Shown: positions 1 to 47,382 of the stretch, one piece after another
Layout: each line of letters opens with the position of its first letter
How positions within the stretch are numbered: the stretch's first letter is position 1
DNA from: a virus
Strand: one strand, 5' to 3'
IMG/VR virus record: IMGVR_UViG_3300021375_000048
Coordinates: 1 to 47,382 of that record
DNA: 47,382 nt
Position numbers and translations under genes: made by a program
The notes under the pieces: model-generated
What the model was told of the DNA's origin: nothing
Database searches by the model: none
What the model saw: only the letters and a program-made list of their open reading frames with translations

Positions 1-71
1 TTTATGGTCACTACCTATTGACCTAGATAAAATTGGGGTAAGGCCTCACTAGAAGGACACGGTGTAAAGAA

Positions 72-85
72 TAGGGTATTCCCTA
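72..85. other. Small stem-loop downstream of the terminator
   Basis: AGGG (73-76) pairs with CCCT (81-84) around a TATT loop, with one extra T-A pair outside. It lies in the 112 bases beyond the gp23 terminator, where I see no gene. It has no U-tract and its function is unknown. Confidence 0.25.
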
Positions 86-112
86 GACATTGAACGATTA
101 AAGTCACTGAAT

Positions 113-141
113 AAAAAAAAGGGGTCATAAAGACCCCTTTT
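113..141 (-). terminator. Rho-independent terminator after gp23
   Basis: GGGGTC (121-126) and GACCCC (132-137) form a perfect stem around the loop ATAAA. Flanking A and T runs extend the stem. On the minus strand the hairpin is followed by eight U residues. It lies 20 bases past the gp23 stop codon and closes the late head operon. The A/T tracts on both sides mean it could also stop plus-strand transcription. Confidence 0.93.
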
Positions 142-160
142 AAATGAACTACTAAAATTC

Positions 161-1456
161 TTATAGAATGTTAGAAACTGCCATTTTTCTGAAGTACTGG
201 TTAGTACCTGCAGAAGCAAGACCGTTTGGTGGTGTTGAACCAACAAAAGGATTACTTACCATACCATATCTAGTTTTGAAACCGATTTTTGGTTGGAAAG
301 TATTCTCACCAACTGCACGAACCATTTGTAATGGAACGTATGGGCAATAGAATAAACCAGCGTCATAAGGATTTGAACCTCTATAACCTACAGTCATGTA
401 ATCAGAAGAAGCATATGGGTCTATATAGACTTTAACTCTTCCGTTTAATGTACCAGCAAAAGTATTACCAGTATCATCAACATTTAATGTAGTGTTAAGA
501 GCAGGTGTATAATCTAATACACCAGCCATTGATAATGCAGAAGCAACATCAGAAGAACATAGGATAAAGTTTCCTTTCCCTCTTCTTGTTTCTTTTGCGA
601 TTACATTAGCTTCTCTTTCTATTTGGAACAATAGTCCTTTGAACTTCTCAACAGACCATCTACCGTTAGCATCAACATCTAAGTTGAATGTACCAGCAGA
701 AGCAGTAGCAGCCGCACCAGTTTTAGCCTGGTTGTTAACTCCTCTGATTACTTCTCTGTTGATTTCAGCAAGTATTTCTGATGAAAGAATATTTGCAAGT
801 TCTGACTCAGCGTCAAGACCATGAATTGCTTTAAGGTCTTGTGCAAGTTCTAATGTGTATTCTGCTTTTAATGCTCTGGAAACTGCAGTCACGGTAGCTT
901 TTTCAATTGAGAAACTCATTTCTGCGAAATGATTACCGGCAGCATCACCAAGTGCTTCTGCACTTGCTGTTGACATACCTGTTTCTGTTTGAGAAGCATA
1001 TGAACCGTTAAACGGGTCGCCTGAATGGTCTGTACCTAGTGGGCCGTCGACATCCTGTGGGTTTGCAGAAAAACCAGTTCTAGCTTCGTTATGTAAAGCT
1101 TCTGAATTAGCAGTTCTTGCAAGTGTAGGATAGTCTGAGTATCTTGCTTTCATAGCAAAGATAAGACCTGTTGGGCCAGTCATTGGCTGAACACCACAAA
1201 TGTCGTAAGCAACGAGATTTGGCATAGCACGTCTTACTAGGGAGATTAAAATCGGGTCCCAGTTAGATATCGCACTTCCAGTAGCATTTAAAGGTGCTGC
1301 TTCGTCAAGAGTAGCTCTATCTTCTTTAAGAGCTTTTTCTTGGTTTTCTAAGATTACAGCAGTGACAGCCTTCTTGTAGTTATCCTCGATTTTTGGCAAA
1401 TCGGAATGTTCTAGAATTGGACTCCACTTTTCTTGTAAGTTTTCTGATAAAAACAT
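161..1456 (-). CDS. 23: Major capsid protein gp23 (T4-like)
   Basis: The main shell protein of the T4-like head (HK97 fold). It is assembled as a prohead precursor and trimmed by the gp21 protease. The 431-aa product is shorter than T4 gp23 (521 aa), as is usual in marine relatives. The N-terminus (WSPILEHSDLP...) and the later NWDPILISLVRRAMPNL segment are typical of the family. An L-D-E motif at residues 50-52, just before AAPLNATG, fits the gp21 cleavage rule (hydrophobic-x-Glu), so removal of a propeptide of about 52 residues is expected. The ribosome site AAGGAAAAATAAA precedes the ATG. There is no separate late promoter in the 17-base gap from gp22, so it probably shares the gp22 promoter. 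The last gene of the block. Confidence 0.97.
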   Translation of the reverse strand: MFLSENLQEKWSPILEHSDLPKIEDNYKKAVTAVILENQEKALKEDRATLDEAAPLNATGSAISNWDPILISLVRRAMPNLVAYDICGVQPMTGPTGLIFAMKARYSDYPTLARTANSEALHNEARTGFSANPQDVDGPLGTDHSGDPFNGSYASQTETGMSTASAEALGDAAGNHFAEMSFSIEKATVTAVSRALKAEYTLELAQDLKAIHGLDAESELANILSSEILAEINREVIRGVNNQAKTGAAATASAGTFNLDVDANGRWSVEKFKGLLFQIEREANVIAKETRRGKGNFILCSSDVASALSMAGVLDYTPALNTTLNVDDTGNTFAGTLNGRVKVYIDPYASSDYMTVGYRGSNPYDAGLFYCPYVPLQMVRAVGENTFQPKIGFKTRYGMVSNPFVGSTPPNGLASAGTNQYFRKMAVSNIL

Positions 1457-1473
1457 TTTATTTTTCCTTTAAA

Positions 1474-2814
1474 TTAACCTAATGGTTTTAGTTTTGATAA
1501 TGCGTTAGCATAAGTTGCGATTTCAGGTGCAAGTGTTGGTTCGTCTGATTCCTCAGAGATAACTCCTGTTCCTTCTTCAACAACTGTATCTTCAATTAGT
1601 TTCTCACCGTCTACAGGGAAGTATGCATTTTTAACTTCAGAAACTTTCTCAGCGAAATCTTCTGCGTCTTTAAAGTCTACTCCTTCTGCAAGAGAAACTA
1701 ATTTCTCTGTTTGTGATTCGGTTAGGTCTTCACAGGCCTTCGTAATCACGTTTGCTCTTTTGAGTGTATCCAACTCTTCAGTGATGTCCATATTTCTATT
1801 TACTTCACCGTCAAGTTTTTGTTCCATCTCATCGAGACGATTTGCGAGTTCATCAATAACATCGTACTTATCTTCAGGGACATCAACATAATGTTCTACG
1901 AACAATGTTTTTAATCCTTCGATAAAGTTTTCAGTCATTTCTGACCTCAAACCTCTTTCTATTGCAAGTTCGTTTTCTTTCGTCCACTCTTCTGCACAAT
2001 ATGTTAAGTATTTGTCAACACCTTCCGATAGGTCGGTTTTAACTTTCTCAACTGAGGTTTTTAATTCTTCTGAGTACTGAGACTCCAACTCTTCTTTAAT
2101 CTCTGCAACTTTTGAAGTCACTGCAGCCTTAAAGATTGTTTTCGCCTTTTCAGCATTTTCTTCTGAAAGGTCTAAAGATTCTGAAATTTTAGATAGGTCG
2201 TCATCTATTTCGATTTCAACTAAAGAAGACTCAAGTTCTGTAGATACTTCTTCATCTACTTCCACTTCTACTTCTTCTTCAACTTCTTCGTCTTTCTTTT
2301 TAGACATTTTGCCATAAGTTTCTGCAACTTCTTCTTCAGTCATAGACTTTAAAGATTCTACTACTTTTCTTGCAACTTCTGCCTTTGTCAAACTCTCGTC
2401 AACTTCCTCTTCAGATATTGTTCCCAATACTGATTGGATTTCTTCCTTAGTCATTTCCTTCATGTTGTTGACGATAGCCTTGATTGATTCCATTTTTGAA
2501 GATTTTACTTCGTCTTTTTTAGACTCTTCTTCATCTTCTGAAACTTTTTTCAATTTAGGTTGACTATCAGCTTTTCCAGCATTTTTCTGTTGAGCGTCAC
2601 CACTGACTGACTTAACATTTTCTGCTTTCTTTACTGAGTCAACTGCTTTGTCAACAGGATTTTCTTCAGGTTTAACGACTTCAACTTTTCCTGACTCTAT
2701 TGACTCAGCATCAGATGAACCTTGTTTGACTGGTTTAGTGTCGCCTTTTTCAGCACCGTCATGAGGTTGTTTTACCTCTTCGATACTTTCTAGGTTATTT
2801 TCTAACTCTGCCAT
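1474..2814 (-). CDS. 22: Prohead scaffold/core protein gp22
   Basis: Internal scaffold of the prohead core, degraded by gp21 during maturation. I call it from its position between gp21 and gp23 and from its composition: long Glu/Lys-rich helical and coiled-coil segments. At 446 aa it is much longer than T4 gp22 (269 aa). The extra length is an N-terminal low-complexity acidic/basic half (about residues 1-210) with two related MTKEEI/MTEEEV units and a run of alternating Glu and Val. The C-terminal half (about 220-430) carries the regular helical pattern. The start has a good site (AGGAGAAAAAA) and a late promoter box about 40 bases upstream. Confidence 0.88.
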   Translation of the reverse strand: MAELENNLESIEEVKQPHDGAEKGDTKPVKQGSSDAESIESGKVEVVKPEENPVDKAVDSVKKAENVKSVSGDAQQKNAGKADSQPKLKKVSEDEEESKKDEVKSSKMESIKAIVNNMKEMTKEEIQSVLGTISEEEVDESLTKAEVARKVVESLKSMTEEEVAETYGKMSKKKDEEVEEEVEVEVDEEVSTELESSLVEIEIDDDLSKISESLDLSEENAEKAKTIFKAAVTSKVAEIKEELESQYSEELKTSVEKVKTDLSEGVDKYLTYCAEEWTKENELAIERGLRSEMTENFIEGLKTLFVEHYVDVPEDKYDVIDELANRLDEMEQKLDGEVNRNMDITEELDTLKRANVITKACEDLTESQTEKLVSLAEGVDFKDAEDFAEKVSEVKNAYFPVDGEKLIEDTVVEEGTGVISEESDEPTLAPEIATYANALSKLKPLG

Positions 2815-2853
2815 TTTTTTCTCCTGTTTAGTTTCTAATTGAACTACTTAATT

Positions 2854-2861
2854 TATTTATA
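2854..2861 (-). promoter_or_regulatory. T4-type late promoter (gp22-gp23)
   Basis: Reads TATAAATA on the minus strand, in the gap just after the gp21 stop. It is 39 bases from the gp22 start, leaving room for a leader with a ribosome site. The sequence matches the known T4 late -10 box, which is read by gp55-type sigma with the sliding clamp. Confidence 0.82.
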
Positions 2862-2863
2862 TA

Positions 2864-3517
2864 TTATAGGTTCTCAACGAACTTTTTCCAAAGGTTTAAT
2901 TTGGTTTCTTCGAGTTGATTTAGAGATGCAGTCCTTAATTCTTTCTGCATTTTCTCCATTTCTACTGCCTTTAATATACCATTCTCCATCACCCATTCAA
3001 CACCTTCCATGATTCCTTCAACGAAGGCCTCAGGTGCAGAAGGGTCTGCAACGATATCACCTGCAGTTGCAAGTTGAAAATCGTCTTTCACGTATTGAGC
3101 ACCACCTTTTTGTTCTAGTGAACCTAGTCCTCTTGATGAAACTCCAAGTTTTGCACCGTCATCAATCAAATTTCTTACGATTTGACCATTTGGTGTACTT
3201 AAAATCTTTGCTTTACCCACATAATTGTTTCCATCTTCTTCTAAAGATGTAATCATATGTGAAACTTTGTCTAAATTGATTGTCGGGCCATCAGGATGTC
3301 CTAACTCTCCGAAAGCACGTTTTTTTTCTACGAATTCTTTAACATATCTGTTAACTTCCTTCTTCATGACTTCTTTAGGATAAACTCTACCGTTTCTGTT
3401 TTTAATTTCAGATTGCATAAAAATACCTTCAATAAAGTATTCCTTTTCACCCTTTTCGTTTTGTTCTATGATTACAGGTTGAACTGCGTAATCATTAAAC
3501 TCTGATATTAATTTCAT
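2864..3517 (-). CDS. 21: Prohead core protease gp21
   Basis: Serine protease of the T4 prohead family (MEROPS S80 type) that cleaves scaffold and capsid proteins before DNA packaging. Its 217 aa match T4 gp21 (212 aa). Likely catalytic residues are His74 in GELGHPDGP and Ser127 or Ser128 in KLGVSSRGLG, both in the conserved contexts. The N-terminal IEGIFMQSEIKNRNGRVYP segment is characteristic. The start overlaps the end of the upstream gene by 23 bases and has its own site (GAGGAAATTATCA), so translation is probably coupled. Confidence 0.95.
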   Translation of the reverse strand: MKLISEFNDYAVQPVIIEQNEKGEKEYFIEGIFMQSEIKNRNGRVYPKEVMKKEVNRYVKEFVEKKRAFGELGHPDGPTINLDKVSHMITSLEEDGNNYVGKAKILSTPNGQIVRNLIDDGAKLGVSSRGLGSLEQKGGAQYVKDDFQLATAGDIVADPSAPEAFVEGIMEGVEWVMENGILKAVEMEKMQKELRTASLNQLEETKLNLWKKFVENL

Positions 3518-3794
3518 TGATAATTTCCTCTATTTTTGTATCCTTTTCAATCAAATCTTTCATTACATAACGGATATTGTTAAATTCTTTTTCTGCATCT
3601 TTTAAACTTTTAAAAGATTCGTTTAATGTATTTCCATCTATAGATATTTTTATATCTTTTTTCAGACTAGAAAACACCACATTAAACCTTTGTTCTCCTA
3701 TTTCAACGAAGTTTCTTTTAACTTCAAATGAATTTAAAGGAATATCTTTACGAGATTCATTTAATTCAGTTAAAACAGAAGAGAAACTTTTCAT
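3495..3794 (-). CDS. Small prohead core protein (gp68-like by position)
   Basis: A 99-aa charged protein, mostly helical after residue 55 (KSLKDAEKEFNNIRYVMKDL...). T4 order is 20-67-68-21-22-23, and this gene occupies the gp68 place. That gene encodes a small core protein influencing head shape. The function is assigned by position and size; sequence similarity to T4 gp68 (141 aa) is not obvious by eye. Its ATG overlaps the stop of the previous gene (TAATG), and its own end overlaps gp21, so the three small head genes look translationally coupled. Confidence 0.62.
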   Translation of the reverse strand: MKSFSSVLTELNESRKDIPLNSFEVKRNFVEIGEQRFNVVFSSLKKDIKISIDGNTLNESFKSLKDAEKEFNNIRYVMKDLIEKDTKIEEIINEINIRV

Positions 3795-3973
3795 TACTCG
3801 CCTGTTGGTTCAGTTGAAGGTGCATCTACCCAGTCTACTTGCATTTCAACTCTTTTCATATCAACTGCATCTGCAGCCTTCTGTTTAATACCTTGACCAA
3901 TACTATCTTTAGCATCGTTCAATTGACCTTGTTCTATTTGGTCTACAATTTGTTTTGCGATTTCACTACTCAT
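3794..3973 (-). CDS. Short acidic prohead core protein (gp67-like by position)
   Basis: A 59-aa reading frame filling the gap between portal and the gp68-like gene. It starts MSSEIAKQIVDQIEQGQL and ends DAPSTEPTGE. It begins 3 bases downstream of the gp20 stop, and its TAA overlaps the next ATG (TAATG). It is acidic and helical at the N-terminus, as expected for T4 gp67 (a short core protein at this locus). Assignment to gp67 is by synteny and size only. It is a real gene judging by the perfect junctions on both sides. Confidence 0.68.
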   Translation of the reverse strand: MSSEIAKQIVDQIEQGQLNDAKDSIGQGIKQKAADAVDMKRVEMQVDWVDAPSTEPTGE

Positions 3974-3975
3974 TA

Positions 3976-5508
3976 TTAGAATCCTCCGAAGTCATCATTA
4001 TCTTCACCACCTTCTTCTTTTTCGGTGTTGATTTGTTTATCAATTATTTTTATATCCTCATCTGATTGCATTAAAACATATTTTCTAACCCAATCTTTAG
4101 AGTAATACTGTCCAACATATTCTGATACCTGTCCAAGAGTGTCTATTCTCTCTTTTAGTATCTCTGCATCCTTTAACTCTGTAAAATGGTTGTCGGTTGC
4201 AAATTGAAACTGAACAAATTCCTTTACTGCACTATCATACTCTTCTGCATTGATTATCTCTTTTAGAACTAATTGTGTTCTAAGGATATCAATAAAGACT
4301 CTAGAGAACTTCTTCTGAAGTCTGTTAGTGAACTTATTAAACTTAAGTTCATCTCTATTAATCTCTGAAGCACGACCCATGTTAAAACCATTATCAGCCT
4401 CCATTCTAGAAGCAGGAACATTAAGAGACTGATATAACTTCTTCTTGAAGTATTCTATATCGTCTATATCTGCAAGGTTTTGTCCACCAGGCAATGTACT
4501 AATTTCTGTTCCTCTACCACCTTCCCTTCTCGGCAACCAAAAATCTTCTAACATACTCATATGTTTTCTATCATCTTTGATTTCACCAGTATCTGCATTG
4601 TAAACAAGTTTATTCTTATACTTGTTCATTGTCTCTGCAAGGTACTGTTCTGCCTTTGCTTTTGGAAGGTTTCCTACATCAATGTAGAATATTCTTCTTT
4701 CAGGAGCCCTTGATATACGATATATAACAAGTGCATCTTCCATCATTGATAACTGATTTGCAGTCTTCAATGCTTTATGCAAATACCCGATTACAACATT
4801 CTTAGTGTAATCAAGAAGACCTGAAGTAGTATATGATACAGCCTCAGGTGCAATTTTAACTGTTGTTCCTTCTGTTGCAGAAGATTTATCGAATCCTCTG
4901 TCATTAAACATATAGAACTCTTCTACCTTTTTAACTCTTTCTATTTGAGTTTTAGGGTCTTTATCTTTCTCAACATGTCTAACTTTTTTAATTTTTAATG
5001 GGTCTACGTTTCTTAAGTCGACTATACCTAACTTAGGTCTTTTAGAGTCAACGACTTTATGGAAATATATTCTTCCATCTACGTACCATTTTCTGAATAT
5101 TTCATGAGAGTTCTGATTGAACTTCATCATTCCTAAGATGTGATTAAACTCGTCTTGTATCTTACCTTTGATACTATCAGAGAGTTTAACATCTCTGAGG
5201 TCGAGTGTCACAATCTTATCTGAAACATCAGATGTGATACACTCATTAACTATATCTTCGATTGCAGAGTCACACTCTGGCACCAAAGAAGTTTCACGAT
5301 ATCTGCGAATGAGTTCTGCCTCATTCTTAATACCACCTTCCATGTCAACATAGGCACCATAAGCACCACCTGCAACATATCCAGCCTGTTGTTGTATAAC
5401 GGGTGTACCGTCATCATCAACTGGCGGCACAAATGACTTAGCATTCGGTGCCTCCGTATTTCTTAACTCGTCTTTTTTACGAGTAATTTCGTACCCAAAT
5501 AATTCCAT
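3976..5508 (-). CDS. 20: Portal vertex protein gp20
   Basis: Dodecameric portal at the unique head vertex: nucleates prohead assembly, is the channel for DNA packaging and joins the neck. The 510 aa compare with 524 in T4 gp20. Recognisable segments are ELIRRYRETSLVPECDSAIED near residue 65, WYVDGRIYFHKVVD, the long helix region around EDALVIYRISRAPERRIFYIDVGNLP, and the acidic C-terminus EGGEDNDDFGGF. The ATG lies only 5 bases from a TATAAATA box, so the mRNA probably has almost no leader. Confidence 0.97.
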   Translation of the reverse strand: MELFGYEITRKKDELRNTEAPNAKSFVPPVDDDGTPVIQQQAGYVAGGAYGAYVDMEGGIKNEAELIRRYRETSLVPECDSAIEDIVNECITSDVSDKIVTLDLRDVKLSDSIKGKIQDEFNHILGMMKFNQNSHEIFRKWYVDGRIYFHKVVDSKRPKLGIVDLRNVDPLKIKKVRHVEKDKDPKTQIERVKKVEEFYMFNDRGFDKSSATEGTTVKIAPEAVSYTTSGLLDYTKNVVIGYLHKALKTANQLSMMEDALVIYRISRAPERRIFYIDVGNLPKAKAEQYLAETMNKYKNKLVYNADTGEIKDDRKHMSMLEDFWLPRREGGRGTEISTLPGGQNLADIDDIEYFKKKLYQSLNVPASRMEADNGFNMGRASEINRDELKFNKFTNRLQKKFSRVFIDILRTQLVLKEIINAEEYDSAVKEFVQFQFATDNHFTELKDAEILKERIDTLGQVSEYVGQYYSKDWVRKYVLMQSDEDIKIIDKQINTEKEEGGEDNDDFGGF

Positions 5509-5513
5509 ACTAA

Positions 5514-5521
5514 TATTTATA
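5514..5521 (-). promoter_or_regulatory. T4-type late promoter immediately before gp20
   Basis: TATAAATA on the minus strand, followed by TTAGT and then the gp20 ATG. With the usual late-promoter geometry, transcription would begin at or next to the start codon. A small hairpin (ACCAC/GTGGT, 5521-5536) touches its upstream edge. Confidence 0.8.
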
Positions 5522-5551
5522 CCACCTAAATGTGGTGATATTCACAACTAT

Positions 5552-6049
5552 TTACTTAACTCTATCCCAATGCGAGTATGAGAATGTGACTTCAAATGTT
5601 TCTAAAGCGGAAGCCTCATCACTTGATAAAGCAATACCTGAAACTACACTTGGGAAAATGTTGAAGAACTCATATCTTGCAAGGACGGAGTCATCTTTAT
5701 GCAACTGTTCAACAAATGCACGAGATAATAAGTAATCTGTATTCGTAGCTGCATCGGTTGTTGTTAGTGAAGCGATATCTTCTTGCCATGCCTCTAAAGC
5801 AGTTCTAGAAGAAAACTCTACATCATTAATTAAAGTCACTGTCCAGTCGTCAAATGTTCTATCTCCTGCGAGTTTTAGATTTTGACCTCTGAAAGGTACT
5901 GAAATTACACCTATATTACCAGCAGGAATCTGAGCAGCAGAACATAAAAATTCTATCTTTTCACCACTTCTAGGGATAAAGACTCTATATCTGTTTGCAC
6001 GAGGGCCACCACCGATTAATTGTGCTTTAAATTGGTCTATTGTTGCCAT
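5552..6049 (-). CDS. 19: Tail tube protein gp19
   Basis: Forms the inner tube of the contractile tail through which DNA passes. The 165 aa match T4 gp19 (163 aa). The N-terminus (IDQFKAQLIGGGPRANRYRVFIP) and the later FRGQNLKLAGDRTFDDWTVTLINDVEFSSRTALEAW region are the classic tube-family pattern. Ribosome site CAGGAGTATATAA. It follows the sheath gene by 13 bases with no promoter between them, so sheath and tube are co-transcribed. Confidence 0.97.
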   Translation of the reverse strand: MATIDQFKAQLIGGGPRANRYRVFIPRSGEKIEFLCSAAQIPAGNIGVISVPFRGQNLKLAGDRTFDDWTVTLINDVEFSSRTALEAWQEDIASLTTTDAATNTDYLLSRAFVEQLHKDDSVLARYEFFNIFPSVVSGIALSSDEASALETFEVTFSYSHWDRVK

Positions 6050-6062
6050 TTATATACTCCTG

Positions 6063-8084
6063 TTATACTGCACTATAAATTTCTTCAAACTCAACCCCTG
6101 ACCTTGCAGCCACGAAGTTAAGAGTGATGAAGTTGATTGATTTAGCAGGTTTTACAAAGATTGAACATACGAATTCGTTTCTATCAATCACTGTATCAGT
6201 ATTGTTTGTTTCGTCACAAATTACTGAGAAGTCTACTAAACCTCTTCTATTTTTAACATCTCTTAAGAAAGGTTCTACAGCACTTCTAAATTGAGCTCTT
6301 GTGAATGCGTCATTAAATTCAAAGAGTTGTGATTTAGCAGCAGTTGCAATTGCCTTTTCTAATACTATAAACAATCTTCTTACATTCACTCTGTCGAATG
6401 CAGAAGGACTTGTTAATGCAGTTTTATCTCCGAACAATACTGTTCCTTGACCTGCAAATGTGACTATTGGGTTGATTCTTGCACGATATAAGTCGTCTCT
6501 TGAAGACTTCTTAGGGTTAAATGCAAGTTTAGTAATACCTAAGTATTGACCTCTTGTGAATCCTGCAGGTGAGAACCATGCATCACTTAATAGGTCTGAC
6601 CTTGCCATAATACCTGCAGTGTGTCCATTTCCTGGCACCCAACAGTATTTGTCATTAAATCTGTCGTATTGATATACCCAACCACTGTCTAATACTGCGT
6701 ATGAAGAACTTGTGACTGATGAATAGTCTGTTTTAACATTAGAAACCTGAGTAGACTCTAATGCAACATTTACTATAGATGTTTTTCTAGGTGAAGCAAC
6801 AACTATACAGTCTTTTCTATTTTCACAAAGTAATATTAATTCATTTAATATTGTATTGTGGTCTGTAATTGTGTCTTGTTCTGTTCCACTACCATTATCA
6901 GTTCTTGCAGAACCCATAAGAATTAAAGAGATGTCTATTGTTTCTGCATCTCCGAAGTGTGTTGAATAAGCGTCTGTTTTTTGTCCTGCAGTTCCTAGTC
7001 TACCGTTAGCACCACCACCAAGTGATACTGTAAGTGGTAAAGCAGGTTGTCCGAATGCAGTTCCACCAGCAACTGTTGCAAGTGTTCTTGATTCTGTTGC
7101 ACTTGCGTGTGTTGATGTAGAATGTCCTGACCAATAAACATAGTCTGAACCTCTTGCAATTACATCTCTGTAATAGTTAGAACGACCTTGTTCATCTTTA
7201 GCGTCTGAAGCCTGTGATACAAAACCATATGTTTCTAAAACTTCGCCTGGGACACCAGTAATCGCACCGTCTTCATCTGTGACAACGATATGACACTCGT
7301 CATTTGTTGCACCTGCCTTAACTGCGTTTGCAGAAGAGCCTGGTGCCTTATCAAATAAACTGTAGTGTTTCCAAAATCTGTCTATATTTACACCATCACC
7401 AACTACTGTTGTTAAACCTGTTTTTGTAGGTGTTCCGATTGATTCTATTGTTATAGAAGCATCATCGGGTGCTGTAAGAACTTTATATTCCTGACTATGG
7501 TTTGCAAATTTTATTATGTCTCCAACCTGAAATACTGAATTACCAGCGTCTACTGGAATTGTTGTTGTTCCTACTGCAAGGTCGACTGGGTTTGAATCCC
7601 CATCTAAACTGTTTGTTGCAGTGACAACATCATTGTAATATGCGTTTGAAGAACCACAAAGTTCCACTTTAAGTGAATTACCTAAAACCCCTGCATATTT
7701 TGCTATGAATGTACCTACTGTTGCAGCCTGAGAACCATCTCTATAGGTCTCTATATACTCTTCATTGTTTTTTAGAAGAGATGTTGAAGCTGAACTTGCG
7801 TTAGCAGAATACAATCCTGTTGAATTTAATCTTACCACTCTCAATGAAGAACCATATTTTAGGAAAGATTCTGCAGTGTAATAATCTTCTGAACCTGCGT
7901 CTGTATTTGCAGGGTTTCCGAACACACTGTTTAAACCTTTTGAATCTGAAACTGTTATTACTTCATCAACAGGGCCCCATTGAAATGAACCTGCGAAAGC
8001 ACCTGTAGTGCTTGAAACTGCTGGTACAACATTTGTAAGGTCGACTTCTTTGACCTGTACGCCTGGTGATACTTGAAATGCCAT
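6063..8084 (-). CDS. 18: Contractile tail sheath protein gp18
   Basis: Outer sheath subunit that contracts at infection. Its 673 aa match T4 gp18 (659 aa). The N-terminus VSPGVQVKEVDLTNVVPAVS and GAFAGSFQWGPVDEVI, and the conserved C-terminal part (PIVTFAGQGTVLFGDKT, NVRRLFIVLEKAI, FEFNDAFTRAQFRSAVEPFL), identify it clearly. The middle (about residues 110-380) is the variable domain insertion. A late promoter lies about 41 bases upstream, with AGGAGAAAAGT before the ATG. Confidence 0.98.
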   Translation of the reverse strand: MAFQVSPGVQVKEVDLTNVVPAVSSTTGAFAGSFQWGPVDEVITVSDSKGLNSVFGNPANTDAGSEDYYTAESFLKYGSSLRVVRLNSTGLYSANASSASTSLLKNNEEYIETYRDGSQAATVGTFIAKYAGVLGNSLKVELCGSSNAYYNDVVTATNSLDGDSNPVDLAVGTTTIPVDAGNSVFQVGDIIKFANHSQEYKVLTAPDDASITIESIGTPTKTGLTTVVGDGVNIDRFWKHYSLFDKAPGSSANAVKAGATNDECHIVVTDEDGAITGVPGEVLETYGFVSQASDAKDEQGRSNYYRDVIARGSDYVYWSGHSTSTHASATESRTLATVAGGTAFGQPALPLTVSLGGGANGRLGTAGQKTDAYSTHFGDAETIDISLILMGSARTDNGSGTEQDTITDHNTILNELILLCENRKDCIVVASPRKTSIVNVALESTQVSNVKTDYSSVTSSSYAVLDSGWVYQYDRFNDKYCWVPGNGHTAGIMARSDLLSDAWFSPAGFTRGQYLGITKLAFNPKKSSRDDLYRARINPIVTFAGQGTVLFGDKTALTSPSAFDRVNVRRLFIVLEKAIATAAKSQLFEFNDAFTRAQFRSAVEPFLRDVKNRRGLVDFSVICDETNNTDTVIDRNEFVCSIFVKPAKSINFITLNFVAARSGVEFEEIYSAV

Positions 8085-8125
8085 ACTTTTCTCCTGTTAA
8101 TGTAAAAAGTTTGTTTTACTTGATA

Positions 8126-8133
8126 TATTTATA
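8126..8133 (-). promoter_or_regulatory. T4-type late promoter before gp18
   Basis: TATAAATA on the minus strand within the 77-base gap between the gp17 stop and the gp18 start. It should drive the abundantly needed sheath and tube genes. Confidence 0.82.
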
Positions 8134-8161
8134 ACTTTAATAACTCTAACAATATATTTAT

Positions 8162-9745
8162 TTAGGTTATTGTGAACCATCTATCTCCGTTTGAATCTAC
8201 GAATGTTTCTTCTTCACCCTGTATTCCACCAAACACTCCTGCAGGTAGAATATCATCTTCTATCAACTTTTGTTGTTCTGAGTACAATAAGTCCTTAACT
8301 CTAGTATCTGTTAAGTGAAGAAAGTATTCTGTTGTTATAAACCATGCAAATAGTACATTGTTCATAACTAAATCATCATTATAGCCCCTATCAGCCTCAT
8401 ATGAGTTGCCTTTAATAACAAAGGTCATAAGTTCTGTTATTGTTGCTCTGTCTACTATATTTAGTCGATTCTCTTCTAGTATTTCTTTCAGAGTAGAACA
8501 ACCAATTCTCTTAATTCGTTTATTCATTGTCACACCGATATCTTCTGCCTTAGTTTGTCCTTGGGTAAAGACACTAGGGTACTCTATATCATAATGCAAC
8601 TGTTGTGCGACCATACCACCTTCTGCGTTGTTTTCTATAATAACAAGTGCTTCGTTATATGGTCTAACATATTTATTAATTATGTCTGCCAACAACATAG
8701 GTGATGTCATATTATCTCTATAAACCAAGACTTGTTGGAATGGTTGAGACGAAACATCAAATATAGTAAATGTGGAATAATCTAATCCTTTACCTTGTGA
8801 TACATCAACTGTACATATATAGTTATGATTTTCTATAGGTCTTTGGTAAAGATTTATCCCATCTTTGACCCAATCAGATTCTATGGCTCTCATACCCAAT
8901 AGTGTATTACTATTAATAAGTGTAGAACCCGTTCCTAGGAAAGAGTTTCCATACTCTTGTTCAAATTGTGCTTCTGAGGTATTTGCAATGGTCTCTTTCT
9001 TCCATTCTTCGTCTCTGCCTGGCACATCATACCAGTTGATTGTGAATGATTTATACTCAGATTGTTCATGTATTGCAGATTCGTATATCTTGTGGAACAT
9101 ATTACCTACACCGTTTGCAGTTGAGGTAATGATTACCTTTGAGTCTTTACCCGAGGTCACAACAGGATATGTTGCAGTATAGAATGTCTCTGCATCGTCT
9201 ACGAATGCAAACTCATCTAAGTATAGTAGGTTAATTGACATACCACGAATTGAACTTGAAGAGGTTGCAGCTGCAACGACTTTACTATCATTTGCAAATT
9301 CAATAGACCCTTTGTTTAGAATCTTAACACCTGGCTGTAAGAAGAATGGTACAGACTCTAACATAGTGACAAGACGAGCAATCATCTCTCTTGCAATTGC
9401 ACCCTTGTTAGCAAGGATTGCAACAGTCACTTCGGGGTGAAATAATAAAAACCATAATAGATATGCACAAGAAGTGATTGATTTACCACTTTGACGTGAT
9501 GCAAGAACTACACTAAAACGAGAGTCATTGTAGTGATTAATTAACTTATCTTGATACCCACGAAGTTTGAAAGGAACCATACCTTCGTCTAGTGATATGA
9601 TTTGTGTATAATTTTCTATAAAATGACAAGGGTCTTTAGAACATTTTAGATATTCATCTAATTCTTCTTTTGCGTATTGAGTTTCAATACCCGCTCTTTT
9701 AATGAGATTATTTCCAAGATAACCTTCATTCTTATTAACTGTCAT
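8162..9745 (-). CDS. 17: Terminase large subunit gp17
   Basis: DNA-packaging motor ATPase and headful nuclease. The 527 aa compare with 610 in T4. The ATPase domain has the Walker A motif SRQSGKS (83-89), Walker B LLYLDE (173-178) and coupling motif ITSTANG (206-212). The RNase-H-like nuclease domain follows, with Asp314 in TVDVSQGKG, Glu371 in VIIENNAEGG and the Asp457-Asp458 pair in YNDDLVMN as likely metal ligands. The start overlaps the end of the small terminase gene by 11 bases. Confidence 0.98.
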   Translation of the reverse strand: MTVNKNEGYLGNNLIKRAGIETQYAKEELDEYLKCSKDPCHFIENYTQIISLDEGMVPFKLRGYQDKLINHYNDSRFSVVLASRQSGKSITSCAYLLWFLLFHPEVTVAILANKGAIAREMIARLVTMLESVPFFLQPGVKILNKGSIEFANDSKVVAAATSSSSIRGMSINLLYLDEFAFVDDAETFYTATYPVVTSGKDSKVIITSTANGVGNMFHKIYESAIHEQSEYKSFTINWYDVPGRDEEWKKETIANTSEAQFEQEYGNSFLGTGSTLINSNTLLGMRAIESDWVKDGINLYQRPIENHNYICTVDVSQGKGLDYSTFTIFDVSSQPFQQVLVYRDNMTSPMLLADIINKYVRPYNEALVIIENNAEGGMVAQQLHYDIEYPSVFTQGQTKAEDIGVTMNKRIKRIGCSTLKEILEENRLNIVDRATITELMTFVIKGNSYEADRGYNDDLVMNNVLFAWFITTEYFLHLTDTRVKDLLYSEQQKLIEDDILPAGVFGGIQGEEETFVDSNGDRWFTIT

Positions 9746-10145
9746 CTTTTTTACTTTCTTTCTTTAGAAACTTTTGAAGTTCTGAAGTAGAACCAACATA
9801 TAAATGATTATGTTGTGTTTTTACACTCCCGTTTTCGTCTTCTAACTTCTTCAATTTGGTTTGAACGTCTAATAACTTCTCTGCAGTTTCACCTACAGTC
9901 TTTATTAACTGACCTGCAACTTCGTATGCACGAGGATTTTCAGTTTCTTTACAAACATCTAGAATACCGTCTATTGCGTCTTGTCCTCGTTCTACAAGAC
10001 CATAGAGATTTTCTCTAGTGTACTTATAGTCCGTCTGAACATTATCTGACTGGGGTGGTTTTTTGATTACTTGAGTTGTTTCTTTCTTTATTTCTGAAGA
10101 AATGTCAAGAACATCATTTAATTTCGAGTCTATATTTTTTGCCAT
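9735..10145 (-). CDS. 16: Terminase small subunit gp16
   Basis: DNA-recognition and regulatory partner of gp17. The 136 aa compare with 164 in T4. The central helices (YTRENLYGLVERGQDAIDGILDVCKE followed by RAYEVAGQLIKTVGETAEKLLDVQTKLKKLE) form the antiparallel coiled coil typical of T4-family small terminases, and the flanking ends are polar. It sits between gp15 and gp17 exactly as in T4 and overlaps gp17 slightly. Confidence 0.92.
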   Translation of the reverse strand: MAKNIDSKLNDVLDISSEIKKETTQVIKKPPQSDNVQTDYKYTRENLYGLVERGQDAIDGILDVCKETENPRAYEVAGQLIKTVGETAEKLLDVQTKLKKLEDENGSVKTQHNHLYVGSTSELQKFLKKESKKDDS

Positions 10146-10147
10146 AA

Positions 10148-11200
10148 TTAACTTGCATCGGTCACTTTATCTTCTGTAAATGTCGAAGGTGAACCATCAT
10201 CATAAAAAGTCACGGTTTCTGCAACAACGAATGTATCGCCTGGGTCTACTGAACCCACAAATTTCAATACAGTTTTTGCACTTAGTATTACTGCAGAAGA
10301 AACCACTATTGATAACTTATCTGATGAGATACTTGAAATAGTTGGATTGGTTGATAAATTTGTTCCAAATACTTCATCGCCGACACTTATACTATTATTT
10401 ATTGCAGTTGCAAATGGTATTGTTGTAGAACTAGATACTGCAGTAGATGTTGTTTCTGCAAATGCAGGTTCATAGTGTTTAACTTCTTTTATTAGACCTG
10501 AACTATCTATCTGACTTGTTGTAAATAAACCACTTGTAGTATTAATATAATCTCTTTCAATAACATTTTTAATAACTTTACCATTGTAAACAGGCCCGAA
10601 ATAATTTAGTTTCATTGTAAAAGAAAGTGTATATTCTATAACTCTTCTTTCTGTAAAATCACCTTCATACGTATCCTCCATAGATACTGAATTTAGAATA
10701 ATTGGAACATCTCTATAATCAGTCATTGAATCAATCATTTTCATAGTGACTGTATATTCAGGTTGAAAGTATGGTAAAATTTGTTCTATAATCTGTAATG
10801 CGTCTGACATATTCTTCGCTAAAACACTTAGATTAAACGATAGGTTGTAGGGTGCAGGTTGATACTGGTAAGACCTTTTAGTCGTGTCAGCGGTGTCTAA
10901 GGTGGTCTTCTGATGTCTTATAAGTTTGTTTTGCTGTCTTGTTGCATCATATTCATAACCACTAACTTCAAATGCTATACGAGGTAAACTAATTGCAGTT
11001 CTATTGTTATCATTTAGATTTGGTTCTTCTGCAAGTCTTTGTAAAAATTTCTGTTTAGGGCCGTATGATATAGGAACTTTCTGTTCTGTTAAAACAGTAC
11101 CATCATCTTTTATTTTTTTAATTGTTATATTGTTAAATAGTGTTCCAAATATAGACACTGCACGTTTTGTTGTCTCATTATAAAAAAATGTACCAAACAT
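10148..11200 (-). CDS. 15: Tail terminator / sheath stabiliser gp15
   Basis: Caps the finished tail and joins it to the neck. The 350 aa are longer than T4 gp15 (272 aa). The extra length is a Ser/Thr-rich C-terminal domain (about residues 230-350). The N-terminal family region is clear: FGTFFYNETTKRAVSIFG, ISYGPKQKFLQRLAE and SLPRIAFEVSGYEYDATRQQ. Its ATG overlaps the gp14 stop (TAATG). Confidence 0.95.
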   Translation of the reverse strand: MFGTFFYNETTKRAVSIFGTLFNNITIKKIKDDGTVLTEQKVPISYGPKQKFLQRLAEEPNLNDNNRTAISLPRIAFEVSGYEYDATRQQNKLIRHQKTTLDTADTTKRSYQYQPAPYNLSFNLSVLAKNMSDALQIIEQILPYFQPEYTVTMKMIDSMTDYRDVPIILNSVSMEDTYEGDFTERRVIEYTLSFTMKLNYFGPVYNGKVIKNVIERDYINTTSGLFTTSQIDSSGLIKEVKHYEPAFAETTSTAVSSSTTIPFATAINNSISVGDEVFGTNLSTNPTISSISSDKLSIVVSSAVILSAKTVLKFVGSVDPGDTFVVAETVTFYDDGSPSTFTEDKVTDAS

Positions 11201-12054
11201 TATGTGACCTCACCGAAAGGGTTGGTTTCTGAGAAGTCTAGATAGTTGTCTGCAGTATCTTCAAAGTCTTTATTTTGTGCATTTCCATCATTACCGAATG
11301 TTAGAACATCTTCTATAGATTGAATAGTGTATTCTGCAGCTGAACTTGCACCAATTAAAACATCATTAACTGCAAGTGTTATTGTGTTGTCTTTTACGGA
11401 TAATAAATGATTTTGTGGAGACCATGAAACCACTTCCCCAACAACAACTCCATCTTTAGTGACATTCTCATTGACAGTATAATTACCACTACCAGCATTA
11501 AACATAGTTAATTTAACTTGATATGCTTGGTCTAGTTCTACTAAGTCTGCGTTTGTTCCAGTATCAAAATCTTCTCCACTATATTCAAACAATTCACATT
11601 GCAATTTGAATACAAATAATTTACCCACTTGATAGAATGGATTTTCATGTTCCACAAATTTAATCTCAAACATTGAACCACTGAGAGGGAAATGTATTAA
11701 ATCTCCTTCGTTAGGTCTTAGAGAAGTTGCAAGGTTAGAGTCCAGTGATATAAATCTCTCCCAAGTTCTTAAAGATATGACAAAGGTTGCAGTATCTCTT
11801 ACTTGGACACCAAACTTACTAAAGAGGTCTCCCTCTCCTTCAAAGCCATCAGTATTTTCTATATACATTTCTACAGAATATGCATCACCGAATGTTGATT
11901 GCACGTCTTCACCAAGGATAGAGTCTTCCTCTACAATTTCTCTTGGTAGATAGAATGTTTCATGTCCATACATTCTCAATGATTCAACAACTAAATCTTC
12001 ATATAAGTGTTGTTCAGTGGAAACTGCATGGTTAAAAAATACATTTGTTGGCAT
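11200..12054 (-). CDS. 14: Neck protein gp14
   Basis: Head-completion/neck protein forming, with gp13, the connector under the portal that holds packaged DNA. The 284 aa compare with 256 in T4. The N-terminus (NVFFNHAVSTEQHLYEDL then MYGHETFYLPRE) and FKVQ-type middle segments (FSKFGVQVRDTATFVISLRTWERF) match the family. It follows gp13 by 3 bases. Confidence 0.94.
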   Translation of the reverse strand: MPTNVFFNHAVSTEQHLYEDLVVESLRMYGHETFYLPREIVEEDSILGEDVQSTFGDAYSVEMYIENTDGFEGEGDLFSKFGVQVRDTATFVISLRTWERFISLDSNLATSLRPNEGDLIHFPLSGSMFEIKFVEHENPFYQVGKLFVFKLQCELFEYSGEDFDTGTNADLVELDQAYQVKLTMFNAGSGNYTVNENVTKDGVVVGEVVSWSPQNHLLSVKDNTITLAVNDVLIGASSAAEYTIQSIEDVLTFGNDGNAQNKDFEDTADNYLDFSETNPFGEVT

Positions 12055-12057
12055 AAT

Positions 12058-12873
12058 TTATCCCATTAAGTCCATGACTGGCATTTCAAAGTTCAGTCTT
12101 GACTCTTCTTCTAATCTTGTAATCTCTTCTTGTGCTTCTGTTTTAATTTGTTGTGCATCAAGTGTCACCCCACCTGGCAATGCGATACCTTGGAACTTAG
12201 ATAAGTTTTCACCCCACTGATACTTAACTAATGCAGTTGCATACTTCTTAAGAAACATATCATTGTATATGTCTGTAAAGTCTACAGGGTCTATCTTTCT
12301 ATAACATTCTATAATAATGTACTCTCCAGCATTTAGTTTTGCAGTAGTGTAATCAATATACAATCTGTTTTGGTGTGCATTATATCTTATAGGTATTTGT
12401 CCTACTAACATATCATTTATTAACTTAATATGTTGTTGCACTTGTGAATAGTATAAAACACTTGTGGAAGTTAAATCCCAAAGGTCATTTAATCTTAACT
12501 GATATTGTATATCAAACATACTAGATGTTTGTCCTGAATTAAATGGGAATATTCGTAATACACTTAACACATGTTCGGGTAGTGTCACATAACTTTTACT
12601 CTCTCCGTAAGACTGACCTGCAATTGCTTGTGTTCCACTAGTAGAACCAGTAAGTGTATCATTTGTTTTAAATGAGTTAATTTCGTCTTGTGTTATTTCG
12701 TGTTTTAGATAAGTTTTGATAGAACCATTGTAATGATATTCATGAAAGTATTGTAGTGCTTCATCAATTCTATCATCTAATTGGTCGTCATCAACATTAA
12801 TCTCCAATACTGGGGCTCCAAGTTTCCTTTTTATATAGTCTTTTAAGGTACTTTTTGATGTTGGTTCTGCCAT
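12058..12873 (-). CDS. 13: Neck protein gp13
   Basis: Head-completion protein that binds the portal after packaging. The 271 aa compare with 309 in T4. The start TLKDYIKRKLGAPVLEINV and DDRIDEALQYFHEYHYNG are the hallmark of the family, as is the C-terminal GENLSKFQGIALPGGVTLD region. A late promoter lies 31 bases upstream, leaving room for the weak site AGGATTACT. Confidence 0.95.
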   Translation of the reverse strand: MAEPTSKSTLKDYIKRKLGAPVLEINVDDDQLDDRIDEALQYFHEYHYNGSIKTYLKHEITQDEINSFKTNDTLTGSTSGTQAIAGQSYGESKSYVTLPEHVLSVLRIFPFNSGQTSSMFDIQYQLRLNDLWDLTSTSVLYYSQVQQHIKLINDMLVGQIPIRYNAHQNRLYIDYTTAKLNAGEYIIIECYRKIDPVDFTDIYNDMFLKKYATALVKYQWGENLSKFQGIALPGGVTLDAQQIKTEAQEEITRLEEESRLNFEMPVMDLMG

Positions 12874-12904
12874 AGTAATCCTGTAGTAAATTTGCGTCTA
12901 CTAC

Positions 12905-12912
12905 TATTTATA
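12905..12912 (-). promoter_or_regulatory. T4-type late promoter before gp13
   Basis: TATAAATAGTAG on the minus strand, in the 51-base gap between the small coiled-coil gene and gp13. It should start the neck-terminase transcript. Confidence 0.83.
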
Positions 12913-12924
12913 TGAATTTAGAAC

Positions 12925-13185
12925 CTATTCTTGGAAGTAAGTCTTAGATTGTAGACGGTCTATCTTTTCGTCTATCCTTGTCATAGTAGACATGATTCTT
13001 TCAAAGTCCACTTCTATCTGTTCTCTAGTGACATATTCTTTTGCTAATTCTTCTCTTGTCTTGTTAACAAGTATATCTATTCTCTTTTGTTCAGATAAAA
13101 GATTTCTTATGAGAAAACCTAGTGGTGCTAACACGAATGTTATCATAAGGTTCCATAAGAGATGAGTGTCGATTACTATTTCCAT
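12925..13185 (-). CDS. Small membrane-anchored coiled-coil protein
   Basis: An 86-aa protein with one hydrophobic segment (about residues 8-27, LLWNLMITFVLAPLGFLI) followed by a charged helix and coiled coil to the end. The topology suggests a single-span inner-membrane protein with a cytoplasmic coiled coil. A holin-like or membrane-docking role is possible but unproven, and I recognise no named family. Its ATG lies exactly 5 bases from a promoter-like TCTAAATAGTAG, the same geometry seen at gp20 and gp25. Confidence 0.72.
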   Translation of the reverse strand: MEIVIDTHLLWNLMITFVLAPLGFLIRNLLSEQKRIDILVNKTREELAKEYVTREQIEVDFERIMSTMTRIDEKIDRLQSKTYFQE

Positions 13186-13190
13186 ACTAC

Positions 13191-13198
13191 TATTTAGA
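13191..13198 (-). promoter_or_regulatory. Variant late promoter (TCTAAATA)
   Basis: TCTAAATA followed by GTAGT and the ATG of the 86-aa gene. It differs from the T4 late box at one base but keeps the downstream GTA and the 5-base spacing seen at other late promoters of this phage. Confidence 0.5.
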
Positions 13199-13202
13199 AT
13201 AG

Positions 13203-13907
13203 TTAGTCGGTCAAAAGTCTACCATCTGAAGATATATTATAAACAAATTCATCGGGGTTATAGTTATCTATATTACCACTATGTCCTTCAGAAGAAGTGT
13301 ATTTCATTTCTATATTGAATGATATTGAGTATCTTTCTTTATCGGTTGGATTTGGTTCTACCATGTGCATGAGACCACTTGGAAAAAGAATTAATTTACC
13401 ACTTCTAGGTTCATAACCTTTACTAGTAGGAGTTCTTGGAGAGTTGGGAAAATCTGAAACAACTTTAGGATTTGTATCAATCATTTCAATATGACCTTCG
13501 TCACCGTCTGCTTTTATATAGAATACACCACTGTACCAACAACCATTATGTAAGTGTGGTTTGTTCCATGCAAGTTTATCATTTATGTTTGCCCAAGAAT
13601 TACCTATTTGCATTTGTGCTTTATTACGGTCTAATCCATGAAAAGGCCATATCTCGTCATAAAACATAGTTTGTATTCTATTCATTATTTTTTGAAATGC
13701 AGGATTAGACTCACAGCCGTCATGTGATTGCCAACCAGTATATGCATTAGATAGTCTTCTACCTTCGGGGTCTTTCCTTCTCATACCATCCATAGTATCT
13801 ACAAGAAGGTCTAAATAATTTTGGTCTATACCTCTGTTCGGGTCTAAACTAGGGTCTAATAAATCTTTCTCAAATACAAAAGTTGGGAATAATAATCTAA
13901 CTGCCAT
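13203..13907 (-). CDS. 2OG-Fe(II) oxygenase-like protein (TIGR02466 type)
   Basis: About 234 aa. The N-terminal LFPTFVFEKDL, the core NKPHLHNGCWYSGVFYI (His118 and His120) and the C-terminal GKLILFPSGLMHMVEPNPTD (His181), followed by ERYSISFN (Arg192), follow the TIGR02466 2-oxoglutarate/iron oxygenase pattern. The first metal motif reads H-x-H-N rather than the usual H-x-D, so activity should be verified. I chose the start MAVRLLFP because this family begins right at LFPT. The ATG at 13934 would add 9 residues and a 38-base overlap with the previous gene, against 11 here. It belongs to the oxygenase/glycosyltransferase cassette. Confidence 0.78.
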   Translation of the reverse strand: MAVRLLFPTFVFEKDLLDPSLDPNRGIDQNYLDLLVDTMDGMRRKDPEGRRLSNAYTGWQSHDGCESNPAFQKIMNRIQTMFYDEIWPFHGLDRNKAQMQIGNSWANINDKLAWNKPHLHNGCWYSGVFYIKADGDEGHIEMIDTNPKVVSDFPNSPRTPTSKGYEPRSGKLILFPSGLMHMVEPNPTDKERYSISFNIEMKYTSSEGHSGNIDNYNPDEFVYNISSDGRLLTD

Positions 13908-14790
13908 CGAAATCAAACTCCAATTGTGTTTCACTCTTTATATCTTCTGTTTGGTTATGCATAGGACATTCAGGTGGTGGGGTCTCTTCACTATAAAATC
14001 TACCTTTTGGTTTCCAAAACTTACCTCTCCTATAACCACCAAATCCAGTTATAGTCTCATCTTCAAAATTGCTTATTTGAGACCATTCTTGCATAGATTT
14101 ATTTGTAGGTTTATCTTCAAATTCTGAAGTTATTGTTGCACGATTCTTTATCCAAGATTCATGTGTGTTAACAATATATGAGGCATTCCAAGTATCTCTT
14201 TTATATGGTATGATTTGACAAAGAGGAGTTCCTTTTGGTATTACAAAAGAATGGTCAACTTTAGGATAAAATATAATTTGTGCATTATCCATTCCAACAT
14301 TAAATTCATCTGTATCTATTATTCCTTGCCAAGTTGCAAAATAATTATTTTGGAATAAGAATGGGTCTAGGTAAAAACAAGAATAGCCTGGTGGTGTTTT
14401 GATATTCCAAGGATTTCTCATTTTAAATGCATCTTTAGTTGGTTTACCACTACCTAAGTATTCAAATGCGTCTAGTGTTTGTGTTATTGGGTGACTAGTA
14501 GAATTGTATGAAGTATTATGTGGGTCTGCAGTTGCAGTAGTAGAAGTTCCCGAATCATATTTACTTACGCCATTTATAACTTCAATATCCCTATTTGCAA
14601 GTAGATACCAACCACTCTTTAACCAATCGTCCATTGCAGGGCATGAACGAATAGTCTGTTGAACTACTCCTCTAACTATTTCACCAACTTTTGCTTTCTT
14701 CCACCAATCGGGTGATATAGAACTAGCAAGAACTGGTTTAAAGTCCCTAAGTGTTTCTTTATTATATGTGTGAAATTCTATCGTTGGCAT
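13897..14790 (-). CDS. Cupin-like/DUF6065-like protein of unknown function
   Basis: A 297-aa protein with distinct conserved-looking blocks: SCPAMDDWLKSGWYLLA near residue 50, NPWNIKTPPGYSCFYLDP near 150, and HSFVIPKGTPLCQIIPYKR near 210. This resembles the DUF6065 proteins seen beside oxygenases and glycosyltransferases in phages, and the last two blocks look like a beta-sandwich core. The family name is from memory, so treat it as tentative. The C-terminus has a Cys/His pair (PPPECPMHNQ). It overlaps the upstream oxygenase by 29 bases, consistent with joint expression. Confidence 0.7.
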   Translation of the reverse strand: MPTIEFHTYNKETLRDFKPVLASSISPDWWKKAKVGEIVRGVVQQTIRSCPAMDDWLKSGWYLLANRDIEVINGVSKYDSGTSTTATADPHNTSYNSTSHPITQTLDAFEYLGSGKPTKDAFKMRNPWNIKTPPGYSCFYLDPFLFQNNYFATWQGIIDTDEFNVGMDNAQIIFYPKVDHSFVIPKGTPLCQIIPYKRDTWNASYIVNTHESWIKNRATITSEFEDKPTNKSMQEWSQISNFEDETITGFGGYRRGKFWKPKGRFYSEETPPPECPMHNQTEDIKSETQLEFDFDGS

Positions 14791-15481
14791 GAAAAAATTC
14801 TTCTTCCTCTACTAATCTTACTTCGTCTCCCCTTAAAACAAGAGACCTTCTATCTATATATCGTGCTGAAGGAGAAGGTGCATCTGCACCATGTGGTATC
14901 CTTCCATCAAAAATTATTAATCTATTTGGTTTAAACTCAACTTCTGCAATTTGGTGATTGTCTATATGTTCTTGTCTACCATCCAATCCTTGTTGCATTT
15001 CATTATACAGCCTTAATGTTCCACCCCATTCTTTATTCCAAAACTTATTGGTATAATAAAGGAATGAGAGATTCCACTCATCTTCCTCTTGACAGTCTGC
15101 ATGTGTTGTTCCTTGTAAACCTTGTGTTTGTGAGTTTAGTCCCATGTATTGAAATCTCTCCCACTTAAATCCAAATTCTGTTTGTAGTCTTCTGTTTAAA
15201 TAGTAAGGAAATACTGTATGGAGTTTATCCATATTCTTTTCTAATTTCATGTCCTCTCTATAATAAGTTGCACCCCAAAAACTATGATGAGGTAGTCCTG
15301 TTGGACTTCCACTACTTACTTGATTAGTTTTAGACCAAAGGTTATTAGCAACTATGTAATCATCAAAATGGTGATGCAGTTCAGTTGCTAGATAGTTATC
15401 TAAGACATATACATCTTTAAGTGGTAAATCTTTTATTTTAAAAGGTTCGTCTATGTGGACGACTTTTATGTCATCATACAT
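14762..15481 (-). CDS. 2OG-Fe(II) oxygenase, prolyl-hydroxylase-like
   Basis: A 239-aa double-stranded beta-helix dioxygenase. Metal ligands are visible as His127-x-Asp129 (GTTHADCQ) and His197 (GRIPHGADAP). Arg207 or Arg212 (RRSLVLRGD) is placed to bind 2-oxoglutarate. The intervening WNLSFLYYTNKFWNKEWGG...LRLYNE region matches the P4H-type fold common in marine T4-like phages. The family hydroxylates protein side chains (Pro, Lys, Asp) or small molecules; the substrate here is unknown. The nearby proline-rich repeat proteins are candidate targets. It starts 3 bases past the upstream gene. Confidence 0.87.
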   Translation of the reverse strand: MYDDIKVVHIDEPFKIKDLPLKDVYVLDNYLATELHHHFDDYIVANNLWSKTNQVSSGSPTGLPHHSFWGATYYREDMKLEKNMDKLHTVFPYYLNRRLQTEFGFKWERFQYMGLNSQTQGLQGTTHADCQEEDEWNLSFLYYTNKFWNKEWGGTLRLYNEMQQGLDGRQEHIDNHQIAEVEFKPNRLIIFDGRIPHGADAPSPSARYIDRRSLVLRGDEVRLVEEEEFFHANDRISHI

Positions 15482-15484
15482 GAC

Positions 15485-16042
15485 TTATCTTTCGTGGTCA
15501 GGCAATAAACTTGCTATAGGAAGTTGGTTTATATATTCTTGAATATCTTTTAAATGGTCTTCTCTAGTTGCAAATATTTCATTTACTAACTGGTCATATA
15601 TGACATACTGAGAATCAGTGTATTCCATTACTCTTCTTGCATTAGACCTATATGGGTGATTAGAGCCCTCTCTACCTGCAAAAGTGACTTCTGTTAAGTC
15701 TTCAAAACCATAGTTCCCCATAAAATCATCTATGTTCCCTTTAAGTTGAGTCATTAAGTCTTGTGCATATTGATTATTTAATGTAATTCCTACAGGAGGT
15801 TCAGAATTTTCAATATAGTTTTCAATGATTTCTTTTTCAGCCCCAGTGATATGTCTTTGTACTTGGTCGTCAAAACACTTTCCGTCTTCCCATTTTTCTA
15901 TTATGACTTCAATATCGTCATATACCAATACATCAAAATCAAATCCAAGTTCAGGTTGGTCTGTATTTGCAAACTCATATTGTAAACCATTTGGTTTTCT
16001 GATTATTAACTTTTGGTCTTCTGTGTAAATTAGTGCGTTCAT
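15485..16042 (-). CDS. Hypothetical protein, possible tail-fibre assembly chaperone
   Basis: A 185-aa protein, start at the ATG giving MNALIYTEDQ, preceded by GAGG about 12 bases upstream. A longer frame from 16060 would need a TTG codon lying inside that ribosome site. The N-terminal part is acidic and beta-like. The C-terminal part is helical and ends EHLKDIQEYINQLPIASL, which recalls the end of phage tail-fibre assembly proteins. That link is weak and position-based, because the gene lies just after the adhesin island. No enzyme motif is seen. Confidence 0.6.
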   Translation of the reverse strand: MNALIYTEDQKLIIRKPNGLQYEFANTDQPELGFDFDVLVYDDIEVIIEKWEDGKCFDDQVQRHITGAEKEIIENYIENSEPPVGITLNNQYAQDLMTQLKGNIDDFMGNYGFEDLTEVTFAGREGSNHPYRSNARRVMEYTDSQYVIYDQLVNEIFATREDHLKDIQEYINQLPIASLLPDHER

Positions 16043-16071
16043 ACTGTTATTATACCTCAATTATGTTTAAA

Positions 16072-17643
16072 TTACAATAGATTTTTTACTTTATTATAAT
16101 CTTCTAAGTTATTTATGTGACTAGAATCCATATCATTTATCCACGGGCCTCCCCTAGTATAATGGATTCCACTATAGTCCCACTTTACATCAGGATTATC
16201 ATAACCCTCAACAAATATATATTTTTCAGGTATGGGACTAATCTTATCAGTCCATTCAAATTGATGTAATTGAGCTCCAGTCCATGTATTTACAACTTCG
16301 GGTGTTAACTTTTTACAGTCTTCATGTCCATTATTAAAGAACATCATTGAAGACCATAACTTACATGGGTAATCTATGTTCACCTCTCCGTCAAATTTAG
16401 TTTCGTCATGTTTTATTTGAGGATACTTAATACATGCAATTGCATCATCTGTATTTAAATAGTAAAACATGGGTAATAATGATTTACTAAAAATAAAATC
16501 ATCATCTATAAACAAACTGAAACCTTCATAGTTTTCTAAGTAGGGGATTAAGAATCTACTATATGTAAACCATGTTGATTGATTTTCATATGGTCTTTTG
16601 TATTCAGGTATTTTGGATACATCTAAAAATTTAATTTCGGGTATAAACTTATTATAGTTTACAAGTCTTCCACCCCCAATAGATTGTTTTATAGACTTTA
16701 GTATGGATTCCTTACATACATTTTCTAATCCATTGTGTCTACTATCATAACCTATGTAGATATTCAATGGTTTCCCTTTTGCAAGTTTAGTGACTTTTTC
16801 ACTATGTTCCCAAACATACTTTCTGAAATCAACATTACTAAAGTCTGCTTGGAACTCTATAGTTCCCATTGTCCATATTGCAGAAAGACCTTTGTATTTT
16901 GGTTTTCTAAATCCATTACAAACTTTATCTTGCCAGTACTCTAAACATTGCTTGACTGTTAATGGACTTGATGGTATAATATCATGTGAATCCCATAATA
17001 ATAATTCGTGAGTTGGGTCTTCCATCTCTTCAAAACAACCTGAACGAACAGAGCCTGGGTGAATCATTAATTGTATTCTATCTCCACACATTTGTGTAAG
17101 ACCTTGTATGGGTGCCCACAATCCTTCTTCTTGTATACTTTGAGTTAACCAATGTGCTTTTGCACTATGATAATACATTGAGTTCAATGCAACTGGAAAG
17201 TCTTCTGCTTCAAAATCTCCCTCTTCTAGTTCTTCTCCTGCATAGTCTCCAATATAAACTTCTTTATCATTTATAGGTTCTGATACTGCAAATTTTGTAG
17301 AAGGAGCGCCATGTTCATTAATAGAACCTGATGTATAAATTTCGGGTAAGAATCTATGATATGAGTTTGCTTGAAATCTGAGACCTTGCCAACCAATTAA
17401 TTTACCGTCTCTTCTAAGTTGTTCTAAATCAGACCACTTACATAATTTAAGTGGAGGCATGTTTTCAAACATGTATTCAAGAATCTTAAAAAATTCAGAT
17501 TCTTCGTCTATGTTAGATAAGTCGTTTATTGCACCTAAATGCCATTGGTCTATTTCCCTTCTAGACCTATGGTCTAAATCTTTGAATGACTCGGGGAATG
17601 TTAAAAGTTCTTTTGTTTGCTCTAAAGTTTTTAATTTGTCCAT
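16072..17643 (-). CDS. GT8-like glycosyltransferase with an extra N-terminal domain
   Basis: A 523-aa, two-part protein. Residues about 292-523 form a GT-A fold: NIYIGYDSRHN (294-304), TWFTYSRFLIPYLENYEG, the DxD-type FIDDDF (379-384), then LTPEVVNTWTGAQLHQFEW and IHYTRGGPW with a likely metal ligand His494. This should transfer a sugar from a nucleotide donor. Residues 1-285 are not part of a typical GT8. Residues about 157-207 (WLTQSIQEEGLWAPIQGL... IHPGSVRSG) faintly resemble a ParB/sulfiredoxin-like fold (inference). It lies between the repeat-protein genes and two oxygenases, suggesting virion or cell-surface modification. Confidence 0.83.
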   Translation of the reverse strand: MDKLKTLEQTKELLTFPESFKDLDHRSRREIDQWHLGAINDLSNIDEESEFFKILEYMFENMPPLKLCKWSDLEQLRRDGKLIGWQGLRFQANSYHRFLPEIYTSGSINEHGAPSTKFAVSEPINDKEVYIGDYAGEELEEGDFEAEDFPVALNSMYYHSAKAHWLTQSIQEEGLWAPIQGLTQMCGDRIQLMIHPGSVRSGCFEEMEDPTHELLLWDSHDIIPSSPLTVKQCLEYWQDKVCNGFRKPKYKGLSAIWTMGTIEFQADFSNVDFRKYVWEHSEKVTKLAKGKPLNIYIGYDSRHNGLENVCKESILKSIKQSIGGGRLVNYNKFIPEIKFLDVSKIPEYKRPYENQSTWFTYSRFLIPYLENYEGFSLFIDDDFIFSKSLLPMFYYLNTDDAIACIKYPQIKHDETKFDGEVNIDYPCKLWSSMMFFNNGHEDCKKLTPEVVNTWTGAQLHQFEWTDKISPIPEKYIFVEGYDNPDVKWDYSGIHYTRGGPWINDMDSSHINNLEDYNKVKNLL

Positions 17644-17676
17644 AATATATTATATCCTCTCACACTTATTTAGTGT

Positions 17677-18609
17677 TTAAGAGGATATAGGTGTTCCTGG
17701 CCAGTTTTGTTGTAATGCACCGTCCCAACGGATAACAGGTGTTCTACCTTGTCTAGCATATGTTGCAGGTTGTCTGTTTTGATATGTAGTAGGTGTTTGA
17801 CCTTGTCTAGCATATGTACTAGGTTGTCTGTTTTGATATGTAGTAGGTGTTTGACCCTGTCTTGCATATGTACCAGGCTGTCTGTTCTGATAAGTGAATG
17901 GTGTTCTACCAGTTCTCTGATAAGTTCCAGGCTGTCTGTTCTGATAAGTGAATGGTGTTTGACTATTCCTTATATTAGGTTCTTGTCCATTTACAGGATT
18001 TCTATAGATTACAGGTTGTCTGTTCTGATAAGTGAACGGTGTTCTACCTTGTCTAGCATATGTAAACGGACTTCTATGTTGATACGTAAACGGTGTTTGA
18101 CCCTGTCTTGCATAGGTAAACGGACTTCTATGATTATAGGTAAATGGTGTTCTACCCTGTCTTGCATAGGTAAATGGTGTTTGACTATTCCTTATATTAG
18201 GTTCTTGTGCATTTACAGGGTTTCTATATGTAAATGGTTGTCTATTATTATAAGTAAAGGGCAACTGATATGAAACAGGGTTTCTGTATGTAAATGGTTG
18301 TCTATTATTATAAGTAAATGGCAACTGATATCCAACAGGGTTTCTGTATGTAAATGGAGACCTATGTTGATATGTACTAGGTTGTCTTGCATTAGCAATA
18401 TATGGAACCCTATAGGTAAACGGATTCCTATAGATATTAGGTTGTCTTGCATTAGCAATATATGGAACCCTATATGTAAATGGATTCCTATAGATTACAG
18501 GTTGTCTTGCATTGGCAATATACGGAACCCTATAGGTAAACGGATTCCTATAAATATTAGGTTGTCTAGCATTTCCTATATTTGGTTGTTGGGTATTTCC
18601 TATTGCCAT
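17677..18609 (-). CDS. Proline/tyrosine repeat virion protein, no C-terminal domain
   Basis: A 310-aa protein, almost all repeats of the form P-x-[TI]-[YA] with Arg, Gln and Asn between. Prolines recur at 6, 8 or 10 residues, always even, up to about residue 295. Repeat subtypes are clustered: three ARQPNIYRNPFTYRVPYIAN-like units first, then YRNPVxYQLPFTYNNRQP, then ARQGxTPFTY, then QNRQPxTYARQGQTP. This implies growth by tandem duplication. Acidic residues are nearly absent, so the protein is strongly basic. It starts MAIGNTQQP, like its paralogue at 27111-28019, and ends with a short unique tail (RWDGALQQNWPG). It is probably a tail or fibre component; no characterised family is recognised. 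Confidence 0.8.
   Translation of the reverse strand: MAIGNTQQPNIGNARQPNIYRNPFTYRVPYIANARQPVIYRNPFTYRVPYIANARQPNIYRNPFTYRVPYIANARQPSTYQHRSPFTYRNPVGYQLPFTYNNRQPFTYRNPVSYQLPFTYNNRQPFTYRNPVNAQEPNIRNSQTPFTYARQGRTPFTYNHRSPFTYARQGQTPFTYQHRSPFTYARQGRTPFTYQNRQPVIYRNPVNGQEPNIRNSQTPFTYQNRQPGTYQRTGRTPFTYQNRQPGTYARQGQTPTTYQNRQPSTYARQGQTPTTYQNRQPATYARQGRTPVIRWDGALQQNWPGTPISS
17724..18588 (-). repeat. Coding tandem repeats, Pro/Tyr type (array 1)
   Basis: Tandem units of 18-30 bases with higher-order units of about 48-60 bases. Neighbouring units are nearly identical at the DNA level, for example the three copies between about 18375 and 18590. They are in frame and free of stops, and are therefore protein repeats rather than a CRISPR or satellite. 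Confidence 0.9.
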
Positions 18610-18624
18610 TTGTTTATTTTCCTA

Positions 18625-18912
18625 TTATACCGCTGTTAAGTATGGGCAAGCATCTATTAAAGTCCAAACTTCACTACCACCTTCTACTACTGGTAAGTCG
18701 TATGACATTGCAATTGCTTCATTAATTCTATTTGTTTCCAACCGTTCAAAATGTTCTGTTGCAGTTGAAGTATCAACAGTTCCACCTACAGTATAATTCG
18801 TAAGTGGCATAGCTAAATGAACAGTGTAATCTACACTATTACATGTGACTGTTGAAAGAGGACTTCTTTGATAAAAATCTTGTCCGTCTATTGTTATTGT
18901 TGTTATTGACAT
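18625..18912 (-). CDS. Small structural protein between two repeat genes
   Basis: A 95-aa protein beginning MSITTITIDGQDFYQRSP, mostly beta at the start and helical around HFERLETNRINEAIAMSYDL. I do not recognise a family. Its start and ribosome site lie inside the 5' flank of the duplicated block shared with 28019-28487. At the other copy the same flank leads into the 302-aa repeat protein instead. It is probably a minor tail component or insertion between the paired repeat genes. Confidence 0.68.
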   Translation of the reverse strand: MSITTITIDGQDFYQRSPLSTVTCNSVDYTVHLAMPLTNYTVGGTVDTSTATEHFERLETNRINEAIAMSYDLPVVEGGSEVWTLIDACPYLTAV

Positions 18913-19380
18913 TTCTTATTCTCCATTAAAATAATGCTATTGTACCACTTACACCATTACTTAAAGTATATGTAGGTACTGAAGGTGCAGGAATAGTAAG
19001 TGTAAAAGATGTGGCAGTTGGTAGAGACGGCGCTGAATATGTCATAGATGCAACTGGCACATTTGTAGTTCCAGCAGGTGTTATCAGTTGCACATATGTA
19101 AACTGATTACCATACCATAAAGAATTTGGTGCGTTGTTAAAGTTTCCAAGTGTTAAGGTGGTGGTACCTGAGCTGATAGGACTCCTGAAAGAAAGCCATT
19201 GGTGTTGGATATAAGGAGATACATCAGGCAAAGAAGACCATGGACTTGAACCAATACCAGTGCTATATTGTGTTGGCCCAGCACCAGCAGACCTAAATCC
19301 TTGATAATGGTATGCATAATTAGATAATGCTCCACCAGTGACAGGATAAGGGCCCCAAATTGCAGGGTCGGGATAAGTGT
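18912..19380 (-). repeat. Copy 1 of a 469-bp nearly identical duplication
   Basis: Aligns without gaps to 28019-28487 with about 31 mismatches by hand count (roughly 93% identity). It covers the last 151 codons of the 490-aa gene, the short gap, and the ribosome site and ATG of the next gene. Confidence 0.93.
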
Positions 19381-20398
19381 ATGTGGTTGGACTTCTAAAA
19401 CTATATGTAAATGGACTCTGTTTACTACTAGGTGACTGAGCATTTGCAGGGTATCTAGCATTGTATGTGAACGGACTCTGTCTACTACTAGGTGACTGAG
19501 CATTCGCAGGGTATCTAGCATTGTATGTAAATGGACTCTGTTTATTACTAGGTGACTGAGCATTTGCAGGATATCTAGCGTTATACGTAAATGGTGTTTG
19601 TCTATTCCTTATATTAGGTTGTTGTGCAGAAACAGGGTTTCTATATCCTCTTGGAGTTCTAGCATTTGCAATATAAGGTGTTTGACCATTTACAGGATTT
19701 CTATATCCTCTTGGACTTCTAGCATTTGCAATATAAGGTGTTTGACCATTTACAGGGTTTCTGTATGTAAATGGAGACCTATGTTGGTATGTGTTCGGTT
19801 GTCTAGCATTAGCAATATACGGATACGGTTGTTGTGCTGACCTTATATTAGGTTCTTGTGCATTTGCAATATAAGGATACGGTTGTTGTGCATTCCTTAT
19901 GTTAGGTTCTTGTGCAGATGCAATATACGGATAAGGTTGTTGTGCAGCTGCAATATAAGGCGACTGTTTATTTGAAGGATTTTGATATGTAAACGGCGAC
20001 CTATGTTGATAAGTATTCGGTTGTCTTGCATTCGCAATATATGGAGTCTGACTGTTTGCTATGTACGGATACGGTTGCTGTGCGTCTGCGATATATGGGG
20101 TCTGACTATTAGCAATATACGGATAAGGATTTTGTGCATTAGCAATATATGGAGTCTGAGCATTTGCGATATACGGATAAGGATTTTGTCTAGAAGCAAT
20201 ATATGGGGTCTGACTATTTGCAATGTATGGATATGGTTGTTGAACAGATTGTTGACCTGATGCATTATTCCACCCTGTAGGGGTCTTTACATATATTTGG
20301 TCAACAGCTTTCCATGTTGTAGAACCTGTTTTTACCCAACCACCCTGAGTTGAACTCCAACCCGAAGGTGTTTTTACCTTTTGTGACCCTGTTGCCAT
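18926..20398 (-). CDS. Proline/tyrosine repeat virion protein with conserved C-terminal domain
   Basis: A 490-aa protein in three parts. Residues 1-48 are a cap rich in Trp and Thr-Pro-x-Gly-Trp (TPSGWSSTQGGW, AVDQIYVKTPTGW). Residues about 50-340 are PY repeats of the type QQPYPYIANAQTPYIANAQ plus PFTY and NIRNAQ variants, with prolines 2, 6 or 8 apart. Residues 340-490 are a unique domain starting YTYPDPAIWGPYPVTGG and ending SGTIALF. The last domain is 92% identical to that of the 413-aa protein. The layout (anchor, extended shaft, terminal domain) suggests a fibre with a receptor-binding or trimerisation tip; this is inference. Confidence 0.82.
   Translation of the reverse strand: MATGSQKVKTPSGWSSTQGGWVKTGSTTWKAVDQIYVKTPTGWNNASGQQSVQQPYPYIANSQTPYIASRQNPYPYIANAQTPYIANAQNPYPYIANSQTPYIADAQQPYPYIANSQTPYIANARQPNTYQHRSPFTYQNPSNKQSPYIAAAQQPYPYIASAQEPNIRNAQQPYPYIANAQEPNIRSAQQPYPYIANARQPNTYQHRSPFTYRNPVNGQTPYIANARSPRGYRNPVNGQTPYIANARTPRGYRNPVSAQQPNIRNRQTPFTYNARYPANAQSPSNKQSPFTYNARYPANAQSPSSRQSPFTYNARYPANAQSPSSKQSPFTYSFRSPTTYTYPDPAIWGPYPVTGGALSNYAYHYQGFRSAGAGPTQYSTGIGSSPWSSLPDVSPYIQHQWLSFRSPISSGTTTLTLGNFNNAPNSLWYGNQFTYVQLITPAGTTNVPVASMTYSAPSLPTATSFTLTIPAPSVPTYTLSNGVSGTIALF
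19381..20248 (-). repeat. Coding tandem repeats, Pro/Tyr type (array 2)
   Basis: In-frame tandem units. The high-coordinate half is dominated by PYPYIANxQ/PYIANxQ units of 24-30 bases. The low-coordinate half has three nearly identical copies of a unit of about 60 bases encoding SPFTYNARYPANAQSPSS-type sequence, and two copies encoding TPYIANARSPRGYRNPVNGQ. Confidence 0.9.
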
Positions 20399-20440
20399 AT
20401 TCTATATTACCTTAAAAAGTTAAAAAATCCTATACTCTAA

Positions 20441-22396
20441 TTAAGAGTATAGAACCCATAAATCACCAACTGCACCATCACTACCTGTAGGAGATGAAGT
20501 TGACTGATATATGTTTCTCACATATCCACCTGAGTTCGATGTATTACTAGTTGTAATTGTTCCTAGTGTTGCATTAGAACCACTCTCATATTTAGTGTTT
20601 AAGGCAGTCTGTAATCCGTCAACATTTGCAATCGTATGATTATGTGAATCATCTGCAACTGCGGCTGTAATTGTTATATCACTTGTACCATTAAATGATG
20701 CAGAACCTGAAAGGTCTCCACCTAATGATATTGTTCTTGCAGATGTTAATTGAGCAGCACTAGATGCAGTAGAAGCGTTTCCTGTTAACGAACCTTCAAA
20801 AGAAGTTGCCTTAACATTATATGAACCAAATGTCCACTCGTCTTCCGACTCATCCCATAATAGAGATACGTTAGCAGAAGTTCCTCTTTCTACTTCAAGA
20901 CCAGCGTCTTCAGTAGGTGTTCCAGTCACATCATTGTTAACAACAACAATGTTATCTGAGACATTAAGAGTTGCAGTGTTAACAGTAGTTGTTGTGCCAT
21001 TTACGGTCAAGTCACCTGAAAGTGTGAGGTCTCCAAAAGATACGTTATCAGAAGTTCCAACTGCCTGTCCAATACTAATTGCACCGCCACTGAATCCAAC
21101 ACCAGTACCTGCACTTAAATGAGCACGTGTCTCAGCAGCACTTGGGCCTGTATATGTTATTACACCAGTACCACTATTATATGAAAGTGAACCATCTCCA
21201 CCTGAATCGGTGACTGATAATTTACCTCTTACTTGTGAATCACTAATACCTGAGTATGTAATTACACCAGTAGAATTATTGTATGATAATGAACCGTCTC
21301 CTGCACTATCGGTGACTGATACTAATCCTCTTACTTCTGCGTCTGTTCTTTCTGTAAATGAGAATGCACCTGTTGAACTGTTGTATGATAAATCACCACC
21401 AGCAGAGAATAAACCTCTAACATCACCGTCTGATAATCCAGCAAGTGTAAGTGTTCCAGCAGAATCGTCATATGTAGAAGTGATGTTTGTTCCACCAACC
21501 ACTAAACCGTTTACGATGTCTTCTATTTCTTCTTGTGTTTTACCTGAAGAGTTAATTGTGTATGTTCCAGCACTGTCATCATATGTTGTTGTGATATTTG
21601 TACCAGCAACCAATAATGCATTAACTCTGTCATCGACTCTTTCGTTTGTAAAGAATAGATTTCCATTTTCTGAAAGGTCTCCAGTGTCTAGTGTGACTGC
21701 ACTACCTAAGGCAGTTGCACTTCCGTTAACTGTGATTGAACTGTTAGCAAGTTTTGCGTTTGAGATAGAACCCGCCAACATAGCGTCTGTAATACCAAGT
21801 GCTTTTACTTGTAATGTGTCTGAACTTGTTTCGATTGAACTATCGTCAACATTTACTGCAAGTGATAATGCACCTGTAGTTCCACCACCTGATAAACCGT
21901 CTCCAGCAGTGACACTTTCGATATCACCAGCATCGTTTGTGAATGATATTACACCAGTTGAGGAGTTATATGACAAATCTCCACTTGCACTAATTGATGC
22001 TCTTGCTCTTGTTGTTGTAAAGTATTCGTTTGTCGAACCTTCTGAAAGGTCATCTGTATCAAATGCAGACATATTAACTGCGATGTCGTCTGTATTAACT
22101 GTGATACCTGTTCCAGCACCAATATTAAGTGTTGCATCACCTGAAGTAGCAGTACCAGTTAAACCAGCACCAGCATTAACTCCAGTGATATCACCCTGTT
22201 GTCCGTTGATTGTAAGTGTTCCAGCACCATCGTCATATGCTAATGATACACCTGTACCTGCAACAAGTAAACTACTTACTCTATCGTCTATAGATTCTGT
22301 TATTGAAGAACCGACTAATGCACCTGATGAGTTGATTACCTCAACACCAGCAACTGATAATCCATTCTTAATATTGAAATTCTTTTCTCCAGCCAT
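20441..22396 (-). CDS. Tail fibre-like protein, 651 aa, with beta repeats
   Basis: A low-complexity Gly/Ser/Thr/Asp-rich fibre. The N-terminus (NIKNGLSVAGVEVINSSGALVG) resembles the 76-aa gene just upstream. Internal repeats include AGTNITSTYDDSAGTLTL-type units (three) and GDLSYNSSTGVISFT-type units (at least four). A shared GDLTVNGTTTTVNTATLNVSD module follows, and the C-terminus is DGAVGDLWVLYS. Such repeats are typical of marine T4-like fibre or spike proteins. The start overlaps the previous stop (TAATG). It is probably part of the adhesive tail apparatus; which T4 fibre it replaces is unclear. Confidence 0.83.
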   Translation of the reverse strand: MAGEKNFNIKNGLSVAGVEVINSSGALVGSSITESIDDRVSSLLVAGTGVSLAYDDGAGTLTINGQQGDITGVNAGAGLTGTATSGDATLNIGAGTGITVNTDDIAVNMSAFDTDDLSEGSTNEYFTTTRARASISASGDLSYNSSTGVISFTNDAGDIESVTAGDGLSGGGTTGALSLAVNVDDSSIETSSDTLQVKALGITDAMLAGSISNAKLANSSITVNGSATALGSAVTLDTGDLSENGNLFFTNERVDDRVNALLVAGTNITTTYDDSAGTYTINSSGKTQEEIEDIVNGLVVGGTNITSTYDDSAGTLTLAGLSDGDVRGLFSAGGDLSYNSSTGAFSFTERTDAEVRGLVSVTDSAGDGSLSYNNSTGVITYSGISDSQVRGKLSVTDSGGDGSLSYNSGTGVITYTGPSAAETRAHLSAGTGVGFSGGAISIGQAVGTSDNVSFGDLTLSGDLTVNGTTTTVNTATLNVSDNIVVVNNDVTGTPTEDAGLEVERGTSANVSLLWDESEDEWTFGSYNVKATSFEGSLTGNASTASSAAQLTSARTISLGGDLSGSASFNGTSDITITAAVADDSHNHTIANVDGLQTALNTKYESGSNATLGTITTSNTSNSGGYVRNIYQSTSSPTGSDGAVGDLWVLYS

Positions 22397-22626
22397 TATA
22401 ATGTTCCTCCGTCAATCTGAACATTCGCCAGAGTTTTAGATGTAGATGCGTCTGATAAATGCGTGTCTACTAATGAATTAGCGTAGTACTTAGCGGAACC
22501 TTCTGCAAGATTATCAGTTGTTAAATCTGAAATTGCAGCTGCAACGATTTTACCTGATGAATTGATTACTTCGGTTGTTCCGACACTGACTCCGTATTCT
22601 ACTACAAATTTGTTTTGTGTTGCCAT
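22396..22626 (-). CDS. Mini fibre protein, 76 aa (possible truncated paralogue)
   Basis: The N-terminus KFVVEYGVSVGTTEVINSSGK parallels the next gene's INSSGAL region. The middle LTTDNLAEGSAKYY is a fibre-repeat motif, and the C-terminus ends QIDGGTL like two other genes here (IDGGTF). It looks like the two ends of a fibre gene with the shaft removed. Intact start, stop and TAATG coupling to the next gene argue that it is still expressed. Confidence 0.7.
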   Translation of the reverse strand: MATQNKFVVEYGVSVGTTEVINSSGKIVAAAISDLTTDNLAEGSAKYYANSLVDTHLSDASTSKTLANVQIDGGTL

Positions 22627-22669
22627 TTTTTCATGTGTCCTATTTTGAAAAATTACTATATCTACATAC

Positions 22670-22677
22670 TATTTAGA
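22670..22677 (-). promoter_or_regulatory. Variant late promoter (TCTAAATA) before the mini fibre gene
   Basis: TCTAAATAGTATG on the minus strand in the 83-base gap after the 247-aa gene, about 43 bases from the start codon. The same variant box occurs at 13191. A ribosome site AGGACACATGAAAAA follows. Confidence 0.45.
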
Positions 22678-22709
22678 AGATAGTGTTCTTCATAAAGGTA
22701 TGTTTTAGA

Positions 22710-23453
22710 TTAAACTTTTAATAAATTTCTACTTATTTTAAATGCAGTTGAAGAAGCTGATGCAGGAGTGACTCTTAGTCTAACATTTCCTGAATTAGTA
22801 TCAACAGAAAGATTAAACAATGAAGTGTTTGTATAGATATCTCCAAATTGAGAAAAATAAGCATTAGTAGAATTATGTATCACCATAACTTCTGTTGCAT
22901 GGTAGTTAGTTCCTTGTGATGCTTGTATGTGATACTTTGCACTTCTATAACTTAATAGAGGAAATGTATCTAAATCCACTTCAGTTGTTGCAGTTGTTGT
23001 TAAATTTTGGTCTGCGTCCATTCTCAAATTACTTAGAGAAAGTGGGCCTACTGCAGTTAACTGACCTGTTGCTTCTATATCACCAGCTTTAAAGTCTGCA
23101 TATGCATAACCTGTTCCACTAATGTTTACTGTATTTCCTGGCTCAACTTCTAATCCATCAAATAATTTCCAAGTTGAATCAGTTGCGTCTCTAAAAAGAC
23201 CCGTAAATTCACTTGCACCATCTGATAGACCGTCATCATAGTTTCCGTATATACCTATATCAATGATATCACTTGTAGTGTTTCCACTTGCAAGTTCAAA
23301 CATAGAATCAGTGACTGAAACTGTTGTTGAGTCAATTGTTAAACTAGTTCCTTGAACAGTAAAGTTTCCAGTGACTGTTAAGTCTCCGTCTACGGTGCTG
23401 TTATCTAAGGATTGAAACCCTAAATCAGTAAAGAACTTAGTTTTAGTTGCCAT
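22710..23453 (-). CDS. Tail fibre-like protein, 247 aa
   Basis: Residues about 18-110 carry the module DGDLTVTGNFTVQGTSLTIDSTT followed by FELASGNTTSDIIDIGIYG, shared with the 521- and 651-aa fibres. Residues about 155-247 carry a C-terminal module (LDTFPLLSYRSAKYHIQ... RVTPASASSTAFK) shared with the next two genes upstream (136 and 274 aa). Its ATG lies 5 bases from a TATAAATA box that directly follows a terminator, so it heads its own transcript. It is probably a short fibre or fibre-tip component. Confidence 0.78.
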   Translation of the reverse strand: MATKTKFFTDLGFQSLDNSTVDGDLTVTGNFTVQGTSLTIDSTTVSVTDSMFELASGNTTSDIIDIGIYGNYDDGLSDGASEFTGLFRDATDSTWKLFDGLEVEPGNTVNISGTGYAYADFKAGDIEATGQLTAVGPLSLSNLRMDADQNLTTTATTEVDLDTFPLLSYRSAKYHIQASQGTNYHATEVMVIHNSTNAYFSQFGDIYTNTSLFNLSVDTNSGNVRLRVTPASASSTAFKISRNLLKV

Positions 23454-23458
23454 AATAC

Positions 23459-23466
23459 TATTTATA
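23459..23466 (-). promoter_or_regulatory. T4-type late promoter, leaderless geometry
   Basis: TATAAATAGTATT directly followed by the ATG of the 247-aa fibre gene. It starts within about 10 bases of the end of the preceding terminator's T-tract. Confidence 0.83.
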
Positions 23467-23497
23467 TAAAAAAAGAGGGGGACTTAGTCCCCCTCTA
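23467..23497 (-). terminator. Strong rho-independent terminator
   Basis: AGAGGGGGAC (23474-23483) pairs perfectly with GTCCCCCTCT (23487-23496) around TTA, giving a 10-bp stem. On the minus strand a seven-base T-tract follows. It ends the transcript of the 136-aa gene and everything upstream of it. Confidence 0.93.
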
Positions 23498-23519
23498 AAA
23501 TAATTCTATTTTATTTCGC

Positions 23520-23930
23520 TTAAGCGTCTACTGTCAATCTATCAAACTTTACAACTGTTGAACTAGATGATGCAGGTGTACATAATAGTCTCAAATCTGA
23601 GCCTGATATGTCTGCATCAAAAGTTGCAAGACTTTTAGATTTCATAGTTCCGTATTGAGTTAACGTGACGGCCGAACCATCATGAACAACAACAAGTTCT
23701 GAAGAGTGAAAATCACTTCCCTCTGACATTGCAATAACATATCTTGCAGCTCTGAAATCTGCGTGAGCAAATGTATCGAGTGCAAATTCTGTAGTTGCAG
23801 TTTTTGTTGCGTTTCCTGATGTTCTATCCTTCGATTTGACTTTCTTAGTAGTCGTAATCTCATCGTTGTCTACATCAAATTGTATACCACGAATTAACTC
23901 AGCGATTTTAAATGCGTTAGTTTTCGCCAT
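23520..23930 (-). CDS. Small fibre-module protein, 136 aa
   Basis: Consists of a short N-terminal part (FKIAELIRGIQFDVDNDEI) and the C-terminal module FALDTFAHADFRAARYVIAMSEGS...LLCTPASSSSTVVKFD shared with the 274- and 247-aa proteins. The start has AAGGAGTAAAAC overlapping the previous stop. It is probably a tail-surface or fibre-tip component; its exact role is unknown. Confidence 0.75.
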   Translation of the reverse strand: MAKTNAFKIAELIRGIQFDVDNDEITTTKKVKSKDRTSGNATKTATTEFALDTFAHADFRAARYVIAMSEGSDFHSSELVVVHDGSAVTLTQYGTMKSKSLATFDADISGSDLRLLCTPASSSSTVVKFDRLTVDA

Positions 23931-23940
23931 GTTTTACTCC

Positions 23941-24765
23941 TTATGAAAGTCTAATTTGGAAGGTTTTAAATGTTGTATTTGTATTTGCAGGTGTGACTAA
24001 TAATCTCATGTTTCCACTATCTATATCACTTGAAAGTGAGAATAATGAAGAACTTGAGAATGCATCACCGTATTGTACAAAGTACGCATTTGAACCATCG
24101 TTAATTAATAATACTTCAGTCGCATGAGTTCCAGCACTAGCATGAGATGCCATTACGACATACTTAATTGCTTTATTACCAGTTGCGTTTGAACTCAAGA
24201 CTTGGTCAGCCGTAGTTGCAGTCAATTCACTTGTTGTGAAGAAACCTTGAACTAAGTTTGAAATCGAAGTCTGAGCGACTACCTCTAAAACATCTCCTGA
24301 AACTGCAGTTGCTTGTAGTGTAATTGAACTAGTAGAAGTTCTTGCATAGTCGTCTCCGACAACAAGTTTAATACCGTTCAGGTAAACCTGTTCTAAACCA
24401 AGTGTATACGATAAAGATGTTCCGTTATCGTCATTACCTGAGAATAGAGTTTGGTTTCCTGTCACACTGTAAGTAAATGTAGTGACACCAGTAGAAGGTG
24501 CGTCTGTGAAACCTAATGTTCCACTTCCGTTAGTGGACAATAGTTGTCCACTTGTACCATCACTGGTTGGGAATGTTAATGCATCATTTATTGTTAGAGA
24601 GGCTGGGTTAGACCCAACTTCTACAACAGCAGCGCTTCCATCGTTCTTTTCAGTGTAAAACCTACCGTGGTAAGTATTTACAGCAAGTTCCCCTAGTGAT
24701 AAATCACTAGTCGCAGGGACTTCGTTCTGAGTCGAACTTCTTTTAAATTGGATTACTGTTGCCAT
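23941..24765 (-). CDS. Tail fibre-like protein, 274 aa
   Basis: Starts MATVIQFKRSSTQNEVP...LSLGELAVNTYHGRFYTEK, the well-known N-terminal attachment-type motif of phage fibres (basic RS followed by GELAxN). The middle is a beta-rich segment with FTYSVTGNQTLFSGNDDNG. The C-terminal module (IKYVVMASHASAGTHATEVLLIND...LLVTPANTNTTFK) is shared with the next two genes. It shares its N-terminus with the 521-aa fibre, so both may dock at the same kind of site. Ribosome site TAGGAGAGTAAA. Confidence 0.8.
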   Translation of the reverse strand: MATVIQFKRSSTQNEVPATSDLSLGELAVNTYHGRFYTEKNDGSAAVVEVGSNPASLTINDALTFPTSDGTSGQLLSTNGSGTLGFTDAPSTGVTTFTYSVTGNQTLFSGNDDNGTSLSYTLGLEQVYLNGIKLVVGDDYARTSTSSITLQATAVSGDVLEVVAQTSISNLVQGFFTTSELTATTADQVLSSNATGNKAIKYVVMASHASAGTHATEVLLINDGSNAYFVQYGDAFSSSSLFSLSSDIDSGNMRLLVTPANTNTTFKTFQIRLS

Positions 24766-24802
24766 TTTACTCTCCTATTGAATTGGTTAATCGAACTATT
24801 AA

Positions 24803-26368
24803 TTAAAATGTTCCACCATCAATAGCTGTAATTGCAACTGCACCTGAAGTGAGTGTGAAATTATCAGAAGCAAATGAAGCAATACCTTTTACTGAAGTTG
24901 TTGCATCTTTAATAGATACAGCACCACTTGAAACATCAAAGATAGCAGAAGCAAAACTTGCGATACCTTTATTAGATGTTGTAGCGTCTTCTGCAGACAA
25001 TGTGATTGCACCGTCAGCGTTAGTCACATCAAGTCCTTCACCAGCAGTTAAAGTTGCAAGTTCCATGTCTCCATTAGAACCATTACCAATCATTAACTGT
25101 CCAGCTGTTGGAGCTGCACCGTCTAATGAAGTAATTGAACCACTTAGAGCAAGACCAGTTGCTTCTAATCCACCGAATACTGCGTCCATCGCTGTACCAC
25201 TGAATACTGAAGAACTATCTGTTGCAGCTTTTAATGCAGTAAATTTTTGAGTATTTTCGTCCATACCGAAGAAACCAAGTTTAGCAGCTCCATCGTTATA
25301 TTTGAATTTAATACCTCTATCTAAGTTATCATCTGAAGCATCAGAACCAATTTCAAACACTGGGTCTGCAATTGAAACTGTTGTTGAGTCTACAGTTGTT
25401 GTTGTTCCTGAAACAGTTAAGTTTCCAGTGATTGTAGCATTACCTGCAACACTGATATTTGTAGATGTGATATCATCTGAAGTAAGTGTTCCGTCAACAT
25501 CTACGTCATTAAATGTCACGTTAGATGTTGTTGCAACTGCCTGACCAATAGCGAAAGTCGCTGCTTGACCTGATACAGAAGTTGTCACACCAGTTCCACC
25601 AGTAAATGTGATTGACTGAGAGTCTAAGTCGACTGCACCAGTTCCTGAATCACCAGCAAGGTCTAAGTCCTGTGCTGTCACTTGTGAATCTACATATGCT
25701 TTAACAGATTGTTGAGAAGGAACTTTAACTGCAGAGTCTGAAGCCATATTGTCTTCGTCTACAAAGAAGTCTATATTTCCAACTTGAACTGCGTTATCAG
25801 CGATTGTGACTGCACCACTTGATGCCATAGTCACGTCACCACTTAGTGATACGTTATCAAATGAATTAGAACCATCATGAACAAGCAATTGTCCGCCTGT
25901 TGGAGATGATATATCTGAGTCTGTTGCACCTGCAAGTGTTGATGTTGTTGATAAGAATGATAAGTTTCCACTACCGTCTGTACCAATTACTTGGTTTGCA
26001 GAACCGTCTGCAGTTGGAAGTGTGAATGTTGTTGAAGCACTTAATGTATCAGCAGCTTTCAATGCAACGAAGTTTGTTCCGTTGTCTGAATCTTCTAATA
26101 ATTGTACACTTGCACCAGCAGTTGAACCATTACCAACTTTAAAGTTAGATGGAGTTGCTTTTGCACCGTCCATGATGTCTGTATAGTATTTACCACCGAC
26201 TTCGTGAATAGCTGCAGCCCCTAATGAGTCTACTGATTCTATGTATAATTTAGCACTTGCACCATCATTCGACCTATCCTGAACGTACGCCAATTCACCT
26301 TCTGATAAATCAGATACTGCAGGAGCAGCCGAACCCGTACTTCTTTTAATTTGAATTACTGTTGCCAT
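24803..26368 (-). CDS. Tail fibre-like protein, 521 aa
   Basis: I use the ATG giving MATVIQIKRSTGSAAP, which has the site TAGGAAAATAAAA and aligns with the start of the 274-aa paralogue. An ATG at 26413 would add 15 residues without a good site. It contains the GELAYVQD N-terminal motif, long Ala/Ser/Asp-rich beta repeats, the shared GNLTVSGTTTTVDSTTVSIAD module near residue 320, and two TTSxKGIASFASxxFxxxSGAV repeats near the end. The C-terminus is AIDGGTF. It is probably a structural fibre. Confidence 0.82.
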   Translation of the reverse strand: MATVIQIKRSTGSAAPAVSDLSEGELAYVQDRSNDGASAKLYIESVDSLGAAAIHEVGGKYYTDIMDGAKATPSNFKVGNGSTAGASVQLLEDSDNGTNFVALKAADTLSASTTFTLPTADGSANQVIGTDGSGNLSFLSTTSTLAGATDSDISSPTGGQLLVHDGSNSFDNVSLSGDVTMASSGAVTIADNAVQVGNIDFFVDEDNMASDSAVKVPSQQSVKAYVDSQVTAQDLDLAGDSGTGAVDLDSQSITFTGGTGVTTSVSGQAATFAIGQAVATTSNVTFNDVDVDGTLTSDDITSTNISVAGNATITGNLTVSGTTTTVDSTTVSIADPVFEIGSDASDDNLDRGIKFKYNDGAAKLGFFGMDENTQKFTALKAATDSSSVFSGTAMDAVFGGLEATGLALSGSITSLDGAAPTAGQLMIGNGSNGDMELATLTAGEGLDVTNADGAITLSAEDATTSNKGIASFASAIFDVSSGAVSIKDATTSVKGIASFASDNFTLTSGAVAITAIDGGTF

Positions 26369-26405
26369 TTTTATTTTCCTATAAAAATTAATTGTTTTTA
26401 AATGA

Positions 26406-26490
26406 CCCGTCACTTTCGGGGCCGTTGATTACATAATATTTAAAACCTGTCCACTCACTATGTGGGTCGATACCTTCACTGGTTGGTATC
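26406..26490 (-). other. Non-coding gap with three tandem stem-loops
   Basis: The 148 bases between the 81-aa gene and the 521-aa fibre start hold no gene. Three small hairpins can be drawn: CCCG/CGGG (26406-26420), CCAC/GTGG (26451-26465) and GATACC/GGTATC (26469-26490). Each loop contains TCACT (AGTGA in the RNA). None has a proper U-tract. They may be an RNA-processing or translation-control element. Confidence 0.4.
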
Positions 26491-26505
26491 CTTGATTTGT
26501 ATTAG

Positions 26506-26513
26506 TATTTAGA
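26506..26513 (-). promoter_or_regulatory. Possible variant late promoter (TCTAAATA) before the 521-aa fibre
   Basis: TCTAAATACTAATAC on the minus strand just after the stop of the 81-aa gene. It is about 137 bases from the fibre start, so the mRNA would carry the stem-loop region as its leader. It is weak because the box deviates from consensus. Confidence 0.35.
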
Positions 26514-26516
26514 CAA

Positions 26517-26762
26517 TCAAAATGTTCCACCGTCTATAGAAGTGGTAGTTGTCCATTTATCAGAAGAGGCATCATATGAAAGAAGTCCGTCATCTGTTTC
26601 TGTTGCATTTACATCTGCAAGTTCGTTTAAATTTTTAGTTGATATGTCTGTAGAGGTTGATGCATTTCCTATCGCAACCTGTTTTGCACGAAGATTACCT
26701 TGTCCTTGTATTCTTCCACCGATAGTTGCAACTCTACTTAATGTTCCTTTTATGTTGCTCAT
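26517..26762 (-). CDS. Small fibre-associated protein, 81 aa
   Basis: Starts MSNIKGTLSRVATIGGRIQGQG, contains the fibre motif LNELADVNATETDDGLLSYDASSDKW, and ends TSIDGGTF. The LLSYDASSDKW type of segment is common in marine phage fibre connectors. It overlaps the end of the upstream gene by 4 bases (ATGA). It may be a short adaptor. Confidence 0.72.
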   Translation of the reverse strand: MSNIKGTLSRVATIGGRIQGQGNLRAKQVAIGNASTSTDISTKNLNELADVNATETDDGLLSYDASSDKWTTTTSIDGGTF

Positions 26763-27091
26763 CTTGTCACTCCTGGCGTCACAATTGCCTGTCCTTCAAC
26801 AACTCTAGTTTTGTTTCCTCCACCACTGGTGACTGTCATGTCGTAAACATATCTACCAGCTTCTAATGCTGTTGTTTGTGTATCTGTTAATGCCATGGTC
26901 ACTTGCCCACTCGCTTCTTGTACGGTGCATGTGAATGTTCCACTTGCAGTTGCAGAAGAATATGTTTTTCTTATTTGTGCAGCTGCAGAATATCCTGACA
27001 TGTTTAATACATCACCTGAAGAGTCTGTGACATCTACAGTGATTGAAAAGTCAGCACCTTGGTCGATAAATATGTTTGCAAGTATAGCCAT
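26759..27091 (-). CDS. Small beta-sandwich structural protein, 110 aa
   Basis: IFIDQGADFSITVDVTDSSGDVLNMSGYSAAAQIRK is the recurrent start of a small Ig-like phage structural protein found next to fibre genes in many marine phages. The rest (VTMALTDTQTTALEAGRYVYDM) keeps the same beta pattern. Its ATG lies 6 bases from a TATAAATA box, suggesting a nearly leaderless mRNA. It could be a baseplate or fibre adaptor; I cannot assign it to a T4 gene. Confidence 0.76.
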   Translation of the reverse strand: MAILANIFIDQGADFSITVDVTDSSGDVLNMSGYSAAAQIRKTYSSATASGTFTCTVQEASGQVTMALTDTQTTALEAGRYVYDMTVTSGGGNKTRVVEGQAIVTPGVTR

Positions 27092-27097
27092 ATATAC

Positions 27098-27105
27098 TAT
27101 TTATA
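27098..27105 (-). promoter_or_regulatory. T4-type late promoter, leaderless geometry
   Basis: TATAAATAGTATAT followed directly by the ATG of the 110-aa gene, in the 19-base gap behind the 302-aa repeat gene. Confidence 0.84.
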
Positions 27106-27110
27106 CCTTT

Positions 27111-28019
27111 TTAACCCTTATTGAATTGAGCAGTTGGAACTGACTGGTGAATTTTCTCTAAAGTTCCACCATCATTGACATAAATCTCGTCAACCTTTTC
27201 TACACTTCCAGCATTATTTCTGTATACACCTTTAACTTTTGCAATCGGGCCAACTGTTCTAGTTGTTGTATATGGTTGTTGGAATGTATAATTTTGTTGG
27301 AAACTATAAGGTGATTGATATGCATGTTGATATGTTGAAGGTTGTCTAGCATTTGCAATATAAGGATTTCTATAGATTACAGGGTGTTGGTAAATACTAG
27401 GTTGTTGATTCACATATGTACTTGGAGTTCTTGCAGGTGTTTCAAAACTATATGATGCCTGACGGTTATATGTAAATGGTGTTCTACCCTGTCTTGCATA
27501 TGTACTTGGAGTTTGAGATATGTATGGGTATGGTTGTTGTGCGTTTGCCTCATATGGATACGGTTGTTGTGCATTTGCAATGTATGGGTATGTTGCTTGT
27601 GCAATATATGGATACGGTGTTTGTGCATCAGCAATGTATGGATAAGGTTGTTGTGCCTGAGCAACTGGTGTAGTTGCAGGTCTTCTTGCAGTATATGGGT
27701 ATGCTATCTGACCACTATTAATAAATGGATATGGATTCTGTTTATTTGCACTATATGGATAAGTTCTTACTGCAGTTGCAATAGGTCTTGTTCCACTTGT
27801 TTGTTTATTTGCTTGATACGACACTTGAACAATATGTGGATATTGTGCAGTGTTTTGTCTGTTTGCAGTAAAAGAATATGGTTGTTGTCTAATATTCTGA
27901 ACATTTACTGGTTGCCTTGTAGGTTGTTGAAAACTATAAGGTTGTTGAGATGTGACCTGCAATGTATATGGAGTCTGATATTGAAAACTATAAGGTTGTT
28001 GTGTTTGTCCTATTGCCAT
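27111..28019 (-). CDS. Glutamine/proline/tyrosine repeat virion protein with cap domain
   Basis: A 302-aa protein. It starts MAIGQTQQPYSF, paralogous to the 310-aa protein. Residues about 8-253 are PY repeats dominated by QQPYSF, PYPYIANAQ and PSTY units. Most proline spacings are even, with a few exceptions around residues 78-125. Residues 255-302 are a non-repeat cap containing KVKGVYRNNAGSVEKVDEIYVNDGGTLEKIH, a motif of phage fibre ends. Acidic residues occur almost only in the cap. Excellent ribosome site (GGAGGATAAGAA). It directly follows the 413-aa repeat gene. Confidence 0.8.
   Translation of the reverse strand: MAIGQTQQPYSFQYQTPYTLQVTSQQPYSFQQPTRQPVNVQNIRQQPYSFTANRQNTAQYPHIVQVSYQANKQTSGTRPIATAVRTYPYSANKQNPYPFINSGQIAYPYTARRPATTPVAQAQQPYPYIADAQTPYPYIAQATYPYIANAQQPYPYEANAQQPYPYISQTPSTYARQGRTPFTYNRQASYSFETPARTPSTYVNQQPSIYQHPVIYRNPYIANARQPSTYQHAYQSPYSFQQNYTFQQPYTTTRTVGPIAKVKGVYRNNAGSVEKVDEIYVNDGGTLEKIHQSVPTAQFNKG
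27260..27998 (-). repeat. Coding tandem repeats, Gln/Pro/Tyr type (array 3)
   Basis: In-frame degenerate tandem units of about 18-30 bases, for example six PYPYIA/PYPYEA-type units between about 27500 and 27650. It is more diverged than arrays 1 and 2, so it is probably older. Confidence 0.85.
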
Positions 28020-28487
28020 TTCTTATCCTCCATTAAAATAATGCTATTGAACCACTTACACCAGCACCTAAAGTATATGTAGGTACTGAAGGTGCAGGAA
28101 TAGTAAGTTGAAAAGATGTGGCAGTTGGTAGAGACGGCGCCTGATATGTCATAGATGCAACTGGCACATTTGTAGTTCCAGCAGGTGTCACTAGTTGCAC
28201 ATATGTAAACTGATTACCATACCATAAAGAATTTGGTTGATTGTTAAAGTTTCCAAGTGTTAAGGTGGTGGTACCTGAAGTGATAGGACTCCTGAAAGAA
28301 AGCCATTGGTGTTGGATATAAGGAGATACATCAGGAAAACTACTCCAAGGACTTGAACCAATACCAGTGCTATATTGTGTTGGCCCAGCACCAGCAGACC
28401 TAAATCCTTGATAATGGTATGCATAACTAGATAATGTTCCACCTGTCACTGGATACGGGCCCCAAATTGCAGGGTCGGGAAAAGTGT
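28019..28487 (-). repeat. Copy 2 of the 469-bp nearly identical duplication
   Basis: Gap-free match to 18912-19380. It covers the C-terminal 151 codons of the 413-aa gene plus the ribosome site and start codon of the 302-aa gene. Confidence 0.93.
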
Positions 28488-29274
28488 ATAATGCTGGTTG
28501 TCTTCCAATTGAAGGTGCAGGAATTTGAGCTGTATAAGGGTGTTGATAAGATATTTGTGCTATTACTGGAGTTTGAAATGTACTCTGAGAATTAGTAGGG
28601 TGTCTATAAGTTATCTGCGCCTGATGTTGATATGTAGTCGGGTGTTGATATGTTGCTTGACTATTGGTACTTACTTGGGCAGTGTATATAGTTGGGGTCT
28701 GATAATTCTGTTGATAACTATATGGTTGTGTTCCCTGTGCTTGATATATAGAAGGTTGTTGACCAGTATCATTAAATGTATAAGGTTGTTGTCCTTGTCT
28801 TTCATATGTTTGTTGATAATTCTGTTGAAAACTGTAAGGTGCTTGACCTTGTGTTGCATATGTAGAAGGTTGTCTTCCAGTTGCACTATATGGTGTTTGT
28901 CCTTGTCTTGCATATGTAAATGGCGTTCTTCCTGTTGCCTGATATATTATAGGCGCTCTTCCAGTATTTTGAGTAGTAGTTTGTGCATTTGCAATGTAAG
29001 GATATGTCTGTTGTGCAGATGCAATATATGGATAATTTGCAGTTGCCTGAACTATGGAAGGGGTCTGTCTATTTGCAATATAAGGTGTTTGTGCAGCTGC
29101 AGGTTGTCTTGCATTTGCAGGTTGTCTATTTTGATATGTAAAAGGTGTTTGTGCATTTGCAGGTTTTCTTGCAATATATTGTGCTATAATAGGTGTACGA
29201 CCTTGTGCAAGTCCCTGTCCTTGGTAGGGTTGTTGGAACGAAGTTCCTATATTTACATAAATTTCATCAGACAT
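28033..29274 (-). CDS. Proline/tyrosine repeat virion protein with conserved C-terminal domain
   Basis: A 413-aa protein. A very short cap MSDEIYVNIGTSF matches the DxIYV motif seen in the caps of the 490- and 302-aa proteins. Residues about 14-260 are diverse PY repeats (TPFTYARQGQTPYS, QQPYTFNDTGQQPSIYQ, ATYQHPTTYQHQ). Residues 263-413 are the unique YTFPDPAIWGPYP...SGSIALF domain, 92% identical to the 490-aa protein. The repeats differ much more between the two proteins than the domain does. It is probably a fibre shaft with a terminal binding domain. The upstream 597-aa fibre ends 1 base before its start. Confidence 0.82.
   Translation of the reverse strand: MSDEIYVNIGTSFQQPYQGQGLAQGRTPIIAQYIARKPANAQTPFTYQNRQPANARQPAAAQTPYIANRQTPSIVQATANYPYIASAQQTYPYIANAQTTTQNTGRAPIIYQATGRTPFTYARQGQTPYSATGRQPSTYATQGQAPYSFQQNYQQTYERQGQQPYTFNDTGQQPSIYQAQGTQPYSYQQNYQTPTIYTAQVSTNSQATYQHPTTYQHQAQITYRHPTNSQSTFQTPVIAQISYQHPYTAQIPAPSIGRQPALYTFPDPAIWGPYPVTGGTLSSYAYHYQGFRSAGAGPTQYSTGIGSSPWSSFPDVSPYIQHQWLSFRSPITSGTTTLTLGNFNNQPNSLWYGNQFTYVQLVTPAGTTNVPVASMTYQAPSLPTATSFQLTIPAPSVPTYTLGAGVSGSIALF
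28488..29235 (-). repeat. Coding tandem repeats, Pro/Tyr type (array 4)
   Basis: In-frame, degenerate repeat units of 18-33 bases encoding P-x-x-Y motifs, here including Ala/Thr/His-rich variants (TYQHPTTYQHQAQITYRHPT). No stop codons in frame. Less regular than arrays 1 and 2. Confidence 0.83.
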
Positions 29275-29275
29275 A

Positions 29276-31069
29276 TCATATCACAAACCATAAGTGTCCA
29301 GTCGAAGTACTACCTACTTGAGTAGGTGCAGTACTTGTAGTCTCGTAATCTAACTGAACAGAATTACTACTAACGGTTAATCCGTTCGAGGTATTTAGGT
29401 CGATTGTGATTGTCCCATCTAAAGGGTCATCAGCACCACCATTCGCATTGTCCACGTATGTTTTTACAAGACCTTTAGAAGCTGCAACATCTATAATTGC
29501 ATTCATTCTATCGTCTGAGAAATACTTATTGTTCGAACCTTCTGAAACATTATCTGTAGTATTACTTGGGTCTACAGGTTCCCAATATCCTGCACTAGCA
29601 TCCCATGCAAGGATTTGACCTGCAGTAGGAGATGAAGTATAATTAATATCACTTAAATCATTTGCAGTATTGTTTGCAAGGTTGTCTTCTGTTGCAGATA
29701 ATCTCAACTCATCACCAACTTTACTTACTGTAATATTAGTGTGGTTAGAGTGATTTAATATAGTGTCTGTTCTTGTTGATACCCTTGCATCAGTATAATA
29801 CAAATTGGTGCCTTCACTCAAGTTTGCTGTATTTTTAGTTGCAAGTCTAGTATCAAAAGCAGAGTTTGCTCTAGTATCAGTATAATACAAATTAGACCCT
29901 TCTGTCAAGTCTCCTGTATCATGATTTGCAATACTAGAAACTGTACCAGTGACATCACCAGTTAAGTCTCCTGCAAAGTTTGTACTTGCAGTAATTAATG
30001 TACCAGTAATTGCAGCTGCAGTTGAACTACCGATTACTGTACCGTCTATATTACCACCATTAATGTCCACTGTAGTCAATGTGGAGGTGCCTGTTGCATT
30101 TAAATCTGTTGAGTATACAGTTGACCACCTTTTACTACTAGACCCTAAGGCACGAGTATTATTCGTATCTGATATTATATCAGAATCTACTGAACCTGTC
30201 AAGCTAATCGTATCACCACTAGCATTACCTAAATCAATATTACCATTTAGTGTAGTGTTTCCAGTGACTGTTAAATCTGAAGAGAAAGTACCTGCAGTTG
30301 CAGATATACTTGAAGAGAATGTACCAGTTGTTCCTGCGACATCTCCAGCAGAAGTAAGTGAACCAACTCCAACATTACCACTAAATGAACCAGTAGTTGC
30401 ACTTGTAATTGCACCACTATTGATAGACATAGTTCCATCTGTAAGTGTTGGTGCAGTTAATGTTTTACCACTTGCAAGTGTGACATTATCTTGGTGATAT
30501 ACATTTCCGTCAAACTCTATTTTTGCACTTGTTGAAAGTGTAGTTGTTGCATTAATAGAAGTCTCATTAAATATGATTCCACTATCATTGTTGTTGTAAA
30601 TTACATTTTCTGCAGTTTGGTTAAAGAACCCTGTTGCAACACCTGAATCTGCAACTCCTAAGTATGAACCAGTGTATGAATATACAGTAATCTTATCACC
30701 AACAGTCGCACCAGTAGCAAGTGTAATCTGACTATAAGTGTTTCCACTTAATACACCGAATCCACCGATTGTATAATCATCATCTTTTATTTGATGGTCT
30801 CTTTCTGCATAAACTTGTAGTCTATCTTTTTTAAACTCTAGTGTATTACCAAAACTATCTGTTCCTGAAAATGTAGTTTGTCCTGCAGTTGCAATAAAAA
30901 TAAACTCTTGGAAGAAGAATGACTTATCTTCAATACTGTTTACTGCGTCTACAATAGTACCTTGACTTGTAGTTCTAAGTCCACCTATATCTCCAACATC
31001 TGTAGAAACCTCGTTAAAGGTTTTTCTAAAGTCTTCTAAAGTACTGAATTGGTCTACTTGTTTAGCCAT
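29276..31069 (-). CDS. Tail fibre-like protein, 597 aa
   Basis: The N-terminal part (VDQFSTLEDFRKTFNEVSTDVGDI...FFFQEFIFIATAGQTTFSG) is a known marine T4-like fibre start. The middle has GSFSGNVGVGSLTSAGDVAGTTGTFSSS-like beta repeats, GSVDSDIISDTNNTRALGSSSKRW and three SEGxNLYYTDxR units. The C-terminus is STGHLWFVI, like GDLWVLYS of the 651-aa fibre. It comes directly after the giant baseplate-region protein and a 70-aa partner, so it may be the main fibre attached there. It overlaps the 70-aa gene by 8 bases. Confidence 0.84.
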   Translation of the reverse strand: MAKQVDQFSTLEDFRKTFNEVSTDVGDIGGLRTTSQGTIVDAVNSIEDKSFFFQEFIFIATAGQTTFSGTDSFGNTLEFKKDRLQVYAERDHQIKDDDYTIGGFGVLSGNTYSQITLATGATVGDKITVYSYTGSYLGVADSGVATGFFNQTAENVIYNNNDSGIIFNETSINATTTLSTSAKIEFDGNVYHQDNVTLASGKTLTAPTLTDGTMSINSGAITSATTGSFSGNVGVGSLTSAGDVAGTTGTFSSSISATAGTFSSDLTVTGNTTLNGNIDLGNASGDTISLTGSVDSDIISDTNNTRALGSSSKRWSTVYSTDLNATGTSTLTTVDINGGNIDGTVIGSSTAAAITGTLITASTNFAGDLTGDVTGTVSSIANHDTGDLTEGSNLYYTDTRANSAFDTRLATKNTANLSEGTNLYYTDARVSTRTDTILNHSNHTNITVSKVGDELRLSATEDNLANNTANDLSDINYTSSPTAGQILAWDASAGYWEPVDPSNTTDNVSEGSNNKYFSDDRMNAIIDVAASKGLVKTYVDNANGGADDPLDGTITIDLNTSNGLTVSSNSVQLDYETTSTAPTQVGSTSTGHLWFVI

Positions 31070-31274
31070 TTATCTTTTCCACTATTTGAGTAAGAATGTT
31101 TTTCATATCGTTTATATCACTCTTAATATTATTTATTTCTTCTACTTGTTTTTTATAGTTATCTTTTCTAAGTTTTTGTAATCTCCATGCACTTATGTCC
31201 GTATTTACAATTGCAGAAGATTCGGAATCTCTTAACAAAGATGTATGTCCTTCTACTTTGATATACTCAGACAT
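31062..31274 (-). CDS. Small coiled-coil virion protein, 70 aa
   Basis: Starts MSEYIKVEGHTSLLRDSESSAIVNTD. The second half is a coiled coil (KLRKDNYKKQVEEINNIKSDINDMKNIL). Small proteins of this type lie at the same place in marine T4-like phages. The ATG overlaps the stop of the 2219-aa gene (TAATG), which is why I prefer it to an in-frame codon 18 bases further upstream. It could be a trimeric connector or chaperone for the fibre; function unproven. Confidence 0.8.
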   Translation of the reverse strand: MSEYIKVEGHTSLLRDSESSAIVNTDISAWRLQKLRKDNYKKQVEEINNIKSDINDMKNILTQIVEKING

Positions 31275-34200
31275 TATGCAAGACCTAAACATCTTAATGC
31301 AGATACCATAGGCACTACTGAACTATTTGTTCCTTTACCTACAATTTTAACTGCAAATGCACTGAACTCTGGCAAGTCATCAACAGTCCACTCATATTCT
31401 TTAAAGTTTCTTGCGTCTGCCTCTATAGTTGTATCAGGCGTTCCTAATGTATTAAAGTATTCCCAATTTAAATCATCAAACGGTGTTGACTCATCATTCT
31501 TAAGAATTTTATATAGTACTTCAACACCTGTTGTTGGTGGTCTGAATACATCTGCAATTACTTTAAGTGTTGTTGCAGGTGTTTTTAGATTAACTTTTCT
31601 TGTGCAATATACCATTGCATTGTTATCTCCATCAGGTTCTGTTGAAGGAGTATAAACTGTTCCTGTTTGTACATCTGAAGAACTATTAATATTATTAATT
31701 CTATTTGAAATACCTATTGCACCTATTGTTCCAACATCAATTACTGGTGAAACATTTCCGTTTACAGATTGTAATTGAAGTGTACATGTAAATGATTTCT
31801 CTGAAGACATCTCATTAGTTTCGTTTAATGGAGATGCAACTACACTTGGTGAATCAAAGAACACATTATCATTTAATGTGATAAACTTACTTGTTGTGTT
31901 TTTAGTGTATGCAGTTCCATTACTATATCCTTCAGGTGAATCCATAGGTGTTGTTAATACACTTGCACTAATTCTAGTCATGTTGTAATTTAAACTTGGA
32001 ATCAATGTATGCAGTGTATCATAGTAATAGTTTCTAGTTGAAGTTGCGTTTTCTCCACCACCAACTGTTGAGTCATTCGATGCGTATGTTGTTTTAACAT
32101 CATAACTAGATATATCGGGGATTACTGTAAATGAATCTATTTCCATATTTGCAACTGCAGTAAATGTTTGATTGATTGCAGCCACTGGAATTCCGCCTAA
32201 TGTATCTCCGACTATATCTACACCCACTGTAAGGTCTGCAGTTCCACCGTCAAAGTTTACTGCACTTAATGTATCTGTTGTTGCATATCCTGTGCCTGGG
32301 TCTGTTATGTATGAAGTAGTTATAACATTACTTGCAACTGTAAATTCTGCAGTTGCACCTGTTCCTGTTCCACCAGTAAGAGATACATTAAATGTTCCAT
32401 TAGTAGGTGTTCCACTCACTGAAGGTGTTGCAATATTTAATACACCATTTTCTTTATCACCCGTCACTCCTGCAATAGTCACATTAGAGTTTGTAGTGTA
32501 CATACCATGCATATAGTTGTAAACTTTTACATACTGTTGACCACTAAATGTTTCAACAGGATTTGTTTGTAAAGTAGAAACTGGTAATGCTTTGTTTTCA
32601 AATTTCAATACTGGTATCTTAGACACATCAAAGTTTGCAATCTTCATGTGGAACTTAAGGTCATCTTCTTGTGTTGCAGTCCATGTTGATGCATTCTGAG
32701 ACACAAATAATGAACCTGCATATGGTTGTCCTGAAATTGTCTGACTTGTTGCAAGGTCTTTCTCACCCATTCTTGATATGAATGTAGTATACTCGTTTGA
32801 GTTAGAGTATACAACAAATGAATACTCAAAATCTTCTTCTAAGTAAACTGGAGAGTCAAATGTAAATGTTGTCACTGCAGAACCGTCTGTTGAAGTGTTT
32901 ACATCGCCTGGGTTCTTAGTCACTGTTGAGAAAGGTATTACAGTCTGGCCTGGATATCCATTTACCATATTTCTAATTTCAACAGAAACTGGTAATGTTG
33001 TATCTTTTTTCTCAAAGTATAAATCTAAAGAAGTGACAAACATACCACCTGATTTTTCAACCAAGAATGATTGTGCAAGTGGGTCTCCCCAACCTCTTTC
33101 TAATGGGAAATCAAAGAATCTTCTGTCTTCTATCCTATCAGGTACATCAAGTATTTGTCTTGTTGTAGGAATAAATACTGGAGGTGCAATGAATGGTTCT
33201 GGCTCAACCAATGGTGGCAATGGTGCCGCAATGAATGGTGGAGGTACTGGTATTGGTACAGGGTCTTGTATAATCTCAGGTATTACAGGTAATTCTGGCA
33301 CTGGTGGTACTGGTGGAGACACGGTATCAAATACTTGTGCATTTATTCTTTCACCACTTCTAGTAATTTGTCTAGAACCATTAGTTCTTTCTAATATTAC
33401 TCTACCGTTTCTTGTAGATGTTATCTCTGTTTGGTTAGATTGTAATAAACCTTGTGCCTGATAGACACCACTCGCTTGTGAGCCTGGGTTTGTTAAATCA
33501 TAATAACTAGAAGTTAATCTTAGTTCTCTTTGTCCTGTTGGGAATCTCTGTACATTACTATTAGGCAAATCAAAGTATGCACGAAGTCTACCATTACCGT
33601 CTGATTTACACTCTGATGTAGTTGTAATTCCACCGTCTTGTGAATATGTTGTACTAAATGGTTTAGTAAATTTATCAACTCGTATTCCGTCAAAGAAGAA
33701 ATAGTGGTTTGTATTTGGTTTTAAGTTAGTTGCATCTATCTCAATAGTTCTAGACCTCATGAAAGGTACTATTGATATACTTACAACTCTATCGTTTCTT
33801 GTTTCTACAAAGTCTTCTACAACACTTGTTGTCACACCTGTTCTTGTTTGTGTTTCTACAGTTTCAGTGACTTCTCTTGTGACAGATAACCCTGCAACCC
33901 ATTCACCACCTTGTGCTGGGTCTCCACTCCAAGAACCATTAGAAGTGGCCTGCACTTCTGTTGATACTACATTAGGTTCACCAACCCATGTTGTTTGCCA
34001 TGAGTTCCAAACCGTTCCTAGTGAGTTTGTATTTTCAGCAAGAACTGCATCAAAGTTTCCTTCTCTGTTAATTCTTACTTCGGGTAATTGTTCTGTATCA
34101 TTCCATATATCTGTTTCGGGTGATAACTTAACTGTTCCAAAGAAATTAAATACATGATATGGATTGACATTAATTGTTCTTGAGGCCTTATCTTGATTTA

Positions 34201-37200
34201 CATATGTTGCAGGTGTATAAGGTAAAGTAATTAAGTCTCCAGTCTTTTGGAAGTTTGATGACAATACACTATTAAACTCAATGTCAAAGAATTGTGAATA
34301 AGACTTAGGTCTCATTGCACCAAGTTTAGTATCTACACTATTTTGATAGTCGGGGTGATTTACATCACCAACTCTATGGCCTCTAAAGTTATCTACTAAG
34401 AATCCTGATTTAAATCTATCGAATCCGTCTGCGTCTAAAATTTGTTTTGTTTGTGTATCTCTTTCTAATAAAGATAATGCAGTAATTCGTTCTAAGTTTG
34501 TGACACGGTTATTGATTTTACCGATATCTTTCATTGTAAATCTACGATGGTCTTGTGTTCTTACTCTTACATTTTTTAAACTTTTAGTATATGCAGGAAT
34601 CTGAATTTCAAATAATTCTATTGCATCATCTACTGCCTTTGGTTTGGTTGGAGATAGTGCAGGAATACCTGAAGAAGTTTGGAATGAACCTGACTTATGT
34701 AAAAATACTTTATCAATTCTTCCAACATAAAAAGCAATGTCTCCAACTACACTTGAACCTGTCACTGGAGTATCGTTTGCACTTGCACCAGTAGAAGATA
34801 TACCAACTCTTGATGAGCCAAAATCTCTACCAGTATCATATCCAAACGGTGCATAAACAGCACCCTCTGTTCCATTTGATAAGTTCACTGGGTTAGTTGG
34901 GTCTTGTGTGTTCGTTGTTCCAAATGTTGAGGTACCAATAATTTGTCCTACAACTGGTCTAAAGTCAATTGCATCTGAAAGTTCAAATGTTCCATCGGGT
35001 TCTAAACCACCTAAGTCGACTCTACTTGGAGAGTATACAGGAATATCTTGATATGGTATTGAAGTATATGACTCAACATCAAAGAAGTCTCCACTATCTG
35101 AAGTGAAGTAATCGAATACAATTAATACCTTTCCTGAAGGAACTGGTTCTCCAACCTTTCTTGTAATTTTTGCAAGGTCATAGAAACCATCTCTTTGTCC
35201 ATTGTCAAAGAAGAATCTAGACTTGATATCGGGTGAACCTTGTGATACACTAGTAATTGTTGCGACTGCAAGTGAAGTCTGACCGACAATACTTTCACCT
35301 TCTGTAAATGTACCTGATACCATTCTATAATATGAAGTTGAAAGTGAACCACTATATGTAATAAGAATTGCACGTGCGTCTGAAGTCTGTCCTACTATTG
35401 TTTCATAAATTTGGAATGTTCCACTATCGACTGAGAAATATGAAGAAGGTGGTAGAGGTGTTGTTCCTCCTACTCCTTCGTATATTGCATGAATCTTATG
35501 AACATCTGCAACACCTAATGTTATTTCTTTATCGTCATATGCAGTACCAAAGAATCCACCAGCACTTCTTGCACTTTCAACACCAAGTAATCTTGATTGT
35601 CTTAGTGTTTTATTTCTAGAATTAGGATTTGTTCTATTTACTGTAAATGTGACTTTAAGTTTTGCACCATCATTATTTGCAATACTCTTTGTAAGTGTTT
35701 GACCTGAACCACCATCTGAAGCTGCAGTTCCTGTAAAGTCTTCTATGTTTAAAAGGTCTCCTAAACCATATGCACTTCCATCTGAAGATTCATCAACAAC
35801 TGCAATTGTAAAGTTATCGGTATTTAATGCACCGAATGTTGCGTTTGAACCTGTAGATATAGTGAACGAACCACCTGATACGTCAACTACTTGTTGTCTT
35901 CTTACTTGGATAGAATCACATGAGTGTGTTTTAACCCAGTCTCTTGGCCATGCAAATATAGATGCAGTTTGGTCTTGGTCATATAAAGTTGCACGTTTTC
36001 TTGTGACATTACCTGTATATGAACCACCTGCATTTCCTGTAAGTGTAAGTGTAGTATCATCAGTGACACTTGAAACTATTAATTCTTCGTTAGAGTTTGA
36101 AGGGTTTATAATTATATCACCCTCTTTTAATTCTGTTGTAAATTTTGTTGCAAAACCAGTGACTGATGTAGAACTGTTTGTAAATGTGACTGTTCCTAGT
36201 AATGTTCTACTTGCGTCTATTTCTACATTTGCAGTAAATGTGGTTGAACCTGCATCTATTGGGTCTTGTGATACCCCTCTTGCACGGTCAATGTTGTAGT
36301 TTCTTACTGCAGTGACTGTTGTTGTTCCACTAGTTGTACCATTAGTTGTAATTGCATCACCAACTACGAATGTACCTACTACGTCATGAACATATAACTG
36401 ACCACTTGCAGTATATGAAACAATACCAGTTGCACCTGAAGTACCACCAACAACTTGGTCTCCTTCTGTAAATGTTCCACTAAGTGTACCACTTAGTTTT
36501 GTTAACATCTTAATGTCAAACAGATATAAGTTCCATGTAGAACTTGCATCATATTCTTGTGAAGATGCAGTACCACTTTGTAAATCTATGTTTCTTAATC
36601 TTGCAAAACCAATCTTTCCACTTGCAGGTTCTGTTCCATCACTTGATATTGTAGTATCCCAAAGTGTGATTTCTTTAAATGGTGATATACTTGCATCTCC
36701 ACTCTCATTACCAAACTCGGGTAAAGAGTGAACATTTGTAATTCTCAATTTGTTTCCAAGTCTTACTGGAGTATTTGTGTTGTCTAGTGTGACTGTAGAC
36801 CTTGCCTTATTGAAAGGTATTGGTGTTGTTCCAATCTTGTCTATTTCATAACCTTTAACATATGCTTTACCAGGCGATACTTGCATTACAAACTTATCTA
36901 CATCTCCGCCATTTGTTGAAGTATAGTATCCTCTGTTTGTAGTGTCGTCTAAGTGTTCTCTTAAACTATGTGTAAATTGTCTTACAACAAAATCACCATT
37001 TGCATCGAATGTTCTTCGTGCCATTGAGTTTTCTATCTCATTGTATATCGGTCTAGTGATTTTTAATTCTATGATACCCTGATTAACCCTGACAAGTTCT
37101 ACGAAGTCCACATCATTAGCAGTATCAAGTGTGTACTTAGATAGTGTAAAATCTAATTTAAGTCTATCAGCACCAGCTGCATTTTCGTTTGTTGTACCTG

Positions 37201-37933
37201 AAGAATTATCTAACAAAGATGTGTCGTCTGCAGAAGATAAAAGACTTTCTGCAATTGTTAGACCCACTCTGTATGTTGGTTTACCTGAATACTTTTCTAA
37301 AATTAATGTTTGTGCATCAACCTTACAAAAGAATCCTCTTGCAAATATAATACCTTCTGATATACTTGCAATAGAAGCACGACCAACTGGACTATCTGTT
37401 TTAGGTTTAATTGTAAACTCATTATTATTAGCACTATTTACAGTGACTGTTCCATCTTCACCTAGTGTACATTCTTGTAATTCTTCACCTGAATAAAAAA
37501 CTACTGAGTTATTTGTATCTGTTCCTTGTGAATGAAATTTTACGAATAGTGTAATTGCATCATCAGTTGTTTCTTCACTTGATTCAAAAACTTTACCAAC
37601 AACACCTGAAGATTTACCTCTTATAAATTTACCATGAAAAAGTTTTCTATAATCTTCAACATTTGCATCTCCACTTGAATTAGGATTTGCAGAATTTACC
37701 TTTACATAGAATACATCTAAATCTACATCTGATTCTGCACCAGTGACTAAAGACCCCTCTTCAAACATATGAGAACCAAATCTTTCAATTTGATTTTGTA
37801 ATATGGATTGTGTTTGAGTTAATTCTCTAGACTGTAATGGACGACCCGCTCTAAAAAGAACTTTATTGAATTTCTTATCTTCCGAAAAGTCATCGTAATA
37901 CGGTGCTATATTTAAATCAGTTTTTTCTGGCAT
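31274..37933 (-). CDS. Giant baseplate/tail structural protein with DUF4815 N-terminus
   Basis: 2219 aa. The N-terminus (APYYDDFSEDKKFNKVLFRAG, RELTQTQSILQNQIERFG, FEEGSLVTG) is the DUF4815 type found in large baseplate-region proteins of marine T4-like phages. Repeated beta modules with GTFTEGDxVxGxTSxA motifs follow (near residues 480, 850 and 880). Residues about 1538-1590 form a proline-rich hinge (PPVPPVPELP...VPIPVPPPFIAAPLPPLVEPEP). The C-terminal region carries FPLERGWGDPLAQSFLVEKSGGMFVTSLDLYF and ends ALRCLGLA. It probably replaces the gp9-gp12 type periphery and anchors fibres. A stem-loop lies just upstream of its start. Confidence 0.83.
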   Translation of the reverse strand: MPEKTDLNIAPYYDDFSEDKKFNKVLFRAGRPLQSRELTQTQSILQNQIERFGSHMFEEGSLVTGAESDVDLDVFYVKVNSANPNSSGDANVEDYRKLFHGKFIRGKSSGVVGKVFESSEETTDDAITLFVKFHSQGTDTNNSVVFYSGEELQECTLGEDGTVTVNSANNNEFTIKPKTDSPVGRASIASISEGIIFARGFFCKVDAQTLILEKYSGKPTYRVGLTIAESLLSSADDTSLLDNSSGTTNENAAGADRLKLDFTLSKYTLDTANDVDFVELVRVNQGIIELKITRPIYNEIENSMARRTFDANGDFVVRQFTHSLREHLDDTTNRGYYTSTNGGDVDKFVMQVSPGKAYVKGYEIDKIGTTPIPFNKARSTVTLDNTNTPVRLGNKLRITNVHSLPEFGNESGDASISPFKEITLWDTTISSDGTEPASGKIGFARLRNIDLQSGTASSQEYDASSTWNLYLFDIKMLTKLSGTLSGTFTEGDQVVGGTSGATGIVSYTASGQLYVHDVVGTFVVGDAITTNGTTSGTTTVTAVRNYNIDRARGVSQDPIDAGSTTFTANVEIDASRTLLGTVTFTNSSTSVTGFATKFTTELKEGDIIINPSNSNEELIVSSVTDDTTLTLTGNAGGSYTGNVTRKRATLYDQDQTASIFAWPRDWVKTHSCDSIQVRRQQVVDVSGGSFTISTGSNATFGALNTDNFTIAVVDESSDGSAYGLGDLLNIEDFTGTAASDGGSGQTLTKSIANNDGAKLKVTFTVNRTNPNSRNKTLRQSRLLGVESARSAGGFFGTAYDDKEITLGVADVHKIHAIYEGVGGTTPLPPSSYFSVDSGTFQIYETIVGQTSDARAILITYSGSLSTSYYRMVSGTFTEGESIVGQTSLAVATITSVSQGSPDIKSRFFFDNGQRDGFYDLAKITRKVGEPVPSGKVLIVFDYFTSDSGDFFDVESYTSIPYQDIPVYSPSRVDLGGLEPDGTFELSDAIDFRPVVGQIIGTSTFGTTNTQDPTNPVNLSNGTEGAVYAPFGYDTGRDFGSSRVGISSTGASANDTPVTGSSVVGDIAFYVGRIDKVFLHKSGSFQTSSGIPALSPTKPKAVDDAIELFEIQIPAYTKSLKNVRVRTQDHRRFTMKDIGKINNRVTNLERITALSLLERDTQTKQILDADGFDRFKSGFLVDNFRGHRVGDVNHPDYQNSVDTKLGAMRPKSYSQFFDIEFNSVLSSNFQKTGDLITLPYTPATYVNQDKASRTINVNPYHVFNFFGTVKLSPETDIWNDTEQLPEVRINREGNFDAVLAENTNSLGTVWNSWQTTWVGEPNVVSTEVQATSNGSWSGDPAQGGEWVAGLSVTREVTETVETQTRTGVTTSVVEDFVETRNDRVVSISIVPFMRSRTIEIDATNLKPNTNHYFFFDGIRVDKFTKPFSTTYSQDGGITTTSECKSDGNGRLRAYFDLPNSNVQRFPTGQRELRLTSSYYDLTNPGSQASGVYQAQGLLQSNQTEITSTRNGRVILERTNGSRQITRSGERINAQVFDTVSPPVPPVPELPVIPEIIQDPVPIPVPPPFIAAPLPPLVEPEPFIAPPVFIPTTRQILDVPDRIEDRRFFDFPLERGWGDPLAQSFLVEKSGGMFVTSLDLYFEKKDTTLPVSVEIRNMVNGYPGQTVIPFSTVTKNPGDVNTSTDGSAVTTFTFDSPVYLEEDFEYSFVVYSNSNEYTTFISRMGEKDLATSQTISGQPYAGSLFVSQNASTWTATQEDDLKFHMKIANFDVSKIPVLKFENKALPVSTLQTNPVETFSGQQYVKVYNYMHGMYTTNSNVTIAGVTGDKENGVLNIATPSVSGTPTNGTFNVSLTGGTGTGATAEFTVASNVITTSYITDPGTGYATTDTLSAVNFDGGTADLTVGVDIVGDTLGGIPVAAINQTFTAVANMEIDSFTVIPDISSYDVKTTYASNDSTVGGGENATSTRNYYYDTLHTLIPSLNYNMTRISASVLTTPMDSPEGYSNGTAYTKNTTSKFITLNDNVFFDSPSVVASPLNETNEMSSEKSFTCTLQLQSVNGNVSPVIDVGTIGAIGISNRINNINSSSDVQTGTVYTPSTEPDGDNNAMVYCTRKVNLKTPATTLKVIADVFRPPTTGVEVLYKILKNDESTPFDDLNWEYFNTLGTPDTTIEADARNFKEYEWTVDDLPEFSAFAVKIVGKGTNSSVVPMVSALRCLGLA

Positions 37934-37950
37934 ATTCCTTAACCTGTTGT

Positions 37951-37967
37951 GGGGACACTAAGTCCCC
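37951..37967 (-). other. GC-rich stem-loop in the leader of the giant gene
   Basis: GGGGAC (37951-37956) pairs with GTCCCC (37962-37967) around ACTAA. It lies between gp8 and the 2219-aa gene, 17 bases from the start codon and next to the site AGGTTAAGGAAT. It has no U-tract, so it is unlikely to be a full terminator. It may protect or attenuate the mRNA. Confidence 0.5.
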
Positions 37968-37972
37968 GATAA

Positions 37973-39436
37973 TTACATTTCTATAATTAATTTAATATCT
38001 TCGATTTGGTCTGCAGCTCTAGTCACAGCACCCCTGTTTTCAATATACAGAATATTACCTGTAAATCTTTCCACTTCGGGGAATGTACTATCTATTGTAT
38101 CAGCATTACCAATGGTTGCACCACCTTTAAAAACAGTATCATTTTGTGCAAAGTTTACATATCCACCATCATTATTTGCAATTGGTTGGTGAGATACTAC
38201 TGAACCATTAATTGATATAATTCTTGATACTGCAACTCCGTTTCCGTCTGAAGAAGCATTAAGAATAGTATCGTCTACTGATAGACCTGAAACACTTGAT
38301 AAAGTCATTTTATAATATGCACCAAGTGTTGTTGCAGTTGCAACTGTTGTTGTTCCTGCAGTGAATGGGTCTTGTAATAAACCTATTCTTCTGAAATCGT
38401 TATCTGTTGGGAAGTCACCTGAACCTTCATTAAACTCAAATCTTGAGTTTACGATTACATAGTTTCCACCAAGTTCTTCAACTGGGTCTGCACCATGTCC
38501 GTTCATAGGTGAAATGATTGGTGTTAATACTGCACTTGAACCACTTCCAATTCCTGATATACTTGCAACATCAATAGATGCACGATTATAACCTGAACCA
38601 TATGCACTTGTAGTCACTGAAACTGATGTGATTGCACCACCACCACCAACAGTCACTGAACAAGTTGCACTTGAACCGTCACCATCGATAGGTACTGCAG
38701 TATATGTTCCAGGCGTATAACCTGAACCACCGTTATCTACTCTTACGTGGTAGATTGCACCTGCAGTTGCAGAGTTTTCTACGTCCCATAATGAAGATGA
38801 GTCGTTGTCTGCACTTGAACCTAACTGACCGTTAGTTCCAGTACCTGAAACAGCAGTTTTTGCACCCAATGATTTTACTGGGATAAAGTCTGAAGTCACA
38901 TACTTAATTGTATCAGCAGCAGATACTGTATACATGTACTTCCAAATATATCCTGCAGCTGCACCAGTGTCTGAGGTATACACTAGGTCTGTTGCACTTG
39001 TTCCAGTTGGTTTTACTGTTGATGCAACAACTGAACCTGAAGAATTTCTTCCAGTTCTGATACATTTGTATACATTATAGTCGTCTGTTAATACATAGAA
39101 CTTAGAACTAAACAAATTGTTTGCACTTGTACCTGATGAAGTTTCTGTAGAACTTATATCATGTGCATATTCGTCATATGTGGTTCCTGTTGTCCAGTCA
39201 TACCTTGTTAATGCATGAGAAACATCTGCAGTAGACACTTTCTTCATAGAAAGCATATCTGAAAATGAATCCATCTCCTCACTTGTTCCGTTTACTGGAA
39301 CTGGTGGGGAAGTGTCGTCTGCCCATGAATGGGAACGACCTATGAAAATGTATGTTGATGAGGCACTTTCACCGAAGTCCTCTTTAAATTGTTTCGCATT
39401 ATGTGTACGAAACTTCTCTGTTATTATTGCTGCCAT
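37973..39436 (-). CDS. 8: Baseplate wedge protein gp8
   Basis: Wedge subunit of the T4-type baseplate. 487 aa against 334 in T4; the extra length is Gly/Ser-rich inserts (residues about 200-330). Family segments are clear: TEKFRTHNAKQFKEDF, TYIFIGRSHSWADD, FYVLTDDYNVYKCI, STVKPTGTSATDL and GYIWKYMYTVSAADTIKYVTSDFIPV. The C-terminus ENRGAVTRAADQIEDIKLIIEM is the conserved end. A late promoter lies 28 bases upstream. Confidence 0.92.
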   Translation of the reverse strand: MAAIITEKFRTHNAKQFKEDFGESASSTYIFIGRSHSWADDTSPPVPVNGTSEEMDSFSDMLSMKKVSTADVSHALTRYDWTTGTTYDEYAHDISSTETSSGTSANNLFSSKFYVLTDDYNVYKCIRTGRNSSGSVVASTVKPTGTSATDLVYTSDTGAAAGYIWKYMYTVSAADTIKYVTSDFIPVKSLGAKTAVSGTGTNGQLGSSADNDSSSLWDVENSATAGAIYHVRVDNGGSGYTPGTYTAVPIDGDGSSATCSVTVGGGGAITSVSVTTSAYGSGYNRASIDVASISGIGSGSSAVLTPIISPMNGHGADPVEELGGNYVIVNSRFEFNEGSGDFPTDNDFRRIGLLQDPFTAGTTTVATATTLGAYYKMTLSSVSGLSVDDTILNASSDGNGVAVSRIISINGSVVSHQPIANNDGGYVNFAQNDTVFKGGATIGNADTIDSTFPEVERFTGNILYIENRGAVTRAADQIEDIKLIIEM

Positions 39437-39464
39437 TTTAAGTATCTCCTCAGATATTTTATAC

Positions 39465-39472
39465 TATTTATA
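39465..39472 (-). promoter_or_regulatory. T4-type late promoter before gp8
   Basis: TATAAATAGTATAA on the minus strand, immediately after the stop of the gp7-like gene. The leader contains TGAGGAGATACTTAAA before the ATG. It probably drives gp8, the giant protein and part of the fibre island. Confidence 0.85.
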
Positions 39473-39475
39473 ACA

Positions 39476-42400
39476 CTAGGCAGACTTTATGTATGCACTA
39501 TATGTAATATTTGTTCTTTTTAACTCCCTTTTTTCAAATTCGGGAATGAATAGGTTAGGATAGTAATCATTTAAGTCACTAATTCTCAAACCTTCGGGTT
39601 TAGACTCTTCACTTAGAATGTTTCCATACCCATCTTCTAATAATATATCATCGCCATCAGTTTCATCTTTTAGGTAATATGATATATCGTATATTCTTTG
39701 TCCTGTAATGGTATTTAGGGATTTAAAGTTTGTTCCAAATGATGCAAATGTAGTAGAAGGTACTGAAGAATCTGATGATTGTTCATCAATCATTGCACTT
39801 TCGTCCTCAAATACAATCCTATCTCCATTTTCAAACAGAGTATACTTGTCATTTAAGTCGGGATTCCTCTCTGATACAAAGTATTGCACCTCTTCTGTAG
39901 TTGTTGCAGTTTCTAATCTTATCAAAGTCTCATTGTCTTCAGATATAATTCTATCTCCAGCCTCTCCCTTGACTTCTGCAAATCTTCTTTCTTCAAATCT
40001 CATGATACATGCTTCTTCTTCAAGTTCTATCTTACTTCCATCTTCCATTACTAAGATTTCTTCACTTGGTTGATATAAATCTATAATTTTACCTTGGTCT
40101 GCAGCTACAAATTTTCTATTATGGTAGTCTAATGTGTCTTGATTATCCATTAAATTAATTGAACCTACAGAACGGACAACACCTCTTACATTATCAGTTC
40201 TAACTGAAGGTATAGATTTGTTTACAATCTTCAGAATGTTCATGTGTCGGTTTCTCATTTTAGAGTCACCATATTCTGTATCGGGTTCTGTTATTCCACC
40301 ACCAGTTCTAGGGTCTGTATTATATACAGGTTGTCCTGCTTCGTCAAGCGTTAATAGACCAATACCACCTTCGGGGCCTGTTGCAGACATATCTGCATGT
40401 AAGAGATATGTTCTTAATGAATTTGCAAATGCATTTGATACAGAAAGAACAGGTTCCATTACCATAATAATTGTTGGTTGGAACTTAGAAGTTCTTGTTT
40501 GTCCACTAATTGAATTTTCTAATGCAACCTCACCAAAGAATATATGTCCAGCAGGGTGAAGTAGGTCTTTAACTGTAGACCTATATTTGTTAATTGATTC
40601 CCCAACCTTAATGACATATGAATGAGTTTGATAGTATCTACTGTCTTGAAGGTTTGTTGCAGATGCGTTTATATGTCCTTTGTCTGTTAAGAATTGTTCT
40701 TGTATTATACCTTCACCACCAAACTTACCTCTTGCATTAAATGGGTTGGATTTCATTACCTCAAATTGGTCGGTGTTTTGGTAAGTGACAACTTCATCTA
40801 TTAGGAAGTGTCCGTCTAAATTTGTATATTTTAATATGTGTCTATCTGCATCATAGTTAACAACCTCAGCAGTTGTTCCTGATGATTGACCTGTAATAGT
40901 CACACCTTTGTTTAAAGTATTAGTTGGTGTAGTAATCAACATGGGGAATACAGATTTGTCTGATACTACTGAATCTTCTGTATAGTCTCTACCTTGTTCA
41001 ACAATGTTTAGTGATTTAATTCCACCAATCTCATCTGAGAAACAGAATATCTTACCACCTGTACCACTTGAAACACTTACTTGTGTGTTTGCACGTGCAG
41101 TAAGAGATGTTCCACCATTGATTATTTCACCATTTTGGAATGCACCAGTATCAGTTGATAATCTTTTTACAACTACTCGTTTCTTATCTTCTTCTATTTT
41201 TATAATAGTTGCTGTTGCGTTAGATGTTCCACCAGTCAAAACTTCATTTAAAACAAACCCACTAAGGTCATCAAAGTAGATATATCCGCCTGGGAATGCA
41301 GTTGGTACTGATTGATAACCTGCACCACCACTTAATATCTTTATACTTCTAATATTACCAACAGTAGTCTCTAAGTTTATCTCTTCTCCGTCTTCATATA
41401 ACAACTGATTAAACTCAGTATACATGTCAACTCTTTGACCAACAGATAGTGCAGTTGAAAATGTCACTCTATCGTTTTTGTGTGAATAGTCGTGTGTAGT
41501 GTAAGAAGTGTTTGGTGTTTGTAATACGTCATCAACAAATACTTTAAGTGTGTTATCATTAAATATGATTAGATTACCATTGTCATCTCTGACACCTGGC
41601 CCACCCACTAAAGTTTGACCTGCAGTTGCAGTGACTTCATAATGTCCAAATGTAGAACCACCTTCAAGTAATACCTCGTCTCCTACAGAACCAATTACTG
41701 CTTCTGCACCACCACCTTGTGTTCCTGTATTTTCAAATACAATTAGGTCTCCACCTTCATAGTTTTGACCACCTTCCTCAATGAAAATTTCTGTAATACC
41801 ACCTTTAGATAAACCGTCAACTCTTGCTTGACATTCTGACGCATTCGTGTTATTCTTACTACCTGCAAAGAAAACTTTGTCATTGAGTGAATACAATGAA
41901 CCTATTGAAGATTCTTCTAGTAATAAACCACCACCATTAGTAGTTTCTGTATTTAATTGACTTCCGTCATAAGTTCCACTATAGACTGCAGCTTGACCTG
42001 ATTCTAAAAGAATGTCGCCACTATCATCATGCGATATATAAGTTGATGATGATTCGTCTGATACATCATTCACAACACCTATTACAGTTCCAGTATATTC
42101 TGTAATACCATCACGGTCTATAAATGTGACGGTAGAGCCTTGTGTGAATTTACCAATATGATTATCTGTAATCTCTAGTGAATACTTTCTGTCTTCAACA
42201 GAATCTACAAATACATTTTCTACAACTGATTCTGCCTCAATTATTTTAGTACCACTTTGATACTGAACAATTCTATCTGTTTGTTGTGGTGGTGCAGATA
42301 CAACTTCCACTCTCATTCTTCTTACTTGACTATAATCTGATTCACTTAGATATATTGTTTCATTATCGGGATATCTAATTGTTGCGTCTTGACCATATAA

Positions 42401-43066
42401 CAGTCTCATTAAGAACTGTACAGATTCTGCAGTTCCTTTTGTCTGATATAAATCTTTAATGTGTTTTATTGTTAACCTTCGGTCAACAGTAGAACCTATA
42501 TCCAATGAAGGTATAAAATCATTTTGGAAGTATTGTAAAAATTCTTCAGAGGTTCTATCAATATCAGAGTAGTCTAATAGTTTATTGTTTGCAAGAACAG
42601 AGTTCTGTTTAAAACTTCCAACTACACCTGTTTGTTTTGATTCTCTACCAGTAATTGTTTCTCCTTTTAAGAAACCATTTCCTGATATAGTGTTTACATA
42701 AATCTTATCCTCAATTACAATATCAATTCTTGCAACGGATTTAGATTTAGTACCAACAACATATTCTCCTTTAGTAAATGGAGAGGCTAATAATGTTGGA
42801 TTTAAAATTGATTGTTCTGTAATAATTTTAGATGACTCTGAAGTCGGTGAAAAACTGGTATCGGATTCCAATAATAGGTCTCCGATACCATCTTCCAAAC
42901 TTAAATTATCAAGAACTGATTGCGAAGATAATGTAATTATCTCTGCTTCTAAGTATTCAAAATATGACTTTAGAAATGCCTCAAGTGCAGGACTTTCCTC
43001 TCTTACAAATTCAGGTAAGAGATTTGGAAGTCTAGAACTTAGACTATCTGTTGCATATTTCTTCAT
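39476..43066 (-). CDS. Large baseplate wedge protein (gp7-like)
   Basis: 1196 aa (T4 gp7 is 1032). The N-terminus SRLPNLLPEFVREESPALEAFLKSYFEYLE and the block IKHIKDLYQTKGTAESVQFLMRLLYGQDATIRYP match the large wedge protein of marine T4-like phages at this locus. The long middle is beta-rich with repeated acidic LLEDG/ILLEDGYG-like turns. The C-terminus is RISDLNDYYPNLFIPEFEKREL. The gp7 assignment rests on position (between gp6 and gp8) and size more than on direct similarity to T4 gp7. Confidence 0.82.
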   Translation of the reverse strand: MKKYATDSLSSRLPNLLPEFVREESPALEAFLKSYFEYLEAEIITLSSQSVLDNLSLEDGIGDLLLESDTSFSPTSESSKIITEQSILNPTLLASPFTKGEYVVGTKSKSVARIDIVIEDKIYVNTISGNGFLKGETITGRESKQTGVVGSFKQNSVLANNKLLDYSDIDRTSEEFLQYFQNDFIPSLDIGSTVDRRLTIKHIKDLYQTKGTAESVQFLMRLLYGQDATIRYPDNETIYLSESDYSQVRRMRVEVVSAPPQQTDRIVQYQSGTKIIEAESVVENVFVDSVEDRKYSLEITDNHIGKFTQGSTVTFIDRDGITEYTGTVIGVVNDVSDESSSTYISHDDSGDILLESGQAAVYSGTYDGSQLNTETTNGGGLLLEESSIGSLYSLNDKVFFAGSKNNTNASECQARVDGLSKGGITEIFIEEGGQNYEGGDLIVFENTGTQGGGAEAVIGSVGDEVLLEGGSTFGHYEVTATAGQTLVGGPGVRDDNGNLIIFNDNTLKVFVDDVLQTPNTSYTTHDYSHKNDRVTFSTALSVGQRVDMYTEFNQLLYEDGEEINLETTVGNIRSIKILSGGAGYQSVPTAFPGGYIYFDDLSGFVLNEVLTGGTSNATATIIKIEEDKKRVVVKRLSTDTGAFQNGEIINGGTSLTARANTQVSVSSGTGGKIFCFSDEIGGIKSLNIVEQGRDYTEDSVVSDKSVFPMLITTPTNTLNKGVTITGQSSGTTAEVVNYDADRHILKYTNLDGHFLIDEVVTYQNTDQFEVMKSNPFNARGKFGGEGIIQEQFLTDKGHINASATNLQDSRYYQTHSYVIKVGESINKYRSTVKDLLHPAGHIFFGEVALENSISGQTRTSKFQPTIIMVMEPVLSVSNAFANSLRTYLLHADMSATGPEGGIGLLTLDEAGQPVYNTDPRTGGGITEPDTEYGDSKMRNRHMNILKIVNKSIPSVRTDNVRGVVRSVGSINLMDNQDTLDYHNRKFVAADQGKIIDLYQPSEEILVMEDGSKIELEEEACIMRFEERRFAEVKGEAGDRIISEDNETLIRLETATTTEEVQYFVSERNPDLNDKYTLFENGDRIVFEDESAMIDEQSSDSSVPSTTFASFGTNFKSLNTITGQRIYDISYYLKDETDGDDILLEDGYGNILSEESKPEGLRISDLNDYYPNLFIPEFEKRELKRTNITYSAYIKSA

Positions 43067-43074
43067 ATTCTATT

Positions 43075-43548
43075 TTACTGTACTGTTGCACCGAAAACAG
43101 AAATTGGGTACCATTTAGAACCGTCCCAAATACAAATCACAGCTTCACCTTGTGAGTCAAGTACTATTTCAGTACCTGAAGTTGATGAATAACCCCAGTT
43201 AGTGACTTCAATGTTTGCACTGTATGAACTTGCTGGTTCAGTTTTTGCATAAATGATTTTAATTTGACCAACATCTGTACCGTCATCTAAAGTAAATGCA
43301 ACTGAAGCTCCAGCACCTGACAAGTCAATCGCTGATACGAATGATGATGCAAGGTTTGATGCTGTTGCAGTCAAAGTTGTGATATCATCTACTGCTAAAT
43401 GCGTAGGGATATTCTCAAACAATTGACCAATTGTCATTTTCTTATTTACTGGTGTTCCGCCAGGATTATCTACTATATGCAATAAATCATCAGCACCGAT
43501 TTCTGAATCTGCGACTGCTGTTAAAGCACTTATTTTTTTATCTGCCAT
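43075..43548 (-). CDS. Structural protein between gp6 and gp7-like gene, 157 aa
   Basis: Starts DKKISALTAVADSEIGADDLLHIVDNPGGTPVNKKMTI, a sequence type met repeatedly in marine phage structural proteins and fibre starts. A beta-rich C-terminal half ends CIWDGSKWYPISVFGATVQ. Its presence inside the baseplate wedge block suggests a virion protein, perhaps a wedge- or fibre-attached adaptor. T4 has no counterpart at this spot. Ribosome site TAGGAGTAAAATTAAA. Confidence 0.76.
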   Translation of the reverse strand: MADKKISALTAVADSEIGADDLLHIVDNPGGTPVNKKMTIGQLFENIPTHLAVDDITTLTATASNLASSFVSAIDLSGAGASVAFTLDDGTDVGQIKIIYAKTEPASSYSANIEVTNWGYSSTSGTEIVLDSQGEAVICIWDGSKWYPISVFGATVQ

Positions 43549-43590
43549 TTTAATTTTACTCCTATAAAATCCAAATTAATGGGAAACTAC

Positions 43591-43605
43591 TCGGGGGACT
43601 CCCGA
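43591..43605 (-). other. Small GC-rich hairpin between gp6 and the 157-aa gene
   Basis: TCGGG (43591-43595) pairs with CCCGA (43601-43605) around GGACT, in a 75-base gap. No U-tract follows, so it may be a processing or stability element rather than a terminator. Confidence 0.35.
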
Positions 43606-43623
43606 CCACTTTCTACATAACGA

Positions 43624-45495
43624 TTAATAACTACTGGAAGAGGTTGATGTATAACCAACTCCAGCACTTGATTCACCACTTGCGATGGTGTCTATTTCAC
43701 CTTTAACCGTAATAGATTGTTGGTCGATATCAACTAGATTGCCTCTAGTTGCAACCACATCTAAACTATTAGGGATAACGGTAAAGTCAATCGTACTGTC
43801 TACATTTACTACTGAAGTAAAGAAAACAGTATTGATTGAAATTTTTCCAGTTGAATAGTCTACAGTACCTGCAGAACTATCTTGATAGATTCTTGTTGAC
43901 CCCGATAGATAGTATCTTCTTAGATTACCATTACCGTCATCATCGAAATACTGAGTATTTACTGAATCACCTGAAACTTTAAAACCAGTAGTGGATAAAA
44001 TACCACCACTAGCCTTTGCATGACCTACATGTGGGTTGTAAAGTCCATTACCGAACTCAACAACTACACCTCTTGTAGTGTCTGTAAAAACTTTTTGGGA
44101 TTTTTTCAATCTAATGTTTGTTGTGTTAGAAAGAATTGAATCGTTTGAACTGTCTATATCTTTTATAAGATTAGAGTGTCTAAAGATTGAATCAAAATTA
44201 CTTAAGTTTTGATTATCGAATGTGTTAATTGCATTTGTCACTACAGTCTCCAACTCACCTTCTGATAACGAAGTTGCATTTGGGTTATATTTAAAAGAAG
44301 TGGAAATTAATATTTTGATTATTTCGGGGTCAACAATAGTCGGTCTAACTGTTAACATGTTCAATGCATTTAACTTTTTAATAACATTACTTTTTTCAGT
44401 ATCGGATAAGTAATCAGAGTTCTTAGGTTTTAAAGCAACAAATATCTTTCCATACTCGGGTGGACTATTATCTTCGCCACCCCATACTGCAACTGCGTCT
44501 GCATTTGGATAATACTCACTGACTTTTGCTTTGTAGTCATTCAATGTGACTAGTCTGTTTTGTGAAGTATAGAACTTATTGGCTTTAAACTTGATAGAAT
44601 CTATAGACTCTTTCTCTGCACCACCTTGAGCAACTGAAGAGGCAGTTATTGTGGTATTTGAAAACCCATTGATATTGTTTAACATTGAAAATGTTCTAGC
44701 ACCATTTGCATGGTTCTTATCTACTATAATATAAGTTATAGTTATAATGTCACCATCTAATAGTTGTTTACCTAATACTCCATCTCCAAAATATATTTCT
44801 CTAAATCCATCTTCGTTTTCTTGTTCATAAAAAACGGTAGACTCTGTTGTTATTGTTGAGATGTTAGTTGATAATGCATAGGTTGTTGAAACACCATTTG
44901 AGTTTACATTTACTTGTATTCTTGATTTGTCAACTCTGTTGTTAGTTAGTACAAATTTAGGATTAGGTAATTGTGAATCATATACAAAAGTATCACTTGC
45001 ATATATTCCTTGAACTAAGTTTACCTGATTGTAAATGTAAGAGTCACCATTTTGTGTTGGTTTTATTGTAGTTGGACATACAAAGGAATATGTTTTACCA
45101 TCAAAGGTGGTATTGAAAATAGAACCTCTACTTAAAGTCATTTCAGTAGTTGTCGGGTAAGTTCCATCAGGGTTTCTCACATCACTAAGTGTAATATCTA
45201 CAATTGCAGTTGAACCCGTTTCTGATTGAGGAACAAATCCTAAATCTTTTGCACGAGACACTACATTTTTTCTAATTTGAGCAGAGTCTAAGAATAACTC
45301 TGAAGCTGCAATGTTTGTATTTACTGCACCAATGTGTGAAGCGTATGCAAGTAAGTCTATTAATACAGACATGTTTGAACCATCAAAGTCATAGTCTTTG
45401 AATTGGTCTTGTCCTTTAAGATAATTTCTAAGATTTATTGATATATCATCAAAATCTAAATCGGTTATGTTTAATTGTGAACTTTGTATAGCCAT
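43624..45495 (-). CDS. 6: Baseplate wedge protein gp6
   Basis: Wedge backbone protein of the J/gp6 family. 623 aa against 660 in T4. Diagnostic segments: FDDISINLRNYLKGQDQFKDYDFDGSNMSVLIDLLAYAS, AASELFLDSAQIRKNVVSRAKDLGFVPQS, GFREIYFGDGVLGKQLLDGDIITI and QGGAEKESIDSIKFKANKFYTSQNRLVTLNDYKA. Its ATG overlaps the gp25 stop (TAATG), so the two wedge subunits are translationally coupled. Confidence 0.96.
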   Translation of the reverse strand: MAIQSSQLNITDLDFDDISINLRNYLKGQDQFKDYDFDGSNMSVLIDLLAYASHIGAVNTNIAASELFLDSAQIRKNVVSRAKDLGFVPQSETGSTAIVDITLSDVRNPDGTYPTTTEMTLSRGSIFNTTFDGKTYSFVCPTTIKPTQNGDSYIYNQVNLVQGIYASDTFVYDSQLPNPKFVLTNNRVDKSRIQVNVNSNGVSTTYALSTNISTITTESTVFYEQENEDGFREIYFGDGVLGKQLLDGDIITITYIIVDKNHANGARTFSMLNNINGFSNTTITASSVAQGGAEKESIDSIKFKANKFYTSQNRLVTLNDYKAKVSEYYPNADAVAVWGGEDNSPPEYGKIFVALKPKNSDYLSDTEKSNVIKKLNALNMLTVRPTIVDPEIIKILISTSFKYNPNATSLSEGELETVVTNAINTFDNQNLSNFDSIFRHSNLIKDIDSSNDSILSNTTNIRLKKSQKVFTDTTRGVVVEFGNGLYNPHVGHAKASGGILSTTGFKVSGDSVNTQYFDDDGNGNLRRYYLSGSTRIYQDSSAGTVDYSTGKISINTVFFTSVVNVDSTIDFTVIPNSLDVVATRGNLVDIDQQSITVKGEIDTIASGESSAGVGYTSTSSSSY

Positions 45496-45914
45496 TATCT
45501 TGTCCTTGTCAATACGTATTGAATTTCTTCTACATTAATACTGTTTATTACTTTAAAATGAATTGTCATGTTTAGTTCATTACGATTTACTTCGTCTAAT
45601 GATATTTGTACATCACTTACTCTAGGTTCATATGTTTCTATTTTATTTGCAATTTTTTGTGCAACCCTTCCATGACCAAACATGGTAGTATCTAATTCAA
45701 ATAACATAGACCTTATGTCTGCACCAAAATTTGGTTTGAACGGTCTTTCATATGCATTAGTTGAGACTATATTTTTTATAGACCTTACAACTGCATCAAC
45801 ATCAGTGGTTCTTGTCACATCTCCTGTAATTGGGTGTGATTTAAAAGAAAGATTTAAGTCTGAGTAAATGTTCTCACTTGCGACTGTTTTTCCGTTGTTA
45901 ACATATTGTGCCAT
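45495..45914 (-). CDS. 25: Baseplate wedge protein gp25
   Basis: Small wedge subunit of the GPW/gp25 family that helps start sheath assembly. 139 aa against 132 in T4. Clear motifs: DLNLSFKSHPITGDVTRTTD, SIKNIVSTNAYERPFKPNFGADIRSMLFE, and the family NELNMTIHFKVIN strand. The ATG lies 5 bases from a TATAAATA box that itself overlaps the stop codon of the upstream gene. Confidence 0.96.
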   Translation of the reverse strand: MAQYVNNGKTVASENIYSDLNLSFKSHPITGDVTRTTDVDAVVRSIKNIVSTNAYERPFKPNFGADIRSMLFELDTTMFGHGRVAQKIANKIETYEPRVSDVQISLDEVNRNELNMTIHFKVINSINVEEIQYVLTRTR

Positions 45915-45919
45915 AATAC

Positions 45920-45927
45920 TATTTATA
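45920..45927 (-). promoter_or_regulatory. T4-type late promoter, overlapping the upstream stop codon
   Basis: TATAAATAGTATT followed directly by the gp25 ATG. The TAA inside the box (45925-45923) is the stop codon of the 360-aa gene, so promoter, stop and start are packed into 16 bases. Confidence 0.84.
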
Positions 45928-47005
45928 CACTCTTAGGAACTGAAATGTCAATTGATTGTGGAAAGCCTACAAGTTTTAGTATATCACAAAATGTTAGATT
46001 TATAAAATCGAATATCTTACCAAGACCTATTGCTTTAAAGAACTTTTCTACAATTTTAACCCAATCAAATAATAGTTTCTTCTTCCAGTTAATTATAAAA
46101 TCTCTAAAGTCTGAAATTATCTCATTGATTTTATCTTCTAGTGATTGTACACTTAATTCAACCTTACTACCTATGATTGCAAGTATGTCAAATCCAGCAA
46201 TGTTTAAACTTTCTAGTTTGTTTATAATATACTCTCTATACTCTTTACTCTTTTCTCCAAACTTTGCTTTTGCTTGTGCCTTCCATAGATTAATTAATGC
46301 ACCTAAATCAAATTCAAAAAGAGCAGGTAGTTTTGGAAGTCCTAGTGAATCCCATATCTCTTTGAATTTACCAATGAGTTTATCAAATAACTTGAATATG
46401 GAGTTAGTCACCCAATCCATAATTTCACTCTTTAAATATCTCCATATAACTTTTGCTTTCCACTCATTACATTCTACTCCAAACTCACCGTCAAACAATT
46501 TGAACTCATCAGGAATGAGTGCATAAAAGTTATCTATCCTTGCACCGATTTGGAGTTTTATATTTGTCTGTTCTTCTTTGGTTAAGATTTTAAGTACATC
46601 TATCTGTATTCCTAAAAGAGTGACCTTGAATGATACTGGAATAATCTTACTAATCAATTCCATAATCTTTACTGGGATATAGATATGAAACTCTTGCAAT
46701 AGTTCTTCTATTGCTTCTCTGGCCTCTTTACCCCAATTACGAACTGTTCCCTTGTCCCAATATGGAGAAGCAATATTTGCAAGTTTGTCCATGAAGTCTT
46801 CTACTTCTTTAATAATTTTTTGTATTTCTTTTCTTGCATCTTCAGTTATCTCACTTGCATTTGTCACAAGATAAACTTTTAGTTTACTGGGTATATCTCC
46901 TATCTTTGCAATTGCATTGGCTAAGTCTGCCTTGGTTGGAAGATTTATTATAGTTCCATCAGGACATGGAAGACTATTGGGTATAACTGGAAGTACAAGT
47001 GCCAT
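45923..47005 (-). CDS. Helical virion-associated protein, 360 aa, between gp5 and gp25
   Basis: Made of long amphipathic helices rich in Lys, Glu and Ile/Leu (for example EDARKEIQKIIKEVEDFMDKL and SVQSLEDKINEIISDFRDF), with a hydrophobic FKVTLLGIQIDVLKIL stretch near residue 150 and Trp-Lys repeats near 310. The N-terminus is LVLPVIPNSLPCPDGTIINLP. I do not recognise a T4 homologue. Conserved proteins of similar size sit at this place in marine T4-like phages. The location suggests a hub or injected protein. The ATG overlaps the previous stop (TAATG). Confidence 0.78.
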   Translation of the reverse strand: MALVLPVIPNSLPCPDGTIINLPTKADLANAIAKIGDIPSKLKVYLVTNASEITEDARKEIQKIIKEVEDFMDKLANIASPYWDKGTVRNWGKEAREAIEELLQEFHIYIPVKIMELISKIIPVSFKVTLLGIQIDVLKILTKEEQTNIKLQIGARIDNFYALIPDEFKLFDGEFGVECNEWKAKVIWRYLKSEIMDWVTNSIFKLFDKLIGKFKEIWDSLGLPKLPALFEFDLGALINLWKAQAKAKFGEKSKEYREYIINKLESLNIAGFDILAIIGSKVELSVQSLEDKINEIISDFRDFIINWKKKLLFDWVKIVEKFFKAIGLGKIFDFINLTFCDILKLVGFPQSIDISVPKSV

Positions 47006-47382
47006 TATGAGTTCAACTTAATAACTGTACTATTTAAACTTATAATAGGTGCAACAACTGATAGATTACCTGTAGATTCAATATCAGTTTTTCCTTTGAC
47101 TTGTATCTTTGCATCTCCTTCCACAAACACTTTACAATTACCACCAACATACATTTCATTGTCTTTGTATACAGCATACCAATTGTCATTTACAATTCTA
47201 GTCACTTGAGAACCATCAGGGTGTATTTCAAAGAAGGTTCCTGTTCTATGTTCTACTGCAATCCTTTCTGCATCTCTTGTATCGTCTACTTCTATTACGT
47301 GACCCGATTCAGATTCATAAACTTTATTGTATGGATATTGTGGTGAAGGTATATCATGAAAACTAGAAGGTGGATTCATGAT
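47005..47382 (-). CDS. 5: gp5-type baseplate hub protein, C-terminal part (partial)
   Basis: The frame is open to the window edge, so the true start is probably outside. About 126 codons are visible. PSPQYPYNKVYESESGHVIEVDDT, then HRTGTFFEIHPDGSQVTRI, then alternating short strands (VYKDNEMYVGGNCKVFVEGDAKIQVKGKTDIE) are the end of the OB-fold and the triple beta-helix needle of gp5/VgrG proteins, the central spike that pierces the cell envelope. A methionine at 47379 is in frame, but this would be an abnormally short gp5. Whether a lysozyme domain precedes it cannot be seen. Confidence 0.8.
   Translation of the reverse strand: MMNPPSSFHDIPSPQYPYNKVYESESGHVIEVDDTRDAERIAVEHRTGTFFEIHPDGSQVTRIVNDNWYAVYKDNEMYVGGNCKVFVEGDAKIQVKGKTDIESTGNLSVVAPIISLNSTVIKLNS
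47031..47038 (-). promoter_or_regulatory. Possible weak late promoter before the 360-aa gene
   Basis: TTTAAATAGTAC on the minus strand, inside the last codons of gp5 and about 25 bases from the next start. It keeps the AAATAGTA part of the box but departs from consensus at the second base. Confidence 0.3.

Follow-up and report, generated by a model that had tools for sequence, protein, structure and literature searches.

Mirror-matched proline repeats from neighbouring genes suggest two-chain antiparallel adhesin shafts in uncultured marine T4-like phages

Two neighbouring genes of an uncultured marine virus of bacteria encode proteins, A and B, in which the order of prolines along one shaft is the reverse of the order along the other, and these proteins, perhaps together with a further pair, C and D, probably form adhesin shafts in which the products of two genes zip antiparallel as β-structure. 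The DNA analysed here (the window) comprises the 47,382 nt of IMG/VR record IMGVR_UViG_3300021375_000048, and all four genes are minus-strand ORFs with 0 internal stops (Table 1). The first-pass annotation had proposed a new fibrous architecture for the four proteins, and indeed neither a solved structure nor a curated Pfam family matches the shafts; what it missed is the A/B mirror, which points to hetero-oligomers rather than to four homomeric fibres.

Table 1. Positions of the fibre genes, their parts, and neighbouring genes in the window
Feature	Position	Strand	Remarks
Head-tail adaptor	12058-12873		PHROG 211
Two 2OG-Fe(II) oxygenases	13203-13934 and 14762-15481	-	PF13759 E 1.7e-19; PF13640 E 8.1e-9
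Gene without assigned function, between the two oxygenases	13897-14790	-	
523-aa gene directly after A	16072..17643	-	weak glycosyltransferase-8 similarity, PF01501 E 0.0049, below cut-off
Gene A, proposed return-strand shaft protein	17677..18609	-	310 aa; ORF and even prolines
A conserved C-terminus, RWDGxLxQxWPxTPxS	17680..17736	-	proposed base end
A shaft, residues 9-291	17737..18585	-	mirror of B shaft, residue i of A lying opposite B residue 346-i
95-aa gene between B and A	18625..18912	-	small ORFs occur at this place
Gene B, proposed outgoing-strand shaft protein bearing an anchor and a tip	18926..20398	-	490 aa; ORF and even prolines
B C-terminal tip domain, residues 340-490	18929..19381	-	
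B shaft, residues 55-337	19388..20236	-	
B N-terminal anchor, KVKTPxGW...IYVKTPTGW, residues 1-50	20249..20398	-	
Large tail-fibre protein directly upstream of B	20441..22396	-	651 aa; PHROG 697 and one tail-fibre PHROG
Gene C, proposed D partner	27111..28019	-	302 aa
Gene D	28033..29274	-	413 aa; short N-terminal DEIYVNIG segment, shaft 16-260, B-like tip 263-413

Judged by its genes, the locus is a tail-fibre cluster of a T4-like (Kyanoviridae-related) myovirus. The fibre genes sit between the baseplate-wedge genes and a neck/terminase/sheath/portal block, with tail-fibre PHROGs close by; the assignments of the sheath, terminase, and wedge genes come from the sequences of these genes and from gene order in the phages Melnitz and Mosig, and the portal protein is 57% identical to that of Methylophilales phage Melnitz. 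From this position A to D would be virion proteins. In the 23 neighbourhoods compared, the cluster of the 651-aa fibre protein always precedes B, the cluster of the 523-aa gene is always found, and the oxygenase clusters are present in 22 and 20. The length of the upstream fibre protein also follows that of A (r = 0.79, n = 45). A prolyl-hydroxylase role for the oxygenases, entertained as an idea only, was dropped because Mosig has several 2OG oxygenases and no proline-rich shaft in the stretch read. Melnitz and Mosig, the nearest phages by portal, encode no proline-rich, even-spaced ORF in the 48-49 kb stretches of each, and a scan of GTDB genome contigs turned up no relative. A psbA-family match, looked for as a sign of a cyanophage host, was absent from seven contigs of 61-146 kb, which are possibly fragments.

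The even spacing of the prolines is strict. A full table of proline-to-proline distances gives even values for 37/39 in the shaft of A, 44/45 in B, 30/33 in C, and 25/25 in D, against a mean of 46-47% when the residues of the same stretches are shuffled (maxima 0.74-0.84 in 5000). As first read, every distance in A from P9 to P291 is 6, 8, or 10 (13 and 3 follow), and only 2, 6, or 8 occur in B from P55 to P345, with 29 and 15 before and odd distances after, in the C-terminal domain. The exceptions noticed earlier in C are a 9 (P79-P88) and a 7 (P118-P125), whose sum is even, and another 9 stands at its end; D is even up to residue 260 and has odd distances in its C-terminal domain. All prolines take one parity of an extended chain, as their proposed placement on one face implied. 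The near absence of acidic residues (0.7-1.2% of shaft residues, with a net charge of +11 to +35) and the distinction from collagen were also borne out, glycine at every third residue being excluded by a content of 1.4-4.9%. The unit P-x-[TI]-[YA] describes A well (30/37 prolines) and the others only in part (B 22/44, C 11/33, D 13/25).

The same pattern holds in a wider set of 97 proline-rich ORFs from 96 IMG/VR loci and the window, picked by P, Y, and Q content and not by spacing, in which 100 stretches, with C-terminal domains trimmed first, contain 4251 even and 228 odd distances (46% even on shuffling). The odd segments met most often are PATP, PGTP, the anchor-shaft junction, and PVIRWDG..WP, all at the ends of shafts. 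Within the even segments, to which the phase counts were confined, tyrosine takes the parity opposite to proline in 3524 of 3536 cases and phenylalanine in 1377 of 1389. Sixty of 554 four-residue unit starts were seen at more than one length, and 3 of these mix parities. Parity z-scores are at least 12.5 for 45 proline-repeat ORFs, against a median of 0.8 for 226 other ORFs; nine of the latter exceed 5. Four of these are large fibres encoded upstream (z 5.1-5.9), and the remaining five, from L050 and L056 (z 6.6-12.7), overlap or adjoin gene A and look like its alternative frames. Constraint at the protein level is indicated by the varied codons for proline and tyrosine in A and B and by dN/dS: six comparisons of A and C give 0.08-0.23, and single comparisons that include the tips give 0.30 for B and 0.64 for D. 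The adenovirus-type triple β-spiral has a repeat of about 15 residues with a Pro/Gly turn; the units here are even, and super-units of 18 or 20 residues were seen by eye in the gap lists.

The main regularity links A to B. In the window, 38/38 prolines of A, read from N to C, face a proline of B, read from C to N, at a single offset. Shaft lengths, whose ends were set by an even-gap walk and are hence not independent of parity, correlate at a Pearson coefficient of 0.984 over 59 distinct A/B pairs (0.96 over 25 representatives); 43 pairs agree within 10 residues and 16 differ by more, up to 86 (L049) and 76 (L153), while A shafts span 174-532 residues in relatives and about 280 in the window. 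Over 56 pairs the mean proline match is 0.92 for the cognate partner reversed, against 0.55 for the cognate forward and 0.61 for non-cognate partners reversed (449 comparisons of similar length). Reversed exceeds forward in all 56, and the cognate B ranks first in 48; for the 25 representatives these figures are 25 and 24, with z-scores of 4.6-18.7 against gap-order shuffles. The lowest ungapped matches (L153 0.66, L049 0.68, L031 0.73) possibly result from start choice or differences in repeat number. This mirror register suggests antiparallel pairing of A and B along the fibre.

The match extends beyond proline. With a pairing matrix from 39 of the 56 pairs, those below a match of 0.9 being left out, the window A/B pair scores 363, against 196 +/- 12 for unit-order shuffles and 6 forward, and the preferred opposite residues are E-F, H-R, I-R, G-Y, F-Q, N-V, Q-T, and A-Y. 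B also carries extra prolines (PYP) that stand opposite R or Q instead of P. Covariation between close relatives amounts to 15 co-changes in eight overlapping comparisons (pooled odds ratio 4.8, with shifted controls sometimes equally high). We give a somewhat better than even chance to a residue-level complementarity code in which each shaft is its partner reversed (P:P, F:E/Q, R:H, I:R, Y:A/G, N:V, T:Q), the two lengthen and shorten jointly, and two fibres per virion share one exchangeable tip. As sources of the mirror, DNA inversion was rejected because A and B have no minus-strand similarity, and palindromic shafts because A/A and B/B score 207 and 208 reversed, near the shuffles. One locus, L096, has a single ORF combining the B anchor and the A C-terminus, whose outgoing and return arms pair in part (score 45 at the most favourable of 22 trial turns, against a shuffle mean of 24 and maximum of 34); the pairing is confined to residues 98-187 and 430-523 and makes no clean hairpin.

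C and D perhaps form a mirror pair like A:B, on weaker evidence than for A and B. Under the A/B-trained matrix with proline ignored, C against reversed D scores 51-132, dyad shuffles average 19-21, and forward comparisons give 17-29, all 7 tests being positive and several of them coming from close relatives. By residues, no partner outscores the cognate D in five of six phages; the window pair scores 95 (unit-order shuffles 60 +/- 8), and cross pairs in the window score similarly (A/D 112, A/C 99, C/B 91, D/B 96). By prolines alone, C/D beats all 60 gap-order shuffles in five of the six phages (all but L087), and L091 is the sole phage whose cognate D comes out as the best partner.

The ends of the proteins are conserved at one side and variable at the other. 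Relatives of A (the best 80 of 234 IMG/VR matches) represent 78 distinct loci, and R294, W295, D296, and W303 are invariant in the C-terminus of 34 aligned sequences. The B anchor has 148 related loci, and in the best 80 of them (50 distinct proteins) it leads into an even-proline shaft. By eye, the C-terminal KVKGVYRNN...IYVN part of C resembles the B anchor. The B tip is 92% identical to the D tip of the same phage and 26-59% identical to the B tips of nine relatives compared, and this shared, fast-changing tip is likely the receptor-binding part of both proteins, a better candidate for binding than the shafts, for which the first-pass annotation had suggested affinity to anionic surfaces or polysaccharide. 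The gap between B and A exceeds 200 nt in 17/17 loci with a globular tip and in 1/41 others. Tip classes were assigned here by text patterns, and in three SHORT loci the choice of start makes the gap strongly negative. The 95-aa gene, placed almost only where the B tip is globular, is possibly a tip partner or chaperone. In some relatives, and not in the window, a Hint domain stands in place of the B tip (Pfam models above cut-off in 4/7 scanned). Twelve such tips have a cysteine after a glycine-rich run and a C-terminal HN, 9/12 with a GHP motif. The likeness to intein/Hint domains ends at the residue after HN, which is A, G, M, F, L, or Y in all 12 and not C, S, or T, making splicing unlikely; cleavage is possible.

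Searches returned little for these proteins. Pfam gave nothing above cut-off for A to D, with one B relative just passing the 30-residue model Cementoin (28.0 vs 27 bits), and PHROGs gave weak matches only, the strongest of which, at E 0.00096, lies in the C-terminal part of C. A PDB sequence search with A alone returned nothing, a profile of 34 A sequences met only an unrelated solved chain (E 0.18), and B met none at E 10. AlphaFold2 monomer models of A (34 sequences) and D (20) have mean pLDDT of 32.8 and 32.6 and shafts without any strand; a monomer run could not reveal a hetero-assembly and gives pairing no support. Foldseek with the D model found none at E <= 0.001 (best avian reovirus sigmaC, 0.079). 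In the phage-isolate collection B and D had no match with the low-complexity filter on, and the matches of A, in five Pseudomonas phages, were rejected as low-complexity, the one examined being an SAASNTG repeat without parity (z 2.7). Literature searches found nothing on a TPFTYQ motif (the PFTY matches listed were unrelated by title), on proline-rich repeat tail fibers of cyanophage or pelagiphage, or on bacterial intein-like domains in phage tail fibers.

If each protein instead formed its own homotrimeric prism like the triple-stranded β-helices of T4 gp5 and gp12, its strands being 6, 8, or 10 residues long and its corners occupied by proline, the mirroring of A by B in length and order would not be predicted, and the PYP prolines, two residues apart, could not both be corners. 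We know of no partner with a mirrored repeat for gp5. The available text of PMC3004832 gives 8 residues per turn for gp5 and about 6 for gp12, and gp5 has the strongest parity of 12 T4 proteins (z 5.7 in its best window, 441-560; 4.0 in the fixed 436-575), to which the sub-threshold match of one relative to the Pfam gp5 trimerisation domain (E 0.013) may be added; gp12, however, is without parity signal (z 1.0), and the prism reading is rather improbable. The gp5 repeat shares even number and residue parity with the shafts but is a Gly/Val-type octapeptide (VxGxxxxx; PMC4576200) in three copies of one chain, and no such repeat was found in the shafts, whose units begin with proline and for the most part measure 6, 8, 10, or 2 residues. 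Disordered, prion-like linkers rich in R, Y, Q, and N, with the mirror reflecting another thing such as a condensate or adhesive function, would suit the low-complexity composition and the very low AlphaFold confidence, yet give no reason for strict parity across hundreds of residues, for alignment gaps among A relatives that are even in length 2595 times and odd 120 times, or for matched lengths and reversed register, and are very improbable.

It is also unlikely that A acts on B as a template or chaperone, pairing with it as it folds and staying outside the virion fibre. The mirror match suggests pairing and not its place, and A has no tip; still, its length, about that of the B shaft in most phages, and its conserved C-terminus suit a stoichiometric structural part. 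Within the A:B zipper reading, one tentative geometry, not a competitor to it, is a six-stranded antiparallel needle like the tip of T4 gp37, a homotrimer, here built from two chains as (A:B)3. Strand number is not readable from sequence, and a trimer of A:B ribbons is our guess. PMC7291167 and PMC9659904 describe the gp37 tip as a six-stranded antiparallel β-needle formed by three chains of one gene product; gp37 has no proline code. Likeness extends to a slender adhesin of a T4-like phage with a receptor-binding end, to antiparallel strands (here proposed), and to some parity, the best gp37 window (811-930, z 3.6) lying inside the solved chain 785-1026; that value is far under those of the proline-repeat ORFs, and the shafts here differ in coming from two genes, spanning 174-532 residues, having mirrored prolines, and, in searches with A and B, matching neither gp37 nor any other solved chain beyond the E 0.18 of A. 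The Orsay virus delta β-bracelet was likewise a viral fibre shaft with a then-new fold and its own sequence motif, but it is a pentamer with 5-residue strands and 3-residue loops, and no proline code is described in the available part of PMC7565637.

In the antiparallel zipper, A and B (C and D less surely) would be separately encoded halves of one fibre shaft. B would begin at the base with its conserved anchor and end in the variable tip, and A would begin at the tip end and return to its conserved C-terminus at the base, the two chains lying in register over about 280 residues as a β-ladder. Sites in an antiparallel pair alternate between hydrogen-bonded and non-hydrogen-bonded, and facing prolines, which have no NH, fit only the latter, so that every proline would take the same parity. 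Such pairing would account for the even spacing, the placement of tyrosine and phenylalanine on the other parity, the matched shaft lengths, and the mirrored proline order.

If right, this would be a fibre architecture in which mirror-matched chains from two genes zip antiparallel and sequence alone reveals the choice of partner along hundreds of residues. The complementarity code, if true, would make the two shafts a protein analogue of an antiparallel duplex that extends for hundreds of residues. Pairing rules of β-structure would become testable on dozens of natural pairs, and long programmable protein fibres are suggested. For the phages themselves, it would explain how a T4-like group seen to date in metagenomes builds its adhesins and swaps their tips.

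The even proline spacing that the first-pass annotation had described in the four fibre-like proteins of the window (A, B, C and D) holds when all proline-to-proline distances in the shafts, the even-proline stretches, are tabulated: 37/39, 44/45, 30/33 and 25/25 are even, respectively, against 46-47% in residue shuffles of the same shafts. The odd distances, two in A and one in B, fall at stretch ends, and in C those of 9 and 7 sum to an even number. Across a wider set of 97 proline-rich ORFs from 96 IMG/VR loci and the window, picked on composition alone and not on spacing, 4251 distances were even and 228 odd. Within even segments, Y (3524/3536), F (1377/1389), V (665/696) and H (269/276) take the parity opposite to proline, I shares it (1275/1352), and T, N and Q occupy both. 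A parity statistic, taken over the best 120 residues of each protein, was 12.8-20.3 in A-D and did not exceed 3.2 in any of twelve further proteins tested from the window; in a set of 12 from T4 it reached 5.7 in gp5 (its β-helix), 3.6 in gp37 (its tip) and at most 3.3 in the others.

Positions of the features discussed (window coordinates unless a related locus is named; A-D lie on the minus strand)
Feature	Coordinates	Length	Remark
A	17677-18609	310 aa	tail-fibre cluster
B	18926-20398	490 aa	tail-fibre cluster
B tip	18929-19381		C-terminal domain, residues 340-490
C	27111-28019	302 aa	tail-fibre cluster
D	28033-29274	413 aa	tail-fibre cluster
D tip	28036-28488		C-terminal domain, residues 263-413
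Region 3' of A	13203-17643		two 2OG-Fe(II) oxygenase genes; glycosyltransferase-like gene
2OG oxygenase by Pfam	14762-15481		yet its PHROG carries the label DNA endonuclease V
Large fibre protein	20441-22396		upstream
Protein adjoining C	26759-27091	110 aa	fibre-assembly-like
Single ORF of a related locus	L096:4585-6267	561 aa	B anchor and A C-terminus

The shafts of A and B from one phage match in length (r = 0.984 over 59 distinct pairs; a difference of at most 10 residues in 43, with outliers up to 86), and the proline gaps of B read from C to N are those of A read from N to C, a gap of 10 in A sitting opposite 8+2 in B. In the window, all 38 prolines of A fall opposite prolines of B at a single ungapped offset (A residue i facing B residue 346-i), the surplus among the 47 in the B shaft belonging to PYP or sitting at its end. 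Averaged over 56 distinct pairs of shafts, the proline match was 0.92 with one chain reversed and 0.55 forward, compared with 0.61 when A was set against a non-cognate B of about equal length; reversed order exceeded forward in all 56, and the cognate B, that of the same phage, ranked first among the 56 in 48 cases. Thinning to 25 representatives left reversed above forward in 25/25 and the cognate B first in 24, with z of 4.6-18.7 against gap-order shuffles. Opposite-residue preferences, derived from 39 of the 56 pairs, show enrichment besides P:P of E-F, H-R, I-R, G-Y, F-Q, N-V, Q-T and A-Y. Inversion of DNA as the source of this mirror is ruled out, because A and B are without minus-strand similarity. 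Judging from varied proline codons in A and B, a dN/dS of 0.08-0.23 across six A and C comparisons (0.30 for B and 0.64 for D in one comparison each, tips counted in) and even-length gaps in alignments of A relatives (2595 even, 120 odd, counted pairwise among related and not independent sequences), selection is at the protein level.

In antiparallel β pairing, bonded and non-bonded sites alternate. Facing prolines would fit the non-bonded sites only, which would place all prolines on a single parity, and from known β-sheet geometry we infer that evenness, matched length and mirrored order have this pairing as their one cause. AlphaFold2 monomer models were uninformative on the fold, and no published account of such fibres was found in searches of an open-access collection. 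The antiparallel model would also bring together at the base two conserved ends: B residues 1-50, followed in the best 80 of 148 related loci, which give 50 distinct proteins, by a shaft with even proline spacing, and the A C-terminus, where R, W, D and W are invariant in 34/34 aligned sequences. The single ORF of L096 carries both ends, as if the A and B halves were fused into a hairpin, its arms pairing over part of its length only.

C and D may form a second such pair. Scored with the matrix learned on A/B pairs, proline ignored, reversed C/D beats dyad shuffles and forward order in 7/7 tests, and the cognate D is top or tied in five rows of a six-by-six C x D table. Trimmed shaft lengths agree (245/247, 259/262, 257/260 and 202/205), and scores exceed those of stricter unit-order shuffles (window 95 vs 60 ± 8; L090 114 vs 81 ± 7; L091 171 vs 98 ± 11). 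On prolines alone, C/D lies above all 60 gap-order shuffles in five of six phages. Specific C:D pairing is nevertheless less sure than that of A:B, as cross pairs in the window also score high (e.g., A/D 112 vs C/D 95), L087 fails the proline-only comparison, and of the six phages L091 alone has its cognate D as best partner by prolines.

Nine relatives compared with window B are 26-59% identical in the tip and 60-96% in the shaft. Yet when B and D come from one phage (judged by a shared contig or sample), their tips reach 87-95% identity in five cases; in two more the value is 39-42%, still the best match in the row, and the B/D shafts are at 25-39%. In four of five pairs identity falls off abruptly where shaft and tip meet, the ungapped count failing for L010/L084. 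Tips nearly identical within a phage but divergent between phages have the look of gene conversion, acting on a receptor-binding module in two genes ~8 kb apart. Other relatives carry at the tip position a short tail, often Gly-rich, or a Hint/intein-like domain. The latter B tips (L032, L037, L040, L045, L053, L060 and L065) have a Cys after a Gly-rich run and end in HN plus a short tail, and 4/7 score above the cut-off of a Pfam Hint or Vint model, suggesting self-cleaving fibre ends. A B-A gap of >200 nt, enough for a small gene, occurs in 17/17 loci with globular tips vs 1/41 others.

On the minus strand of the 47,382-base window lie structural genes of T4-like type, and the nearest isolates by portal protein are Methylophilales phage Melnitz (57% identity) and then Pelagibacter phage Mosig (55%); no cultured phage with these fibres was found. 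The two oxygenase genes 3' of A are kept in 22/23 and 20/23 neighbourhoods and the glycosyltransferase-like gene in 23/23; the shafts may be hydroxylated or glycosylated. The protein adjoining C resembles PHROG 3304 (E 1.2e-23), a family for the assembly of L-shaped tail fibres, and scores 25.5 bits with Pfam LtfC, below the cut-off of 27. A longer A goes with a longer large fibre protein (n = 45, r = 0.79), a hint of scaling between that protein and the shaft.

Placing A-D in the virion is a guess. There, A and B would together form the shaft as a stiff ladder, or perhaps as three such ladders, the strand number being likewise a guess. Provided the chains run along the axis, at ~0.33 nm per residue, a shaft of 283 residues would be ~93 nm long; a length of ~144 nm is given for the T4 long tail fibre in a passage of PMC3004832. 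Binding to the host would fall to the tip.
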